From Hoeflea sp. (GTDB lineage Bacteria > Pseudomonadota > Alphaproteobacteria > Rhizobiales > Rhizobiaceae), in assembly GCF_014359905.1 (NCBI RefSeq), contig NZ_JACIYP010000025.1, forward strand, positions 1 to 56,210: a stretch of DNA of 56,210 nt, given 5' to 3'. A program made the translations under genes and the position numbers. Each line of letters begins with the position of its first letter. Position 1 is the stretch's first letter. Below the pieces are notes generated by a model that was not told where the DNA came from, did not search any database, and worked only from the letters and a program-made list of their open reading frames with translations. Shown here piece after piece: positions 1 to 56,210 of the stretch.

Positions 1-18
1 AGTTCGCGTCGCGCCATA

Positions 19-80
19 CCCCCACCCTGATCGCCTGCGCTGCGCTTGTCTCTCCGACCTCCCCTCAAGGGGGAGGTGGG
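19..80 (+). repeat. Dispersed palindromic element, copy A
   Basis: A run beginning ACCCCCACCC is followed by a GC-rich stretch and then by a short palindrome (CCTCCCCTCAAGGGGGAGG). The same architecture recurs at 739-804 in the same orientation and at 638-716 in the opposite one. Elements of this kind are common between genes in rhizobial-type genomes. No gene is visible between position 1 and the cupin gene end at 196. Confidence 0.7.
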
Positions 81-195
81 CTGCCGGCACGCGAGCCCCG
101 CACTCAAGGCCTGGGTGTTGACCAAAGCCCGCCCCACCGCGCGATCTCCCGCCCTGTGGGACCCCGTGTTGTAGGTGGAGGGCGCCATTCTCACC

Positions 196-606
196 TCAGG
201 CATCGTCGCTCCAGCCCGCATAATCAGCGTCGCTCACCTGCTCGAGCCAGGTCACCGCGACGCCGTCGAGGGCCTCCTGGATGGCGATGTGCGTCATCGC
301 CACGTCGGGCGCCGCGCCGTGCCAGTGCTTCTCGCCGGGTTCGAACCAGACCACGTCGCCCGGCCGGATTTCCTTCACCGGCCCGCCTTCGTGCTGCGCC
401 CGGCCGAGGCCGGAGGTGACGATGATCGTCTGCCCCAGCGGATGGGTGTGCCACGCCGTCCGCGCGCCCGGCTCGAACGTTACCGATGCGCCCTGCACCC
501 GCCCGGGGGCCTCGGCGGCAAACAGCTTGTCGAGGCGGACGGCGCCGGTGAAGTAGTCGGAGGGTCCCCTGGCCGAGGGCGTCGTGCCTGCGCGGGTGAT
601 TTTCAT
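196..606 (-). CDS. Cupin-domain protein, (R)-hydroxynitrile-lyase-like fold
   Basis: A single-domain cupin of 136 residues. The first cupin motif contains [10 protein letters not shown], giving metal ligands His53, His55 and Gln59, and the second motif gives His94 in GEKHWHGA. These positions are the same as I recall for the manganese cupin hydroxynitrile lyase of Granulicella. Most relatives of that family have no proven role, so the substrate is unknown; a small oxidised or carbonyl compound is a guess. The ATG at 606 is chosen because cupin homology begins there; a longer reading frame to 810 runs into the repeat elements and is unlikely to be translated. It stands alone, with repeats upstream and no operon partner. 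Confidence 0.8.
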
Positions 607-637
607 GGCTGGGTCCTTTGGGTGCCGAGTGGAGTTC

Positions 638-716
638 CCAACCTCCCCCTTGAGGGGAGGTCGGAGAAGCAAGGCGGACGCGAAGCGGACGGCGCAGATG
701 ATCCGGGTGGGGGTCT
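638..716 (-). repeat. Dispersed palindromic element, copy B
   Basis: This is the element of 19-80 in reverse orientation: the palindrome CCTCCCCCTTGAGGGGAGG comes first and the GGGTGGGGGTCT end last. With copy C, 22 bases away, it forms an imperfect inverted repeat of about 165 bases that could fold into a long hairpin between the cupin gene and the GIY-YIG gene. Confidence 0.7.
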
Positions 717-738
717 GAGGGCGAGGCGGGCACAATGG

Positions 739-804
739 ACCCCCACCCGGCTCTGTCGCGCTCTGCGCGCCAATCGCCGACCTTCCCTCAAGGGGGAGGT
801 TGGG
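739..804 (+). repeat. Dispersed palindromic element, copy C
   Basis: Same layout as copy A: ACCCCCACCC start, a variable GC-rich centre, then the palindrome CCTTCCCTCAAGGGGGAGG. One arm base differs from copy B, so the pair is not perfectly self-complementary. Together copies B and C fill the 260-base gap between the cupin gene start and the GIY-YIG gene end. Confidence 0.7.
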
Positions 805-869
805 TGCCAACTAAGCAGTCGGACGGGAACTCGCCAAGTCTGCGGATATGAGCGGGACTCATTCATGGC

Positions 870-1766
870 TCAGTTCCCGTTCAATACAGTTGCGCGCTTG
901 CCGAGTTTCTTTTTCCAGCGAACCTCGGCGGCGATGCCGTCCGCTCTCGAAGCAAGGTTTCCAAGCGTTTCGATCACCGAGAACTGGAGATTGTCGGCGA
1001 ACACAACGATTTCAGCCACCCGGTCAATCATAACTTTGTTCCCACCGTGTCCGGACGACACGTAATTGGACCAGCGCTCCCAGATGCCGTTGGCTCCTGT
1101 TGCTGAGCCCACATACAAATCGCCCCGCTCCGTATCCGTGATGAGATAGACGCCACGGGTGGAAGACAGCGCCTCCTTCCAGCCGCCAGCGTCAGAACCA
1201 ATCAGGCCTTTAAGTTCGCCATAGCCAAGAATGACATCGTCGAAGCCGGGAAAAGGTCGGTGGATACCGATCGCACGAATTTCTCGAATTTGGATTCGAC
1301 GCCTTTCGACGCCGTTTTCGACCAGCCATTGATGATGGCGGCCCGCTTCTGGCCATTCGATAATTAGTCGGTTTGCGAAAGCGTCGAAGCGGGCATCATG
1401 CTCCAATTCGTGCCAGATCCCGTCATCGCGAAGATACTTCTTGTCACGTGCCTCAGCGGCTCTGGGGCTGTCATGTTGCCAGTCGTGTATACTGGTAACC
1501 TGCCAGACCCCCAAGAACCGAGAAAGCCGTCCGCTCTCTCCCATAAAGAAGGCGACCAATCCCTCTCCAAGCTGCCGGTTTCGCTGCACGGATTGATAGA
1601 TTTCGAGATCTCCCGTCCTGATCATTTCCTCAAGATCCAGGCCATATCGGTCCACTGACCGTTTGTGGTTGGCATGCCGATAGAGTTTCACGTCTTCAGA
1701 TCGCTCTTTCCCGCAGGAAATGAGCACCTCATGAAGATCGAGAATATCTACCGACACACTCATCAT
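870..1766 (-). CDS. GIY-YIG nuclease-domain protein with unknown N-terminal region
   Basis: A protein of 298 residues. The C-terminal third has the GIY-YIG signature: GVYLI at 205-209, LYVGSA at 217-222, an Arg in IWERWSNY, a Glu in the SVIETLG strand, and the closing pattern EVRWKKKLG...LN.N that is typical of stand-alone GIY-YIG proteins. Residues 1-190 match nothing I can name. Such proteins are probably DNA-cutting or DNA-binding, but no partner methylase or recombinase lies beside it, so a restriction role is not supported. Two ATG codons in tandem open the frame. The gene ends next to the dispersed repeats and begins four bases from the end of pccB. Its local composition is less GC-rich than pccB, which may indicate acquisition. 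Confidence 0.75.
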   Translation of the reverse strand: MMSVSVDILDLHEVLISCGKERSEDVKLYRHANHKRSVDRYGLDLEEMIRTGDLEIYQSVQRNRQLGEGLVAFFMGESGRLSRFLGVWQVTSIHDWQHDSPRAAEARDKKYLRDDGIWHELEHDARFDAFANRLIIEWPEAGRHHQWLVENGVERRRIQIREIRAIGIHRPFPGFDDVILGYGELKGLIGSDAGGWKEALSSTRGVYLITDTERGDLYVGSATGANGIWERWSNYVSSGHGGNKVMIDRVAEIVVFADNLQFSVIETLGNLASRADGIAAEVRWKKKLGKRATVLNGN

Positions 1767-1770
1767 CCCC

Positions 1771-3303
1771 TCACAACGGAATATTGTCGTGCTTGCGCAG
1801 CGGCTGGGTCGCCTTCTTGGTCTTCAGCATCTCGAACGCCCGCACCACCCGCCGCCGGGTCGAGTGCGGCAGGATCACCTCGTCGATGAAGCCGCGCTGG
1901 GCGGCGACGAAGGGGTTGGCGAAGCGGTCCTCGTAGTCCTTGGTGCGGCCGGCGATCTTGTCGGGGTCGCCGAGTTCGGAGCGGTAGAGGATTTCGGTCG
2001 CGCCCTTGGCGCCCATCACCGCGATCTGCGCGGTGGGCCAGGCGTAGTTGACGTCGGCGCGGATGTGCTTGGAGCTCATCACGTCGTAGGCCCCGCCATA
2101 GGCCTTGCGGGTGATCACGGTGACCTTGGGCACCGTGGCCTCGGCATAGGCGAACAGCAGTTTCGCGCCGTGCTTGATGATGCCGTTATATTCCTGGCTG
2201 ACGCCCGGTAAAAACCCCGGCACGTCGACCAGCGTCAGGATCGGAATGTTGAAGGCGTCGCAGAAGCGCACGAAGCGGGCGGCCTTCTTGGACGAATCGA
2301 TGTCGAGGCAGCCTGCCAGCACCATCGGCTGGTTGGCGACGACGCCGACGGTCGAGCCGTTGAGCCTGACGAAGCCGCAGAGAATGTTGCGGGCGTGGTT
2401 TGCCTGGATCTCGAAGAAATCGCCCTCGTCGGCGACGCGGGCGATGACCTCGCGCATGTCGTAGGGCTTGTTGGGATTGTCCGGGATCAGCGTGTCGAGC
2501 GCGTGCTCGGTCCGGTCGGGCGCGTCCGCGGTGGGCAGCGACGGCGGCGCCTCGCGGCTCGACAGCGGCAGGAAGTCGAACATCCGGCGGATCTCGATCA
2601 GCGCCTCGACATCATTGTCGTAGGCGCCGTCGGCGACCGAGGATTTCTTTGTGTGGGTCGAGGCGCCGCCCAGTTCCTCGGCGGTGACGATCTCGTTGGT
2701 CACGGTCTTGACCACGTCGGGGCCGGTCACGAACATGTAGCTCGTGTCCTTGACCATGAAGATGAAGTCGGTCATCGCCGGCGAATAGACCGCACCGCCG
2801 GCGCAGGGGCCCATGATCACCGAGATCTGCGGGATCACGCCCGAGGCCTGGACGTTGCGCCAGAACACTTCCGCATAGCCGCCGAGCGAGGCCACGCCCT
2901 CCTGGATGCGCGCGCCGCCCGAATCGTTCAAGCCGATCAGCGGCGCGCCGTTCTGGACGGCGAGGTCCATCACCTTGCAGATCTTTTCGGCATGGGTCTC
3001 CGACAGCGAGCCGCCGAACACGGTGAAATCCTGGGAGAAGACATAGACCGGGCGGCCGTTGATGGTGCCCCAGCCGGTGATGACGCCGTCGCCCGGAAAC
3101 ACTTGGGCTTCCATGCCGAAATCGGTGCAGCGATGGGTCTTGTACATGTCGTATTCCTCGAACGAGCCCTCGTCGAGGAGCACGTCGAGCCTTTCGCGCG
3201 CGGTCAGCTTGCCCTTGGCATGCTGCGCGTCGATGCGGTGCTGGCCGCCGCCGAGCCGGGCCTCGGCCCGCTTGAGTTCAAGCTGTTCAAGAATGTCGCG
3301 CAT
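1771..3303 (-). CDS. pccB: Propionyl-CoA carboxylase beta subunit
   Basis: 510 residues, the usual length for the carboxyltransferase subunit that moves CO2 from carboxybiotin to propionyl-CoA, giving methylmalonyl-CoA. The N-terminal carboxyltransferase half contains [15 protein letters not shown] and [13 protein letters not shown]; the C-terminal half contains [17 protein letters not shown] and the acyl-CoA oxyanion region around [14 protein letters not shown]. The start is ATG at 3303 with AAGGAGG just upstream; longer frames are bioY read out of frame. The bioY stop and the pccB start share one base (TGATG), so translation is coupled. The biotin-carrying alpha subunit (pccA) and methylmalonyl-CoA mutase are not in the window. 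Control by the divergent pccR is likely. Confidence 0.95.
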
Positions 3304-3905
3304 CAGAAGCCTCCTTTTCGCCCGATCATGGCCCATGCTGCGGGAAACACAAGCGCCGCCAGCGCCGCCTTGGCGAGGTCGCCGGGGATGAAGGGCCAAA
3401 GGCCCCAGGCGAGGATCGGCTGGTCCCATCCGAAAAGGACGCCGAGCCAGGCGAGGCCGGGAACATACATGATGGCGGCGGCGGCAAGCGCTGCGAGGAA
3501 GGCGGCGAGCGGCGTGCGGTCGGCGCCGCGTTCGGCCAGATAGCCTGCGGTGAAGGCCGCGATCACATAGCCCACCAGAAAGCCGCCGGTCGGGCCCATC
3601 ATGTAGGCGAGGCCCAGCCCCTTTTCCGGCGTGCCGGTGAACACGGGCAGGCCGAGCGCTCCCTGCGCCAGATACAGCAGCACCGCCAGGGCCCCGAGCC
3701 GCGCGCCCAGCGCCAGGCCGAGCCCGATGACGACGAAACTCTGCATGGTCAGCGGCACCGGGTAGAACGGAATGGCGACCTTGGCGGCAACCGTCAGGAG
3801 CATCGACCCGGCAAGAGCCGTGAGGAGGGCCGTGAGCAGGGCCATGGCAGGGGCCTGGGGGCGGGCGGCGGTCAGTTCGGCGTAAAGGGTCAAGGCGGGC
3901 TCCAC
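3303..3905 (-). CDS. bioY: BioY biotin transporter, substrate-binding membrane subunit
   Basis: 200 residues, nearly all hydrophobic, with about six membrane segments. The family motif [11 protein letters not shown] lies after the first segments, followed by [10 protein letters not shown]. BioY is the S component of the ECF biotin transporter and in many alphaproteobacteria works without visible BioMN partners; no bioMN genes are present here. It is the first gene of a two-gene unit with pccB, so biotin uptake is made together with a biotin-dependent carboxylase, a sensible functional pairing. The upstream 120 bases are shared with pccR and carry several TTGC/GCAA motifs. Confidence 0.93.
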
Positions 3906-3977
3906 GGTAACCTGGAAATCGGGATCGAGTGGTAGCGCGAATGGGGGTCAGCCGACAGGGTTGAAAAGGTAAGCATG

Positions 3978-4022
3978 TTGCACTAGCAATGTTTGCTATT
4001 GCCATTTTGCAAACTTGCGAAG
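3978..4022. promoter_or_regulatory. Candidate PccR operators between bioY-pccB and pccR
   Basis: The divergent intergenic region contains TTGC-ACTA-GCAA at 3978-3989, overlapping GCAAT...ATTGC at 3986-4002, and TTTTGCAAA followed directly by CTTGCGAAG at 4005-4022. The known operator of PccR in Rhodobacter sphaeroides is, as I recall it, a pair of TTTGCAAA palindromes. The last site ends seven bases before the pccR ATG, which would allow autoregulation; the first could act on bioY-pccB. That PccR binds here is inference. Confidence 0.6.
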
Positions 4023-4028
4023 TTCTCG

Positions 4029-5468
4029 ATGCGCGCACGCAAACTCTTCATCGGCGGCAAGGTCCGCGCCATCCGTGGCGAGCACGGCCTGACCCAGGCC
4101 GGCTTCGCCGCCAAGCTCGGCATTTCCACGAGCTATCTCAACCAGATCGAGAACAACCAGCGCCATGTCAGCGTCTCGGTGCTGCTGGCGCTCGCCGAAG
4201 CCTTCTCGGTCGACATCACCACGCTGTCGGACCAGGACAGCGACCGGCTGCTGGCCGATGTGTCGGAAGCGCTCGCCGATCCGGTCTCGGGCGGAACCCA
4301 GCCGTCGCTCGCCGACGTCAAGCTGGTGGTGCAGAACGCGCCGTCGTTTGCCCGCGCCTTCGTGGCGCTGCACCAGGCGATGCGGCGCTCTGGCGACCAG
4401 CTGGCCGAACTCGACGAGACGCTGGAGCGCTCCGGCGCGCTCACCGATCCGACGCCCTACGAGGAGGTGCGGGATTTCTTCCATTACGTCGACAACTATA
4501 TCCATGAGCTCGATCTGGCCGGCGAGGCGCTGAGCCGCGAGCTCATGAAAAGCCGCGGCGCGAGCCTCAAGGCGCTGGCCGATCACATCGAGCGCCGTCA
4601 CCGGGTGCGGGTGGCAATCGGCGGGGGCGAGCCGGGAGGCGGCCCGGAGAGCGCGGTGCGCGGCGCGCTGCGCCGCTTCGATCCGGTGTCCCGCGTGCTC
4701 TGGCTCAATCCGCGCACACAGGCCTCGACCCAGGCCTTCCAGATCGCCTGCCAGATCGCGCTGATCGAGCACGACCAGGCGCTGTCGCGGATCATCGCGA
4801 ACGCCCGCTTCCGCTCGGCCGACGCCGCCGGCATCTGCCGCATCGGGCTCGCCAATTATTTCGCCGGCGCCACCATCCTGCCCTATGCCGCGTTTTCCGC
4901 CGCCGCGCGCGAGCTGCGCCACGACCTGGTGCTGCTCGCCGACCGGTTCTCGACCAGCCTCGAGCAGGTGGCGCACCGGCTCTCGACCCTGCAGCGGCCG
5001 GGGCAGAAGGGTGTGCCGTTCTTCTTCGCCCGGGTCGACAAGGCCGGCAACATCACCAAGCGGCATTCGGCCACCAAGCTGCAATTCGCCCGCTTCGGCT
5101 CGGCCTGTCCCTTGTGGAACGCGCACTCGGCCTTCGAGACGCCGAACCGCATCATCCGCCAGCTGGCAGAGACGCCCGACGGGGTGCGCTATCTCTGTCT
5201 CGCCACGGCGGTCACAAAGCCCTCGGGCGGCTGGCGCGATCCCGTCCAGTCCCATGCGCTGGCGCTCGGCTGCGAGGTCACGCATGCGGGCGAACTGGTC
5301 TATGCCGACGATCTCGACATCGCCCGCGCCGCGGCGTTCGAGCCGATCGGCGTCTCCTGCCGCATCTGCGAGCGCCGCGACTGCCACCAGCGTGCTGTCC
5401 CCCCGCTCAAGCGCCGGCTGATCGTCGACCCGAACACACGCAAGACGGTGCCCTACGGGCTCGAGTGA
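4029..5468 (+). CDS. pccR: PccR-type short-chain acyl-CoA regulator (XRE family)
   Basis: 479 residues. An XRE helix-turn-helix occupies about residues 5-60 ([21 protein letters not shown]), a central IrrE-like domain follows, and the C-terminal domain of the ScfR family ends with a Cys-rich region ([14 protein letters not shown]). ScfR members sense acyl-CoA esters; PccR of Rhodobacter sphaeroides activates propionyl-CoA assimilation genes. Divergent placement from pccB strongly supports the same role. The ATG at 4029 is preferred: it directly precedes the conserved [15 protein letters not shown] start, while the longer frame from a TTG at 3993 would put the operator inside the coding region. 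Glyoxylate or acetate control by the related RamB/MccR type is the alternative. Confidence 0.9.
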
Positions 5469-5571
5469 CGGCCGGCGCGGCGTTGCGGGTTGCCGGCAAG
5501 GCTTGCGGCAGGCAACGAGCCGGGCTAGGAATTTGCACCCCGCGATGGGACGGAAACGAAAGGCGGACCCG

Positions 5572-6018
5572 GTGACCGGCACGATCTATGTCTTGAACGG
5601 ACCCAATCTCAACCTGCTGGGCAAGCGCCAGCCGGAGATCTATGGCCATGAAACGCTCGCCGATGTCGAGATCGCCTGCCTGAGCCAGGCGGAAAGCTAC
5701 GGCCTTGAGGTCCGCTGCCTGCAATCCAATGCGGAAGCCCAGCTGATCGACTGGATTCATGCGGCGCGGGAGGAGGCGGACGCCATCGTCATCAATCCCG
5801 GCGCCTTCACCCACACCTCGATCGCCATTCTCGACGCGCTCAACGCCTTCGAGGGACCGGTGATCGAGGTGCACATTTCCAATGTGCACAAGCGCGAGGA
5901 GTTCCGCCGCCATTCCTATGTGTCGCTGCGCGCCGACGGCGTCATCGCCGGCTGCGGCACGCAGGGCTACCTGCTCGCCATCGACCGGGTCGCCAAGCTG
6001 GTGACCGCGACGAACTGA
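5572..6018 (+). CDS. aroQ: 3-dehydroquinate dehydratase, type II
   Basis: 148 residues, matching type II dehydroquinases, which dehydrate 3-dehydroquinate in the shikimate pathway as dodecamers. The signature [19 protein letters not shown] carries the catalytic Tyr and Arg loop; [10 protein letters not shown] and [14 protein letters not shown] supply the other active-site residues. The GTG at 5572 is chosen because homology starts two residues later and AAGGCGG lies five bases upstream; ATG 5545 would add nine residues of weak character. In many rhizobia aroQ is followed by accB and accC, but here a transporter follows, so that linkage is broken. Confidence 0.93.
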
Positions 6019-6066
6019 GCGGTCGGCATATGCGCCGGCCTGAAGCCTTCGCCTGTCCTTCGGAGC

Positions 6067-7233
6067 ATGTCTTTGCCAGTTTCCATGATTTCCGCTGCAC
6101 TGGTGGCAGCTTTGGTCGGCTACGGCTCGACCATCGCGCTGGTTCTGGCCGCCGCCGCCGCCGTCGGCGCCGATGCTGCCCAGACCGCCTCCTGGGTGGC
6201 GGCGATCTGCTTTTCCAAGGCCATCGGTTCGGCGCTGCTGAGTACATGGAAGAAGGTGCCGGTGGTGCTGGCCTGGTCGACGCCCGGCGCGGCGCTGATC
6301 GCCGCCTCCACCGGGGTCGATATCCATCAGGCCGTCGGCGCCTTTGTCTTCGCCGGGGCGTTGATTGCGCTGACGGCTGCGGTCCGGCCGCTCAACCGCG
6401 CCGTCAATGCCATCCCCACCGGCATAGCCTCCGGCATGCTGGCGGGCGTCCTGCTGCCCTTCGCCATGGCGGTGGCGACCCATGCAGCGAACGAGGCCCT
6501 GCTGGTGTTGCCGCTGGTGGCGGTGTTTCTGCTGGTCAGGATCGTCAATCCGCTGATGGCGGTGCTGGCGGCGCTGGTCACCGGCTTTGTCATCGCCTTT
6601 ACCTTTGGCGGCGCGGTGCTTCCGCCAGCGCCCGAAAGCTGGGCCTTGCTGACATTCATCACGCCTGAATTCGATGGCGCGGTGCTGCTGGGCCTTGGCC
6701 TGCCGCTCTATCTGGTCACCATGGCCTCACAGAACCTGCCGGGTTTCGCGGTGCTGCGCGCCAACGGCTACGAGCCGCCGGTGACGCAAGCGCTGGGCGC
6801 GACCGGCCTGCTGTCGGCCTTCTTTGCGCTGTTCGGCGCGCATACGGTCAACATGGCGGCGATCACCGCAGCCATCTGCCTGGGCGAGGACGTGCATCCC
6901 GACCGCACCCAGCGCTGGAAGGTGGGGCTGGTCTATGCCGCGATATGGACAGCGCTTGGATTGTCCGGGCCGGTGGTGGTGCCGGCCATTCTCGCCATGC
7001 CGCCGGCCATCATCGCCGTGGTCGCGGGGCTGGCGCTGATCTCGCCCCTGATCGGCGCCATCGTCTCCTCTTTCGACCTGCCCGCAACCCGCTTTGCCGC
7101 CGCCGCCACCTTCGCCGTCACGGCCTCGGGCGTGGCGGCCTTTGGCATCGGCGCGGCCTTCTGGGGCCTGCTGGCGGGGCTCCTGGTCCACCTCCTCGAC
7201 CATGCAAAGCGAGGCAACCGCGCCCGACCGTAA
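6067..7233 (+). CDS. BenE-family transporter (benzoate/H+ symporter type)
   Basis: 388 residues with about eleven hydrophobic segments, matching the BenE family along its length: the early region around GYGSTIALVLAAAAAVG, the conserved WSTPGAALI at about 70-78, and SQNLPGFAVLRANGY with GAHTVNMAAITAAICLGED in the second half. Members take up benzoate in Acinetobacter, but most family members have no proven substrate. No aromatic-degradation genes lie nearby, so benzoate is not supported by context. It begins 48 bases after aroQ and may be read through from it. Confidence 0.85.
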   Translation: MSLPVSMISAALVAALVGYGSTIALVLAAAAAVGADAAQTASWVAAICFSKAIGSALLSTWKKVPVVLAWSTPGAALIAASTGVDIHQAVGAFVFAGALIALTAAVRPLNRAVNAIPTGIASGMLAGVLLPFAMAVATHAANEALLVLPLVAVFLLVRIVNPLMAVLAALVTGFVIAFTFGGAVLPPAPESWALLTFITPEFDGAVLLGLGLPLYLVTMASQNLPGFAVLRANGYEPPVTQALGATGLLSAFFALFGAHTVNMAAITAAICLGEDVHPDRTQRWKVGLVYAAIWTALGLSGPVVVPAILAMPPAIIAVVAGLALISPLIGAIVSSFDLPATRFAAAATFAVTASGVAAFGIGAAFWGLLAGLLVHLLDHAKRGNRARP

Positions 7234-7325
7234 GCAGGCTTTTCTTTGCCAGGATTTGACACGGGTCAAGGCCGCACCACCGCGGCGGTGTCAGACTGTC
7301 CCTCTTGAACAGAAGGGCCCCCCGC

Positions 7326-8453
7326 GTGGACGACGTCAGAAGCGAAGCGGACGCAAACCGCATTGATGCCGGTGCACCGGAAAATCCGGTGTCCGCGCTC
7401 GATCCCGCGGCGATGTCCGCGGCCGTCCCGGACGGGAAATCCGAGGGCGCCGCCGAGGCAGGCCCTGAGATCATCCCCGAGGCCGTCGTCGAGGCAGGCC
7501 AGAAACGCCCCGCGCCGCCTGCGCCTGTCATGCCCCCGGTCATCCCCGATGACAGGCTGGATCGCCTGAAGAAAACCGCCGACATCCGCAAGGATGAAGC
7601 GGCCATTGCGCTCTTGTTCGAGCAGGGCGTCTATCCCTACAAGACCAGGATGCGCCGCCGCGCCTACGAGCACGAAAAGGCGCTTCTGCAGGTCGAGCTT
7701 CTCAAGGCGCAGCGCTGGATCGAGGAGACCGGGCAGAAGGTGATCATGCTGTTCGAGGGCCGGGACGCGGCGGGCAAGGGCGGCACCATCAAGCGCTTCA
7801 TGGAACACCTCAACCCGCGCATGGCCCGCGTCGTGGCGCTGTCCAAGCCGACCGACCGCGAGCGCTCGCAATGGTATTTCCAGCGCTACATCGAGCACCT
7901 GCCTGCGGCCGGCGAAATGGTGCTGTTCGACCGCTCCTGGTACAACCGCGCCGGCGTCGAGCGGGTGATGGGGTTCTGCTCGCCCACCGAATATCTCGAA
8001 GTCATGCGCGAGGCGCCCGAGATCGAGCGCATGCTGACGCGCTCCGGCATCCTTTTGTTCAAGTACTGGTTTTCGGTCACGCAGGGCGAACAGCTCAGGC
8101 GCTTTGCCGAGCGCGAGAAGGATCCGCTCAAGCAGTGGAAGCTCTCGCCGATCGACACGGCCTCGCTCGACAAGTGGGATGACTACACCGAAGCCAAGGA
8201 GGCGATGTTCTTCTACACCGACACGGCGGACGCGCCCTGGACCATCGTCAAGTCCGACTGCAAGAAACGCGCGCGGATCAACTGCATGAAGCATTTCCTC
8301 ACCAGCCTGCCCTATCCCAACAAGGACAGATTGATCGTGCATCATCCCGACCGGCTGATCGTTGGGGCGAGCAGCCATGTCATCGGCGCCGATGAGCACA
8401 TTCTGGGCAAGACATTGCATCCGGATTTCCGCAAGACCAAGACTCAGGGCTGA
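7326..8453 (+). CDS. ppk2: Polyphosphate kinase 2 (PPK2 family)
   Basis: 375 residues. The PPK2 domain fills about residues 105-375: Walker A in FEGRDAAGKGGTIKRF, the lid region around KPTDRERSQWYFQRYI, and Walker B in LFDRSWYNRAGVERVMGF. Single-domain class I PPK2 enzymes use polyphosphate to phosphorylate nucleoside diphosphates. Residues 1-90 are a low-complexity, Ala/Pro/Glu-rich extension that is not needed for catalysis. The GTG at 7326 has AGAAGGG eight bases upstream; ATG 7413 would remove most of the extension, and TTG 7305 is a weaker choice. It appears to be transcribed alone. Confidence 0.9.
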   Translation: MDDVRSEADANRIDAGAPENPVSALDPAAMSAAVPDGKSEGAAEAGPEIIPEAVVEAGQKRPAPPAPVMPPVIPDDRLDRLKKTADIRKDEAAIALLFEQGVYPYKTRMRRRAYEHEKALLQVELLKAQRWIEETGQKVIMLFEGRDAAGKGGTIKRFMEHLNPRMARVVALSKPTDRERSQWYFQRYIEHLPAAGEMVLFDRSWYNRAGVERVMGFCSPTEYLEVMREAPEIERMLTRSGILLFKYWFSVTQGEQLRRFAEREKDPLKQWKLSPIDTASLDKWDDYTEAKEAMFFYTDTADAPWTIVKSDCKKRARINCMKHFLTSLPYPNKDRLIVHHPDRLIVGASSHVIGADEHILGKTLHPDFRKTKTQG

Positions 8454-8632
8454 GCCGGTCAGGCGGCGATCAGACGGCTGGCATCGTCCGGGCCTGCGGC
8501 GGCGTTCCGGACAGAGGGTGCGCACGCCGACACATTTCTTCCTTTGAATATGGAAATTCGCTTATATATATGGGAGCTAGGCGCAACGACGCCGTATGCC
8601 GCAAGGCCTGAAGCAACGAAGAGGGAAGCCGG

Positions 8633-9058
8633 ATGGAAACAGAGTTTACGCCATGGATGTCGCTTGCGGGCGGCGTGCTTATCGGAGTGTCGGCAACGCT
8701 GATGATGGCCATGAATGGCCGTATTGCCGGCATGACCGGGATCATGACCGGGATCATTCCACCGGTATCGAGCGACTGGCCCTGGCGCATCGCCTTTCTC
8801 GCGGGAGCCGTCATCGCGCCGGTGCTGTATCTCGCTGCCGGCGGCGCCATTCCCTATTCCGTTCCGGTGTCGCTGCCGCTCCTGGCGCTGGGCGGGCTGA
8901 TTGTCGGCATCGGCGTCTATTACGGCGCAGGCTGCACCTCCGGGCACGGCGTCTGCGGCATGGCGCGGCTGTCGCCGCGGTCGATTGCCGCCACGGTCAC
9001 CTTCATGATCTTCACCGGACTGACCGTCTATGTCGTCCGCCACATTGCAGGGATCTGA
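8633..9058 (+). CDS. YeeE/YedE-family membrane protein, first half-transporter
   Basis: 141 residues with four predicted membrane segments. The family Cys motif is clear: YYGAGCTSGHGVCGMARLS near residues 96-114. YeeE/YedE proteins carry thiosulfate or related reduced sulfur through the membrane using conserved Cys residues. This short form pairs with the next gene to make the full-length equivalent. ATG 8633 follows GAGGG. It opens a sulfur block: three bases separate it from the second half, and a persulfide dioxygenase follows. The 180 bases before it hold an AT-rich stretch near 8545-8570 that is likely the promoter; no regulator gene such as bigR is adjacent. Confidence 0.88.
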   Translation: METEFTPWMSLAGGVLIGVSATLMMAMNGRIAGMTGIMTGIIPPVSSDWPWRIAFLAGAVIAPVLYLAAGGAIPYSVPVSLPLLALGGLIVGIGVYYGAGCTSGHGVCGMARLSPRSIAATVTFMIFTGLTVYVVRHIAGI

Positions 9059-9061
9059 ACC

Positions 9062-9502
9062 ATGCAGAAACTGATTTCCTCAGGTCTTATCGGCGCGATC
9101 TTTGGCCTGGGCATAGCCATATCCGGCATGGCCAATCCGGCCAAGGTGCTCAATTTCTTCGATGTCGCGGGCTCCTGGGATCCGAGCCTGATCTTCGTCA
9201 TGGGCGGCGCTCTCTTGACCACGGCGCTCGGCTACAGGCTGGTCTTCGGCCGGCAGACAAAGCCTCTGTTTGACGCGGAATTCCACCTTCCCGGCAACAA
9301 GCTCATCGACGCGCGGCTTATCGGCGGATCGGCCACCTTCGGCATCGGCTGGGGTATTGCCGGGTTCTGCCCGGGCGGCGCCATTCCGGCGCTCGGCTTT
9401 GGCGGCATCACGGTGATAGCATTTACAGGCGCGATGGTGATCGGCATCGTGCTGGCCCGGTCCTTCGACGGGCTGAGGCGCAAGCCGGCCAAGGCATTTT
9501 GA
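9062..9502 (+). CDS. YeeE/YedE-family membrane protein, second half-transporter
   Basis: 146 residues, also with four membrane segments. Conserved features are the early SGMANPAKVLNFFD motif and GIGWGIAGFCPGGAIPALG with its Cys near residue 107. It is the usual partner of the shorter protein encoded directly upstream; the two reading frames are only three bases apart. In Agrobacterium, Xylella and relatives a pair like this sits in the BigR-controlled operon with the persulfide dioxygenase Blh, where they help in handling sulfide. This supports a role in moving reduced sulfur compounds rather than sulfate. Confidence 0.87.
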   Translation: MQKLISSGLIGAIFGLGIAISGMANPAKVLNFFDVAGSWDPSLIFVMGGALLTTALGYRLVFGRQTKPLFDAEFHLPGNKLIDARLIGGSATFGIGWGIAGFCPGGAIPALGFGGITVIAFTGAMVIGIVLARSFDGLRRKPAKAF

Positions 9503-9603
9503 TGGGAGGCCCGGCCGCTCCCATGGCGGCCCTGCCGACCAGACCAGACACGCGTCCCGCTTAAGCGCAGGACTCCAGGCAAGTTGAAAGAGGAGACAGG
9601 ACC

Positions 9604-10488
9604 ATGTCGAATTACCCAGTGGACCTATCGGTCAAGCCCGACGTGAAGGCATTCTTCGATCCCGACACCAACACCATCAGCTATGTGGTGAAGGACCCAG
9701 GCTCCAACGCCTGCGCGGTGGTCGATTCCGTGATGGACATCGATTATGCCGCGGGCCGCATCACCTATGGCCACGCCGACAGCATGATCGCCTGGATCAA
9801 GGCCAATGACCTCACGCTCGAATGGATCATCGAGACCCATGTCCATGCCGACCATCTGTCGGCAGCGCCCTACATTCAGGACAAGCTCGGCGGCAAGATC
9901 GGCATCGGCGACAAGATCATGGTTGTGCAGGACACCTTCGGCAAGATCTTCAACGAGGGCACCGAGTTCCAGCGCGACGGCTCCCAGTTCGACGCCCTGT
10001 TCAAGGACGGCGACACCTATCATATCGGCACGATGCAGGCCTTTGCCATGTACACCCCGGGCCACACGCCGGCCTGCATGGTGCATGTGATGGGCGATGC
10101 GGCCTTTGTCGGCGACACGCTGTTCATGCCCGACGGCGGTTCGGCGCGGGCCGATTTCCCCGGCGGCGACGCGGGCACCCTCTACGATTCGATCCAGAAG
10201 GTGCTGGCGCTGCCCGACGAGATGCGGCTGTTCATGTGCCACGACTACGGCCCCAACGGACGCGACATACAGTGGGAGACCACGGTCGGCGAGGAAAAGG
10301 CCCACAACATCCATGTCGGCGGCGGCAAGACCCGCGAGGACTTCATCGCCTTCCGCACCGAGCGCGACAGGCAATTGTCCATGCCGCGGCTGATCATTCC
10401 GTCGCTGCAGGTCAACATGCGCGCCGGCGAGGTGCCCACCGACAAGGATGGCCGCCCGATGCTGAAAGTGCCCGTCAACGGGCTCTGA
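9604..10488 (+). CDS. blh: Persulfide dioxygenase, Blh/ETHE1-like metallo-beta-lactamase fold
   Basis: 294 residues. The metal-binding motif HVHADHL lies at about 80-86, further ligands are in YTPGHTPACMVHVMGD and VGDTLF, and the C-terminal His lies in MCHDYGPNGRD. Proteins of this type use Fe(II) and oxygen to turn glutathione persulfide into sulfite. Neighbours fit: two YeeE/YedE half-transporters upstream and a SulP permease downstream. A rhodanese domain is absent, so any sulfur transferase would have to be encoded elsewhere. Its own ribosome-binding site (AGAGGAGACAGG) lies just before ATG 9604. Confidence 0.9.
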   Translation: MSNYPVDLSVKPDVKAFFDPDTNTISYVVKDPGSNACAVVDSVMDIDYAAGRITYGHADSMIAWIKANDLTLEWIIETHVHADHLSAAPYIQDKLGGKIGIGDKIMVVQDTFGKIFNEGTEFQRDGSQFDALFKDGDTYHIGTMQAFAMYTPGHTPACMVHVMGDAAFVGDTLFMPDGGSARADFPGGDAGTLYDSIQKVLALPDEMRLFMCHDYGPNGRDIQWETTVGEEKAHNIHVGGGKTREDFIAFRTERDRQLSMPRLIIPSLQVNMRAGEVPTDKDGRPMLKVPVNGL

Positions 10489-10674
10489 CGCCGGCCTGCC
10501 AATGGCTGCCCGCGAACCGCCCGGAGGGCGGGACGCGCGGCGCGGGTCTGGCGAGGCCGGACCTGCCGCATGACCTCAGGTTTCAAGCCGTGACAACCTG
10601 AGACAGCATTTCCGGGCCCGCCCCTGGCGGCCCCGGCCCCAGACTCGACCGCTGGCTTGCAGCAAGGACTTTAC

Positions 10675-12417
10675 ATGTTGGACAAGACTGTCACCTTTGA
10701 TCGCCTGGCGCGGTTCATGCCCGTGTTCGACTGGGGCCGCCGCTATGATCGCGACGCGTTCGGCAATGACATGGTTGCGGCCGTGATCGTCACCATCATG
10801 CTGATCCCGCAGTCGCTCGCCTATGCGCTGCTTGCCGGGCTGCCGGCCGAGACCGGGATCTATGCCTCGATCGCGCCGATCCTGCTCTACGCGATCTTCG
10901 GCACCAGCCGGGCCCTGGCGGTCGGACCGGTGGCGGTGGTGTCGCTGATGACGGCGGCGGCCATCGGCAATCTCGCCGAACCCGGCTCGCCGCAGATGCT
11001 CACGGCGGCGGTCACGCTGGCCTTCCTGTCGGGCGTGTTCCTGATCCTGCTCGGCGTGCTGCGGCTGGGCTTTCTCGCCAATTTCCTCTCGCACCCGGTC
11101 ATCGCCGGCTTCATCACCGCCTCGGGCATTCTGATCGCCACCAGCCAGTTGCGTCATATCCTCGGCGTGTCCACCGGCGGCGACACCTTGCCCGAGATGA
11201 TCGTCTCGCTGTTTGAGCATCTGGGCGAGATCAACTGGATCACGCTTGTCATCGGCGCAAGCGCCACCGCCTTCCTGTTCTGGGTGCGCAAGGGGCTGAT
11301 GCCGCTGTTGTTGTCGACCGGCATGAAGCCACGGCTTGCCGGCGTGCTCACCAAGGCCGGACCGGTGGCGGCGGTGGTCCTCACCACCTTTGTCACCTGG
11401 GCGTTTGGTCTGAGCGTCAATGCCGGCGTGCGCGTGGTGGGCGAGGTGCCGCAGGGGCTGCCGCCGCTGACCATGCCGTCCTTCTCGCCCGACCTGTGGG
11501 GCACATTGATCGGCTCGGCCGTGCTGATCTCGATCATCGGCTTTGTCGAATCGGTGTCGGTGGCGCAGACGCTGGCCGCGCGCAAGCGCCAGCGGATCGT
11601 GCCCGACCAGGAATTGATCGGGCTGGGCGCCGCCAATGTCGGGGCGGCGTTTACCGGCGGCTACCCGGTCACCGGCGGCTTCGCCCGTTCGGTGGTCAAT
11701 TTCGACGCGGGCGCCGAAACGCCCGCGGCCGGCGCCTTCACCGCTGTCGGCCTGATGCTGGCGGCGCTTCTGCTGACGCCGCTGATCTATTATCTGCCGC
11801 AGGCGACGCTGGCCGCCACCATCATCGTCGCGGTGCTGTCGCTGGTGGATTTCTCCATCCTGAGGAAGACCTGGACCTATTCCCGCGCCGACTTTGCCGC
11901 CGTCAGCGCCACCATCGTGCTGACGCTGGGCCTCGGCGTCGAGATCGGGGTCACGGCGGGCGTCGTGCTGTCGATCCTCATTCATCTGTACAAATCATCG
12001 CGTCCGCACATGGCCATCGTCGGCCGGGTGCCGGGCACCGAGCATTTCCGCAACGTCAAGCGCCACAAGGTCGAAATCGACAGCACGGTGCTGACGCTCA
12101 GGGTCGATGAAAGCCTCTATTTCGCCAATGCGCGCTATCTCGAGGACCAGATCTACGACATGGTTGCCTCCCGTCCCGGACTCAAGCACGTCGTGCTGAT
12201 GTGCCCGGCGGTCAACGAGATCGACATGAGCGCGCTGGAATCGCTGGAGGCGATCAATGAGCGGCTCAAGGCGCTGGATGTCAAATTCCACCTGAGCGAA
12301 GTCAAGGGTCCGGTGATGGACCGGCTGAGAACCTGCGATTTCCTCAATCATTTGAGCGGAAAGGTTTTTTTGAGCCAGCACCAGGCGGCGCTCGAACTTG
12401 CCGCCAAACCTTCATAA
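10675..12417 (+). CDS. SulP-family anion permease with STAS domain
   Basis: 580 residues. Ten or more membrane segments occupy about residues 30-440, with the SulP signature region AVIVTIMLIPQSLAYALLAG near the start and GGYPVTGGFARSVVNFDAG in the middle. A cytoplasmic STAS domain follows from about 445 (MCPAVNEIDMSALESLEAI). SulP proteins exchange or import sulfate, bicarbonate or other anions. Following a persulfide dioxygenase, export of sulfite or sulfate, or uptake for balance, is plausible but not shown. ATG 10675 has AAGGA eight bases upstream; a TTG at 10657 is less likely. Confidence 0.9.
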   Translation: MLDKTVTFDRLARFMPVFDWGRRYDRDAFGNDMVAAVIVTIMLIPQSLAYALLAGLPAETGIYASIAPILLYAIFGTSRALAVGPVAVVSLMTAAAIGNLAEPGSPQMLTAAVTLAFLSGVFLILLGVLRLGFLANFLSHPVIAGFITASGILIATSQLRHILGVSTGGDTLPEMIVSLFEHLGEINWITLVIGASATAFLFWVRKGLMPLLLSTGMKPRLAGVLTKAGPVAAVVLTTFVTWAFGLSVNAGVRVVGEVPQGLPPLTMPSFSPDLWGTLIGSAVLISIIGFVESVSVAQTLAARKRQRIVPDQELIGLGAANVGAAFTGGYPVTGGFARSVVNFDAGAETPAAGAFTAVGLMLAALLLTPLIYYLPQATLAATIIVAVLSLVDFSILRKTWTYSRADFAAVSATIVLTLGLGVEIGVTAGVVLSILIHLYKSSRPHMAIVGRVPGTEHFRNVKRHKVEIDSTVLTLRVDESLYFANARYLEDQIYDMVASRPGLKHVVLMCPAVNEIDMSALESLEAINERLKALDVKFHLSEVKGPVMDRLRTCDFLNHLSGKVFLSQHQAALELAAKPS

Positions 12418-12457
12418 TCCCGAATTACAATGTCCCAACCCCGAGAAAGGATTTCCC

Positions 12458-13087
12458 ATGACCATACGCATTGGCGACACCGCCCCGAACTTCAAGGCCG
12501 AGACCACCAAGGGCCCGATCGATTTCCATGAGTGGATCGGCTCGTCCTGGGCCTTCTTCTTCAGCCATCCGGCCGATTTCACCCCGGTCTGCACCACCGA
12601 GATGGGCCGCACGTCGCAGCTCTCAGGTCAGTTCGAGGCCCGCAACGTCAAGCCGATCGGGCTGTCGACGGACGGCGTCGAGGAGCACATGGCCTGGATC
12701 GAGGATGTCAACGCCACGCAGGACACCACGCTGACCTTCCCGATTGTCGCCGACAAGGACCTCAAGGTGGCCGAGCTCTATGACATGATCCATCCCAACG
12801 CCAGCACCACGGCGGCGGTGCGGTCGGTGTTCATCATCGATCCCAACAAGAAGATCCGCCTGACCATGACCTATCCGATGAATGTCGGGCGCAATTTCGA
12901 CGAGATCCTGCGCGTCATCGACGCGCTGCAGCTGGCCGACGCCAAGACGATCGCCACGCCGGCCGACTGGCGTCCCGGCGGCAAGGTGATCATCCCGACC
13001 TCGGTGTCCAATGAGGACGCCAAGGACAAGTTCCCGCAGGGCTGGGAGGAAATCCGCCCCTATCTGCGCGTCACCGACGTCAGCTGA
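12458..13087 (+). CDS. 1-Cys peroxiredoxin (Prx6 type)
   Basis: 209 residues. The peroxidatic Cys45 lies in ADFTPVCTTEMG, and the long C-terminal domain (TPADWRPGGKVIIP, ending in PQGWEEIRPYLR) is typical of the Prx6 group, which lacks a resolving Cys. It reduces hydrogen peroxide, organic peroxides or peroxynitrite. ATG 12458 has GAGAAAGGA upstream. It lies 40 bases after the SulP gene, so it may be the last gene of the sulfur unit; peroxide defence beside sulfide oxidation is reasonable because persulfide chemistry generates oxidants. Confidence 0.92.
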   Translation: MTIRIGDTAPNFKAETTKGPIDFHEWIGSSWAFFFSHPADFTPVCTTEMGRTSQLSGQFEARNVKPIGLSTDGVEEHMAWIEDVNATQDTTLTFPIVADKDLKVAELYDMIHPNASTTAAVRSVFIIDPNKKIRLTMTYPMNVGRNFDEILRVIDALQLADAKTIATPADWRPGGKVIIPTSVSNEDAKDKFPQGWEEIRPYLRVTDVS

Positions 13088-13107
13088 ACAGTCGAAGCGA
13101 TCGCCGC

Positions 13108-13136
13108 CCGCCTGCAGGCATGCAGCGCGGGCGGGC
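13108..13136. terminator. GC-rich hairpin after the peroxiredoxin gene
   Basis: GCCCGCC and GGCGGGC form a 7-base stem about 20 bases after the stop codon, followed by only a short T-containing stretch (TTCGTTAC). It could end the sulfur/peroxiredoxin transcript, but the missing T run makes this a weak call. Confidence 0.35.
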
Positions 13137-13228
13137 TTCGTTACGGGGTCGGGGTGCAGGATCTGGTCTTGAAGACCTTGGCCGCGAAGACCCGGGCCGC
13201 GAAGGGCCTGGTCGGAAGGGCAGGCGGC

Positions 13229-14530
13229 TCAGCTCGCCGGCCGCATCCGCACGGCCACCAGGTCAATGCCCTTGCCGCCGCCCGAGATGTCGCTGTTGAT
13301 CACCAGGTGGCCGCCCTCGTTGGGGGCGAGCGCCCGGTCGTAGTTCAGATCGAACAGGATGTCGGTGGTGTCATAGGTGACGTTGAAGCGGTGGCGGCCG
13401 CAATCGCCCAGCACCGAGAATTCGCAAGCGACATAGATCTGCGTCGGCTCGGGGGCGGCGGTGCGCACGGTGAGCGCCAGCACGGACTGCCGACCGGCGA
13501 GCGCCTGCATCACCTGCGCTGACAGCGGCACCCTGACCTCGCCGCCGGCCCCGCCGCTGCGCGAGACGATGCGGAGCACCGTGCTGTCCTGCTCCTCGAT
13601 GATCTCCGCCGAGGCGTCGCCGCCCGGCTGGGGCGCGCCGTCTCGGCCGGGCGTGTAGACATTGGTCCAGTCGCTGGAGAAGCCGGCGCCGGGATTGAGC
13701 GGTTGCGGCCCGCCGGCGAAATCGTCGCGGCTGAGCGACGGCGGCGGATTGGGAACCCCGGTGTCGCGTTCAGCAGCAGACTTGAACAGGCCGCTGTCAG
13801 CCATCCACCAGATGCCGATGCCCAGGAACGACAGCATCACCGCAGCGGAAAAGAACCCGGCGAAAACCCCGCGCCGTCGCTTTTCCTTGCGCGGCTTGTG
13901 GCGCTGTTTGGGAACCTTGATCTTTTTCTCGGGCCTGTCCGGTCTCGCCTGTGTGCCCGCCGGCGCCGGGATGTGCGGCGAAGGTTCGGCGCCCGGCCCG
14001 GCATCGCCCGCAAACCCGGACGGACCGGTGTGATCGCTGGCGTCGGGCGCAATATCGAGACTGGCCTCGCTGCGCAGCGCCTCCGGCGGCCGCGATGCGC
14101 GCGACGCCGGTGCGACCACCGGGGCCGCGCCGGACCCGGCATGCGGTGAGGCCGCCGCGGAACCGGACCAGGCCGGATCGATGGGCGAAGCGCTGCCCGT
14201 GCGTCCCGATGCGCCGGGGGCCGGGATGACGGGAGCGGGTTCGGCATGGGCAGTGGTCGCGGCAGGCGCGTCCGGCCACTCCTGGGACGGAAGGCCGGCG
14301 GAGGCGAAGCCGGGCGCATCGGTCTCGCCTGGCGGGGTCCATTCCGCCTCGATGTCGGCGATCAGCTGTTCCAGCTTGTGCCGGTGTTCCGCGATCTTGT
14401 CCGCATCGATGATGCCCTGGCGCTCCAGGCTGCGGTCGAGCGCGCCGCGTGCCGAATCATAAATCCGGCGGCGCGCCTGCGCACCGGGAATCCCCGCCTT
14501 CTCCAGTGCCCCGCGAATAGCCGCTTCCAT
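13229..14530 (-). CDS. Single-pass membrane protein of unknown function
   Basis: 433 residues from ATG 14530. Three parts can be seen. Residues 1-60 form a predicted helical region with many charged residues (EAAIRGALEKAGIPGAQARR). Residues 60-220 are low-complexity, rich in Pro, Ala, Gly and Ser, ending in a strongly basic stretch (KKIKVPKQRHKPRKEKRRR). A single membrane segment follows at about 222-245 (GFFSAAVMLSFLGIGIWW), and the last 185 residues form a probable periplasmic domain. The basic-then-hydrophobic order predicts a cytoplasmic N-terminus. I recognise the N-terminal helical segment as a recurring conserved rhizobial hypothetical but cannot assign a function. It is transcribed towards the peroxiredoxin gene and has no operon partner. 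Confidence 0.7.
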   Translation of the reverse strand: MEAAIRGALEKAGIPGAQARRRIYDSARGALDRSLERQGIIDADKIAEHRHKLEQLIADIEAEWTPPGETDAPGFASAGLPSQEWPDAPAATTAHAEPAPVIPAPGASGRTGSASPIDPAWSGSAAASPHAGSGAAPVVAPASRASRPPEALRSEASLDIAPDASDHTGPSGFAGDAGPGAEPSPHIPAPAGTQARPDRPEKKIKVPKQRHKPRKEKRRRGVFAGFFSAAVMLSFLGIGIWWMADSGLFKSAAERDTGVPNPPPSLSRDDFAGGPQPLNPGAGFSSDWTNVYTPGRDGAPQPGGDASAEIIEEQDSTVLRIVSRSGGAGGEVRVPLSAQVMQALAGRQSVLALTVRTAAPEPTQIYVACEFSVLGDCGRHRFNVTYDTTDILFDLNYDRALAPNEGGHLVINSDISGGGKGIDLVAVRMRPAS

Positions 14531-14776
14531 GCCGGTCAAGTGTCTGTCTCCGTGCGGTCGGTCCGACGCCATCGTGCCGATTATGGCCGGCCCCGCCATG
14601 CCGCGGTCAGAAGGCCGTGGCCCGCGGGCCACCGCGGTTTTCATCTGCCTATCCGCTTACCCGGCAAAACTCAAGCGCGCTGCGGCGGGCACGCTGCAGG
14701 CCCGCGTCCCACAGGCTTGTGCGGACGCAAGTCCGGCCGAGCCTTTCCAGCTCCGGCCGGCTCTGCTATGGGGATT

Positions 14777-14794
14777 GACGTTTGCGTAAACGTC
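14777..14794. promoter_or_regulatory. Perfect inverted repeat, LiuR-like operator candidate
   Basis: GACGTTT-GCGT-AAACGTC is a perfect 7+4+7 palindrome, 20 bases before the nitronate monooxygenase start. It closely resembles the ACGT-centred palindromes described for the MerR-family regulator LiuR of branched-chain amino acid degradation. No MerR gene is in the window. Confidence 0.5.
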
Positions 14795-14814
14795 ATCCGT
14801 AGTTGCGAGGCCCC

Positions 14815-15774
14815 ATGACCCTTCCCGCCATCCTCAAGGACAATTTCCGGCTGCCTGTCGTCGCAGCCCCCTTGTTCATCATTTCGCACCCGCCGCTGGT
14901 CATGGCCCAGTGCAAGGCAGGCGTGATGGGCTCGTTCCCGGCGCTCAACGCCAGGCCCGAGGCCCAGCTCGACGAGTGGCTGGCCGAAATCACCGAGGGC
15001 CTTGCCGACCACAATGCCAAGAACCCGGACCGTCCGGCGGCACCGTTTGCGGTCAACCAGATCGTTCACCGCTCCAACAAGCGGCTCGAGCACGACCTCA
15101 CCATGTGCGTCAAATACAAGGTGCCGGTGGTGATCTCCTCGCTCGGCGCGGTTCCGGAGGTCAATGCGGCGATCCATTCCTATGGCGGCATCGTGCTGCA
15201 CGACATCATCAACAACCGCCACGCCCATTCCGCCATCAACAAGGGCGCCGACGGGCTGATCGCGGTGGCCGCAGGCGCAGGCGGCCATGCCGGCCCGCTG
15301 TCGCCCTTTGCGCTGATCCAGGAGATCCGCGAATGGTTCGACGGCCCGCTGTTGCTGTCGGGCTCGATCTCGACCGGCGGCGCGGTGCTGGCCGCCCAGG
15401 CCATGGGCGCCGATCTCGCCTATATCGGCACGCCCTTCATCGCCACCGACGAGGCCCGTGCGGTGGATGCGTACAAGCAGATGATCGTCGACAGCGAAGC
15501 CAAGGACATCGTCTACTCCAACTATTTCACCGGCATTCCCGGCAATTACCTCAAGCCCTCGATCGCGGCCTCCGGCATGGATCCGGACAATCTGCCGGTC
15601 GCCGACCCCACCAAGATGGATTTCGAGCAGGCAAGCTCCGGTCCCAAGGCCTGGAAGGAAATCTGGGGCTCGGGCCAGGGCATAGGCGCGGTCAAGTCCA
15701 TCGGCCCGGTCTCCGATCTGGTCGACCGGCTCGAGCGCGAGTACCAGGCGGCGCGGGCGCGGCTGGCGCTGTAG
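14815..15774 (+). CDS. Nitronate monooxygenase (2-nitropropane dioxygenase family)
   Basis: 319 residues, an FMN-dependent TIM barrel. The start PVVAAPLFIISHPPLVMAQ, the loop VAAGAGGHAGPLSPFAL with its conserved His, and the phosphate-binding GSISTGGAVLAAQAMGAD are all in place. Family members oxidise alkyl nitronates to carbonyl compounds and nitrite; some relatives act on other enolates, and true substrates are rarely known. ATG 14815 is chosen because GAGG lies just upstream and the frame from TTG 14803 adds only four residues. The palindrome at 14777-14794 suggests control together with branched-chain amino acid or acyl-CoA catabolism. Confidence 0.88.
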   Translation: MTLPAILKDNFRLPVVAAPLFIISHPPLVMAQCKAGVMGSFPALNARPEAQLDEWLAEITEGLADHNAKNPDRPAAPFAVNQIVHRSNKRLEHDLTMCVKYKVPVVISSLGAVPEVNAAIHSYGGIVLHDIINNRHAHSAINKGADGLIAVAAGAGGHAGPLSPFALIQEIREWFDGPLLLSGSISTGGAVLAAQAMGADLAYIGTPFIATDEARAVDAYKQMIVDSEAKDIVYSNYFTGIPGNYLKPSIAASGMDPDNLPVADPTKMDFEQASSGPKAWKEIWGSGQGIGAVKSIGPVSDLVDRLEREYQAARARLAL

Positions 15775-15886
15775 CGCCAAAAAAACCAGGCGCGTGCGCA
15801 TGGTCGCTTGAAATTGCCGGGCAATCACGGTAATTGCCTGCATCCCGTGGGCGCGGCCTGTCTGCCAAACCCGCGCATTCTGGTAC

Positions 15887-15962
15887 GCCGCTTTAGCTCA
15901 GGTGGTAGAGCACATCATTCGTAATGATGGGGTCGCAGGTTCGAGTCCTGCAAGCGGCACCA
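15887..15962 (+). tRNA. tRNA-Thr (anticodon CGU)
   Basis: 76 bases fold into a full cloverleaf: acceptor arm GCCGCTT/AAGCGGC, D arm GCTC/GAGC, anticodon arm CATCA/TGATG with loop TTCGTAA, and T arm GCAGG/CCTGC around TTCGAGT. The anticodon CGT reads ACG (Thr). CCA is encoded. The DNA directly downstream turns AT-rich and holds mobile-element debris, so this gene may mark the edge of an accessory region. Confidence 0.97.
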
Positions 15963-16034
15963 GTTATTTTCGCTAAGCAATAGATATGGTCTATCTATTT
16001 TCGTTGTCTTCAATTCGGATCCACCTTCCCGTCC

Positions 16035-16059
16035 ACCATATCGCTGTCAGCGATATGGT
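16035..16059. repeat. Perfect 11-bp inverted repeat
   Basis: ACCATATCGCT-GTC-AGCGATATGGT. Both arms are exact and the loop is three bases. No T run follows, so it is not a standard terminator. It lies between tRNA-Thr and the IS remnant, in a stretch (15963-16150) where I see no gene. Confidence 0.7.
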
Positions 16060-16149
16060 TGCTGCATTTGAATTCGAATCCTACCCCCTTCGCGCACCAA
16101 AGGCGGAATTTCCCAAGTTTTTGATAGATAAGTTTTTCAAGGCTGGACG

Positions 16150-16594
16150 CCCCTCGCCGTATGGGCGGATAGGCTATGTCCGAGCATAAGACCTGGTTGG
16201 GTCGCTCAACCCTCAGCCGCATTATCAGGTAGGGTTAGGTCTTGTGCTCCTTCCCCAGTCCGCTGGTGTTGGGCTTCTGGTAGATCGGCATCAGCCCCAT
16301 AAGGCGCATCAGGCAGCGTATTCGTTTCTCATTCACCAGATGACCATCGTCGCGCAGGCGCAAGGTCATTTGCAGGACGCCGAAGAACGGCGTATCCAGG
16401 GACTGCTCGTTGATCAGCCGTAACAGGTCGAGGCTCTGCCCCGGTTCTCCCTTCAGGGCCCCAGCGCGACCTCCGCCTCGAATTCAGGCGCGTGCTGCTT
16501 GCGTTTCGACATTTCTGATCTCCTTCTTGCCGAAGATCAGCAGACTGCAAATCGCAGCTTATGTCAGCGTCCGAACTTCCGGGAGTAGCCCACA
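16150..16594 (-). mobile_element. Decayed IS3-family insertion sequence
   Basis: Reading on the minus strand, an orfA start is visible at 16512 (MSKRKQHAPEFEAEVALG) with GGAGA upstream. After a single-base frameshift and a large internal deletion, orfB sequence follows: NEQSLDTPFFGVLQM, then HLVNEKRIR, RLMGLMPIYQKPNTSG, a stop near 16232, and finally LRVERPNQVLCSDIAYPP, the start of the integrase catalytic core. The rest of orfB, including the remaining catalytic acidic residues, is gone. One IS end is probably at 16594 (TGTGGGCTACTCCCGG on the minus strand). The other end near 16150 cannot be placed exactly. The element cannot move by itself. Confidence 0.8.
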
Positions 16595-16703
16595 TATGGA
16601 CAACACATTTCTTATTCTTTAGCCTGATTGAAGATACTAAATAAAGCAGGCTTTTTACCTGGTTCGCGAAGGTAAGTCGGGAACAGCATATGGGGCTTGA
16701 CGA

Positions 16704-17459
16704 GTGATTTCTCTTGAAGAATTTGTTGATGATGTCGCAATGGCTTTTCGCCACAAAATCTCCGGAGCGCCCACCACCGATAATTGGGAAATCGCCAATG
16801 GGTTGGTAAAAAAATTTGGTGGCAACGCACTAAATGCAGCGGGTGCATCTGGCGAAACAGCTGATTTGTTGTGGACACGCGTGTCCATGAGTGATGCATG
16901 GCTTAACGTATATCTCGATCAAAAGTATTATGAAGTAGATCCTCTTCTTAAGGCTCTCAATGGCTCCATTCCAGAATATGGATACAACACTGGAGTTCTG
17001 ACGAGTAAAGACACAGAAAATTCTTTGGAAATAGGTTTGAATCAAGATATAAGAGGATTTGGATATGGATCTTTGTTTTCTTCTACTTTCATTGATGCGA
17101 AAGACGCGAATCGAATAATTGTTGTGCATTGTTCGGAAATGAGTTTGTCAGAACTGGACGGTGAGATTGGCCTTGATCGCATACGCCTGCTACAGGCCAT
17201 GATTGCGGCAAATATCCAGGTCCCTGAAATCATGTATGCGGATGATCCGCTCAGATTGCGACGACACCTGTCTCCGCGCGAAGTCGAGGTCTTGAAATGG
17301 CTGGCGTCCGGCCTGCGAAATGATGAAATAGCTTACAAAATGAATGTCGCCGAGGTGACTGTTCGCAAGACCATTGCCGCAGCCCGCCAAAAACTGAATG
17401 CTCGAACGCGGGAACAAGCAATAGCCATAGCAATTCGGGATGGCTGGATTACCCTCTAA
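16704..17459 (+). CDS. LuxR-family regulator with autoinducer-binding domain (no adjacent luxI)
   Basis: 251 residues. The N-terminal domain has Trp66, Tyr70, Asp79, Pro80 and Gly122 at exactly the spacing of the six acyl-homoserine-lactone pocket residues of TraR; only the Trp85 equivalent is changed, to Tyr94. The C-terminal LuxR helix-turn-helix (LSPREVEVLKWLASGLRNDE) keeps Glu193, Leu197 and Gly203. It starts with GTG at 16704. No acyl-homoserine-lactone synthase is present, so it is either a LuxR solo or served from elsewhere. The gene is clearly AT-richer than the window average, consistent with transfer. An 18-base palindrome lies 12 bases after it, before the TPS fragment and the RTX gene, which are its likely targets. 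Confidence 0.88.
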   Translation: MISLEEFVDDVAMAFRHKISGAPTTDNWEIANGLVKKFGGNALNAAGASGETADLLWTRVSMSDAWLNVYLDQKYYEVDPLLKALNGSIPEYGYNTGVLTSKDTENSLEIGLNQDIRGFGYGSLFSSTFIDAKDANRIIVVHCSEMSLSELDGEIGLDRIRLLQAMIAANIQVPEIMYADDPLRLRRHLSPREVEVLKWLASGLRNDEIAYKMNVAEVTVRKTIAAARQKLNARTREQAIAIAIRDGWITL

Positions 17460-17470
17460 AGGCATTGATT

Positions 17471-17488
17471 CCTATCGATTCCGATAGG
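17471..17488. promoter_or_regulatory. 18-bp palindrome, lux-box-like operator candidate
   Basis: CCTATCG-ATTC-CGATAGG is a perfect 7+4+7 palindrome with the CT-N12-AG spacing common to boxes of LuxR/TraR-type proteins. It follows the luxR stop codon and precedes the TPS fragment and RTX gene. It lacks a T run, so a terminator is less likely, though not excluded. Confidence 0.5.
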
Positions 17489-17588
17489 TGTCCTCCTCAC
17501 TCAAGTTACTGCTAAATGCGTAAGCCGCGCAATGATAGCGCGTCGGTCCATATTCGGCCCGGTATGCGTGAGTTCTTGGGGAGCAGAT

Positions 17589-17960
17589 ATGATGGTCAAG
17601 GGTTTGGCTCGGGGTGCACGATCACGACACATCAAGATTTCGCTTTCCAGCCTCGCGCTCACCCTTTCATCGTTTCCCTACTCCGCTGCGCAAGATGCCC
17701 TGCCGACAGGGACAAGCGTCATCTCCGGGCAGGTGGCGATCTCCTCGCCTTCATCCTCATCGCTGCTGATTGATCAATCCTCTGCTGGCGCGATTATCGA
17801 GCGGGGCGGGTTCTCTGTTGGAAGCGGCAATGCGGTGCATTTTGCCAAGGGCTCTGGCGCAATGCTGAACCGGGTCACCGGTGTCAATGTATCGGCAATC
17901 GACGGCCGCCCGACGGCGACAGGCTCTCGGCGGCCCCTGTTCTTAATGGAAGTGCTCTAA
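17589..17960 (+). pseudogene. Truncated two-partner-secretion adhesin (FHA-type TPS domain fragment)
   Basis: A frame of 123 residues opens with a basic, then hydrophobic signal-like segment (HIKISLSSLALTLSSFPYS) and continues with the start of a filamentous-haemagglutinin secretion domain: SGQVAISSPSSSSLLIDQSS, GGFSVGSGNAVHFAKGSGA, LNRVTGVNVSAIDGRPTATG. In intact proteins this is followed by an NPNGI/V motif and hundreds to thousands of residues; here the frame turns into unrelated sequence after TATG and stops. No TpsB transporter is nearby. ATG 17589 has GGGAG upstream. The stop is directly followed by the RTX gene ATG (TAAATG), so the fragment may now mostly serve as a translated leader for the next gene. 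Confidence 0.75.
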
Positions 17961-20234
17961 ATGCAAAAAATCACCTATGACTACTATCAGTTCGATCAAG
18001 CTATAAGCCACGACAAGAATATCTATTCCGCTATCGTGGCGGATTACGTCACTGAGGCGGACATTCCTGGAAACGCGGTGGCCGGAAAAACAACTACTAT
18101 TACAAATGAGCTTGGTTATCTGTACGACGAACATCTTCAATATTACGGTGATTTGTATGGCGGGGATGTTGTGCCGTATGCCCCGTCTGCTTCTTTCATT
18201 TATGCGCTGGATTTAAACGACAGCGGCTACTCCTTTAAAATCTATGCCGATGTACCAGAATTTCCAGATATTAACGATTATGTCGATGATTCATACGGAT
18301 ATTTTTCACAGGCTAATGCGGCTTTTTCCAACTATATGTCTGCCGTCAGCGCTTGGTATCTTGAGATTGGCGTCCTGCCGGTAACTCGGGTGACACTCGA
18401 AAAGGAACTCGTCGGACCAGTTGCAACGATCACCGCAGCCGAGCCAATTACCATATTTGATCTGCTTCCCATCGCTTACGATGGCAGTGCCGAGGGTGTG
18501 TTCGAATTTGATACAGAAGTGATTGGCACCGAGAAAGGAGATTCGCTGAAGACCGATGTTGGCGACGATATCCTGGATGGCCGCGCCGGCGACGATATTC
18601 TGGATGGTGGCGTTGGGGCAGACGAGATGTCGGGCGGCAAGGGGGACGACACCTACCATGTCGACAATTCAGCAGATGTGGTCGTGGAATTGGCTGATGA
18701 GGGTACTGATACTGTCATCAGCTCTATCACTAGGACACTCAGCGACAACGTCGAAAACCTCACGCTCACCGGTACGCTCAATATCATTGGTACGGGCAAC
18801 AGCCTTGACAACGTGATCACCGGCAATGATGGCGACAATCAACTCGACGGTCTCGACGGCAACGATATTCTGGATGGTGGCGCCGGCGCAGACCAGATGA
18901 ACGGCGGTTTTGGTGATGACACCTATTATGTCGACGATTCCCAAGATGTGGTCATTGAAGATTGGGATTTGCTTGGGGGCACTGATACCGTTTTCAGCAC
19001 GGTAACATTTACTCTGGGCGCCAATGTCGAAAAACTCGAGCTCATTGGCAACGCGAACATTGATGGCACGGGTAACAGCGGTGCCAACACCATCAAAGGC
19101 AATGATGGCGACAATGTCCTCGACGGTCGAGGCGGCGCTGACCAGATGTTTGGCGGCGCGGGCAATGACACCTATGGCGTCGACAATGCCGGTGACAAGA
19201 TCGTCGAGAATGCCGGCGAAGGCATCGACACGGTGTACAGTTCGGTCACATATTGGCTCTGGACGCAGAGCCAGCACATCGAAAACCTGGTGCTGACCGG
19301 CACCGTCAATATCGACGGCACCGGCAACGGCCTTGCCAACACGATCACCGGCAATTCGGGCAGCAACGTTCTCAATGGCGGCGCCGGCGCGGACAACATG
19401 CGCGGCGGGGCGGGCAACGACACCTATGTCGTCGATCACGCCGGCGACACGATCACCGAGGTTGCTGACGACGGCACGGACACGGTCCAGAGTTCGGTCA
19501 CCTATGCGCTGTATCTGCAAGGCCAGCACATCGAGAATTTGACACTCACGGGTACGGGCAACATCAACGCTATTGGCAATACCCTCGGCAATATTCTCAC
19601 CGGCAACAGCGGCCTCAATGTTCTCGTCGGTGGCGCTGGTGATGACACCTATGTGGTTCAGAATACAGGCGATACAGTTGTTGAGTATGCGAACCAGGGC
19701 TCGGATACAGTTCTGAGTTCGGTTTCCTACGCGCTGTATCTCCAAAGCCAGCACATCGAGAACCTCACATTGACCGGAGCCGCCACTATTTCAGGTGTCG
19801 GAAACGCGCTTGACAACACCATCACCGGGAACGCCGGGAACAACGTGCTGAATGGCGGGGCGGGGGCGGACATCATCATTGGCGGCCTCGGGGCCGACCA
19901 GCTTGCAGGTGGAAGTGACAGCGATATCCACCGCTATCTGAGCCTCACCGATTCCACCGTGGCTGTTGCAGGTCGTGATACGATCACGGAGTTTGTCAGG
20001 GGGGCGGACCTGATCGACCTGAGCGAGCTGGACGCCAAGACAAGCCCGGGCAATGCTGGCGATGATGCTTTCACCTGCATCGGAAGCAGCGCTTTCACCG
20101 GTGCGGCAGGCGAGCTCAACTTCATCAATAATGTCATCTCAGGTGATGTGAACGGTGACAGTGTCGCCGACTTTGCCATAAACCTGACGCCGGGCATTGT
20201 TGCTGGGCTGGATGCAGGCGATTTCATTCTGTAG
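17961..20234 (+). CDS. RTX-repeat protein with serralysin-type C-terminal domain
   Basis: 757 residues. Residues 1-200 are unlike anything I can name, rich in Tyr, Asp and Ser. From about residue 205 there are five repeats of roughly 84 residues, each with calcium-binding nonapeptides (GGAGADNMRGGAGNDTYVV), then a DTV.SSVTY strand segment and ENLTLTGT.NI.GTGN. The fifth copy lacks one nonapeptide. The end (TITEFVRGADLIDLSELDA, GDVNGDSVADFAINL) is the M10 serralysin C-terminal domain that carries type I secretion signals. It is therefore probably exported and calcium-folded; no enzymatic domain is recognised, so adhesin or biofilm matrix protein is the likeliest role. No type I secretion genes are in the window. 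The TPS fragment ends one base before its ATG. Confidence 0.85.
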   Translation: MQKITYDYYQFDQAISHDKNIYSAIVADYVTEADIPGNAVAGKTTTITNELGYLYDEHLQYYGDLYGGDVVPYAPSASFIYALDLNDSGYSFKIYADVPEFPDINDYVDDSYGYFSQANAAFSNYMSAVSAWYLEIGVLPVTRVTLEKELVGPVATITAAEPITIFDLLPIAYDGSAEGVFEFDTEVIGTEKGDSLKTDVGDDILDGRAGDDILDGGVGADEMSGGKGDDTYHVDNSADVVVELADEGTDTVISSITRTLSDNVENLTLTGTLNIIGTGNSLDNVITGNDGDNQLDGLDGNDILDGGAGADQMNGGFGDDTYYVDDSQDVVIEDWDLLGGTDTVFSTVTFTLGANVEKLELIGNANIDGTGNSGANTIKGNDGDNVLDGRGGADQMFGGAGNDTYGVDNAGDKIVENAGEGIDTVYSSVTYWLWTQSQHIENLVLTGTVNIDGTGNGLANTITGNSGSNVLNGGAGADNMRGGAGNDTYVVDHAGDTITEVADDGTDTVQSSVTYALYLQGQHIENLTLTGTGNINAIGNTLGNILTGNSGLNVLVGGAGDDTYVVQNTGDTVVEYANQGSDTVLSSVSYALYLQSQHIENLTLTGAATISGVGNALDNTITGNAGNNVLNGGAGADIIIGGLGADQLAGGSDSDIHRYLSLTDSTVAVAGRDTITEFVRGADLIDLSELDAKTSPGNAGDDAFTCIGSSAFTGAAGELNFINNVISGDVNGDSVADFAINLTPGIVAGLDAGDFIL
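18593..19866 (+). repeat. Five in-frame tandem repeats of about 252 bp inside the RTX gene
   Basis: Repeat units begin near 18593, 18863, 19113, 19365 and 19617, with the C-terminal domain starting near 19842. Spacings are about 270, 250, 252, 252 and 225 bases. The shortened last step equals 252 minus 27, exactly one nonapeptide. Units one and two share long identical runs at the DNA level (for example GATATTCTGGATGGTGGCG), indicating recent copying. Confidence 0.8.
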
Positions 20235-20261
20235 GAGAAACAGTAACTGGTGGCTCCTACA
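20230..20261. terminator. Hairpin after the RTX gene
   Basis: TGTAGGAG and CTCCTACA form a perfect 8-base stem around the RTX stop codon, with a smaller CAGT/ACTG stem in the loop. It lies between two convergent genes and could act on either; there is no T run. Confidence 0.3.
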
Positions 20262-20269
20262 GCGCCGCG

Positions 20270-20815
20270 TCATGGTCGCGGCGGCTCGATCAAAATGCTG
20301 CCGAGCACTTCGATGTCCTTAGGCCCGGCGCGGATGACCAGCACTTCGCCCGAACGGGTGAACTCACCGGTCAGCGCGGAAATATTGACCTGATGGCTAA
20401 CCAGAAAGACCAGGCCGGGCTGCTCGGCGATCAGCGCCCTTGTGGCCTCGGTCTGGCTGTCGCGCGTCGAGACATCGCCGAAGAACGAGTTGAGCGCCGG
20501 GACCTCGGTGACCGGGCCAAGCTTCAGCAATTGGGCGGTCTCGCGCGTCCGGCACCATTGCCCGGTGAAGACATGGTCAAAGACGATGCCGCGCGCCCGG
20601 AACGCATCCCCGATCGATCGGGCCTGCTCTCTTCCCGCTTCATTCAGATTGCGCTGTGTCGAACAGTCGCCCAGATCGAAGCCGGCCGGATCGCCGGTGC
20701 CCGGCGCCAGTGCGTGGCGCATGATCGCGACGGCGCCGGGCTGATCAAGTGCGGCCCAGTCATTGGCCGATGCGGCCGCAGGCCAGAATAAGGCAATGAA
20801 GATTATCCAGCGCAT
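20270..20815 (-). CDS. Exported histidine phosphatase family protein
   Basis: 181 residues. The first 17 (MRWIIFIALFWPAAASA) look like a cleaved signal peptide, so the protein is periplasmic. The catalytic RH motif is in GAVAIMRHALAPGTGDP; GREQARSIGDAFRARG and the second catalytic His in FLVSHQVNISALTG complete the histidine phosphatase pattern. The second Arg/His environment is shorter than in phosphoglycerate mutases, as in the small SixA/PhoE-like exported group. The substrate is unknown. ATG 20815 is chosen for the signal peptide and an AGGGA upstream. It converges on the RTX gene. An 8-base stem (CACCTCGC/GCGAGGTG) lies at 20849-20872, and no gene is visible between 20816 and 21109. Confidence 0.82.
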   Translation of the reverse strand: MRWIIFIALFWPAAASANDWAALDQPGAVAIMRHALAPGTGDPAGFDLGDCSTQRNLNEAGREQARSIGDAFRARGIVFDHVFTGQWCRTRETAQLLKLGPVTEVPALNSFFGDVSTRDSQTEATRALIAEQPGLVFLVSHQVNISALTGEFTRSGEVLVIRAGPKDIEVLGSILIEPPRP

Positions 20816-21109
20816 GGAAAAGATCCCTGTGATTGAGCGTCGGCCAGCCACCTCGCCACGTGTCGCGAGGTGTCATTCGAAGTCCTGCCGATCGGCACGG
20901 TGAGCCGCAGACGCCCAGTCAGATAGGGGACGACGGCGTAAAACACAGTCCGATAGACCGAAAGACGCGACAATGAAGGCGGCGATCGACGGCGCAGAGA
21001 AAGCCTTTGCGGCGCAGGCCGCCGAAATGCTTTGGGGCCGACGGCTCGCCTTGCCCGCTGCAGGCCGCGCTGATAGGCATGGGCGCATGAAACCGGGAGG
21101 CTATGCGCC

Positions 21110-21454
21110 ATGAATCTTTTCATCCTTGCGGGCGGTTTGATGGGGGCGGCGGGCGTTGGCTTGTCGGCCTATGGCGCCCATGCGGGCGGCGGTACTGTCA
21201 CCACGGCTGCCCAGTTCCTGCTGTTTCACGCGCCGCTTTTCATCGCACTCGGCCTTGCCGGAAATCCCGACAGGACAAGGGCCGCGGGCGCGGGTCTTGT
21301 GGGGCTGGGGCTGGTGCTGTTTTGCGGCGATCTGCTGATGCGCCATTTTGCCGACACGCGGCTGTTTCCGATGGCGGCGCCTGCCGGCGGCATGGCCATG
21401 ATCGGCGGCTGGCTGGTGATCGCAGGCTCCGGACTGCTCAGCCGGTCGACTTGA
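21110..21454 (+). CDS. DUF423-family small membrane protein
   Basis: 114 residues with four hydrophobic segments. The conserved start (LAGGLMGAAGVGLSAYGAHA) and the FHAPLFIALGLA segment match the DUF423 family of inner membrane proteins, whose role is not known. GGGAGG lies upstream of ATG 21110. The perfect hairpin at 21551-21586 probably ends its transcript. Confidence 0.85.
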   Translation: MNLFILAGGLMGAAGVGLSAYGAHAGGGTVTTAAQFLLFHAPLFIALGLAGNPDRTRAAGAGLVGLGLVLFCGDLLMRHFADTRLFPMAAPAGGMAMIGGWLVIAGSGLLSRST

Positions 21455-21550
21455 GCCGAGATCTCGGTTGACGCCCGCTGTGCGGCGGGGCGCACCGGGC
21501 CGCACGATGCATGCCGGAAGGCCTCCACGTCCGGGTCAGCTCCCACGACA

Positions 21551-21586
21551 AGCAAAGGCCGGGATCTGATGATCCCGGCCTTTGCT
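21551..21586. terminator. Bidirectional terminator between DUF423 gene and doeD
   Basis: AGCAAAGGCCGGGATC-TGAT-GATCCCGGCCTTTGCT is a perfect 16-base stem with a four-base loop. It lies between two convergent genes and includes A-rich and T-rich arm ends (AAAGG/CCTTT), so it can serve both strands. Confidence 0.8.
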
Positions 21587-21618
21587 CACTCAAGTAGGGC
21601 TGCGGCGTGACGCCGGTG

Positions 21619-22989
21619 TCAGCCCAGCACTTCCTTGACGGCGTCCGCCATCGCCGAGACCACGGTGTCGGCCTCCTCGCGGCTGAGGCACAAGGGCGGC
21701 GCGAAGCCGATGATGTCGCCTTGCGGCATGGCGCGGGCGATGACGCCGCGCTTCAGGAGTGCCGCGGCGATCGCCGGGCCGGTCTTCTTGGCCGGATCGA
21801 AGAACACCCGGTTGTCCTTGTCGTCGACCAGTTCGACAGCGCAGAGCATGCCTTCGCCGCGCACGTCGCCCACATGCTTGTGGCTGCCGACAGCCTCGGT
21901 CATGGCGGTGTTGAAATAGGCGCCGGTCTCGCCGGCGTTGGCGACGAGGCCCAGATCATCGATCACCTTGAGATTGGCGACGCCCGCCGCCGCCCCGATC
22001 GGATGGGCCGAATAGGTCCAGCCATGGCCGATGGCGCCGTATTCATCGGTGCCCTGTTCGAGCACTTTCCAGACATCCTTCGAGATGATCGATCCCGACA
22101 GCGGCGCGTAGGCCGAGGTCAGGCCCTTGGCGATGGTGATGATGTCGGGTTCGATGCCGTAATGGGTCGAGCCCATCATCGTGCCGAGCCGTCCGAAGCC
22201 GGTCACCACCTCATCGGCGACCAGGAGAATGTCGTGTTTCTTCAGCACCTTCTGGATCGCTGCCCAGTAGCCCGCGGGCGGCGGCACGATGCCGCCGGTA
22301 CCCAGAACCGGCTCGCCGATGAAGGCGGCGATGGTGTCGGCGCCCTCGCGCTCGATCATGGCTTCGAGTTCGTTTGCGCAATGAGCGACGAACTGGGCTT
22401 CGGACTGCGCAAGATCGGCGCGGCGATAGTAATAGGGCGCCTCGGTGTGCAGCACCTGGTTGAGCGGCAGGTCGAATTTCTTGTGGAACAGCTCGAGGCC
22501 GGTGAGCGAGCCGGTCATCAGGCCCGAGCCGTGATAGCCGCGCCAGCGCGAGATGATCTTCTTCTTCTCGGGCCGGCCCAGAATGTTGTTGTAGTACCAG
22601 ATCAGCTTGACATTGGTCTCGTTGGCGTCCGAGCCCGAAAGGCCGAAATAGACCCGGCTCATGTTGTCCGGCGCCCGGTCGATGACCATCTTGGCGAGCG
22701 TCACCGAGGCTTCGGTGCCGTGCCCGACATAGGAATGGTAATAGGCGAGTTCCTTGGCCTGGGCGGCGATCGCCTCGGCCACTTCCTGGCGGCCATAGCC
22801 GATATTGACGCAGTAGAGCCCGGCAAAGGCGTCGAGCAGCCGATTGCCCTCGCGGTCGGTGATGTAGACGCCCTTGCCACCGGTGACGATGCGGTTCTTG
22901 ATCTCACCCCGGGCGAACTGGGCAAGGTGGGTGGAGGGGTGGAAAAAGTGATCGTGATCCCACTGGTCCAGCTGGTCATTGCGCAACAT
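21619..22989 (-). CDS. doeD: Class III aminotransferase, diaminobutyrate aminotransferase of ectoine breakdown
   Basis: 456 residues, a PLP-dependent class III (omega) aminotransferase. The PLP Lys lies in DIITIAKGLTSAYAPLSG, the Asp contacting PLP in LLVADEVVTGFGRLG, and the substrate region in FGLSGSDANETNVKLIWYY. By sequence alone GABA- or putrescine-pyruvate aminotransferase is equally possible. Context decides: with the dehydrogenase and AsnC-type regulator genes beside it and the ectoine operon beyond, it corresponds to the aminotransferase (doeD/atf) that turns L-2,4-diaminobutyrate into aspartate semialdehyde. It follows doeC by 24 bases on the same strand. Confidence 0.85.
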   Translation of the reverse strand: MLRNDQLDQWDHDHFFHPSTHLAQFARGEIKNRIVTGGKGVYITDREGNRLLDAFAGLYCVNIGYGRQEVAEAIAAQAKELAYYHSYVGHGTEASVTLAKMVIDRAPDNMSRVYFGLSGSDANETNVKLIWYYNNILGRPEKKKIISRWRGYHGSGLMTGSLTGLELFHKKFDLPLNQVLHTEAPYYYRRADLAQSEAQFVAHCANELEAMIEREGADTIAAFIGEPVLGTGGIVPPPAGYWAAIQKVLKKHDILLVADEVVTGFGRLGTMMGSTHYGIEPDIITIAKGLTSAYAPLSGSIISKDVWKVLEQGTDEYGAIGHGWTYSAHPIGAAAGVANLKVIDDLGLVANAGETGAYFNTAMTEAVGSHKHVGDVRGEGMLCAVELVDDKDNRVFFDPAKKTGPAIAAALLKRGVIARAMPQGDIIGFAPPLCLSREEADTVVSAMADAVKEVLG

Positions 22990-23013
22990 TGTGTCTTCCT
23001 TTTCGAAAATTGA

Positions 23014-24513
23014 TCATGCCCAGTCGCGGCATACATATTTGACGTCGGTGAAGGCTTCCATGCCAAGGCGCGAGCCTTCGCGTTCGAGGCCCGATTGTTT
23101 CATGCCGCCGAAGGGGATCGGCGCGCCGGTGACCTTGGTGCGGTTGACCGCGACCATGCCGAACTGCAGTGCCCGGCTGGCGCGGTAGATGCGGCGCGGA
23201 TCCTGGGTGTGCAGATAGGCGACGAGGCCGTATTCGGTGTCGTTGGCCCGCTCAAGCGCTTCCTCCTCGGTGTCGAAGGCGGCGATCGCGGCGACCGGGC
23301 CGAATGTTTCCTCCTGCATGATAAGCGCGTCAGTGGGCACGTCGGCGAGCACGGTCGGCTCGAAGAACAGCGGACCGGCCTTGTGCCGCTTGCCGCCGGT
23401 GAGCAACCGCGCGCCCCTCGCAAGCGCGTCGCGCACATGCTCCTCCTGCTTGGCCACCGCCTTCTCGTTCATCAGCGGGCCGATGTCGGGGTCGTCCATG
23501 CCGATGCCGACCGACAGTTTCGATGCGGCTTCGGCAAACTTCGCGCAGAACGTCTCATAGACCGGGCGCTGGACCAGGAACCGGTTGGCGCCAAGGCAAT
23601 CCTGTCCGGAGGTGGCGAACTTGGCCTTGATGGCTTCCTCCACTGCCTGTTCGGGATTGGCGTCGGCAAACAGCAGGAACGGCGCATGGCCGCCGAGCTC
23701 CAGCACCATCCGCTTCACCGTGTCGGCGCTCCGCCTGTAGAGCAGCTTGCCGATCTCGGTGGAGCCGGTGAACGAGACCGCGCGCACGCGCCTGTCGGTC
23801 ATCCAGGGCTCGACAACCACCGGGGCGACGCCGGTCACGACGTTGAAGGCGCCGGCCGGAAAACCGGCGCGCTCGGACAGCTCGGCCAGCGCCAGCGCCG
23901 AATAGGGCGTCTCTGCCGACGGATGCGCCACAACGGTGCAGCCGGCGGCAAGCGCTGCGGCTGCCTTGCGGGTCAGCATCGCGGACGGGAAGTTCCAGGG
24001 CGTGATCAGCGCCGCCACGCCGACCGGCTCGCGCCAGATCTCGACCTCGGCGTCGGGCAGGTGCGACGTCACGCTCTCGATGTTGGGGCGCTTGGCTTCC
24101 TCGGAGAAGAACTCGACGAAGGAGGCGGCGTATTCGATCTCGCCACGCGCTTCGGAGATCGGCTTGCCCTGCTCGAGCACCATGATCCGCGCCAGATCCT
24201 GCGTGTTTTCGAGGATCAGCTCGAACCATCGCCGCAGGATCTTCGCGCGCTGCTGCGGCAGCATCGACGACCAGACGCCGAAGGCGGCCTGTGCGGCTTC
24301 GACGGCGGTGGCGCTGTCGTCCGCCGAAAGGCTCGCGACATCGCCAAGATGGGCGCCGTCGGCGGGATTGGAGACCGGAAAGGTCTTCGACTTCGCGCCG
24401 GCCGTCCAGCGGCCGCCGATATAGGAGAATCCGCGAAACAGGGCCGGATCGGAAAGACCGAGCGGAGTCGCGGCGAAGGGGGATGCTGCGGTATGTTTGC
24501 TGTATTTTGCCAT
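23014..24513 (-). CDS. doeC: Aldehyde dehydrogenase, aspartate-semialdehyde dehydrogenase of ectoine breakdown
   Basis: 499 residues of the NAD(P)-dependent succinate-semialdehyde dehydrogenase type. The N-terminal cofactor domain has ITPWNFPSAMLTRKAAAAL and FTGSTEIGKLL; the catalytic Glu is in LELGGHAPF and the catalytic Cys in SGQDCLGANRF. In ectoine catabolic clusters this enzyme (doeC, also called ssd) oxidises aspartate semialdehyde to L-aspartate. GABA degradation with doeD is the alternative reading, but the ectoine context is complete. ATG 24513 is chosen because family homology begins soon after; upstream in-frame sequence is weak. It lies between doeX and doeD on one strand and is probably cotranscribed with both. 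Confidence 0.87.
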   Translation of the reverse strand: MAKYSKHTAASPFAATPLGLSDPALFRGFSYIGGRWTAGAKSKTFPVSNPADGAHLGDVASLSADDSATAVEAAQAAFGVWSSMLPQQRAKILRRWFELILENTQDLARIMVLEQGKPISEARGEIEYAASFVEFFSEEAKRPNIESVTSHLPDAEVEIWREPVGVAALITPWNFPSAMLTRKAAAALAAGCTVVAHPSAETPYSALALAELSERAGFPAGAFNVVTGVAPVVVEPWMTDRRVRAVSFTGSTEIGKLLYRRSADTVKRMVLELGGHAPFLLFADANPEQAVEEAIKAKFATSGQDCLGANRFLVQRPVYETFCAKFAEAASKLSVGIGMDDPDIGPLMNEKAVAKQEEHVRDALARGARLLTGGKRHKAGPLFFEPTVLADVPTDALIMQEETFGPVAAIAAFDTEEEALERANDTEYGLVAYLHTQDPRRIYRASRALQFGMVAVNRTKVTGAPIPFGGMKQSGLEREGSRLGMEAFTDVKYVCRDWA

Positions 24514-24601
24514 GCCTGATGCTAGCGGCTTGTTGGCAGAGGAATCCTCTGTTGCGCGCCGACCCGCCAGAGAGTTCATCCTTAATCCCCGCGTTGGGGC
24601 G

Positions 24602-25102
24602 TCATTTTGTCTCCGGACCGGTCTCCAGCAACAGATCGAACGGAAGGCCTGCAGAGTGCTTGACCGGCTTGGTGACGATATAGGTGAAATAGCGCGCGAG
24701 GCCCGCGCGCCGCGCCAGCAGATCATCGATCAGGCGCTGATAGCTGTCGATGTCGCGGGTGACGACATGCAGCAGGTAATCGAAACCGCCGCCCAGCGCC
24801 CAGCAGGACAGGATCTCGTCATAGCCGGCGATGGCCACCTCGAAGGCCTGGAAGGTGGCGGCGCGGTGATTGTCGAGTTCGGCCATGACAAACACCGAGA
24901 CCTGCGGCGCGACATTTCTCAGTTCGATGTCTGCGTGGTAGCCGGAAATGATCCCGGCCTTTTCCAGCCGGCTCAGCCGTTCCCAGCAGGGCGTGGCGCT
25001 CAGATTGACCCGCTTGGCCAGATCCGACTTCGAGATCCGGCCCTCCCGCGACAGGATTGCGAGGATCTTGATATCGCGGTCATCGAGCTTGATCGGGGCC
25101 AT
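24602..25102 (-). CDS. doeX: Lrp/AsnC-family regulator of ectoine breakdown
   Basis: 166 residues. The N-terminal winged helix-turn-helix (LDDRDIKILAILSREGRISK, then LAKRVNLSATPCWERLSRLE) is followed by the RAM ligand domain. AsnC-type DoeX is a usual member of ectoine gene clusters and in Halomonas binds next to doeA; its ligand is not firmly known. Here it is the first gene of the doeX-doeC-doeD unit and starts only 65 bases from the divergent enuR, so both regulators share one promoter region. The gap to doeC is 88 bases. Confidence 0.85.
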   Translation of the reverse strand: MAPIKLDDRDIKILAILSREGRISKSDLAKRVNLSATPCWERLSRLEKAGIISGYHADIELRNVAPQVSVFVMAELDNHRAATFQAFEVAIAGYDEILSCWALGGGFDYLLHVVTRDIDSYQRLIDDLLARRAGLARYFTYIVTKPVKHSAGLPFDLLLETGPETK

Positions 25103-25164
25103 GACAGCGACTTTTGAGCCAGCGCGGGGGGGTTGTCAATTTCCCGCATTGGGGTCATCAATAA

Positions 25165-25175
25165 ATCATGACAAT
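25165..25175 (+). promoter_or_regulatory. Candidate EnuR operator at the enuR start
   Basis: ATCATGACAAT overlaps the enuR start codon. Near-identical copies occur in the uehA promoter at 26648-26656 (minus strand, ATCATGACA) and 26704-26714 (ATCATAACAAT). The position suits autorepression and could also affect the divergent doeX promoter. Confidence 0.5.
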
Positions 25176-26556
25176 TTGGCCTCCGAAATCCGACGAGCTC
25201 CGCCGCCCTGCCTACAAATCGCTCGCCGATACACTTGTCCGGGCTGTCGATGCCGGGGAATTGCGCAGCGGCGACCGGTTGCCGACCCATCGCAATCTGG
25301 CCAATGATCTGGGGCTCAGCGTCCAGACGGTGAGCCGCGCCTATGATGAGCTGATCCGCCGCGGCGTCATCGCCGGCGAGGTCGGGCGCGGCACCTTTGT
25401 CCGGGCCGGCCGCAGCGACACCAAGACCCCCTATGTGCCCGACAGCCAGAACGAGACATTCATCGATTTCTCGATCCTGATGCCGGTGTTCGAGCCGATG
25501 CATCTTGCGGCAATGAAGCAGGCACTGACGAAGCTTGGTGCGGATCTGCCGGTGTCGACCGTGTCGGCCTTCCGGCCCTCCACGGCGTTGAGGAAATACA
25601 ATGGCGCCGCTGAGAAATGGCTGGCGCGGTGCGGCCTTGTGCCGGGCAGCCAGGGCCTGTTGATGACCAACGGCAACACCGCGGCGATGACAATTGCCTT
25701 GATGACGGCGGCCGGGGTCGGCGACCTGATCGTGACCGAGGAACTGGGGCACCACACGCTCAAGGCGCTCACGCGCTATCTCGGTCTGCGGATCCAGGGA
25801 CTGGAGACCGATGCGCAGGGCATAGTTCCTGCGGCCTTTGCCGCCGCCTGCCGGAAATCGCCGGTCAAGGCCATCTATCTCATGCCGTCAGGCTTGAACC
25901 CGCGCGCGTTGACGATGCAGGTCGAGCGGCGCGCAGAGCTTGTCGCGATTGCCCGGCGCCACGATGTGCTGATCATCGAGAACGACGCCTGGGGGCCGCT
26001 GCAGCCCGGCAGGCCGGCCCCGATCGCGGCAATCGCGCCGGAACGCACCTTCTATTTCACCAGTCTGACCAAATGCATCATGCCCGGGCTGCGCTTTGGC
26101 TATCTCACCATGCCCGAGGCGTTTGAATCGGCGGTCGCCAACCGGCATCTGGTCACCAACTGGATGGCCACGCCGCTGATGGCGGAGATCGCCAGCCGGT
26201 GGATTGACGACGGCACCGCCGAACGTCTGCTCGAATGGCAGATGGACGCGCTTGGCGCGCGCAATCGCCTCGCTGCCCGGGTGCTTTCGGATACTCCGTT
26301 TCTGGCGAGCCCCAACGGGATGCACATCTGGCTGCCGATGCCGGGATCGTGGACCGAGGAGGCCTTCGTGGCCCATTCGCGGCTGAACGGCGTGGCTATC
26401 GCCCCCGGCTCGGCGTTTGAAATGTCGCCCACCGTGCGCAACCACGGCGTCCGCATTTGCCTCGGCGCCGAAACCCTGCAGACGCTGGAGCGGGGTCTGG
26501 CGATCATAGCGCGTCTGGCGCGCAGCAATCCGGAGCCTGCCCTGCTGACGCTGTGA
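25168..26556 (+). CDS. enuR: EnuR, MocR-type regulator of ectoine catabolism
   Basis: 462 residues. A GntR-type winged helix (LPTHRNLANDLGLSVQTVSR) at about 35-65 is joined to an aminotransferase-fold domain, the MocR layout. The PLP-binding Lys is Lys302 in FTSLTKCIMPGLRFG, the same position reported for EnuR of Ruegeria pomeroyi; Asp273 in ENDAWGPL contacts the cofactor. EnuR is a repressor released by the pathway intermediates alpha-acetyl-diaminobutyrate and diaminobutyrate bound through PLP. Its placement before uehABC matches the Ruegeria arrangement. ATG 25168 overlaps the candidate operator. Confidence 0.93.
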   Translation: MTIWPPKSDELRRPAYKSLADTLVRAVDAGELRSGDRLPTHRNLANDLGLSVQTVSRAYDELIRRGVIAGEVGRGTFVRAGRSDTKTPYVPDSQNETFIDFSILMPVFEPMHLAAMKQALTKLGADLPVSTVSAFRPSTALRKYNGAAEKWLARCGLVPGSQGLLMTNGNTAAMTIALMTAAGVGDLIVTEELGHHTLKALTRYLGLRIQGLETDAQGIVPAAFAAACRKSPVKAIYLMPSGLNPRALTMQVERRAELVAIARRHDVLIIENDAWGPLQPGRPAPIAAIAPERTFYFTSLTKCIMPGLRFGYLTMPEAFESAVANRHLVTNWMATPLMAEIASRWIDDGTAERLLEWQMDALGARNRLAARVLSDTPFLASPNGMHIWLPMPGSWTEEAFVAHSRLNGVAIAPGSAFEMSPTVRNHGVRICLGAETLQTLERGLAIIARLARSNPEPALLTL

Positions 26557-26882
26557 GGCCGGCCGGGCCTGCTGCGATCGATCGTACTTCGCCACGGGTT
26601 TCACCGCGCCAAGCGTGTTGCAACGCGACTGGGCGGACTCATCAAAATGTCATGATAAAATTATCGCATTGACTCTTGATTGTCCTTGTTTCACCTTTAG
26701 AAAATCATAACAATAAATCGGGGAGCGATTTCAATACACATCCGATGCGCTGGACCGAACCGAGGCGCCAGCTGTTTGACGCTGTGAGGGGAAGCCGATT
26801 GGGCCGCCCCGCATCATTTTCCATCGGCCGATTGGCCGGAAAATCGAAGACATCAAATAAAGAAAAACGAGAGGAACCAGAT
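26557..26882 (+). promoter_or_regulatory. uehA promoter region
   Basis: A 326-base AT-rich gap in a GC-rich window. It contains TTGACT at 26669-26674, a possible -35 element without a convincing -10 partner at standard spacing, and two candidate EnuR sites in opposite orientation at 26648-26656 and 26704-26714, flanking it. No protein-coding signal is seen. Confidence 0.55.
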
Positions 26883-27902
26883 ATGACATCCACATTCCGC
26901 ACTTTGCTCGGTGGCGCAGCCGCTGCAGCACTCCTGGCCGCCGGCACGATGGCCGCACAGGCCGACAGCTGGAAATACGCGTTCGAGGAATCCCTGACCG
27001 AAGTTCAGGGCGTCTACGCGACCAAGTTCAAGGAAGCCATCGAGGCCAATTCCGACCATACGCTTGAGCTCTAACCCTATGGCACGCTCGGCGAATCGGC
27101 CGACATCATGGAACAGGCCCAGGCCGGCATCCTGCAGTTCGTTGACCAGTCACCCGGCTTCACCGGCGCGCTGATCCCGGAAGCCCAGGTCTTCTTCGTG
27201 CCCTATCTGCTGCCGACCGACCAGAACCACCTTGCCCGCTTCTTCAAGGAGAGCAAGGCGATCAACGAGGATTTCGAGGAACTCTACGCCGAGCAGGGGC
27301 TTGAGCTGCTGGTGATGTTCCCGGAAGGCGAAGTGGCGATGACCACCAAGGAGCCGGTCAGGAGCTGCGAGGACCTCAACGAGGTCAAGTTCCGCGTCAT
27401 GACCAATCCGCTGCTGGTGGAATCCTACAAGGCCTTTGGCGCGACGCCGACGCCGCTTCCATGGGGCGAAGTCTATGGCGGCCTGCAGACCAACATCATC
27501 CAGGGCCAGGAAAACCCGACCTTCTTCCTCTACTCGACCAAGCTCTATGAGGTGACCGACCACATCACCTACACGGGCCACAACAACTTCACCACCGCGG
27601 TGATGGCCAACAAGGACTTCTTTGACGGCCTTGGCGACGAGGACAAGAAGGTCATCGAGGACGCTGCAGCCTCGGCCTTCGACTACATTGTCGAGTACCA
27701 GAAGGGCCTGGCCGACAGCGAGCTCAAGAAGATCATGGAAGCCAAGCCGGAAATGACCGTGACCGTGCTGACGGAAGAAGAGCGCGCCTGCTTCAAGGAA
27801 GCTGCCGTCGACGTCGAGAAGACCTTCATTGAAATGACCGGCGACAGCGGCAAGGCCATCCTCGATCAGCTGAAGGCCGACCTGGAAGCAACCAAGAACT
27901 GA
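26883..27902 (+). pseudogene. uehA: Ectoine TRAP transporter binding protein, interrupted by a TAA at codon 64
   Basis: The full frame would give 339 residues. A signal peptide (first 27 residues, ending AQA) precedes the DctP-type binding protein. With that cleavage, Glu9, Phe66, Arg144, Trp167, Asn184 and Phe188 of the mature protein, all ligand contacts known in Ruegeria UehA, are present at exactly those positions. However codon 64 (27072-27074) is TAA where the family has Tyr or Phe (LEL-stop-PYGTLGES), one base away from the Tyr codon TAC. There is no frameshift, and the frame continues intact for 275 codons. Either the strain is a uehA mutant or the base is a sequencing error. Reinitiation at Met76 (27108) could not give an exported protein. 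ATG 26883 has GAGGAA upstream. Confidence 0.9.
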
Positions 27903-27922
27903 TTCCAACCGGACCAGCCGCC

Positions 27923-27948
27923 CGTGGCCTGACCTCGCTCAGGCCACG
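27923..27948. terminator. First hairpin between uehA and uehB
   Basis: CGTGGCCTGA-CCTCGC-TCAGGCCACG is a perfect 10-base stem 20 bases after the uehA stop. No T run follows, so RNA stabilisation or partial termination after the highly expressed binding-protein gene is more likely than complete termination. Confidence 0.6.
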
Positions 27949-27969
27949 AGGCGAGAGGTTCTGAGATAG

Positions 27970-27997
27970 CCGGAGGCCATGCAACCATGGCCTCCGG
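27970..27997. terminator. Second hairpin between uehA and uehB
   Basis: CCGGAGGCCATG-CAAC-CATGGCCTCCGG is a perfect 12-base stem, 21 bases after the first hairpin and 30 before uehB. The pair probably lowers expression of the membrane subunits relative to the binding protein. Confidence 0.6.
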
Positions 27998-28027
27998 TAC
28001 AGTCAGCCAACAAGCCGGGAGGCGATC

Positions 28028-28606
28028 TTGGACGAGCCAAAGCAAATCGATCCGCACGAATCGTCGCTGCCGGGTTTGTTGGGGACAATCGATTCAACCA
28101 TCAGCCGGGTGGAATCGGTTCTGCTCGCTGCCGGCGTTCTGCTGATGGCGATCAACACCATCGCCAATGTCGTCGGACGCTTCGTGTTTCAAAACAGCCT
28201 ATTCTTTTCCGGCGAGCTCAACCGCATCCTGATCATTCTCATCACCTTCGCCGGCATCAGCTATGCCGCGCGCCAGGGCCGCCACATCCGCATGTCGGCA
28301 ATCTATGATGCGATGCCGTCGCCGGCGCGCAAGGGATTCATGATCCTCATTGCCTCGGTAACCGCGGTTGCGATGTTCGGGCTTTGCTATTTTTCCATCG
28401 GCTACATCACCAAGGTGGCGACCTCGGGGCGCTTGCTGCCGTCGCTGCAAGTGCCGGTCTACTGGATCTTTCTCTGGGTGCCCGTCGGTTTTTTCATGAC
28501 CGGCCTCCAATACGCGCTCACAGCCATCAAGAACATCGTGTCGAAGGACATCTACCTCTCGACGCGCGTGCTTGAAGGCTACGACAACGACGAACTTGAA
28601 ATCTAG
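28028..28606 (+). CDS. uehB: Ectoine TRAP transporter small membrane subunit
   Basis: 192 residues with four membrane segments, the DctQ-type small subunit. The conserved region [18 protein letters not shown] lies after the second segment. It starts with TTG at 28028, supported by GGGAGG at the right distance; no better ATG exists upstream. The charged C-terminal tail ([12 protein letters not shown]) is cytoplasmic. It pairs with UehC, 11 bases downstream, for sodium-driven import of ectoine and 5-hydroxyectoine delivered by UehA, whose gene is interrupted here. Confidence 0.9.
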
Positions 28607-28617
28607 GGAAGCGATTA

Positions 28618-29901
28618 ATGGCCACGACCATTTTCCTGATCATGATCGTTTTGCTGCTTCTCGGCTTCCCGATGATGATTCCGCTGCTTGTCGCCACCTT
28701 TGTCGGCTTCATCTTCCTGTTCGGCGACATCGGCCGGATGGACTTCATGGTCCAGCAGATGATGGCGGGCATCCGCCCGGCGTCGCTGATCGCGGTGCCG
28801 ATGTTCATCCTGGCCGCCGACATCATGACCCGCGGTCAGTCGGCCGACCGGCTGATCGACATGGTGATGAAATTCATCGGCCATATCAAAGGCGGGCTCG
28901 CCGTCAGCACCGCCGCGGCCTGCACGCTTTTCGGCGCGGTGTCGGGATCGACCCAGGCGACGGTTGTCGCCGTCGGCTCGCCGCTGAGGCCTCGCATGCT
29001 CAAGGCGGGCTACAAGGATTCCTTCGTCCTGGCGCTGATTATCAATGCGTCCGACATCGCCTTCCTGATCCCGCCGTCGATCGGCATGATCATCTATGGC
29101 GTGATTTCCAGCACCTCGATTTCGGAGCTGTTCATCGCCGGCATCGGTCCCGGGCTTTTGCTGCTGGTTCTGTTTTCGGCCTACAGCATGATCTACGCCA
29201 CCATCAAGGGCGTGCCCACCGAGCCCAAGGCGAGCTGGGCCGAGCGCGGGGAATCGGTCAAGCGGGCGATCTGGCCGCTCGGATTTCCGGTGATCATCGT
29301 CGGCGGCATCTATGGCGGCATCTTCAGCCCGACCGAGGCCGCCGCCGTCTGCGTGCTCTATGCGATCATCCTCGAATTCCTCGTCTTCAGGTCGCTGAAT
29401 CTTCCCGACATCTACCGGATCGCCAAATCTACAGGCCTGATCACCGCGGTGGTGTTCATTCTTGTTGGCGCGGGGGCTGCCTTTTCCTGGGTGATCTCGT
29501 TCGCCCAGGTTCCGCAGGAGATCCTGGCAGCCGTCGGCATCGCCGACATGGGGCCCAAGGGCGTGCTGGCGGTGATCTCGATCGCCTTCTTTATCGGCTG
29601 CATGTTTGTCGATCCGATCGTGGTCATCCTGATCCTGGTTCCGATCTTCGCGCCGGTGGTCAATTCGGTGGGGCTCGATCCGGTGCTGGTGGGTACCATC
29701 ATCACGCTGCAGGTGGCGATCGGATCGGCCACGCCGCCCTTTGGCTGTGACATCTTCACCGCGATCGCGATCTTCAAGAGGCCCTATATCGAGGTCATAC
29801 GCGGCATTTTCCCGTTCACGGTGATGCTGCTGTCGGTCTCTGTCGCCCTCATTTATTTCCCGCAAATCGCGTTGTTCCTGCGCGACCTTGCATTCCGGTA
29901 A
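28618..29901 (+). CDS. uehC: Ectoine TRAP transporter large membrane subunit
   Basis: 427 residues with about twelve membrane segments, the DctM-type subunit that carries the transport channel. Typical stretches are FGAVSGSTQATVVAVGSPL near residue 105, LIPPSIGMIIYGVISSTSI near 145, and GCMFVDPIVVILILVPIFAP near 330. It is intact and in frame. With UehB it forms the membrane complex; without a functional UehA the complex would lack its substrate supply unless another binding protein substitutes. Confidence 0.93.
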   Translation: MATTIFLIMIVLLLLGFPMMIPLLVATFVGFIFLFGDIGRMDFMVQQMMAGIRPASLIAVPMFILAADIMTRGQSADRLIDMVMKFIGHIKGGLAVSTAAACTLFGAVSGSTQATVVAVGSPLRPRMLKAGYKDSFVLALIINASDIAFLIPPSIGMIIYGVISSTSISELFIAGIGPGLLLLVLFSAYSMIYATIKGVPTEPKASWAERGESVKRAIWPLGFPVIIVGGIYGGIFSPTEAAAVCVLYAIILEFLVFRSLNLPDIYRIAKSTGLITAVVFILVGAGAAFSWVISFAQVPQEILAAVGIADMGPKGVLAVISIAFFIGCMFVDPIVVILILVPIFAPVVNSVGLDPVLVGTIITLQVAIGSATPPFGCDIFTAIAIFKRPYIEVIRGIFPFTVMLLSVSVALIYFPQIALFLRDLAFR

Positions 29902-29913
29902 CGGAGTAGATCC

Positions 29914-30351
29914 ATGTTCGAACGAATTCTGGTTGCGGTCGACGGGTCGGAGGGGTCCAAGAAGGCCCTGAGACTCGCCTCGAAACTGCAGCAGACCTGT
30001 GACAGCGAGTTGATGATCCTGACCGTTTTCCGGCACCACTCGCTGCTCGAGGCGTCGATGTCGATGGTTCGTCCGGATGATCCTCAAAACCTTGACGACG
30101 CCATGCGCGGCTACGCCAAGGAGGTGGCCGAGGAAGCCAAGAAGATCGCGGCGGAAGCGGGAGCGTCCAGGATCCGCGCCTTTGTCAAGGGCGGGCAGCC
30201 GGCCCGGATGATCGTCAAATTCGGCGAAGAACACAAGGCGGACCTGATCATCGTCGGCAGCCGCGGACAGGGCGACGTGCAGGGGTTCCTGCTCGGTAGC
30301 GTGTCGCACAAGGTGACCAGCCTCGCGAAAATTCCGGTGATGGTGGTCTGA
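29914..30351 (+). CDS. Universal stress protein of the ectoine TRAP operon
   Basis: 145 residues, one UspA domain. The ATP-binding motif (VGSRGQGDVQGFLLGSVS) is complete, so it belongs to the nucleotide-binding class. A Usp gene beside an ectoine TRAP transporter is known from Halomonas (TeaD), where the ATP-binding protein tunes the transporter, and from Ruegeria uehABC-usp. It starts 12 bases after uehC. Confidence 0.9.
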   Translation: MFERILVAVDGSEGSKKALRLASKLQQTCDSELMILTVFRHHSLLEASMSMVRPDDPQNLDDAMRGYAKEVAEEAKKIAAEAGASRIRAFVKGGQPARMIVKFGEEHKADLIIVGSRGQGDVQGFLLGSVSHKVTSLAKIPVMVV

Positions 30352-30408
30352 CAAGGTGTTTTTCGGATTGGGTTGGGGCAATCCGCAGCAAGGCAGGGGA
30401 GTAGGCGC

Positions 30409-31206
30409 ATGAGCGAGGAGTTGGTCAAGCTGTCGGGGGAACAGGTCCGGTTCAACGACCGTGACGCGACCGCGCGGTTCGGACTGATCGCGCTTGCCAC
30501 CGACATGACCAGCGAGCGCGATCTCTACCGGCAATTGCCGCAGGACCATGTCGCCATTCACGTCACAAGGGTGGCGTTCGAGAACCCGACGACGCCGGAC
30601 AATTTGCGCAAGATGACGCCGCGCCTTATCGAAGCGGCGGCCCTGCTCGAACCGCTGCAGCCCCTGAAAGCCATCTGCTACAGCTGCACCGCGGCTTCCG
30701 TGGTGATCGGCGATGCCGAGGTGACGGCGGCGATCCGGCAATCTGCGGGCAATGTGCCGGTGGTGACGCCGGCGGGGGCGGCGCGCCTGGCGTTTTCGGC
30801 TCTGGGTGCCAAACGTCTTGCGATTCTCACGCCCTACACGGTCGCCACAAGCCAGCCGATGGCGGAGTATTTCGCCCGCCACGGCATGGAAATCCTGAGC
30901 TTCGAGTGCCTCGGCCTTGAGGATGACCGCGATATGGCGCGGGTCCGTGACGAGAGCATCGTCGCGGCGGCGCTCGCCGTCGACAGGCCGGACGCCGAAG
31001 CGCTGTTCCTGTCCTGCACCGGCCTGCCTGCGATCAACGTCATCGCCGAGATCGAACGGCGGCTCGGCAAGCCGGTCGTCACCTCCAATCAGGCGAGCGC
31101 CTGGGCGATGACCCGGCTTGGCGGATTTCATGATCACAAGCCGGCGGAATATGGCCGGCTGTTTGACTGCGCGCTGCCCGCCCAGGCCTTCGGAGACGCC
31201 GCATGA
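30409..31206 (+). CDS. eutA: EutA, Asp/Glu racemase-like protein of hydroxyectoine breakdown
   Basis: 265 residues of the Asp/Glu racemase (maleate isomerase-like) family. The two opposed active-site Cys are in ICYSCTAASVVIGD and ALFLSCTGLPAINV. EutA, EutB and EutC together are thought to convert 5-hydroxyectoine to ectoine; the single steps are inferred from families, not from the sequence. ATG 30409 has AGGGGAG upstream. The stop overlaps the eutB start (ATGA), so the two are translationally coupled. Confidence 0.9.
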   Translation: MSEELVKLSGEQVRFNDRDATARFGLIALATDMTSERDLYRQLPQDHVAIHVTRVAFENPTTPDNLRKMTPRLIEAAALLEPLQPLKAICYSCTAASVVIGDAEVTAAIRQSAGNVPVVTPAGAARLAFSALGAKRLAILTPYTVATSQPMAEYFARHGMEILSFECLGLEDDRDMARVRDESIVAAALAVDRPDAEALFLSCTGLPAINVIAEIERRLGKPVVTSNQASAWAMTRLGGFHDHKPAEYGRLFDCALPAQAFGDAA

Positions 31207-32207
31207 GCCCACAGCAACCCTTTGTCGATCTCGGCGAGATCGAGCAGGCGCGGCTGGCGATTGCCGGCACGGTGCGGCTGACGCCTGTCAATCTGTCACC
31301 GTCGCTCTCCGATCTCATCGGCCAGCCGGTGCATCTCAAGCTGGAGCACACCCAGATCACCGGCAGCTTCAAGCTGCGCGGCGCGACCAATGCGGTAGCG
31401 TCCCTGTCCGAGGACGAGAAGCGCCGCGGCGTGGCCGGCGTTTCAACCGGCAATCACGGGCGCGGGCTTGCCTACGCGGCGAAGGCCGCGGGCGTGACAT
31501 GCATCATCTGCATGTCGAAGCTGGTGCCGCAGGCCAAGATCGACGGCATCCGGGCCCAGGGCGCCGAGGTGCGCATCATCGGCCGGTCCCAGGACGAGGC
31601 CCAGGAGGAGGTCGACCGGCTGGTTTCCGAAGAAGGACTGACCATGATCCCGCCCTTCGATCACCGCGCGGTCATCGCCGGCCAGGGCACGCTCGGGCTC
31701 GAGATCCTCGACCAGATTCCCGATGTGGCGACCGTGCTGGTGCCGCTGTCGGGCGGCGGGCTGATCTCCGGCGTGGCCGCCGCGCTCAAGGCGCGCCGCC
31801 CCGCGATCCGGGTGATCGGCGTCTCCATGGAGCGCGGGGCGGCGATGCATGAATGCCTGAAAGCCGGCAGGCCGGTGCCTGTCGAGGAACTGGCGACGCT
31901 GGCCGATTCGCTCGGCGGCGGCATCGGGCTCAACAACAAGCTCACCTTCGCCATGACCCGCGACCTGGTCGACGAGGTGGTGCTGGTGAGCGAAGCGGAA
32001 ATCGCCCTAGCCATCCGCCACATCTACTGGCAGGAGCGCCAGATCGTCGAGGGCTCGGGAGCGGTCGGCGTGGCCGCGCTGCTCAAGGGCAAGATCGCGA
32101 GCGCCGGTCCGGTCGTCTCCATCCTCAGCGGCGGCAATATCGACATGACCCAGCACTTCCGCATCATCTCCGGCGAAGACGTCGACGTCACCAGGGAGGC
32201 GGCCTGA
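31203..32207 (+). CDS. eutB: EutB, threonine-dehydratase-like enzyme of hydroxyectoine breakdown
   Basis: 334 residues, a fold II PLP enzyme. The PLP Lys is in ITGSFKLRGATNAVASL, the substrate loop in GVSTGNHGRGLAYAAKAAG, and the phosphate-binding loop in LVPLSGGGLISGVAAALK. It lacks the regulatory domain of biosynthetic threonine dehydratase, so it is a catabolic type. Its role with EutA and EutC on hydroxyectoine is taken from the conserved cluster. It overlaps eutA by four bases and ends one base before eutC. Confidence 0.91.
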   Translation: MSPQQPFVDLGEIEQARLAIAGTVRLTPVNLSPSLSDLIGQPVHLKLEHTQITGSFKLRGATNAVASLSEDEKRRGVAGVSTGNHGRGLAYAAKAAGVTCIICMSKLVPQAKIDGIRAQGAEVRIIGRSQDEAQEEVDRLVSEEGLTMIPPFDHRAVIAGQGTLGLEILDQIPDVATVLVPLSGGGLISGVAAALKARRPAIRVIGVSMERGAAMHECLKAGRPVPVEELATLADSLGGGIGLNNKLTFAMTRDLVDEVVLVSEAEIALAIRHIYWQERQIVEGSGAVGVAALLKGKIASAGPVVSILSGGNIDMTQHFRIISGEDVDVTREAA

Positions 32208-32208
32208 C

Positions 32209-33201
32209 ATGGCCCTGATCAAGATCCTCACCGAAGCCGATCTCCGCCGTGCGTTGGCGCTGGATCTCGACGCGATCGCCTGTGTCGAGGACGCGTTTGC
32301 GGCGCTCGCAACCGGCGAGGTGGTGATGCCGCCGATCCTGTCGATGGCGATTGCGCCCTTCAACGGCGAGGTCGACGTCAAGACCGCCTTCGTGCCCGGC
32401 ATCGACAGCTTCGCCATCAAGATCTCGCCGGGCTTCTTCGACAATCCGAAGCTGGGCCTGCCCAGCACCTCGGGCCTGATGGTGCTGTTTTCAGCGCGGA
32501 CCGGCATGCTCGAGGCGCTGCTGCTCGACAATGGCTATCTCACCGATGTGCGCACCGCAGCCGCAGGCGCGGTCGCGGCCCGGCATCTCGCGCGCGCCGA
32601 CGCCTCCACAGCCTGCATTCTGGGCGCGGGCTGCCAGGGCCGGCTACAGCTCAAGGCGCTGACCCTGGTGCGGCCGATCCGGTCCGCCACCATCTGGGCG
32701 CGCGATGCTGCAAAAGCGGCGGTGGCGGCGACCGAGATGACCCAGGAGCTCGGCATCGAGGTGCGGGCGGCGCAGGATCCCGCGAGCGCGGCGGCCGAGG
32801 CCGACATCATCGTCACCACGACGCCCGCGACGACGCCGGTGCTTGAGGCCGACTGGCTCAGGCCGGGGCAGCACATCACCGCCATGGGCTCGGATCAGGA
32901 CCACAAGAACGAGATCGATCCCGCCTGTTTCGCCAAGGCCGATCTCTATGTGCCCGACCGGCTGTCGCAGACACGGCTGATGGGCGAGCTGAGAACGGCA
33001 ATTGCCAGCGGCGTCGTCGACGCGCGCGCCGAGTTCGCCGAGCTGGGCGCCGTCGTCTCGGGCAAGGCTCCGGGCCGCGTGTCCGACGACGCCATCACCC
33101 TCGCCGATCTGACCGGAACCGGTGTCCAGGACACGGCGATCGCCACCTTTGCCTTGAGCCGGGCGCTGATGCTTGAAGCCGGCGCCGATTTTTCAAACTG
33201 A
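32209..33201 (+). CDS. eutC: EutC, ornithine-cyclodeaminase-like enzyme of hydroxyectoine breakdown
   Basis: 330 residues of the ornithine cyclodeaminase / mu-crystallin family. The NAD-binding fold has ACILGAGCQGRLQLKAL near 135-150, and GSDQDHKNEIDP carries the catalytic-region Asp. It has AGGGAGG before ATG 32209 and sits one base after eutB. With EutA and EutB it should act in turning 5-hydroxyectoine into ectoine; the exact reaction cannot be read from the sequence. Confidence 0.9.
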   Translation: MALIKILTEADLRRALALDLDAIACVEDAFAALATGEVVMPPILSMAIAPFNGEVDVKTAFVPGIDSFAIKISPGFFDNPKLGLPSTSGLMVLFSARTGMLEALLLDNGYLTDVRTAAAGAVAARHLARADASTACILGAGCQGRLQLKALTLVRPIRSATIWARDAAKAAVAATEMTQELGIEVRAAQDPASAAAEADIIVTTTPATTPVLEADWLRPGQHITAMGSDQDHKNEIDPACFAKADLYVPDRLSQTRLMGELRTAIASGVVDARAEFAELGAVVSGKAPGRVSDDAITLADLTGTGVQDTAIATFALSRALMLEAGADFSN

Positions 33202-33230
33202 TTGCACACCCAGAAAGGAATCTTCCCCCG

Positions 33231-34418
33231 ATGTCCGCGCCAGCACTCAATTTCAGCCGGGACGAATATGCGCAAAGACTTGCCAGGACACGCGACGCTA
33301 TGGCCAAGGCCGGGGTCGATGTCATCATCGTGTCCGATCCCTCCAACATGGCCTGGCTCACCGGCTATGACGGCTGGTCCTTCTATGTGCACCAGTGCGT
33401 GGTGGTCGGCCCCGATGGCGATCCGGTCTGGTTCGGCCGCGGCCAGGACGCCAACGGCGCGCGCCGGACGTCCTATCTCTCCGAAAGCACGATCATCGGC
33501 TATGCCGACCAGTATGTGCAGTCGACCGAGCGCCATCCGATGGATTATCTCGCTGCCAAGCTCGATGAGCGGGGATGGGGGGGCAAGCGCATCGGCGTCG
33601 AGATGGACAATTACTGGTTTTCGGCCGCTGCCTTCGCGTCGCTGCAAAAGCACCTGCCGAACGCCAAGTTCTCCGACGTCACGGCGCTGGTCAACTGGCA
33701 GCGCGCGGTGAAATCGAGCCAGGAGCTCGACTACATGCGCAAGGCTGCGCGCCTGGTCGAGCGCATGCACCAGACCATCGTCGACAAATGCGAGGTCGGC
33801 TACCGCAAATGCGATCTGGTCGCCGACATCTATGAGGCGGGCCTTCGCTACGATGACCGGTTGGGCTTCGGCGGCGACTATCCGGCGATTGTCCCGTTGC
33901 TGCCCTCGGGCGCGGATGCGTCTGCGCCGCACCTGACCTGGGACGACCAGCCGATGAAGAGCGGCGAGGGCACGTTCTTCGAGATTGCCGGCGTCTACAA
34001 GCGCTACCATTGTCCGCTGTCGCGCACCCTGTTCCTGGGCAAGCCGACGCAGACCTTCATCGATGCCGAGAAGGCCGTGCTCGAAGGCATGGATGCGGGG
34101 CTCGAAGCCGCCAAGGCCGGAAACCTCTGCGAGGACATCGCGATCGCCTTCTTCAAGGTGCTCACCAAATACGGAATTACCAAGGACAACCGCACCGGCT
34201 ATCCGATCGGTCTGTCCTATCCCCCGGACTGGGGCGAGCGCACCATGTCGCTGAGGCCCGGCGACAAGACCGTGCTCGAGGAAAACATGACCTTCCACTT
34301 CATGACGGGGCTGTGGATGGATGACTGGGGCTTTGAAATCACGGAAAGCATCGTCATTGGCAAAACCGGGCCGGAGTGCCTGGCCAATGTGCCCCGCCGG
34401 ATGTTTGTAAAGGACTGA
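33231..34418 (+). CDS. doeA: Ectoine hydrolase DoeA (EutD)
   Basis: 395 residues with the creatinase-like layout of the M24 family: an N-terminal domain to about residue 165 (DPSNMAWLTGYDGWSFYVHQ) and a C-terminal pita-bread domain with GFGGDYPAIVPLLPSG, FFEIAGVYKRYHCPLSRT and ENMTFHFMTGLWMDDWG. DoeA opens the ectoine ring to give mainly N-alpha-acetyl-L-2,4-diaminobutyrate, the intermediate sensed by EnuR. AGAAAGGAA precedes ATG 33231. It is followed six bases later by doeB, the next enzyme of the pathway. Confidence 0.93.
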   Translation: MSAPALNFSRDEYAQRLARTRDAMAKAGVDVIIVSDPSNMAWLTGYDGWSFYVHQCVVVGPDGDPVWFGRGQDANGARRTSYLSESTIIGYADQYVQSTERHPMDYLAAKLDERGWGGKRIGVEMDNYWFSAAAFASLQKHLPNAKFSDVTALVNWQRAVKSSQELDYMRKAARLVERMHQTIVDKCEVGYRKCDLVADIYEAGLRYDDRLGFGGDYPAIVPLLPSGADASAPHLTWDDQPMKSGEGTFFEIAGVYKRYHCPLSRTLFLGKPTQTFIDAEKAVLEGMDAGLEAAKAGNLCEDIAIAFFKVLTKYGITKDNRTGYPIGLSYPPDWGERTMSLRPGDKTVLEENMTFHFMTGLWMDDWGFEITESIVIGKTGPECLANVPRRMFVKD

Positions 34419-34424
34419 TCCCAA

Positions 34425-35414
34425 ATGGCCGGCAATCCGATTGTTCCGACAATACCGCTGCACGAGGATGGCGCTCATCACGGCTTCCTCCGGCTGCCCT
34501 ACAGCCGTGATGATTCCGCCTGGGGATCGGTGATGATCCCCATCACCGTCATCAAGAACGGCGTGGGGCCGACGGCGCTGCTCACCGGCGCCAACCATGG
34601 CGATGAATATGAAGGCCCCATCGCGCTGATGGAGCTGGCGGTGACGCTGAAGCCCGAGGATATCGAGGGCCGCGTGATCATCGTGCCGGCCATGAACTAT
34701 CCGGCGTTTCGGGCCGGCACCCGCACCTCGCCGATCGACCGGGGCAACATGAACCGGTCGTTTCCGGGGTCGCCAAGCGGGACGGTCACGGAAAAGATTG
34801 CGGATTATTTCCAGACCGTTCTGTTGCCGGAGGCGAGTATCGTGCTCGACTTCCATTCAGGCGGCAAGACGCTGGACTTCATACCCTTCGCCTCCGCCCA
34901 TGTGCTGGAAAACAAGGAACAGCAGGCTGCCTGCGTCGCCGCCGTGGAAGCCTTCAACGCACCCTACTCGATGATCATGCTCGAGATCGACACTGTGGGA
35001 ATGTATGACACGAGCGTCGAGGACCAGGGCAAGGTCTTCGTCACCACCGAACTGGGCGGCGGCGGCACCTCGACGGCGCGCTCGAACGCCATTGCCAAGA
35101 AGGGCGTGCGCAACGTGCTCAAGCATGCGGGCATCATGAAGGGGGAGCTCGAGACCGCGCCCTCGGTGATGCTGGACATGCCTGACGACGATTGCTTCGT
35201 GTTCTCTCAGGACGAGGGCGTGTTCGAGGCCATGAAGAATCTCGGCGATCCAGTTGCAAAGGGCGAGTTGGTCGCCCGCGTCTGGCCGGCGGACCGCACC
35301 GGCAGGCCGCCGATCGACTACCGCGCCAACCGGGCAGGCATGCTGGTGTCGCGCCATTGCCCCGGCCTGATCAAGCCGGGAGACTGCATGGCCGTGGTGG
35401 CGGTCACGGTCTGA
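34425..35414 (+). CDS. doeB: N-alpha-acetyl-diaminobutyrate deacetylase DoeB (EutE)
   Basis: 329 residues of the succinylglutamate desuccinylase / aspartoacylase family of zinc enzymes. The zinc motif is in TGANHGDEYEGPIA (His and Glu), with the third ligand in IVLDFHSGGKTLDF and the catalytic Glu region in VTTELGGGGTST. It removes acetate to give L-2,4-diaminobutyrate for DoeD. It is the last gene of the plus-strand ectoine unit and its end overlaps the convergent EamA gene by 11 bases. Confidence 0.92.
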   Translation: MAGNPIVPTIPLHEDGAHHGFLRLPYSRDDSAWGSVMIPITVIKNGVGPTALLTGANHGDEYEGPIALMELAVTLKPEDIEGRVIIVPAMNYPAFRAGTRTSPIDRGNMNRSFPGSPSGTVTEKIADYFQTVLLPEASIVLDFHSGGKTLDFIPFASAHVLENKEQQAACVAAVEAFNAPYSMIMLEIDTVGMYDTSVEDQGKVFVTTELGGGGTSTARSNAIAKKGVRNVLKHAGIMKGELETAPSVMLDMPDDDCFVFSQDEGVFEAMKNLGDPVAKGELVARVWPADRTGRPPIDYRANRAGMLVSRHCPGLIKPGDCMAVVAVTV

Positions 35415-36303
35415 GGACCACCTGCTCCTGGCGCCGCCGCGCGCGGCTTTCGCCCCGGATATTGATCCAGTTGGCGAGAATGATGACGCCGCCGCCGAGA
35501 AGGATGAGAAGATCGGCCTTCTCGCCGAACAGCACCATGCCGACAACGGCGATCAGCGGCAGCCGGGTGAAATCGATCGGCATGACGAAGCTTGCCGGTG
35601 CAAGCGAAAGGGCGGTTGTCAGGCAGTAATGCGCCAGCAGGCCCGACACGCCGATCACCACCAGCCAGGGGAAGGTCGCAAGCGTCGGCCACGTCACCGC
35701 TCCCTGCAACACCAGGCTGATCGCGCCAAAGGCCAGTTGCAGCGAGGTCAGCCAGAACAGGATCGAGACGATGCTTTCGTGCCGCGTCAGCGCCTTGGTC
35801 ATGATGATGGTTGCGGCAAAGAAGATTGCGGACGCTGCGGCCGTCATCAGGCCGGGTTCGAGTGCGCCGAAATCCGGCCTGGCGACGATGAGAATGCCGG
35901 CAAAGCCGAGCCCGGCGGCGATCACCCGGTATCCGGTCAGGCGTTCGCCCAGGAACGCGAGCCCGAGCACGATCACCCAGACCGGCGTTGTGAACTCGAG
36001 CGCGAACACCTGGGCGAGCGGAATCGAGGCCAGCGCAAAGAACCACAGGTTCTGGCCGGTGAAATGAAACAGGTTGCGGAAGAAATGCTGCTTGAGCCGT
36101 TCGGTGCGGATCTCCCACAGCCTGCGATAGGCCCCTGCCACGGCCAGCACGATGACAACGCCGGTGAGGGAGCGGAATGTCATGATCTCGAAGGTGGAAT
36201 GCACGTCGGAAACATAGCGTCCGGCAATCGCCATCGTCGAAAACGAGACGATGGAGCCGATCATCCAGAGTGCGGCAAGTCCCGGCCGGTGAGTTTGAGG
36301 CAT
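35404..36303 (-). CDS. EamA-family (DMT superfamily) exporter
   Basis: 299 residues with ten membrane segments in two five-helix halves, each matching the EamA repeat (FALASIPLAQVFALEFTTPV in the first, HYCLTTALSLAPASFVMPID in the second). Such proteins usually export amino acids or metabolites. The ATG at 36303 begins the conserved part; in-frame sequence upstream is weak. It overlaps the end of doeB, and is not part of the usual ectoine gene set. The 293 bases before it are shared with the divergent denD-like gene and show no clear further feature. Confidence 0.85.
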   Translation of the reverse strand: MPQTHRPGLAALWMIGSIVSFSTMAIAGRYVSDVHSTFEIMTFRSLTGVVIVLAVAGAYRRLWEIRTERLKQHFFRNLFHFTGQNLWFFALASIPLAQVFALEFTTPVWVIVLGLAFLGERLTGYRVIAAGLGFAGILIVARPDFGALEPGLMTAAASAIFFAATIIMTKALTRHESIVSILFWLTSLQLAFGAISLVLQGAVTWPTLATFPWLVVIGVSGLLAHYCLTTALSLAPASFVMPIDFTRLPLIAVVGMVLFGEKADLLILLGGGVIILANWINIRGESRARRRQEQVVLRP

Positions 36304-36596
36304 GCGCTTTGATCCCGGAGCGCACGCGTGGCGCAGTGTGTGATTGACGGCGAACCGACCGGAGATCCGGACAGGGTTTTCCATCCCCCGTCCGGCCCGC
36401 GCCCAATCAAAAGGATTCGGCCGCGCTTTGCAATTGGACGCTCGGTCCGAACCACGCGATGCATCCGCTCATTGCCATGTTTTTTGAACGAGGCAGAGTT
36501 TTCGGGGGGCATGCCGGTCCGACCCAGTTGCTCGACATCGATTGTGCGGTGCGCGTCATCCGGCTATCGTCCTGTCAAACCGGAGGGTGCGCAGAT

Positions 36597-37580
36597 ATGC
36601 ATGTCTTGATCCTTGGCGCGGCGGGCATGATCGGCCGCAAGCTGGCGGGTGCGATTGCGCGCTCCGGCAACCTCGGCGCCTGCAGCGTTGCCCGCCTGAC
36701 CCTTGCCGACACCGTCAAGCCGGAGGTCCCTGCGGGATACTCGGGCGAGGTTTCAATCCTGGCGCGCGATATTTCCGATCCCCATGCGGCGCCGCAGCTG
36801 CTTGCCGGCCGGCCGGATGTGATCATTCATCTCGCCGCCATCGTGTCGGGCGAAGCGGAGCAGGATTTCGACAAGGGCTACCGGATCAACCTGGATGGGA
36901 CCCGCTACCTGTTCGACGCGATCCGCCATCTGTCCCAGACCGACGGCTATTGCCCGCGTCTGGTCTTTGCGTCGTCGATCGCCGTCTTCGGCGCGCCGCT
37001 TCCCGACGCGATCGACGACACCTTCATGGCGGCCCCGCTGACAAGTTACGGCACCCAGAAGGCCATGGGCGAATTGTTGCTGCAGGACTACAGCCGGCGT
37101 GGCTTTTTCGACGGGCTGGCGATCCGGCTGCCGACCATCTGCATTCGCCCCGGCCTGCCCAACAAGGCGGCGTCGGGGTTTTTCTCCGGCATCCTGCGCG
37201 AGCCGCTGGCCGGCAAGCAGGCGGTGCTTCCGGTTCCCGACACGGTGCGCCACTGGCATGCCAGCCCGCGTGCGGCGGTGGACTTTCTCATCCATGCTGC
37301 AACCATGGACCTGGGCCCTGTGGGGCACAGGCGGGTGCTTAACATGCCCGGCGTCTCGGCCACGGTCGCCGAGCAGATCGAGGCACTTCGCAGGATTGCA
37401 GGCGACCGGGCGGTGGCGCTGATCCGCCCTGAGCCCGATCCCGACATCATGCGCATCGTGTCAACCTGGCCCCGCGGGTTTGCCGCGGAGCGGGCGACCG
37501 CGCTTGGCTTCCGCGCCGAAAGCTCGTTCGACGAGATCATCCGCGTCCACATCGAGGACGAGATGGGCGGCGTGCTCTGA
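36597..37580 (+). CDS. DenD-like NAD-dependent sugar-acid dehydrogenase
   Basis: 327 residues of the extended SDR/epimerase family. The NAD motif is LILGAAGMIGRKLAGAI, the active site Tyr/Lys is in LTSYGTQKAMGELLL, and VFASSIAVFGAP and RLPTICIRPG follow the D-erythronate dehydrogenase (DenD) pattern. DenD oxidises D-erythronate at C2; no other four-carbon acid sugar genes (kinase, isomerase) are beside it, so the substrate is uncertain. GGAGGG lies upstream of ATG 36597. Confidence 0.82.
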   Translation: MHVLILGAAGMIGRKLAGAIARSGNLGACSVARLTLADTVKPEVPAGYSGEVSILARDISDPHAAPQLLAGRPDVIIHLAAIVSGEAEQDFDKGYRINLDGTRYLFDAIRHLSQTDGYCPRLVFASSIAVFGAPLPDAIDDTFMAAPLTSYGTQKAMGELLLQDYSRRGFFDGLAIRLPTICIRPGLPNKAASGFFSGILREPLAGKQAVLPVPDTVRHWHASPRAAVDFLIHAATMDLGPVGHRRVLNMPGVSATVAEQIEALRRIAGDRAVALIRPEPDPDIMRIVSTWPRGFAAERATALGFRAESSFDEIIRVHIEDEMGGVL

Positions 37581-37595
37581 GGCAACCGCCGCCGG

Positions 37596-37979
37596 TCAGG
37601 CCACCTGGGCGGTGACCTCGATCTCGATCAGCATCTCCGGCCGGATCAGCTGGCAGACGATCATCGTCGCTGCCGGATCGATGCCGCCCAGGAATTCGGC
37701 CAGCACCGGCGCGACCGCGTCGAAATGCTCGGGCCGGGTCACGTAGTAGCGGATCCGCACGATGTCGTTCAGGCTTGCGTCGAGGGCCTCGAGCGATGCG
37801 GCAATGGTCGCAAAGCAGTTGCGCGCCTGATCGGCCACATCGCGGGGCATTGCCATCGCTGCGTAATCATAGCCGGTGGTGCCCGAGACATGGACGAACG
37901 GCCCGGCCCGCACGGCGCGGGAATAGGCCGCGGCCTTCTCGAAGGGCGAGCCGGTCGAATGCTTGCGCCTGTCGCTCAT
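37596..37979 (-). CDS. RidA/YjgF-family protein
   Basis: 127 residues, the length of a single Rid domain (HVSGTTGYDYAAMAMPRDVA, IVRIRYYVTRPEHFDAVAP). True RidA enzymes hydrolyse reactive enamines formed by PLP enzymes and have a conserved Arg in an R.E motif near the end; here the corresponding area reads MIVCQLIRPEMLIEIEV. It follows a PLP aminotransferase gene on the same strand by 21 bases, fitting a clean-up role for that enzyme. Confidence 0.85.
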   Translation of the reverse strand: MSDRRKHSTGSPFEKAAAYSRAVRAGPFVHVSGTTGYDYAAMAMPRDVADQARNCFATIAASLEALDASLNDIVRIRYYVTRPEHFDAVAPVLAEFLGGIDPAATMIVCQLIRPEMLIEIEVTAQVA

Positions 37980-38000
37980 CGCAATCCTCCCGACCGGGCC

Positions 38001-38867
38001 TCAGCCGTGCGCCCAATCCATGTAGAGTTCGCGCGTTTTGCGCGCCACGGGGCCAGCCTGCAGTTCCCGGTCCTCGATGCGGATGATGGGCACCACCTTG
38101 GAGTGGTTGCCGGTCGAGAAGATCTCGTCGGCATCCAGGAAATCGGCGACCGACAGCGATTTTTCCACCACTTCGGTTCCCGCCTCGCGCATGAGCTTGA
38201 TCGCGCGCGACCGGGTGATGCCGGACAGGAACGTGCCGTTCGGCGCCGGCGTGAACACCACCCCGTCCTTGACCATGAAGATGTTCGAGGTGCCGGTTTC
38301 GGCGACATTGCCGAGCATGTCGAGCACCAGCGCATTGTCGAAGCCGCGCGACTTGGCTTCCATCACCGCCCGGCCGTTGTTGGGATAGAGGCAGCCTGCC
38401 TTGGCATTGGTCGGCGCGGTCTCGTAGGTCGGCCGCCGGAAGGGCGAGACCGTGACCGAAAATCCCGACGAGGCGATCATCGGGCTTTCGAACAGGCACA
38501 GGCAGAACCGCGTCGAGTCCGGATCGGCGGGCACCGACATGTAGCCGCCATGCTCCGCCCAGTACATCGGCTTGATGTAGACCGCCGTCTTGCCGTCGAA
38601 TTTCTTCAGGCCTTCGTGCGCCAGGCCTTCGATGGCCTCGGCCTCCATGGTGGCCCGCATGCCGAGCGCATCGGCCGAGCGGTTGACCCGCTGGCAGTGC
38701 AGGTCGAGATCGGGCGCCACGCCATCGAACCAGCGCGCGCCGTCGAACACCGTCGATCCCAGCCACATGGCGTGGCTGACCGGGCCGATCAGCGGCGGAT
38801 TGCCCTCGAGCCAGTCGCCGTCCACATAGGTCCAGGTCTTGGTGCGTGCTTGGGTGTTGACGGCCAT
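38001..38867 (-). CDS. Class IV aminotransferase, branched-chain amino acid type
   Basis: 288 residues of fold IV PLP enzymes. TSNIFMVKDGVVFTPAPNG and GTFLSGITRSRAIKLMREAG form the PLP phosphate-binding region, and AVYIKPMYWAEHGGYM matches branched-chain aminotransferases. A branched-chain aminotransferase of this small type is common in rhizobia in addition to IlvE, so the physiological substrate is uncertain. ATG 38867 has AGGAGA directly upstream; the longer frame lacks this. It is followed by a RidA-like gene on the same strand. Confidence 0.85.
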   Translation of the reverse strand: MAVNTQARTKTWTYVDGDWLEGNPPLIGPVSHAMWLGSTVFDGARWFDGVAPDLDLHCQRVNRSADALGMRATMEAEAIEGLAHEGLKKFDGKTAVYIKPMYWAEHGGYMSVPADPDSTRFCLCLFESPMIASSGFSVTVSPFRRPTYETAPTNAKAGCLYPNNGRAVMEAKSRGFDNALVLDMLGNVAETGTSNIFMVKDGVVFTPAPNGTFLSGITRSRAIKLMREAGTEVVEKSLSVADFLDADEIFSTGNHSKVVPIIRIEDRELQAGPVARKTRELYMDWAHG

Positions 38868-39174
38868 GATGGTCTCCTGCGGGTGTCGTCGGGTCGGTTG
38901 TGACAATCGGACGGCGCTGCGTCCGCCGTCAAGTCATGGCGCGATTTCAGCGCCCATGTAATATTGCAATAGCACGATCCTTGCGCAGCCCCGCCGTGTC
39001 GGGAAACAAACGGGCGTGATAGGCTGTTCCCGGGTCCATGCGGCCGCTCAGCCGTCCTGCGCGCTGCTGCTTGACTGCTGCACTGCAACATGAGCATCGT
39101 GGGGCGCGTGCATGGCGTGTTCACATGGAGTCACGTGAACGACAACATGCACGAAATCAAAGGAGACTGTACTG
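38868..39174. other. Intergenic region without a recognised feature
   Basis: About 307 bases between two divergent genes, so it should contain both promoters. The only clear signal is AAAGGAG before the dehalogenase start. No RNA gene, repeat or further coding region is seen. Confidence 0.6.
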
Positions 39175-39828
39175 ATGGCCTATGCCGCCTATGTGTTCGA
39201 TGCTTATGGAACTCTGTTCGATGTGCACGCGGCGGTGCGCCGTCATGCCGACGCCATCGGCCCCGACGGGCAGCAATTGTCGGACATCTGGCGGGCCAAG
39301 CAGCTCGAATACTCCTGGACCCGCGCGTTGATGCGTGACTGGAAGGATTTCTGGGCGCTTACCGAAGAGGCGCTCGATCATGCCTTCGAACGGGTTCCGA
39401 GCGCCGACAAAAGCCTGCGCGCCGATCTGCTGGACGCCTATTTCAAGCTCGATTGCTATCGCGAAGTGCCGGCCGTGCTCAAGGCGCTCAAGGCCACCGG
39501 CGCCCGGGTGGCGATCCTGTCGAACGGCTCGGTGGCGATGCTCGAGTCGGCGGTCCGCAACGCGGCGCTGGACACGGTTATCGACGACGTGTTTTCGGTT
39601 GATGAACTCAGGACCTTCAAGACCGACCCGGCGGTCTATGACATGGTCACCACCGCCTACCGGCTCTACCCCGATGCCGTGTCGTTCCAGTCCTCCAACC
39701 GTTGGGATGTCGCAGGCGCCAGGAAATTCGGTTTCCGCACGGTATGGATCAACCGCGCGAACATGCCCGACGAATACAAGGATCTCTCACCGGCGATGAT
39801 CCTGCCCGATCTCAACGGCGTCGAGTAG
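39175..39828 (+). CDS. L-2-haloacid dehalogenase (HAD type II)
   Basis: 217 residues. The HAD nucleophile Asp10 is in YVFDAYGTLFDVH; motif 2 is AILSNGSVAMLESAV, and motif 4 is SSNRWDVAGARKFGF, where L-2-haloacid dehalogenases have the SSN.WD signature. The second conserved Lys is in RTFKTDPAVYDM. The family converts L-2-haloacids to D-2-hydroxyacids by way of an aspartyl ester; chloroacetate or bromoacetate use would fit a marine lifestyle. It stands alone. Confidence 0.9.
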   Translation: MAYAAYVFDAYGTLFDVHAAVRRHADAIGPDGQQLSDIWRAKQLEYSWTRALMRDWKDFWALTEEALDHAFERVPSADKSLRADLLDAYFKLDCYREVPAVLKALKATGARVAILSNGSVAMLESAVRNAALDTVIDDVFSVDELRTFKTDPAVYDMVTTAYRLYPDAVSFQSSNRWDVAGARKFGFRTVWINRANMPDEYKDLSPAMILPDLNGVE

Positions 39829-40012
39829 GCTGTGCGGCGTGGCTCTCGTCGCGCCAGTCCGCAATCCACGGTCGTCGCGGTGCCATGCGAGCATCTTGCG
39901 GCCTTGATCCTGTTGAAAAATTCTCTGCATTGGAGCGGAACGTTTGATCCGTCCGGCCGTTGAAAAACCAGGTAGAGAGAGCTTTTCAACCATGAAGCAA
40001 CCATCGGATTGT

Positions 40013-40440
40013 TACAGTATGGGCGCGCCGCCGACCCGGGACGATGTCGACGCCTACAAGGAGATCCGGTCGAAACTGGAGCATCTGTCCGGCCGGATCA
40101 ATGGCCGCTTCGGCACGGTCGAGTGGACCCCGGTGCAATATCTTCATCGTGCCCTGCCGCGGGACGAACTCGCGGTGCTGTTCCGGCTTTCCAGGGTCGG
40201 CTTGGTGACACCGCTGTTTGACGGCATGAATCTGGTTGCCAAGGAGTATGTCGCGGCCCAGGACGAGGCCGATCCGGGCGTGCTGGTGCTGTCGCAATGC
40301 GCCGGCGCCGCGGAGGAAATGACCGAGGCGCTGATCGTCAATCCGCACGATCCTCAAGATATCGCGGATGCGAACAGCATGATGTCGCCCACTGGAGCGC
40401 GTCCTTCCTCAAACGGCTTGTCTCGGTCGACCGCTTCGGC
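40013..40440 (+). pseudogene. otsA: Fragment of trehalose-6-phosphate synthase
   Basis: The middle of the reading frame is clearly the C-terminal half of Ots[55 protein letters not shown] and [20 protein letters not shown]. Everything before about residue 300 of OtsA is missing. After IADA, near 40373, about 25 residues are deleted and the frame shifts; the end of OtsA continues in another frame (HDVAHWSASFLKRLVSV) to about 40440. The frame goes on to 40618 in unrelated sequence. The fragment lacks the N-terminal glucosyl-acceptor half and cannot be active. From 40440 to 40696 I see no gene. Confidence 0.85.
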
Positions 40441-40696
40441 GCAGGCGACGTGGCGCCCTTTCCCGGGGCGGCGATCAGTTCCAGCACATGAGGCAACATC
40501 GTCCATCCATCCGCCGCCATCACGAAATCGTCAGTCCGTGGGCGACACATGTGGCAAGTTCACCACAGGCCTGGCGCGCGATGGTCACAATCGGGCCCCA
40601 AAGCTGATTAACCGATGAGTCGCTCCGGCTCGTTTCCATCATGTTAATGACAATAGGGTATCTCCGAGATTCCCTGAGCTTAGGACCGCCCGCCCC

Positions 40697-41464
40697 ATGA
40701 CCGGACACAAACATCACACCCCGACATTGATCGGCTCCGCCGCGCATGGCCTTGAGGTCAAGGCCATCACGCGGCGCGGGTTTCTGGCGCTGGGTTCAGC
40801 GGCAACCGCGGCACTGGCCGGATGCGCAGGGACGTCGACCAGGCAGTTTGCTGCCGAGACTGCACCCATTTACCGCACGCCGGACAACCGCGGCTCCGGA
40901 ATGGGCCGGACGTCGCCCTATTATGACAGCATGTACGCCGCCAAGCTCGACGAGCCGTTTCCGCTGCCCGCCATTCCCTATCATGAGATCGATCCGGCCT
41001 ATCTGCGCCAGGAAGTGGCAGACCCGACCGGTGAACGGCCCGGCACGCTCGTCGTAGACACAGCCCAGCGTTTTCTCTTTCTGGTCCGCGAAAACGGCCG
41101 CGCCATGCGCTACGGCGTCGGCATCGGCCGCGATGGCTTTTCCTGGTCGGGCCGCGCCATCGTGCAATGGAAGCAGAAATGGCCGAAATGGACGCCGCCG
41201 ACCGAGATGATCATGCGCCAGCCCGAACTTGAGCGCTGGTCGGCCGCCAATGGCGGCATGCCGCCCGGTCTAGACAATCCGCTCGGCGCCCGCGCGCTCT
41301 ACATCTTCCAGAATGGCGAGGATACCCTCTACCGCCTGCACGGAAGCCCGGAATACCAGTCCATCGGCAAGGCCGTGTCTTCGGGCTGCGTTCGGCTGCT
41401 CAACCAGGATATCTGCGACCTCTATGACCGCGTGCCAACGCGGACGCCGATCGTTGTGATTTAA
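40697..41464 (+). CDS. L,D-transpeptidase (YkuD domain) with lipoprotein-like signal
   Basis: 255 residues. The N-terminal region has TRRGFLALGSAATAALAGC, a twin-arginine-like start followed by a hydrophobic stretch ending in LAGC, a lipobox; it is therefore exported and probably lipid-anchored. The YkuD domain covers about residues 110-255, with the catalytic signature HGSPEYQSIGKAVSSGCVR ending near the C-terminus. Such enzymes cross-link peptidoglycan between diaminopimelate residues, the dominant cross-link type in rhizobia. It is not in an operon. Confidence 0.9.
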   Translation: MTGHKHHTPTLIGSAAHGLEVKAITRRGFLALGSAATAALAGCAGTSTRQFAAETAPIYRTPDNRGSGMGRTSPYYDSMYAAKLDEPFPLPAIPYHEIDPAYLRQEVADPTGERPGTLVVDTAQRFLFLVRENGRAMRYGVGIGRDGFSWSGRAIVQWKQKWPKWTPPTEMIMRQPELERWSAANGGMPPGLDNPLGARALYIFQNGEDTLYRLHGSPEYQSIGKAVSSGCVRLLNQDICDLYDRVPTRTPIVVI

Positions 41465-41476
41465 GACCGCGGCTGG

Positions 41477-43072
41477 TCAGAACCCCTTTTTCAACGATCC
41501 GAGAATGCCCCGCACTAAGGCCCGGCCGAGCGAAGTTGCGGCCGACCGGGCCACCGACTTGATCACGGCTTCGGTCACGGTCTGGCGCTGATAGCCCGGT
41601 CGCCGCGAGCGGGTTGATGTCTTGCGGGTGGTGGTGCGGCGGTTGTCGTCATCGTCGTCGTCGTCATCATCCTTGTCGTAGCCGGGCAGGGTCCAGCGCC
41701 GGCTTTCGGGCGGCTTCCGGTCCTCTTCCTCTTCGCGGGCGCGCTCCTCTTCTTCCGCCTTGGCGGCTTCCTCGGCGCGGCGCTTCAGCATCTCGTAAGC
41801 GCTGTCGCGATCGAGATCGGCATCGTACAGCCCGGCAACGGGGCTGACCGCCATCACCTTCACCCGCTCGGGCTCGGTGATCGGCCCGAGCCGGGACGAG
41901 GGTGGCCGGATCAATGTGCGTTCGACCATCGACGGCACGCCCTTCGCGCCCAGCGTGGAGACCAGCGCCTCGCCGACGCCCAGCTGTGTGATCGCCTCGT
42001 AGCAATCGAAAGCCGGGTTCGGCCGGAAGGTTTCGGCCGCCACCTTCACGGCCTTCTGCTCGCGCGGCGTATAGGCGCGGAGCGCATGCTGGATGCGGTT
42101 GCCCAACTGCGACAGCACGGTCTCGGGCACGTCGAGAGGGTTCTGGGTGACGAAGTAGACGCCAACGCCCTTCGACCGGATCAGCCTGACCACCTGCTCG
42201 ACCCGGTCGATCAGGATCTTCGGCGCCTCGTCGAACAGAAGATGCGCCTCGTCGAAAAAGAACACCAGCCGCGGCCTGTCGGGATCGCCGACCTCGGGCA
42301 GTTCCTCGAACAGTTCGGACAAGAGCCACAGCAGGAACGTGCCATAAAGCCGCGGATTCATCATCAGCTTGTCGGCTGCCAGCACCGAGATCGCGCCGCG
42401 TCCGTCATTGGTGGTGCGCATGATGTCGGAAATTTTCAGCGCCGGTTCGCCGAAGAAGTTTTCCGCGCCCTGCTGTTCGAGCACCAGCAGACCGCGCTGG
42501 ATCGTGGCGAGCGACTGCTTGGTGATGTTGCCGTACAGGGCCGAGAGCTTTTCGGTCTCGCCGGCCATATAGGACAGAAGCGCGCGCAGATCCTTCATGT
42601 CCAGGAGCGGCAGCCCGTTTTCATCAGCCAGCTTGAAGGCGATGTTGAGCACGCCCTCCTGGGCGTCCGACATGTCCATCAGCCGGGCCAGAAGCAGCGG
42701 GCCCATTTCCGAAATCGTGGTGCGGACCCGGTGGCCCTTCTCGCCGAACAGGTCCCAGAAGATTACAGGGAATTCCTGCAAGTCGTAGGGATCGAGACCG
42801 ATCGCCTTGGCGCGCTTCTCCAGGAAATCCTTGTACTCGCCGATCGCGGCGATGCCCGAGAGGTCGCCCTTGACGTCGGCGCAGAACACCGGGACGCCGG
42901 CATTGGAGAAGCTCTCGGCCAGGATCTGCAGCGTCACAGTCTTGCCGGTGCCGGTGGCGCCGGTGATCAGCCCGTGCCGGTTGGCGTATCGGAGGTCAAG
43001 ATATTCGCCCTTGTTGATGCTGTCGTCGGGATTGCGGCTGGTGCCTAGATAAAGCTTGCCTTCTTCGAGCAT
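41477..43072 (-). CDS. HerA-like ATPase (DUF853 family)
   Basis: 531 residues. Walker A is GLITGATGTGKTVTLQI near 35-50 and Walker B is LVFFFDEAHLLFDEAP. The DUF853 group is related to the HerA/FtsK hexameric DNA translocases but its members lack the NurA partner; no nuclease gene lies beside this one. The C-terminal 100 residues are a charged low-complexity tail: a coiled-coil-like Glu/Arg stretch, a run of nine or more Asp, a basic Arg/Thr stretch, then a short predicted helix ending in LGSLKKGF. ATG 43072 is chosen because the domain starts directly after it. Confidence 0.88.
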   Translation of the reverse strand: MLEEGKLYLGTSRNPDDSINKGEYLDLRYANRHGLITGATGTGKTVTLQILAESFSNAGVPVFCADVKGDLSGIAAIGEYKDFLEKRAKAIGLDPYDLQEFPVIFWDLFGEKGHRVRTTISEMGPLLLARLMDMSDAQEGVLNIAFKLADENGLPLLDMKDLRALLSYMAGETEKLSALYGNITKQSLATIQRGLLVLEQQGAENFFGEPALKISDIMRTTNDGRGAISVLAADKLMMNPRLYGTFLLWLLSELFEELPEVGDPDRPRLVFFFDEAHLLFDEAPKILIDRVEQVVRLIRSKGVGVYFVTQNPLDVPETVLSQLGNRIQHALRAYTPREQKAVKVAAETFRPNPAFDCYEAITQLGVGEALVSTLGAKGVPSMVERTLIRPPSSRLGPITEPERVKVMAVSPVAGLYDADLDRDSAYEMLKRRAEEAAKAEEEERAREEEEDRKPPESRRWTLPGYDKDDDDDDDDDNRRTTTRKTSTRSRRPGYQRQTVTEAVIKSVARSAATSLGRALVRGILGSLKKGF

Positions 43073-43382
43073 GGTGTCCTCGTGCTGCGCCGGTCGTTTG
43101 TCGCTGTCGCATGCGCCGCGCGCAGCCTTCGCCTCACTTATAGGCAAGCCGCGCTGCCGGAACAATGCTTTGATGCCGGCGCATTGCGGCCCGATCATCA
43201 CCCCGCGCCAGCCTCGGGAAAGCTTGTCCGCCTAGGGTTCCGCCAGCATTGAGCCAGGGGAAAACGGGCACCATGGATCATGGGGCGATCACGAAGCCTG
43301 AATGCACCCGGCGGCCGCCAGGCCCGGCGGGAGGGCGGGCCTGTGTCTTGCGGGCAGCCTGGCAATCCCCGGGAGTGCGTGC
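43073..43382. other. Intergenic region before the CDP-sugar cassette
   Basis: About 310 bases between divergent genes, carrying both promoters. I see no repeat, RNA gene or convincing coding region. Confidence 0.55.
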
Positions 43383-44153
43383 ATGAAAGTTGTCATTCTT
43401 GCCGGTGGCCTCGGCTCCCGCTTGTCCGAAGAGACCTATCTCAAGCCCAAGCCCATGGTGGAAATCGGCGGACGGCCGATCCTTTGGCACATCATGAAGC
43501 TCTATCACGGCCACGGCCTGCGCGATTTTATCATCTGCTGCGGCTTTCGCGGCTATATGATCAAGGAATATTTCGCCAATTACGCGCTGCACATGTCGGA
43601 CATGACCTTCGACATGTCCTCAAACACCGTGCATTTCCATCGCCAGAGCGCCGAGGACTGGCGGGTCACGCTGGTCGATACCGGCGAGACCACGCTCACC
43701 GGCGGCCGGCTCAAGCGTGTTGCTTCCTACCTTGAGGGGGAGGAGAGTTTCTGCTTCACCTATGGCGACGGCCTGTCGGATGTCGACATCTCCGCAACCA
43801 TTGATTTCCACAGATCCCACGGCCGCCTGGCGACCGTGACCGCAGTGCGCCCGCCGGCGCGTTTCGGCGCGCTCAAACTGAATGGAGACGAAGTCCAGGG
43901 GTTCATCGAAAAGCCAGAGGGCGAGGGCGGGTTCATCAATGGCGGCTTTTTCGTGCTGTCCAACCCGGTGATCGATCGGATCGAAGGCGACGGCACCAGC
44001 TTTGAAGGCGAGCCGCTGGCGGAACTCGCCTCGGACGGCGAACTGCGCGCTTTCTTTCATCGCGGTTTCTGGCAGCCGATGGACACGCTGCGCGACAAGA
44101 CCATGCTGGAATCGCTCTGGACGGAAGGAGTGGCGCCTTGGAAGAGCTGGTAA
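43383..44153 (+). CDS. rfbF: Glucose-1-phosphate cytidylyltransferase
   Basis: 256 residues, the standard length. The nucleotidyltransferase signature is ILAGGLGSRLSEET with KPKPMVEIGGRPILWHIM, followed by FTYGDGLSDVDI (metal Asp) and FGALKLNGDEVQGFIEKP. It makes CDP-glucose from CTP and glucose-1-phosphate, the entry step to CDP-3,6-dideoxy and 6-deoxy sugars of surface polysaccharides. The last 16 bases overlap the next gene, so the cassette is translated as a coupled unit. Confidence 0.94.
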   Translation: MKVVILAGGLGSRLSEETYLKPKPMVEIGGRPILWHIMKLYHGHGLRDFIICCGFRGYMIKEYFANYALHMSDMTFDMSSNTVHFHRQSAEDWRVTLVDTGETTLTGGRLKRVASYLEGEESFCFTYGDGLSDVDISATIDFHRSHGRLATVTAVRPPARFGALKLNGDEVQGFIEKPEGEGGFINGGFFVLSNPVIDRIEGDGTSFEGEPLAELASDGELRAFFHRGFWQPMDTLRDKTMLESLWTEGVAPWKSW

Positions 44154-45256
44154 CGGGGGGGAAGCCCGTGATTCACCAAAGCATGCCCGATCCGGATTTC
44201 TGGCGCGGGCGCAAGGTGCTGCTGACCGGCCACACCGGGTTCAAGGGCTCGTGGCTGCTGTTCTGGCTTGAATCCATGGGTGCTGACGTGACCGGCTGCG
44301 CACTGCCGCCCGAGCAGCCCGCGGCGCTGTTCCCGCTGCTGCACTCGCAGGACCGGCTGTCAGGCGAGATCGCCGATATCCGCGATGCCCATGACCTGGC
44401 CAATCTTGTCCAGCGCGTCCGGCCGGAGATCGTGCTCCACCTCGCCGCCCAGTCGCTGGTGCGTCGCAGCTATGCCGATCCGGTGGGCACCTATGCGACC
44501 AATGTGACGGGCACCAACAACCTCCTGCAGGCGCTGGCGCAGACCGGCACCGCGCGCGCCATCGTGGTGACTACGACCGACAAGGTCTACCGCAATTCCG
44601 GCGACGGCCGCCGATTTTGCGAAACCGATCCGCTTGGCGGCGAAGATCCCTATTCCGCCAGCAAGGCGGCTTGCGAGATGGTGGTGGCCGGCTGGCGCGC
44701 GCATTTTGAAGGCGCCCGCTGCGGTATTGCCACGGCACGCGCCGGCAACGTCATCGGCGGCGGCGACTGGGCAGAAGACCGGCTCTTTCCCGATGCGATC
44801 CGGGCCTGGTCCAACGGACGGACCCTCTCGGTGCGCCGGCCCCTGGCAACAAGGCCCTGGCAGCATGTGCTTGAGCCGCTGCGCGGCTATCTGGTGCTGG
44901 CCGAGAAGCTTGCCTCCGGAGCCGAGCTTGCGCCTGCCTACAATTTCGGCCCCACGGAGGACAGCGCCACGGTGCGCGACGTACTGACGCTCGCCGCCAG
45001 CCATTTCGGCGGCGCCGGGGTCGACTATGACGAGATTCCCGAAGGCCCGGCGGAGGCCCAGGCGCTGGCCCTCGATCCATCGCTCGCAGCCGCCGATCTC
45101 TCAATCTCCGGGCTCTGGAAGCTCGATCAGACCGTGGCCCTGACCGCGCGCTGGTACCGCGACCTGCTGGATGGCCGCTCCGGCAGGGATCTGTGCGAGG
45201 AGGACTGCAGCGCCTATTTTCATGCCGCGCGGGCTTCTGTGGGACGTGCCGCGTGA
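44138..45256 (+). CDS. rfbG: CDP-glucose 4,6-dehydratase
   Basis: 372 residues, an extended SDR. The NAD motif is LLTGHTGFKGSWL near residue 30, and the active site has VVTTTDKVYRN (Thr, Asp, Lys) and DPYSASKAACE (Tyr, Lys). It turns CDP-glucose into CDP-4-keto-6-deoxyglucose. The TTG at 44138 is preferred because AAGGAG lies seven bases before it inside rfbF; ATG 44183 starts right at the conserved part but has no ribosome-binding site. Its stop overlaps the start of the next gene (GTGA). Confidence 0.93.
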   Translation: MEELVTGGKPVIHQSMPDPDFWRGRKVLLTGHTGFKGSWLLFWLESMGADVTGCALPPEQPAALFPLLHSQDRLSGEIADIRDAHDLANLVQRVRPEIVLHLAAQSLVRRSYADPVGTYATNVTGTNNLLQALAQTGTARAIVVTTTDKVYRNSGDGRRFCETDPLGGEDPYSASKAACEMVVAGWRAHFEGARCGIATARAGNVIGGGDWAEDRLFPDAIRAWSNGRTLSVRRPLATRPWQHVLEPLRGYLVLAEKLASGAELAPAYNFGPTEDSATVRDVLTLAASHFGGAGVDYDEIPEGPAEAQALALDPSLAAADLSISGLWKLDQTVALTARWYRDLLDGRSGRDLCEEDCSAYFHAARASVGRAA

Positions 45257-45816
45257 GTGTGTCCCCCTTCATCCTGACGCCGCTGATGCCAGAATTGCCC
45301 GCCGGTCCGATGCTGGTCCGCCGTACGTCGCATGTTGACGATCGCGGCGCCTTTGCCCGGATTTTCTGTGCCGAAGCGCTGGCTGAGATCGGCTGGCCCG
45401 GCCCGGTCGCCCAGATCAATCACAGCCGCACCGTGCGGCGCGGCACGGTGCGCGGATTGCATTTTCAGCTCCCGCCGCATGCAGAGGCCAAGCTCGTTGT
45501 CTGCATCCGCGGCGCGGTCCTTGATGTCGCCGTCGATGTCCGCCCGGGCAGCCCGACGCGCTACAGCCATGCTGCGGCTGAACTGTCCGCTGAAACCGCG
45601 ACCGCAATCTACGTGCCCGAGGGTTTCGCGCACGGGTTCCAGGCGCTCAGCGACGATGTCGAGCTGATCTATATCCATTCGGCTCCCTATGCGGCCGCCG
45701 CGGAGGCCGGGTTGCGCCACGACGACCCGAAACTGGCAATCGCCTGGCCCTTGCCCGCAACCGGGATGTCCACGCGCGACGCCGCATTTCCTCTGATCGA
45801 GAGCGCCGGGACATGA
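45253..45816 (+). CDS. RmlC-like 3,5-epimerase of the CDP-sugar cassette
   Basis: 187 residues, a cupin-fold epimerase related to dTDP-4-keto-rhamnose 3,5-epimerase. QINHSRTVRRGTVRGLHFQ carries the catalytic-base region (His), and IYVPEGFAHGFQALSDDV the Tyr/His region. The surrounding genes are CDP-dependent, so the substrate is probably CDP-4-keto-6-deoxyglucose; such enzymes may epimerise only C3 or C5. It begins with GTG at 45253, overlapping the rfbG stop, and its stop overlaps the start of the methyltransferase (ATGA). Confidence 0.88.
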   Translation: MSVSPFILTPLMPELPAGPMLVRRTSHVDDRGAFARIFCAEALAEIGWPGPVAQINHSRTVRRGTVRGLHFQLPPHAEAKLVVCIRGAVLDVAVDVRPGSPTRYSHAAAELSAETATAIYVPEGFAHGFQALSDDVELIYIHSAPYAAAAEAGLRHDDPKLAIAWPLPATGMSTRDAAFPLIESAGT

Positions 45817-47045
45817 TGCAGTGCCGACATTGCGGGGGCTCGGTTTTCACACCGTTCCTCGACCTGGAACTGGCGCCGCCGTCCAATTCCTATCTTGAAG
45901 CAGAGGCTCTTTCCCGTCCGGAAAAACGCTATCCGCTGGTCATCCGCACCTGCACCGCGTGCTGGCTGACCCAGACCGAGGATTTTGCCGACCGGGAGGA
46001 GTTCTTTTCCGGCGACTATGCCTATTTCTCCTCGTTCTCCCGGACCTGGCTCGATCACGCCAAAGCCTATGTGGCGGAGATGCGGGACCGGTTCGGCCTC
46101 ACGGAAACGAGCCTGGTGGCGGAGATTGCCGCCAATGACGGCTACCTGCTGCAATATGTTCAGGCGCTTGGCATCCCCTGCTATGGCGTCGAGCCGACGC
46201 ACGGCACGGCTGAAGCCGCCCGGGCCAGGGGCATCGACATCGTCGAGGATTTCTTCGGCGTCGATCTGGCCGAACGGCTGGCGGGAGAGGGGCGGCAGGC
46301 CGACCTCATCGCCGCCAACAATGTGCTGGCCCATGTGCCCGATATCAATGATTTCGTCGCGGGCTTTGCGCGCCTGCTCAAGCCCGCGGGTGTGGCCACC
46401 TTCGAATTTCCGCATGTGCTCGAGATGGTGCGCGGCAACCAGTTCGACACTGCCTATCACGAACACTATTCCTACCTGTCGCTGCTGGCGGTCGAGCGCA
46501 TCTTTGCCGAGAACGGGCTGACGGTGTTTGATGTCGGCACGACGCCGCATCACGGCGGTAGCCTCAGGGTCTATGCCTGCCGCGCCGATCATCAGGCTCA
46601 TGCCGTCACGCCCGCTGTGGCGTCCATGCTCGAGACCGAGCGCCAGGCGGGGCTCGACGGCGAGGCGTTTTATGCCGGCTTCCAGGCGAGCGCGGAAGCC
46701 GCGCGGGACGCGTTTCGCGAGTTCCTGGCCGAAGCCCGCACGTCCGGCCTCAAGGTCGCCGCCTACGGGGCTGCGGCCAAGGGCAACACGCTTCTCAATT
46801 TCGCGGGCGCGACTGCCCGCGACATCGCCTTCGTCGTCGACCGGAACCCGGCCAAGCAGGGGCGCTATATGCCCGGCTCGCAGATTCCGATCGTGGGCGA
46901 AGACCGGCTCCTCTCCGAGCAACCAGACAGAGTGGTCATTCTCCCATGGAATATCGAGACAGAAATCAGGACCCAGCTTTCCTATATCAGAGACTGGGAT
47001 GGACAATTCGTGACCGCAATTCCGATGCTGGCGATCCGGACCTGA
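45813..47045 (+). CDS. NDP-sugar C-methyltransferase
   Basis: 410 residues in three parts. An N-terminal zinc-binding motif uses Cys residues in MMQCRHCGG and IRTCTACWLTQ. The SAM-binding fold follows, with LVAEIAANDGYLLQYVQ, ANNVLAHVPDINDFVAGF and FEFPHVLEM. A C-terminal domain (VAAYGAAAKGNTLLNFAG, VVDRNPAKQGRYMPGS) is typical of sugar C-methyltransferases such as those acting at C3 of 4-keto sugars (TylC3/NovU type). The likely product is a CDP-linked 3-C-methyl-6-deoxyhexose. It overlaps the epimerase gene by four bases and is the last gene of the plus-strand cassette. Confidence 0.9.
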   Translation: MMQCRHCGGSVFTPFLDLELAPPSNSYLEAEALSRPEKRYPLVIRTCTACWLTQTEDFADREEFFSGDYAYFSSFSRTWLDHAKAYVAEMRDRFGLTETSLVAEIAANDGYLLQYVQALGIPCYGVEPTHGTAEAARARGIDIVEDFFGVDLAERLAGEGRQADLIAANNVLAHVPDINDFVAGFARLLKPAGVATFEFPHVLEMVRGNQFDTAYHEHYSYLSLLAVERIFAENGLTVFDVGTTPHHGGSLRVYACRADHQAHAVTPAVASMLETERQAGLDGEAFYAGFQASAEAARDAFREFLAEARTSGLKVAAYGAAAKGNTLLNFAGATARDIAFVVDRNPAKQGRYMPGSQIPIVGEDRLLSEQPDRVVILPWNIETEIRTQLSYIRDWDGQFVTAIPMLAIRT

Positions 47046-47143
47046 CCGAGGAGGTCACAATCGAACTGACCGACAAACCCGCCGTGCCGGCTGCGCCGCC
47101 GTCAAAGACGCCGGACGCCTGAATATGTGCAGATCATTGCAGA

Positions 47144-48256
47144 TCAACGGGTCTTCAGCAGCCCGGTGATGACCGCGGCAACGCGCGCCTGGGCCTGCTC
47201 CCCCATGTCGTGATAGCTCGGCAGGTTGATGGCGCGGCCGGCAATGTCCCGGGCGTTCGCATTTTCCGGTCGGGCGTCGAACATCGGCAACTCCGACAGG
47301 GGCCAGAAGAACACCCGCGCATCGATATTGGCGTCCTTGAACGCGCTGATCAGTCTCTCGCGGGTCACGCCGGTCTCGGGGGCAAACACCGCGGTCGGCA
47401 TCCAGGCGCCATTGGTGACGCCGTCCGGCTCGGCATTGAGTGCGATGCCATCAAGGCCTGAAAGCAGGTCCCTGTAGCGCGCCATGATCTGCCGCTTGCC
47501 GGCAATCAATTCCGCGATCCGCTCGACCTGGGCGCAGCCGATGGCGGCTGAGACATTGGCCATCTTGAACTTGTAGCCGGTCACGGTGGGGAAGAACTGG
47601 CGCGGTTCGCTTGCATCCCTGCCGTGATTGGACAGCGTCGTCACCCGCGCGAACAGGGCGGCGTCATCGGTCACGAACATGCCGCCTTCGCCGGTGGTCA
47701 TGGTCTTGGTGCCGTGAAACGAGAACGTGCCGAACGCGCCCATCGATCCCGCCCGCCTGCTCCCCCAGGCCGAGCCGATGGCCTCCGCCGCGTCCTCGAT
47801 CACCGCCACCCCGTGGCGTGCACCGATCTCCGTGAGCCGGTCCATGTCGCACATTGAGCCGTAGAGATGGACGGCGATGATCGCCTTGGTGCGCGGCGTG
47901 ATCGCGGCCTCGACCAGCTCCGGATCGAAGCACCAGGTGTCCTGAAGAATATCGACCAGAACCGGCGTGGCGCCGAGATGAACGACCGGGGCCACCGAGG
48001 CGATCCAGTTGGTGTCGGCCAGAATCACCTCGTCGCCCGGCCCCACGCCGATGGCGGCCAGCCCCAGATGCAGCGCACCGGTGCAGCTCGATGTGGCGAT
48101 GGCGTGGGCAACGCCGAGATGGGCGGCGAAATCGCGCTCCAGCCGGTGGATATAGTCATAGCACTGGGCCCCCCAGCCATTGCGCGCCGCATCGGTCGCA
48201 TAGGTGACTTCGAGCTCGGTGATGGACGGCTTGGTGTAGGCGATGCGCTCAGTCAT
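47144..48256 (-). CDS. DegT/DnrJ/EryC1-family sugar aminotransferase
   Basis: 370 residues, a PLP-dependent nucleotide-sugar aminotransferase. The PLP Lys is in FSFHGTKTMTTGEGGM, the cofactor Asp in VAVIEDAAEAIGSAWG, and AHLGVAHAIATSSCTGALHL is the phosphate-loop region. Members transfer amino groups from glutamate to keto sugars, at C3 or C4; some are dehydratases, but the Lys excludes the ColD-type. ATG 48256 is chosen as the first codon of conserved sequence. It converges on the C-methyltransferase gene, with 98 bases between them, so it is not in the same transcript, though a joint pathway for an amino sugar is possible. Confidence 0.88.
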   Translation of the reverse strand: MTERIAYTKPSITELEVTYATDAARNGWGAQCYDYIHRLERDFAAHLGVAHAIATSSCTGALHLGLAAIGVGPGDEVILADTNWIASVAPVVHLGATPVLVDILQDTWCFDPELVEAAITPRTKAIIAVHLYGSMCDMDRLTEIGARHGVAVIEDAAEAIGSAWGSRRAGSMGAFGTFSFHGTKTMTTGEGGMFVTDDAALFARVTTLSNHGRDASEPRQFFPTVTGYKFKMANVSAAIGCAQVERIAELIAGKRQIMARYRDLLSGLDGIALNAEPDGVTNGAWMPTAVFAPETGVTRERLISAFKDANIDARVFFWPLSELPMFDARPENANARDIAGRAINLPSYHDMGEQAQARVAAVITGLLKTR

Positions 48257-48395
48257 GGAGGGATTCCTGCGGCAGGTCCGGCCCTGTCTAGCGATTCGAG
48301 CCTGCGCGGAGATTGCGCCGGGTGGCGAAAAATCCCGTTGGCGGGCGGCCGCATTTTCTGGCAAGAGAAAAAGCGTCGAAAACAAGGGGACCCAT

Positions 48396-49250
48396 ATGCG
48401 CACGGTTTATGTCAACGGAGACTATCTGCCGGAAAACGAGGCGAAAGTCTCCGTGTTCGATCGCGGCTTTCTGTTCGGCGACGGGATCTACGAAGTGGCC
48501 TCAGTGCTCGGTGGAAAGCTGATCGATTTTCCGGCACATATGGCGCGGCTGCACCGCTCGGCGGGTGAACTCGGCATGCGCTTCACCGTCAGCGACGACG
48601 ACCTGCTGGCGATCCACCGCGAGCTCGTGAGCCGCAACGCGGTGGAAGAAGGGGTCGTCTACCTGCAGATGACGCGCGGCGCGATTGATCGCGACTTCAT
48701 GTTCGACACCGAAAAACTCACGCCGACGCTGGTGCTGTTCACCCAGAGCCGCCCGCTGATCGACACGGCGGTGGCGCGGAACGGCATGAAGATCGTCTCG
48801 ATCCCGGACCTGCGCTGGGGGCGCTGCGACATCAAGACCGTGCAGCTGCTTTATCCCTCGCTCGGCAAGATGGAAGCCAAGGCCCGCGGCGCCGACGATG
48901 CCTGGATGGTCCGCGACGGCATGGTCACCGAAGGCACCTCCAACAATGCCTTCATCGTCACCGGGGATGGCGCCATTGTCACGCGGCCGCTGTCGCCTTC
49001 GATCCTGCCCGGGATCACCCGTGCGGCGCTGATGGCCTATTCTGCAGCCAATGGCACGAAGGTCGAGGAGCGTGAATTCTCCATCGACGAGGCCCGCAAT
49101 GCCGCAGAGGCCTTCATCACCTCGGCTTCCGTCTTCGTCGGCCCGGTGATTTCGATCGACGGCGTCGAGCTTTCGGGCGGCAGGCCCGGCCCGGTGACGA
49201 TGGGCCTGAGGAAAACCTATCTCGAGGAAAGCCTCAAGCGCGCGATCTGA
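48396..49250 (+). CDS. dat: D-amino-acid aminotransferase
   Basis: 284 residues of fold IV PLP enzymes. The PLP Lys lies in CDIKTVQLLYPSLGKMEAK, the early motif is VSVFDRGFLFGDGIYEV, and EGTSNNAFIVTGDGAI with LSPSILPGITRAALM forms the phosphate-binding region. This pattern is closer to D-amino-acid than to branched-chain aminotransferases; it would supply D-Glu or D-Ala for peptidoglycan or use them as nitrogen source. AAGGGG lies before ATG 48396. It diverges from the sugar aminotransferase. Confidence 0.87.
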   Translation: MRTVYVNGDYLPENEAKVSVFDRGFLFGDGIYEVASVLGGKLIDFPAHMARLHRSAGELGMRFTVSDDDLLAIHRELVSRNAVEEGVVYLQMTRGAIDRDFMFDTEKLTPTLVLFTQSRPLIDTAVARNGMKIVSIPDLRWGRCDIKTVQLLYPSLGKMEAKARGADDAWMVRDGMVTEGTSNNAFIVTGDGAIVTRPLSPSILPGITRAALMAYSAANGTKVEEREFSIDEARNAAEAFITSASVFVGPVISIDGVELSGGRPGPVTMGLRKTYLEESLKRAI

Positions 49251-49289
49251 GCAAGCGCCGGGTCAGTCTGGCCCGCTTCGCATTGCAGC

Positions 49290-50078
49290 TCAGACCGATT
49301 TGATCGCGCCGCCGTCGCAGCGGATCATCGAGCCGTTGATGTAGCTCGCCCGTGCGCTGACCAGGAACGCGGCGGCGGCGGCAAACTCGTCCACTGCGCC
49401 GTAGCGTCCGACCGGGATCTGCGCCCGCGCCGCATCGGCCACCGCGTCCAGGCTCTTGCCCGAGCGCTTTGCGTTGGCGGCGTCGAGTTCCTTCAGCCGG
49501 TCGGTCTCGATCCGGCCGGGCAGCAGCATGTTGAAGGTCACGCCATCCTGCGCGGTCTCGTTGGCCATCGATTTCGACCAGCCGACGAGGGTGGCCCGAA
49601 GCGCATTGGACAGTCCCAGATTGGGAATCGGCTGGATCACGCCTGAGGAGGCGATCGTCAGCACCCGACCCCAGCCCCGTGCCCGCATGCCCGGCAGAAA
49701 CCGCGCCGTGACGTCCATCACGCTCAGAACCATGATTTCGAACTGGCGGTGGACGACCGTGAGGTCGGCCTCGCTCATCAGGCCGGCAGGCGGGCCGCCG
49801 GTGTTGTTGACCAGGATGTCGAGCCCGCCGAATTCCTTCTCCACGCTCTCCTGCAACAATGCCGGCGTGGTCTTGTCGGAGAGATCGCAGACGAGATGAC
49901 GGGCAGTGCCCGCGCCACGCGCAGTGATGGCCTGGGCGGCAGCTTCAAGCCGGTCGCCGTCGCGTCCGATGATCATCACATCGGCGCCTTCGGCGGCGAT
50001 GGCTTCGGCCACGCCCAGGCCCAGCCCGCGCGATGACGCCAGCACCAGCGCCCGTTTTCCTGTCAGTCCAAGATCCAT
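49290..50078 (-). CDS. Short-chain dehydrogenase family protein lacking the catalytic Tyr and Lys
   Basis: 262 residues with a complete Rossmann fold: VLASSRGLGLGVAEAIA for the dinucleotide and LDILVNNTGGPPAGLM for the adenine side. The Ser of the active site is present (VLTIASSGVIQP), but where classical members have YxxxK, this one reads NLGLSNALRATLVGW, so both Tyr and Lys are replaced. This form (the LSN subgroup) is found in many bacteria as putative 3-oxoacyl reductase and may have a different catalytic set or be non-catalytic. It is transcribed alone, away from pyrC. Confidence 0.85.
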   Translation of the reverse strand: MDLGLTGKRALVLASSRGLGLGVAEAIAAEGADVMIIGRDGDRLEAAAQAITARGAGTARHLVCDLSDKTTPALLQESVEKEFGGLDILVNNTGGPPAGLMSEADLTVVHRQFEIMVLSVMDVTARFLPGMRARGWGRVLTIASSGVIQPIPNLGLSNALRATLVGWSKSMANETAQDGVTFNMLLPGRIETDRLKELDAANAKRSGKSLDAVADAARAQIPVGRYGAVDEFAAAAAFLVSARASYINGSMIRCDGGAIKSV

Positions 50079-50196
50079 GATGTCTTTCCTTGCCCCTCGA
50101 ATGCCTGCTAAAGACCGGGTCCTACGTCGCCGTCCCGGCGCAAAAGGTCAACCCGTCCCCGACATCATTTAGGGCGGAGCACGAGGAATCGCCATC

Positions 50197-51234
50197 TTGG
50201 TCGACATCACCATCCCCAAGCCCGACGACTGGCATCTGCACCTGCGCGACGGCGCCATGCTCGAAGGCGTGTTGCCCTTCTCAGCCCGCGATTTCGCCCG
50301 CGCCATCATCATGCCCAATCTCGTGCCGCCGGTTGTGACAAGCTCCGATGCGCAGGCCTATCGCGACCGTATTATGGCGGCATTGCCCGCGGATCTCGAT
50401 TTCACGCCGCTGATGACGCTCTATCTGACCGAGGGCACGGATGCCGCCGATGTTGCGCGCGCGCATGCCTCGGGCCTGGTGACCGCGGTGAAGCTCTATC
50501 CGGCTGGGGCCACCACCAATTCGCATTCCGGCGTGCGGGATCTTTCCAAGGTCATGCCGGTGCTCGAGAAGATGGCTCAGATCGGCATGCCGCTCTGCGT
50601 CCACGGCGAAGTGACCGATCCGGCGGTGGATATTTTCGACCGCGAGGCGGTGTTCATCGAAACCGTGCTCGATCCGTTGCGCCGCCAGCTACCGGACCTC
50701 AGGATCACGCTGGAGCATGTCACCACATCCGATGGCGTCGATTATGTCATGGGATCGGACCGCAACCTGGCCGCCAGCATCACCACCCATCATCTGATGA
50801 TCAACCGCAACGCCATTCTCGCCGGTGGCATCAGGCCGCATTACTACTGCCTGCCGGTGGCAAAGCGCGAAAGCCATCGCCTGGCGCTGCGCAAGGCCGC
50901 GACCTCGGGCGACGCCCGGCTCTTCCTGGGCACCGATTCCGCCCCGCATGTCGATCCGCTGAAGGAATGCGCCTGTGGCTGCGCCGGCATTTTCACCGCG
51001 ATCAACACGCTCTCCTGCGTGGCCCATGTGTTCGAGGAGGAGAATGCGCTCGATAAATTGGCAAGGTTCACCAGCCTCAACGGTCCGGCCTGGTACGGGC
51101 TTCCTGTCAATGAGGAGACGGTGACGCTGGTCAGGCGCGACGCGCCGGTCCACTGGCCCGACAAGATTTTCACCGGGGACGGGCCGGTCACCGTGTTCGA
51201 TCCGCTTGTGCCCATCCACTGGGAAGTTGCCTGA
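50197..51234 (+). CDS. pyrC: Dihydroorotase
   Basis: 345 residues, the class II (Escherichia-type) form. The zinc motif DWHLHLRDG lies at residues 11-19, the carboxylated Lys in [10 protein letters not shown], and the further His ligands in LCVHGE and [10 protein letters not shown]; the catalytic Asp is in FLGTDSAPH. It closes carbamoyl-aspartate to dihydroorotate in pyrimidine synthesis. Start is TTG 50197 with GAGGAA upstream. pyrE follows 68 bases later, so the two probably form a unit. Confidence 0.93.
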
Positions 51235-51302
51235 AAGCCTTTCACGCATGCGGTGAAGCTGGTATTCGGATCGCCGAGACCTTTGAGCCGGGAGCGCCGC
51301 CG

Positions 51303-52001
51303 ATGTTTTCCAACACCTTTCCCGACAAGGCAAAGATCGCCGAGATCGTCGCCGGCCAGCTTCTGGAAATCAAGGCGGTGCATTTCAACGCGAGCCAGCC
51401 CTACAAGCTCGCCTCGGGCATGGCGAGCCCGGTCTATATCGATTGCCGCAAGCTGATTTCCTATCCGCGCATCCGTTCCGCGGTGATGGATTTCGCCGCC
51501 GCCACCATCCTGTCGGAAGCGGGCTTTGAACAGTTCGACTGCATCGCCGGCGGCGAGACGGCCGGCATTCCCTTTGCCGCCTTCCTCGCCGAGCGTCTCG
51601 GCCTGCCGATGATCTATGTCCGCAAGAAGCCCAAGGGCCACGGCCGCAACGCCCAGATCGAGGGCGAATTGCCGGAAGGCTCGCGGGTGCTGGTGATCGA
51701 GGACCTGACCACTGCAGGCGGCTCGATGTTCACTTTCATCGACGCCATCCGCGCCGCCGGCTGCACGGTCGATCACGGCATCGCCTTGTTTTACTACGGC
51801 ATTTTCGCCGAAGCAGAGAGCCGCTTCGCACATGGCGGGATCACGCTGCATTATCTTGCCACCTGGCGCGACGTGCTTGCCGCGGCGACGCGGAAGCAGG
51901 CCTTCGACCCGGCGACGCTGGCCTCGGTGGAAGCGTTCCTCGATGCGCCGCTCAAATGGTCGGGCGAGCATGGCGGCGTTTCCGAACTGCCAGGTCAGTA
52001 G
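51303..52001 (+). CDS. pyrE: Orotate phosphoribosyltransferase
   Basis: 232 residues. The PRPP-binding loop is [19 protein letters not shown] near residues 127-145, and the flexible catalytic loop is [17 protein letters not shown] with the conserved Lys and His. It joins orotate to PRPP to give OMP. In sequence it is the longer alphaproteobacterial form. The order pyrC-pyrE-frk facing pgi is that of Sinorhizobium-type chromosomes. Confidence 0.94.
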
Positions 52002-52043
52002 CAAAGGCGCGGCCCGGCGGGCCGGCGAGGGGAGGATACGGAC

Positions 52044-52967
52044 ATGATCATCTGTTGCGGGGAAGCCCTCATCGACATGCTGCCGCGCACGACGACCGAA
52101 GGCGAGGACGCCTTTGCGCCCTATGCCGGCGGCTCGGTGTTCAACACCGCCATTGCGCTCGGACGCCTTGGCGTCGACACCGGCTTTTTCACGGGCCTGT
52201 CGTCCGACATGTTCGGTGACATCCTGCGCAAGGTGCTGACCGACAGCGGCGTCGATCACAGCCCCTGCGCGACGCTCGATCTGCACACCACGCTCGCCTT
52301 CGTTCGGCTGGTGGGCGGCCAGGCGAGCTACGCCTTCTTTGACGAGAACACCGCAGGCCGGATGATCACCGAGGCGCATCTGCCGGAGGTTGGCGACGAG
52401 GTCGAGGCGCTGCATTTCGGCGCCATCAGCCTGATCCCGGATCCGTGCGGCGCGACTTACGAAAGCCTGATGCGGCGCGAAAGTCCTGCGCGCGTCATGT
52501 CGCTCGATCCGAACATCCGCCCGGGCTTCATCACCGATACGGCGAGGCACCGGGCGCGCATCGACCGGATGATCGCCATGAGCGATATCCTGAAGATGTC
52601 GGACGAGGATCTGGAATGGTTCGGCATGGCTGACATGGAAACCGCCGCCAAGGCCTGGCTCGAGGACGGCCCCAGCCTGGTGGTGTTCACGCGAGGACCG
52701 AGGGGCGCGGTCGGGTTCACGAGCAATCACCGGGTCGAGGTTGATGGCGAAAAGGTCACCGTCGCCGACACGGTGGGCGCCGGTGACACGTTCAACGCGG
52801 GCATCCTCGCTTCGCTCAGGCGCGATGGCGCCCTGAGCAAACCGGCAATGACGTCGCTGTCGGTGGATCAGATCGGCAATGCGCTGAGCCTCGGCGCCAG
52901 GGCCGCCGCGGTCACCGTGTCCCGGCCCGGCGCCAACCCGCCCTGGGCCAATGAGATCGGCTTCTGA
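52044..52967 (+). CDS. frk: Fructokinase (PfkB family)
   Basis: 307 residues of the ribokinase/PfkB family. The first signature is YAGGSVFNTAIALGRLGVDT and the second VADTVGAGDTFNAGILASL, with the catalytic Asp. It phosphorylates fructose at C6. GAGGGGAGGA lies before ATG 52044. The stop codon is directly next to the pgi stop (tail to tail, no gap), and both enzymes make or use fructose-6-phosphate, so the linkage is functional as well as physical. Confidence 0.92.
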   Translation: MIICCGEALIDMLPRTTTEGEDAFAPYAGGSVFNTAIALGRLGVDTGFFTGLSSDMFGDILRKVLTDSGVDHSPCATLDLHTTLAFVRLVGGQASYAFFDENTAGRMITEAHLPEVGDEVEALHFGAISLIPDPCGATYESLMRRESPARVMSLDPNIRPGFITDTARHRARIDRMIAMSDILKMSDEDLEWFGMADMETAAKAWLEDGPSLVVFTRGPRGAVGFTSNHRVEVDGEKVTVADTVGAGDTFNAGILASLRRDGALSKPAMTSLSVDQIGNALSLGARAAAVTVSRPGANPPWANEIGF

Positions 52968-54626
52968 TCAATTCTGGCCGCGCATGCCGCGGATCGTGTC
53001 CGCCAGCATCAGCGTCGAGGCATCGTGGTCGCCGCCGTCGCTCTCGCCCTTGACCACCGGCAAAAGCGCAGTCGCCAGTTCCTTGCCGAGTTCCACGCCC
53101 CATTGGTCGAAGGCGTTGATGCCGAAGATCTGCGCCTCGACAAACACCCGGTGCTCATAGAGCGCGATCAGCCGCCCCAGCGTGAACGGCGTCAGCCGCT
53201 CGTGTACCAGCGTGATCGACGGACGGTTGCCGGGAAATGTCTTGTGCGGGGCAAGACGCGCGGCTTCCGTTTCCGAGGCACCGCCGGCAATAAGCTGGGC
53301 ATGGGCTTCCTCGCGGCTGCGCCCGCGCATCAAGGCTTCCGATTGCGCCAGGCAATTGGCGATCAGAAGCTGATGCTGATGCTCAAGCTCCGGCTCGTGG
53401 CCGTTGGCGGCGATGATGAATTCCACCGGAATGACATCGGTGCCCTGATGCAGAAGCTGGAAGAAGGCGTGCTGCCCGTTGGTGCCCGGTTCGCCCCAGA
53501 CGATGGGTCCGGAGGCGGTTGAGAGCGGTTCGCCGTCGATGCCCACAGACTTGCCGTTGGATTCCATGTCGAGCTGCTGCAGATAGGCCGGGAACCGCGA
53601 CAGCCGCTGCTCATAGGGAATGATCGCCCGGCTCGGGTAACCGCAGATGAGCCGGTGCCAGATGCCGAGCAGGCCCAGCATGATCGGCAGGTTCTCAGTG
53701 ACCGGCGCCGCCTTGAAATGCGTGTCCATGGCGCGCGCGCCGGACAGGAACTCGCCGAATGCCTCACGCCCGATGGCGATCATCAGCGGCAGGCCGATGG
53801 CCGACCAGAGCGAATAGCGCCCGCCGACCCAGTCCCAGAAGCCGAAGACGCGGGTCTGGTCGAGGCCGAATTTGGCGACCTTGTCCAGTGCCGTGGAGAC
53901 GGCGGCGAAATGCTGCGCCACGGCTTTTTCACCAAGGGCTGCGACAATGAAATCGCGCGCGGTGGCGGCATTGGTCATGGTCTCGATGGTGGTGAAGGTC
54001 TTCGATGCGACGATGATCAGCGTCGTCTCTGGATCGAGGCCGGACAAGGTGTCCGCGATATGCGCGCCGTCGACATTGGAAACGAAATGCAGCCTCGGCC
54101 CGTCATGATAGGGCGCCAGCGCCAGCGTCGCCATCACCGGGCCGAGGTCGGAGCCACCGATGCCGATATTGACGACATCGGTGAAGGCCTTGCCGGTTGC
54201 GCCGCAAATCGAGCCGTCGCGGATCCCGGCCGAGAAGGCTCCCATGGCGCCGAGCACCGCGTGCACGCCCGGCACCACGTTGTCGCCATCGACCCTGATG
54301 TCGGCATCCGGGGCGGCGCGAAGGGCCGTGTGCAGCACCGCGCGGCCTTCGGTCGAGTTGATCGCTTCGCCGGCAAGCATCCGGTCACGACCGGCTTCGA
54401 CATCCGCTGCACTGGCAAGTTCGCCAAGCAGCGTCAGGGTTTCGTCGGTGATCGCGCATTTGGAAAAATCCATCCGCAGATCGTCGAGCCCGATGGTCAA
54501 GCGCCGGGCGCGATCGGGATCGGCGTGAAAGGCGGCGCGCAAATTGCTCACGATGCCGCTGTCGCGATGGGATTTCAGGCGGGACAGAGCCAGATCGACG
54601 GGTTTCGACAAGGGGCGGGCCTCCAT
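52968..54626 (-). CDS. pgi: Glucose-6-phosphate isomerase
   Basis: 552 residues, the usual length. Signature regions are [48 protein letters not shown] and, near the end, [13 protein letters not shown] with the catalytic Lys. It links glucose-6-phosphate and fructose-6-phosphate. ATG 54626 is chosen; frames starting earlier (54668) add only weak sequence. It lies downstream of fadD on the same strand, separated by a hairpin, so it has its own promoter or depends on read-through. Confidence 0.95.
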
Positions 54627-54649
54627 GTTGGGTTGCCCACCTATGCGGC

Positions 54650-54683
54650 GAGGGCCGAGGAAAATCAAGTTTCCGCGGCCCTC
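54650..54683. terminator. Hairpin between fadD and pgi
   Basis: GAGGGCCG-A-GGAAA, six-base loop, TTTCC-G-CGGCCCTC: a 13-pair stem with one internal mismatch. It lies after the fadD end (54756) and 24 bases before the pgi start. There is no T run in the fadD direction, so termination may be partial. Confidence 0.5.
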
Positions 54684-54755
54684 TTGTGTCTGCGTCAGGT
54701 GCTTGCCCGGTCATTTGCGGGGAGAACTGGACGGCTGCGCTGCAGTCCGCGCCAG

Positions 54756-56210
54756 CTACATATCGCGCAGTTCGCGGCGCAGGATCTTGCCGACATTGGT
54801 CTTGGGCAAATCGTCCTTGAACACCACAACCTTGGGCCGCTTGTAGTTGGTGAGCCCCGTGGCGCAATGCGCTTTCACATCGGCCTCGGTGAGGTTCGGG
54901 TCCTTGCGAACGACGAACAGCTTCACCGCTTCGCCGGAATTCTCGTCCGGAATGGCAATCGCGGCGGCTTCGGCGATGCCGGGATGGGCCACCGCCACCT
55001 CTTCGACCTCATTGGGATAGACGTTGAAGCCTGAGACCAGGATCATGTCCTTCTTGCGGTCGACGATCTTGGTGTAGCCCGCCTCGTCCATGAAGCCCAT
55101 GTCGCCCGAGCGGAAATACCCGTCATCGGTCATCACGTTCCTGGTTTCATCGTCGCGGTTCCAGTACCCCGCCATCACCTGCGGTCCCTTGATGCAGATC
55201 TCGCCCACCTCGCCAAGGGCCACGGAATTGCCGTCCTCGTCGCGGATGTCGATGAAGGTCGAGGGCAGGGGCAGGCCTATGGTCCCGGTAAACTCGGTGG
55301 CGTCAAAGCGGTTGGCTGTGGCGACCGGGGCGGTTTCCGACAGGCCGTAGCCTTCCGAAATGACGCAGCCGGTCAATTGCTTCCAGCGATCGGCCACCGG
55401 ACGCTGTACCGCCATGCCGCCGCCAAGGGTGAGAAGCAGCGGCTTGAAGTTGATACTCTTGAAATCCTCGTTGTTCAAAAGCGCGTTGAACAGCGTGTTG
55501 AGACCGGGAAAGACGTTGAATTCGAACTTCTTGAGTTCCTTGACGAAGCCCGGGATGTCGCGCGGATTGGGGATGAGGATGTTGTGTGCGCCTTGCTGCA
55601 TGCCCATCAGCGCATTCACCGTCAGCGCGAAGATGTGATAGAGCGGCAACGCGCAGACATAGACCAGGACGTCGGGCCTGGGCTTGTTGATGAAGGCCGC
55701 CTTGAGCCAGATATCATTCTGCGCCGCATTCGCCAACACGTTGGCATGCGACAGCGTCGCCCCCTTGGAGACGCCGGTGGTGCCGCCGGTATATTGCAGG
55801 AACGCCACGTCGGTGGGTTTGCTGTCAGCGGCCTTGAGCGACTTGCCCTCGCCAGCGTTGAGCGCCGCCTTGAAGCTCACATGGCCGGGAAGCGACCATG
55901 CCGGCACCATCTTTTTGACCTTGCGGACAACGAAATTGACGATATGGCCCTTCAGCCCGAGAAGATCGCCCATGGTCGCCACGCAGACATGCTTGACGTC
56001 GGTGCGGGCGATGACCTGCTCCAGGGTGACGGCGAAGTTCTCGAGGATGATGATCGCCTTGGCGCCGGAATCCTTGAGCTGGTGCTCAAGTTCACGCGGG
56101 GTGTAAAGCGGATTGACATTGACCACGGCATAGCCCGCTCGCAGCACGGCGGCCATCGCCACCGGCATCTGCAGCACATTCGGCATCATCAGCGCCACCC
56201 GGTCGCCCTT
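54756..56210 (-). CDS. fadD: Long-chain acyl-CoA ligase, 5' end outside the window
   Basis: The visible 484 codons cover most of an AMP-forming ligase. The P-loop motif is LQYTGGTTGVSKGATLSH, the second motif GYGLSETAP, and the hinge and catalytic regions YFRSGDMGFMDEAGYTKIVD, FNVYPNEVEEVAVAHPG and the C-terminal Lys in KTNVGKILRRELRD. It activates long-chain fatty acids with CoA; in Sinorhizobium fadD also affects swarming. The frame is open to the last base of the window (KGDRVALMMPN), so about 80 N-terminal residues are missing here. Position next to pgi matches rhizobial chromosomes. Confidence 0.93.
   Translation of the reverse strand, partial: KGDRVALMMPNVLQMPVAMAAVLRAGYAVVNVNPLYTPRELEHQLKDSGAKAIIILENFAVTLEQVIARTDVKHVCVATMGDLLGLKGHIVNFVVRKVKKMVPAWSLPGHVSFKAALNAGEGKSLKAADSKPTDVAFLQYTGGTTGVSKGATLSHANVLANAAQNDIWLKAAFINKPRPDVLVYVCALPLYHIFALTVNALMGMQQGAHNILIPNPRDIPGFVKELKKFEFNVFPGLNTLFNALLNNEDFKSINFKPLLLTLGGGMAVQRPVADRWKQLTGCVISEGYGLSETAPVATANRFDATEFTGTIGLPLPSTFIDIRDEDGNSVALGEVGEICIKGPQVMAGYWNRDDETRNVMTDDGYFRSGDMGFMDEAGYTKIVDRKKDMILVSGFNVYPNEVEEVAVAHPGIAEAAAIAIPDENSGEAVKLFVVRKDPNLTEADVKAHCATGLTNYKRPKVVVFKDDLPKTNVGKILRRELRDM

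Follow-up and report, generated by a model that had tools for sequence, protein, structure and literature searches.

Does an ectoine operon whose first transporter gene, uehA, contains an in-frame stop codon still receive its substrate, and does that stop belong to the living strain or to its assembly? The window analysed here is the complete contig NZ_JACIYP010000025.1 (56,210 bases) of a Hoeflea sp. genome of 6.86 Mb, which is assembled in 552 contigs with an estimated contamination of 8.29%. Reading of the sequence places a TAA at codon 64 of uehA (27072-27074, + strand). A sequence-only reading had left two possibilities, a very recent mutation or a base-calling error; our analyses support that dichotomy and favour the former, to which we assign a probability of roughly 0.7, namely a very recent nonsense mutation in an otherwise intact uehA that would abolish the ectoine-binding protein and, with it, high-affinity ectoine import through UehABC.

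The uehA frame (26883-27902, + strand) opens with an ATG at 26883, runs for 63 codons to the TAA and continues for 275 codons to a TGA at 27900-27902. When the stop is read through, the product contains a DctP domain (PF03480) and matches Ruegeria UehA (PDB 3fxb) over residues 27-339 (a 313-residue match, E = 1.4e-169), as well as the TeaA structures 2vpn/2vpo and 3gyy, confirming the earlier proposal that the sequence flanking the stop encodes a whole TRAP binding protein. Mature numbering was set with Asp28 as residue 1, the position to which chain residue 1 of TeaA 2vpn aligns (offset 27). With this offset all six residues that we take to be the ligand contacts of Ruegeria UehA (Glu9, Phe66, Arg144, Trp167, Asn184 and Phe188) are found at the same mature positions, as had been claimed. 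Only Glu9 lies 5' of the stop and the other five lie 3' of it. Owing to the TAA at codon 64, the gene as assembled does not encode an uninterrupted exported receptor of the UehA/TeaA type. Its 5' fragment (26883-27071, + strand) comprises 63 codons, with a likely signal peptide recognized by inspection and 36 mature residues, and has no Pfam match, while an open reading frame of 264 amino acids downstream of the stop (27108-27902, + strand) matches DctP from profile position 47 onwards (E = 5.6e-56).

The genes around uehA form a recognizable ectoine locus, in which enuR, uehABC, usp and eutABCDE occur together, uehB and usp being assigned through weak profile matches and position. On the + strand, the MocR-type ectoine repressor gene enuR/ehuR (25168-26556; NF052286, 658.3 bits against a cut-off of 480) is followed, upstream of uehA, by a block that is largely conserved in an alignment of five genomes (26640-26720), likely the substrate-inducible promoter/operator. 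The receptor gene is followed by uehB, for the TRAP small permease (28028-28606; weak NF007374 match, 92.7% identical in the nearest relative, G013), uehC, for the large permease (28618-29901; TIGR00786, above cut-off), usp, for a universal stress protein (29914-30351; weak UspG/UspF matches, 94.5% identical in G013), and eutA (30409-31206; TIGR02990, 306.7 bits, just under the cut-off of 318; 88.7% identical in G013). The catabolic genes continue with eutB (31203-32207; TIGR02991), eutC (32209-33201; TIGR02992), the ectoine hydrolase gene eutD, or doeA (33231-34418; TIGR02993, 782.1 bits against 613), and the deacetylase gene eutE, or doeB (34425-35414; TIGR02994), all above their cut-offs. 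On the - strand lie an asnC/lrp-type regulator gene (24602-25102; NF008370, 118.7 bits, below the cut-off of 233), the semialdehyde dehydrogenase gene ssd (23014-24726; TIGR01780, 567.6 bits, below the cut-off of 646.35) and an atf-type aminotransferase gene (21619-22989; NF005684, above cut-off). All of these flanking genes are intact; for eutB to eutE this was judged from frames that stay open and from profile matches over the full length, with a comparison to the relative G008 added for eutD and eutE. The frames being open and conserved, the view that uehBC, usp and the catabolic genes had escaped damage held.

Among the genomes compared, this one alone carries the stop. In the genus, uehA was identified in 10 of 18 genomes (E <= 1e-100), with a single stop, the one described here. 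In the family search, for which genomes were drawn evenly from a larger group and the best five candidates of each were scored, 37 of 394 genomes had a uehA match (E <= 1e-120), and none of the 36 others carried a stop. Likewise, the aligned gene was free of stops in all 89 related loci, eight of which are repeats of the same contigs. The nearest relative retains an intact uehA that is 95% identical. At the position of the stop, the 89 loci have Phe (83) or Tyr (6), with Tyr in G013 and G015 and Phe in G008, and 136 database proteins have Phe in all but one case, a Tyr. No genome or protein of the same species was found, the best matches being 95% and 94% identical; near-identical records were absent among the best 120 listed of 2309 entries (drawn from a capped set of candidates) and among the best 120 listed of 2419, and from plasmids, where nine records reached at best about 80% DNA identity. 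A private stop, intact orthologues and the lack of further decay are what a recent nonsense pseudogene would show, provided that the living genome has the stop.

Sequence divergence gives no sign of relaxed evolution in uehA. Against G013 we obtained dN = 0.027, dS = 0.354 and dN/dS = 0.075; compared with the nine other genus members, the gene has accumulated two private missense and six private synonymous changes, and of the ten terminal branches its own is the shortest. By a simple Poisson estimate, uehA is unlikely to have been neutral for longer than roughly one quarter of this branch (P = 0.042 at a fraction of 0.25), a weak dating bound because the branch is short.

The strongest competitor of a recent mutation, tentative though it is and clearly the less probable of the two, is a base-calling or consensus error, in which case uehA would be intact in the living strain and the stop confined to the assembly. 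A single codon, private to one fragmented assembly with estimated contamination, is at issue, one base decides the matter, and 93 of the 338 sense codons of uehA are one substitution away from a stop. The gene shows no other decay, and at the codon itself an error fits as well as a mutation. Set against this, stop-making changes are few among the possible single substitutions in uehA (108 of 3,042), and bacterial genomes often carry genuine nonsense alleles. Comparison of the window with G013 covered the stretches shared by the two, to which 15966-20281 does not belong, with 46 frames and 14,646 residues, several of these frames being antisense shadows chosen by score over eutB to eutE. No frame break was flagged, and stops were flagged in six frames, uehA included. 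Of the other five, two run antisense to eutB/eutC, two extend a gene upstream of its start, and the last is a pair at the left end of the contig (139-813); judged by position they look like antisense or start artefacts, 139-813 only tentatively so. Set against G015, three frames of the window showed a change of frame, two of them antisense shadows and one lying where the G015 stretch ends. Across the genome, uehA itself is the only one of 17 DctP-type matches with a stop, and none occurs in the 150 ABC-ATPase domains that were scored from 290 candidates of a first look. The assembly is thus not error-rich, since neither a frame break nor another clear fresh stop appeared in the 46 frames and none in the ABC-ATPase domains. 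A mixed genome was also considered, but ribosomal protein S2 is encoded by one gene, so this single marker does not point to a second genome.

Some stretches of the window differ between relatives. Gene order shared with G013 breaks just after a tRNA-Thr (CGT) gene (15887-15962); the following stretch, 15966-20281, has almost nothing at the same place in G013 and about 11.8 kb in G015. It encodes a 757-amino-acid protein with RTX calcium-binding repeats, has no PADLOC match and looks like a variable island. G008 (locus L106) carries about 9.6 kb extra between the end of eutE and the next shared gene. In addition, a stretch of approximately 700 bases absent from G013 contains an open reading frame of 224 amino acids (39944-40618) that matches solely profile positions 317-432 of PF00982 (glycosyltransferase family 20), a family that we take to comprise trehalose-6-phosphate synthases. 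It looks like a remnant of otsA, and with such a fragment in the window the genome does show some decay.

Other supplies of ectoine were sought in the same genome. There is no second UehA, the next match being 29% identical, and the alternative importer EhuB is represented by four weak matches, none above cut-off. Endogenous ectoine was discarded as a substrate: ectoine synthase (EctC) was not found in this genome, and among the 18 genus genomes it occurs in G003 only. Without a second UehA, an EhuB above cut-off or EctC, the operon should lack a substrate if no BCCT or ABC importer provides it. The genome does encode one intact BCCT carrier, and some ectoine might enter through this carrier or through putative ABC importers of osmolytes.

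These surveys bear on an older, adaptive loss, whereby ectoine uptake would have been abandoned in this lineage and the operon kept for another use. EutD exceeds its cut-off in 16 of the 18 genus genomes and EhuB in four; four of the EutD-bearing genomes (G001, G006, G007 and G017) have neither UehA (E <= 1e-100) nor EhuB above cut-off and are possibly ectoine degraders without a recognized importer, so the genus may have lost or replaced its importers more than once. In the present strain, however, uehA shows neither further decay nor relaxed selection and the operon genes are open and conserved, making an older loss improbable here.

Still less probable, and barely credible in our judgement, is a tolerated stop, by which readthrough, an ochre-suppressor tRNA or downstream reinitiation would give a functional UehA: the frame 3' of the TAA is fully conserved, the recovered tRNA inventory is incomplete and in-frame starts are available at 27108 and 27198, but no examined relative carries the stop, TAA terminates 4 of the 45 window open reading frames examined (uehC among them, bearing out the earlier statement that it is an ordinary stop here), no UUA anticodon occurs among the tRNA genes read, and reinitiation products would lack a signal peptide. 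Recoding would be expected to leave an in-frame stop conserved in relatives, and the 36 other matched genomes have none. For the start at 27108 the duplex with the anti-Shine-Dalgarno sequence has an energy of -2.1 kcal/mol, the weakest of ten (the nine other starts range from -4.8 to -11.5), while the GTG at 27198 reaches -4.8, level with uehC; products from both starts are without a signal peptide, by inspection for 27108. Among the 42 tRNA genes read in this genome we found no suppressor of UAA, in a set that is itself incomplete: tRNA-Tyr, tRNA-Ile and tRNA-Ala (TGC) are missing, likely as assembly gaps or threshold losses, an explanation that does not extend to tRNA-Tyr, for which a search with the anticodon-stem pattern returned one two-mismatch site only.

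If the very recent nonsense mutation is real, uehA would yield a short peptide that is exported and carries a single one of the six ligand residues. The 264-amino-acid downstream frame would not serve as a periplasmic receptor because of its missing signal peptide and poor ribosome site. The inducers of the operon derive from imported ectoine, according to PMC8739950. Lack of import would then deprive EnuR of its inducer, and the operon is predicted likely to stay repressed as a further consequence. Moreover, about 825 untranslated bases in the first gene may cause transcriptional polarity, predicted to act on uehBC-usp-eutABCDE. Loss of growth on ectoine is a prediction strengthened by the absence of ectoine synthase and of an EhuB above cut-off and qualified by the BCCT carrier. 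As a precedent, the transposon mutant SPO1147 of uehABC in Ruegeria pomeroyi lost 86.7% of its OD and 62.1% of its drawdown on ectoine (PMC10130141), a strong but not total loss.

A real stop would offer a clean natural way to test whether ectoine enters cells of this Hoeflea lineage by UehABC alone, and how an operon with an importer-derived inducer behaves once the importer is gone. It would also illustrate why, in genome-based predictions, calling a catabolic operon can by itself exaggerate substrate use. If the stop is instead an error, the case counsels caution on pseudogene calls from single draft assemblies.

Among known systems, recent single-nonsense pseudogenes occur in bacterial genomes, and uehA follows the same pattern of one stop and no further decay, with nothing notable that differs; the event is of an ordinary kind. 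A literature search with one set of terms on TRAP transporter pseudogenes broken by a nonsense mutation found no such case. The read-through product shares its ligand residues with R. pomeroyi UehA, and in R. pomeroyi DSS-3 the gene order enuR-uehABC-usp-eutABCDE, as given in PMC5924519, is the same as here. The two systems differ in the nonsense codon in the first transporter gene of the Hoeflea locus, and in the asnC-, ssd- and atf-type genes, which are divergent and upstream here and downstream in R. pomeroyi. TeaA of Halomonas elongata (PDB 2vpn/2vpo, with 3gyy also matching) is a close sequence relative of the UehA described here; unlike UehA, it belongs, according to PMC5924519, to an osmoregulated importer and is not part of a catabolic operon. 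By the count in the same review, 122 of 539 ectoine degraders have no linked importer. If the stop is real, the Hoeflea locus resembles such importer-less clusters in having catabolic genes without a working adjacent importer, and differs from them in that its importer genes are still present, disabled by one codon. It is conceivable, albeit doubtful, that we are looking at a snapshot of the first step towards importer-less clusters, in which the binding protein has been lost by one codon and a silent but complete operon could be reactivated by another carrier, such as the BCCT.
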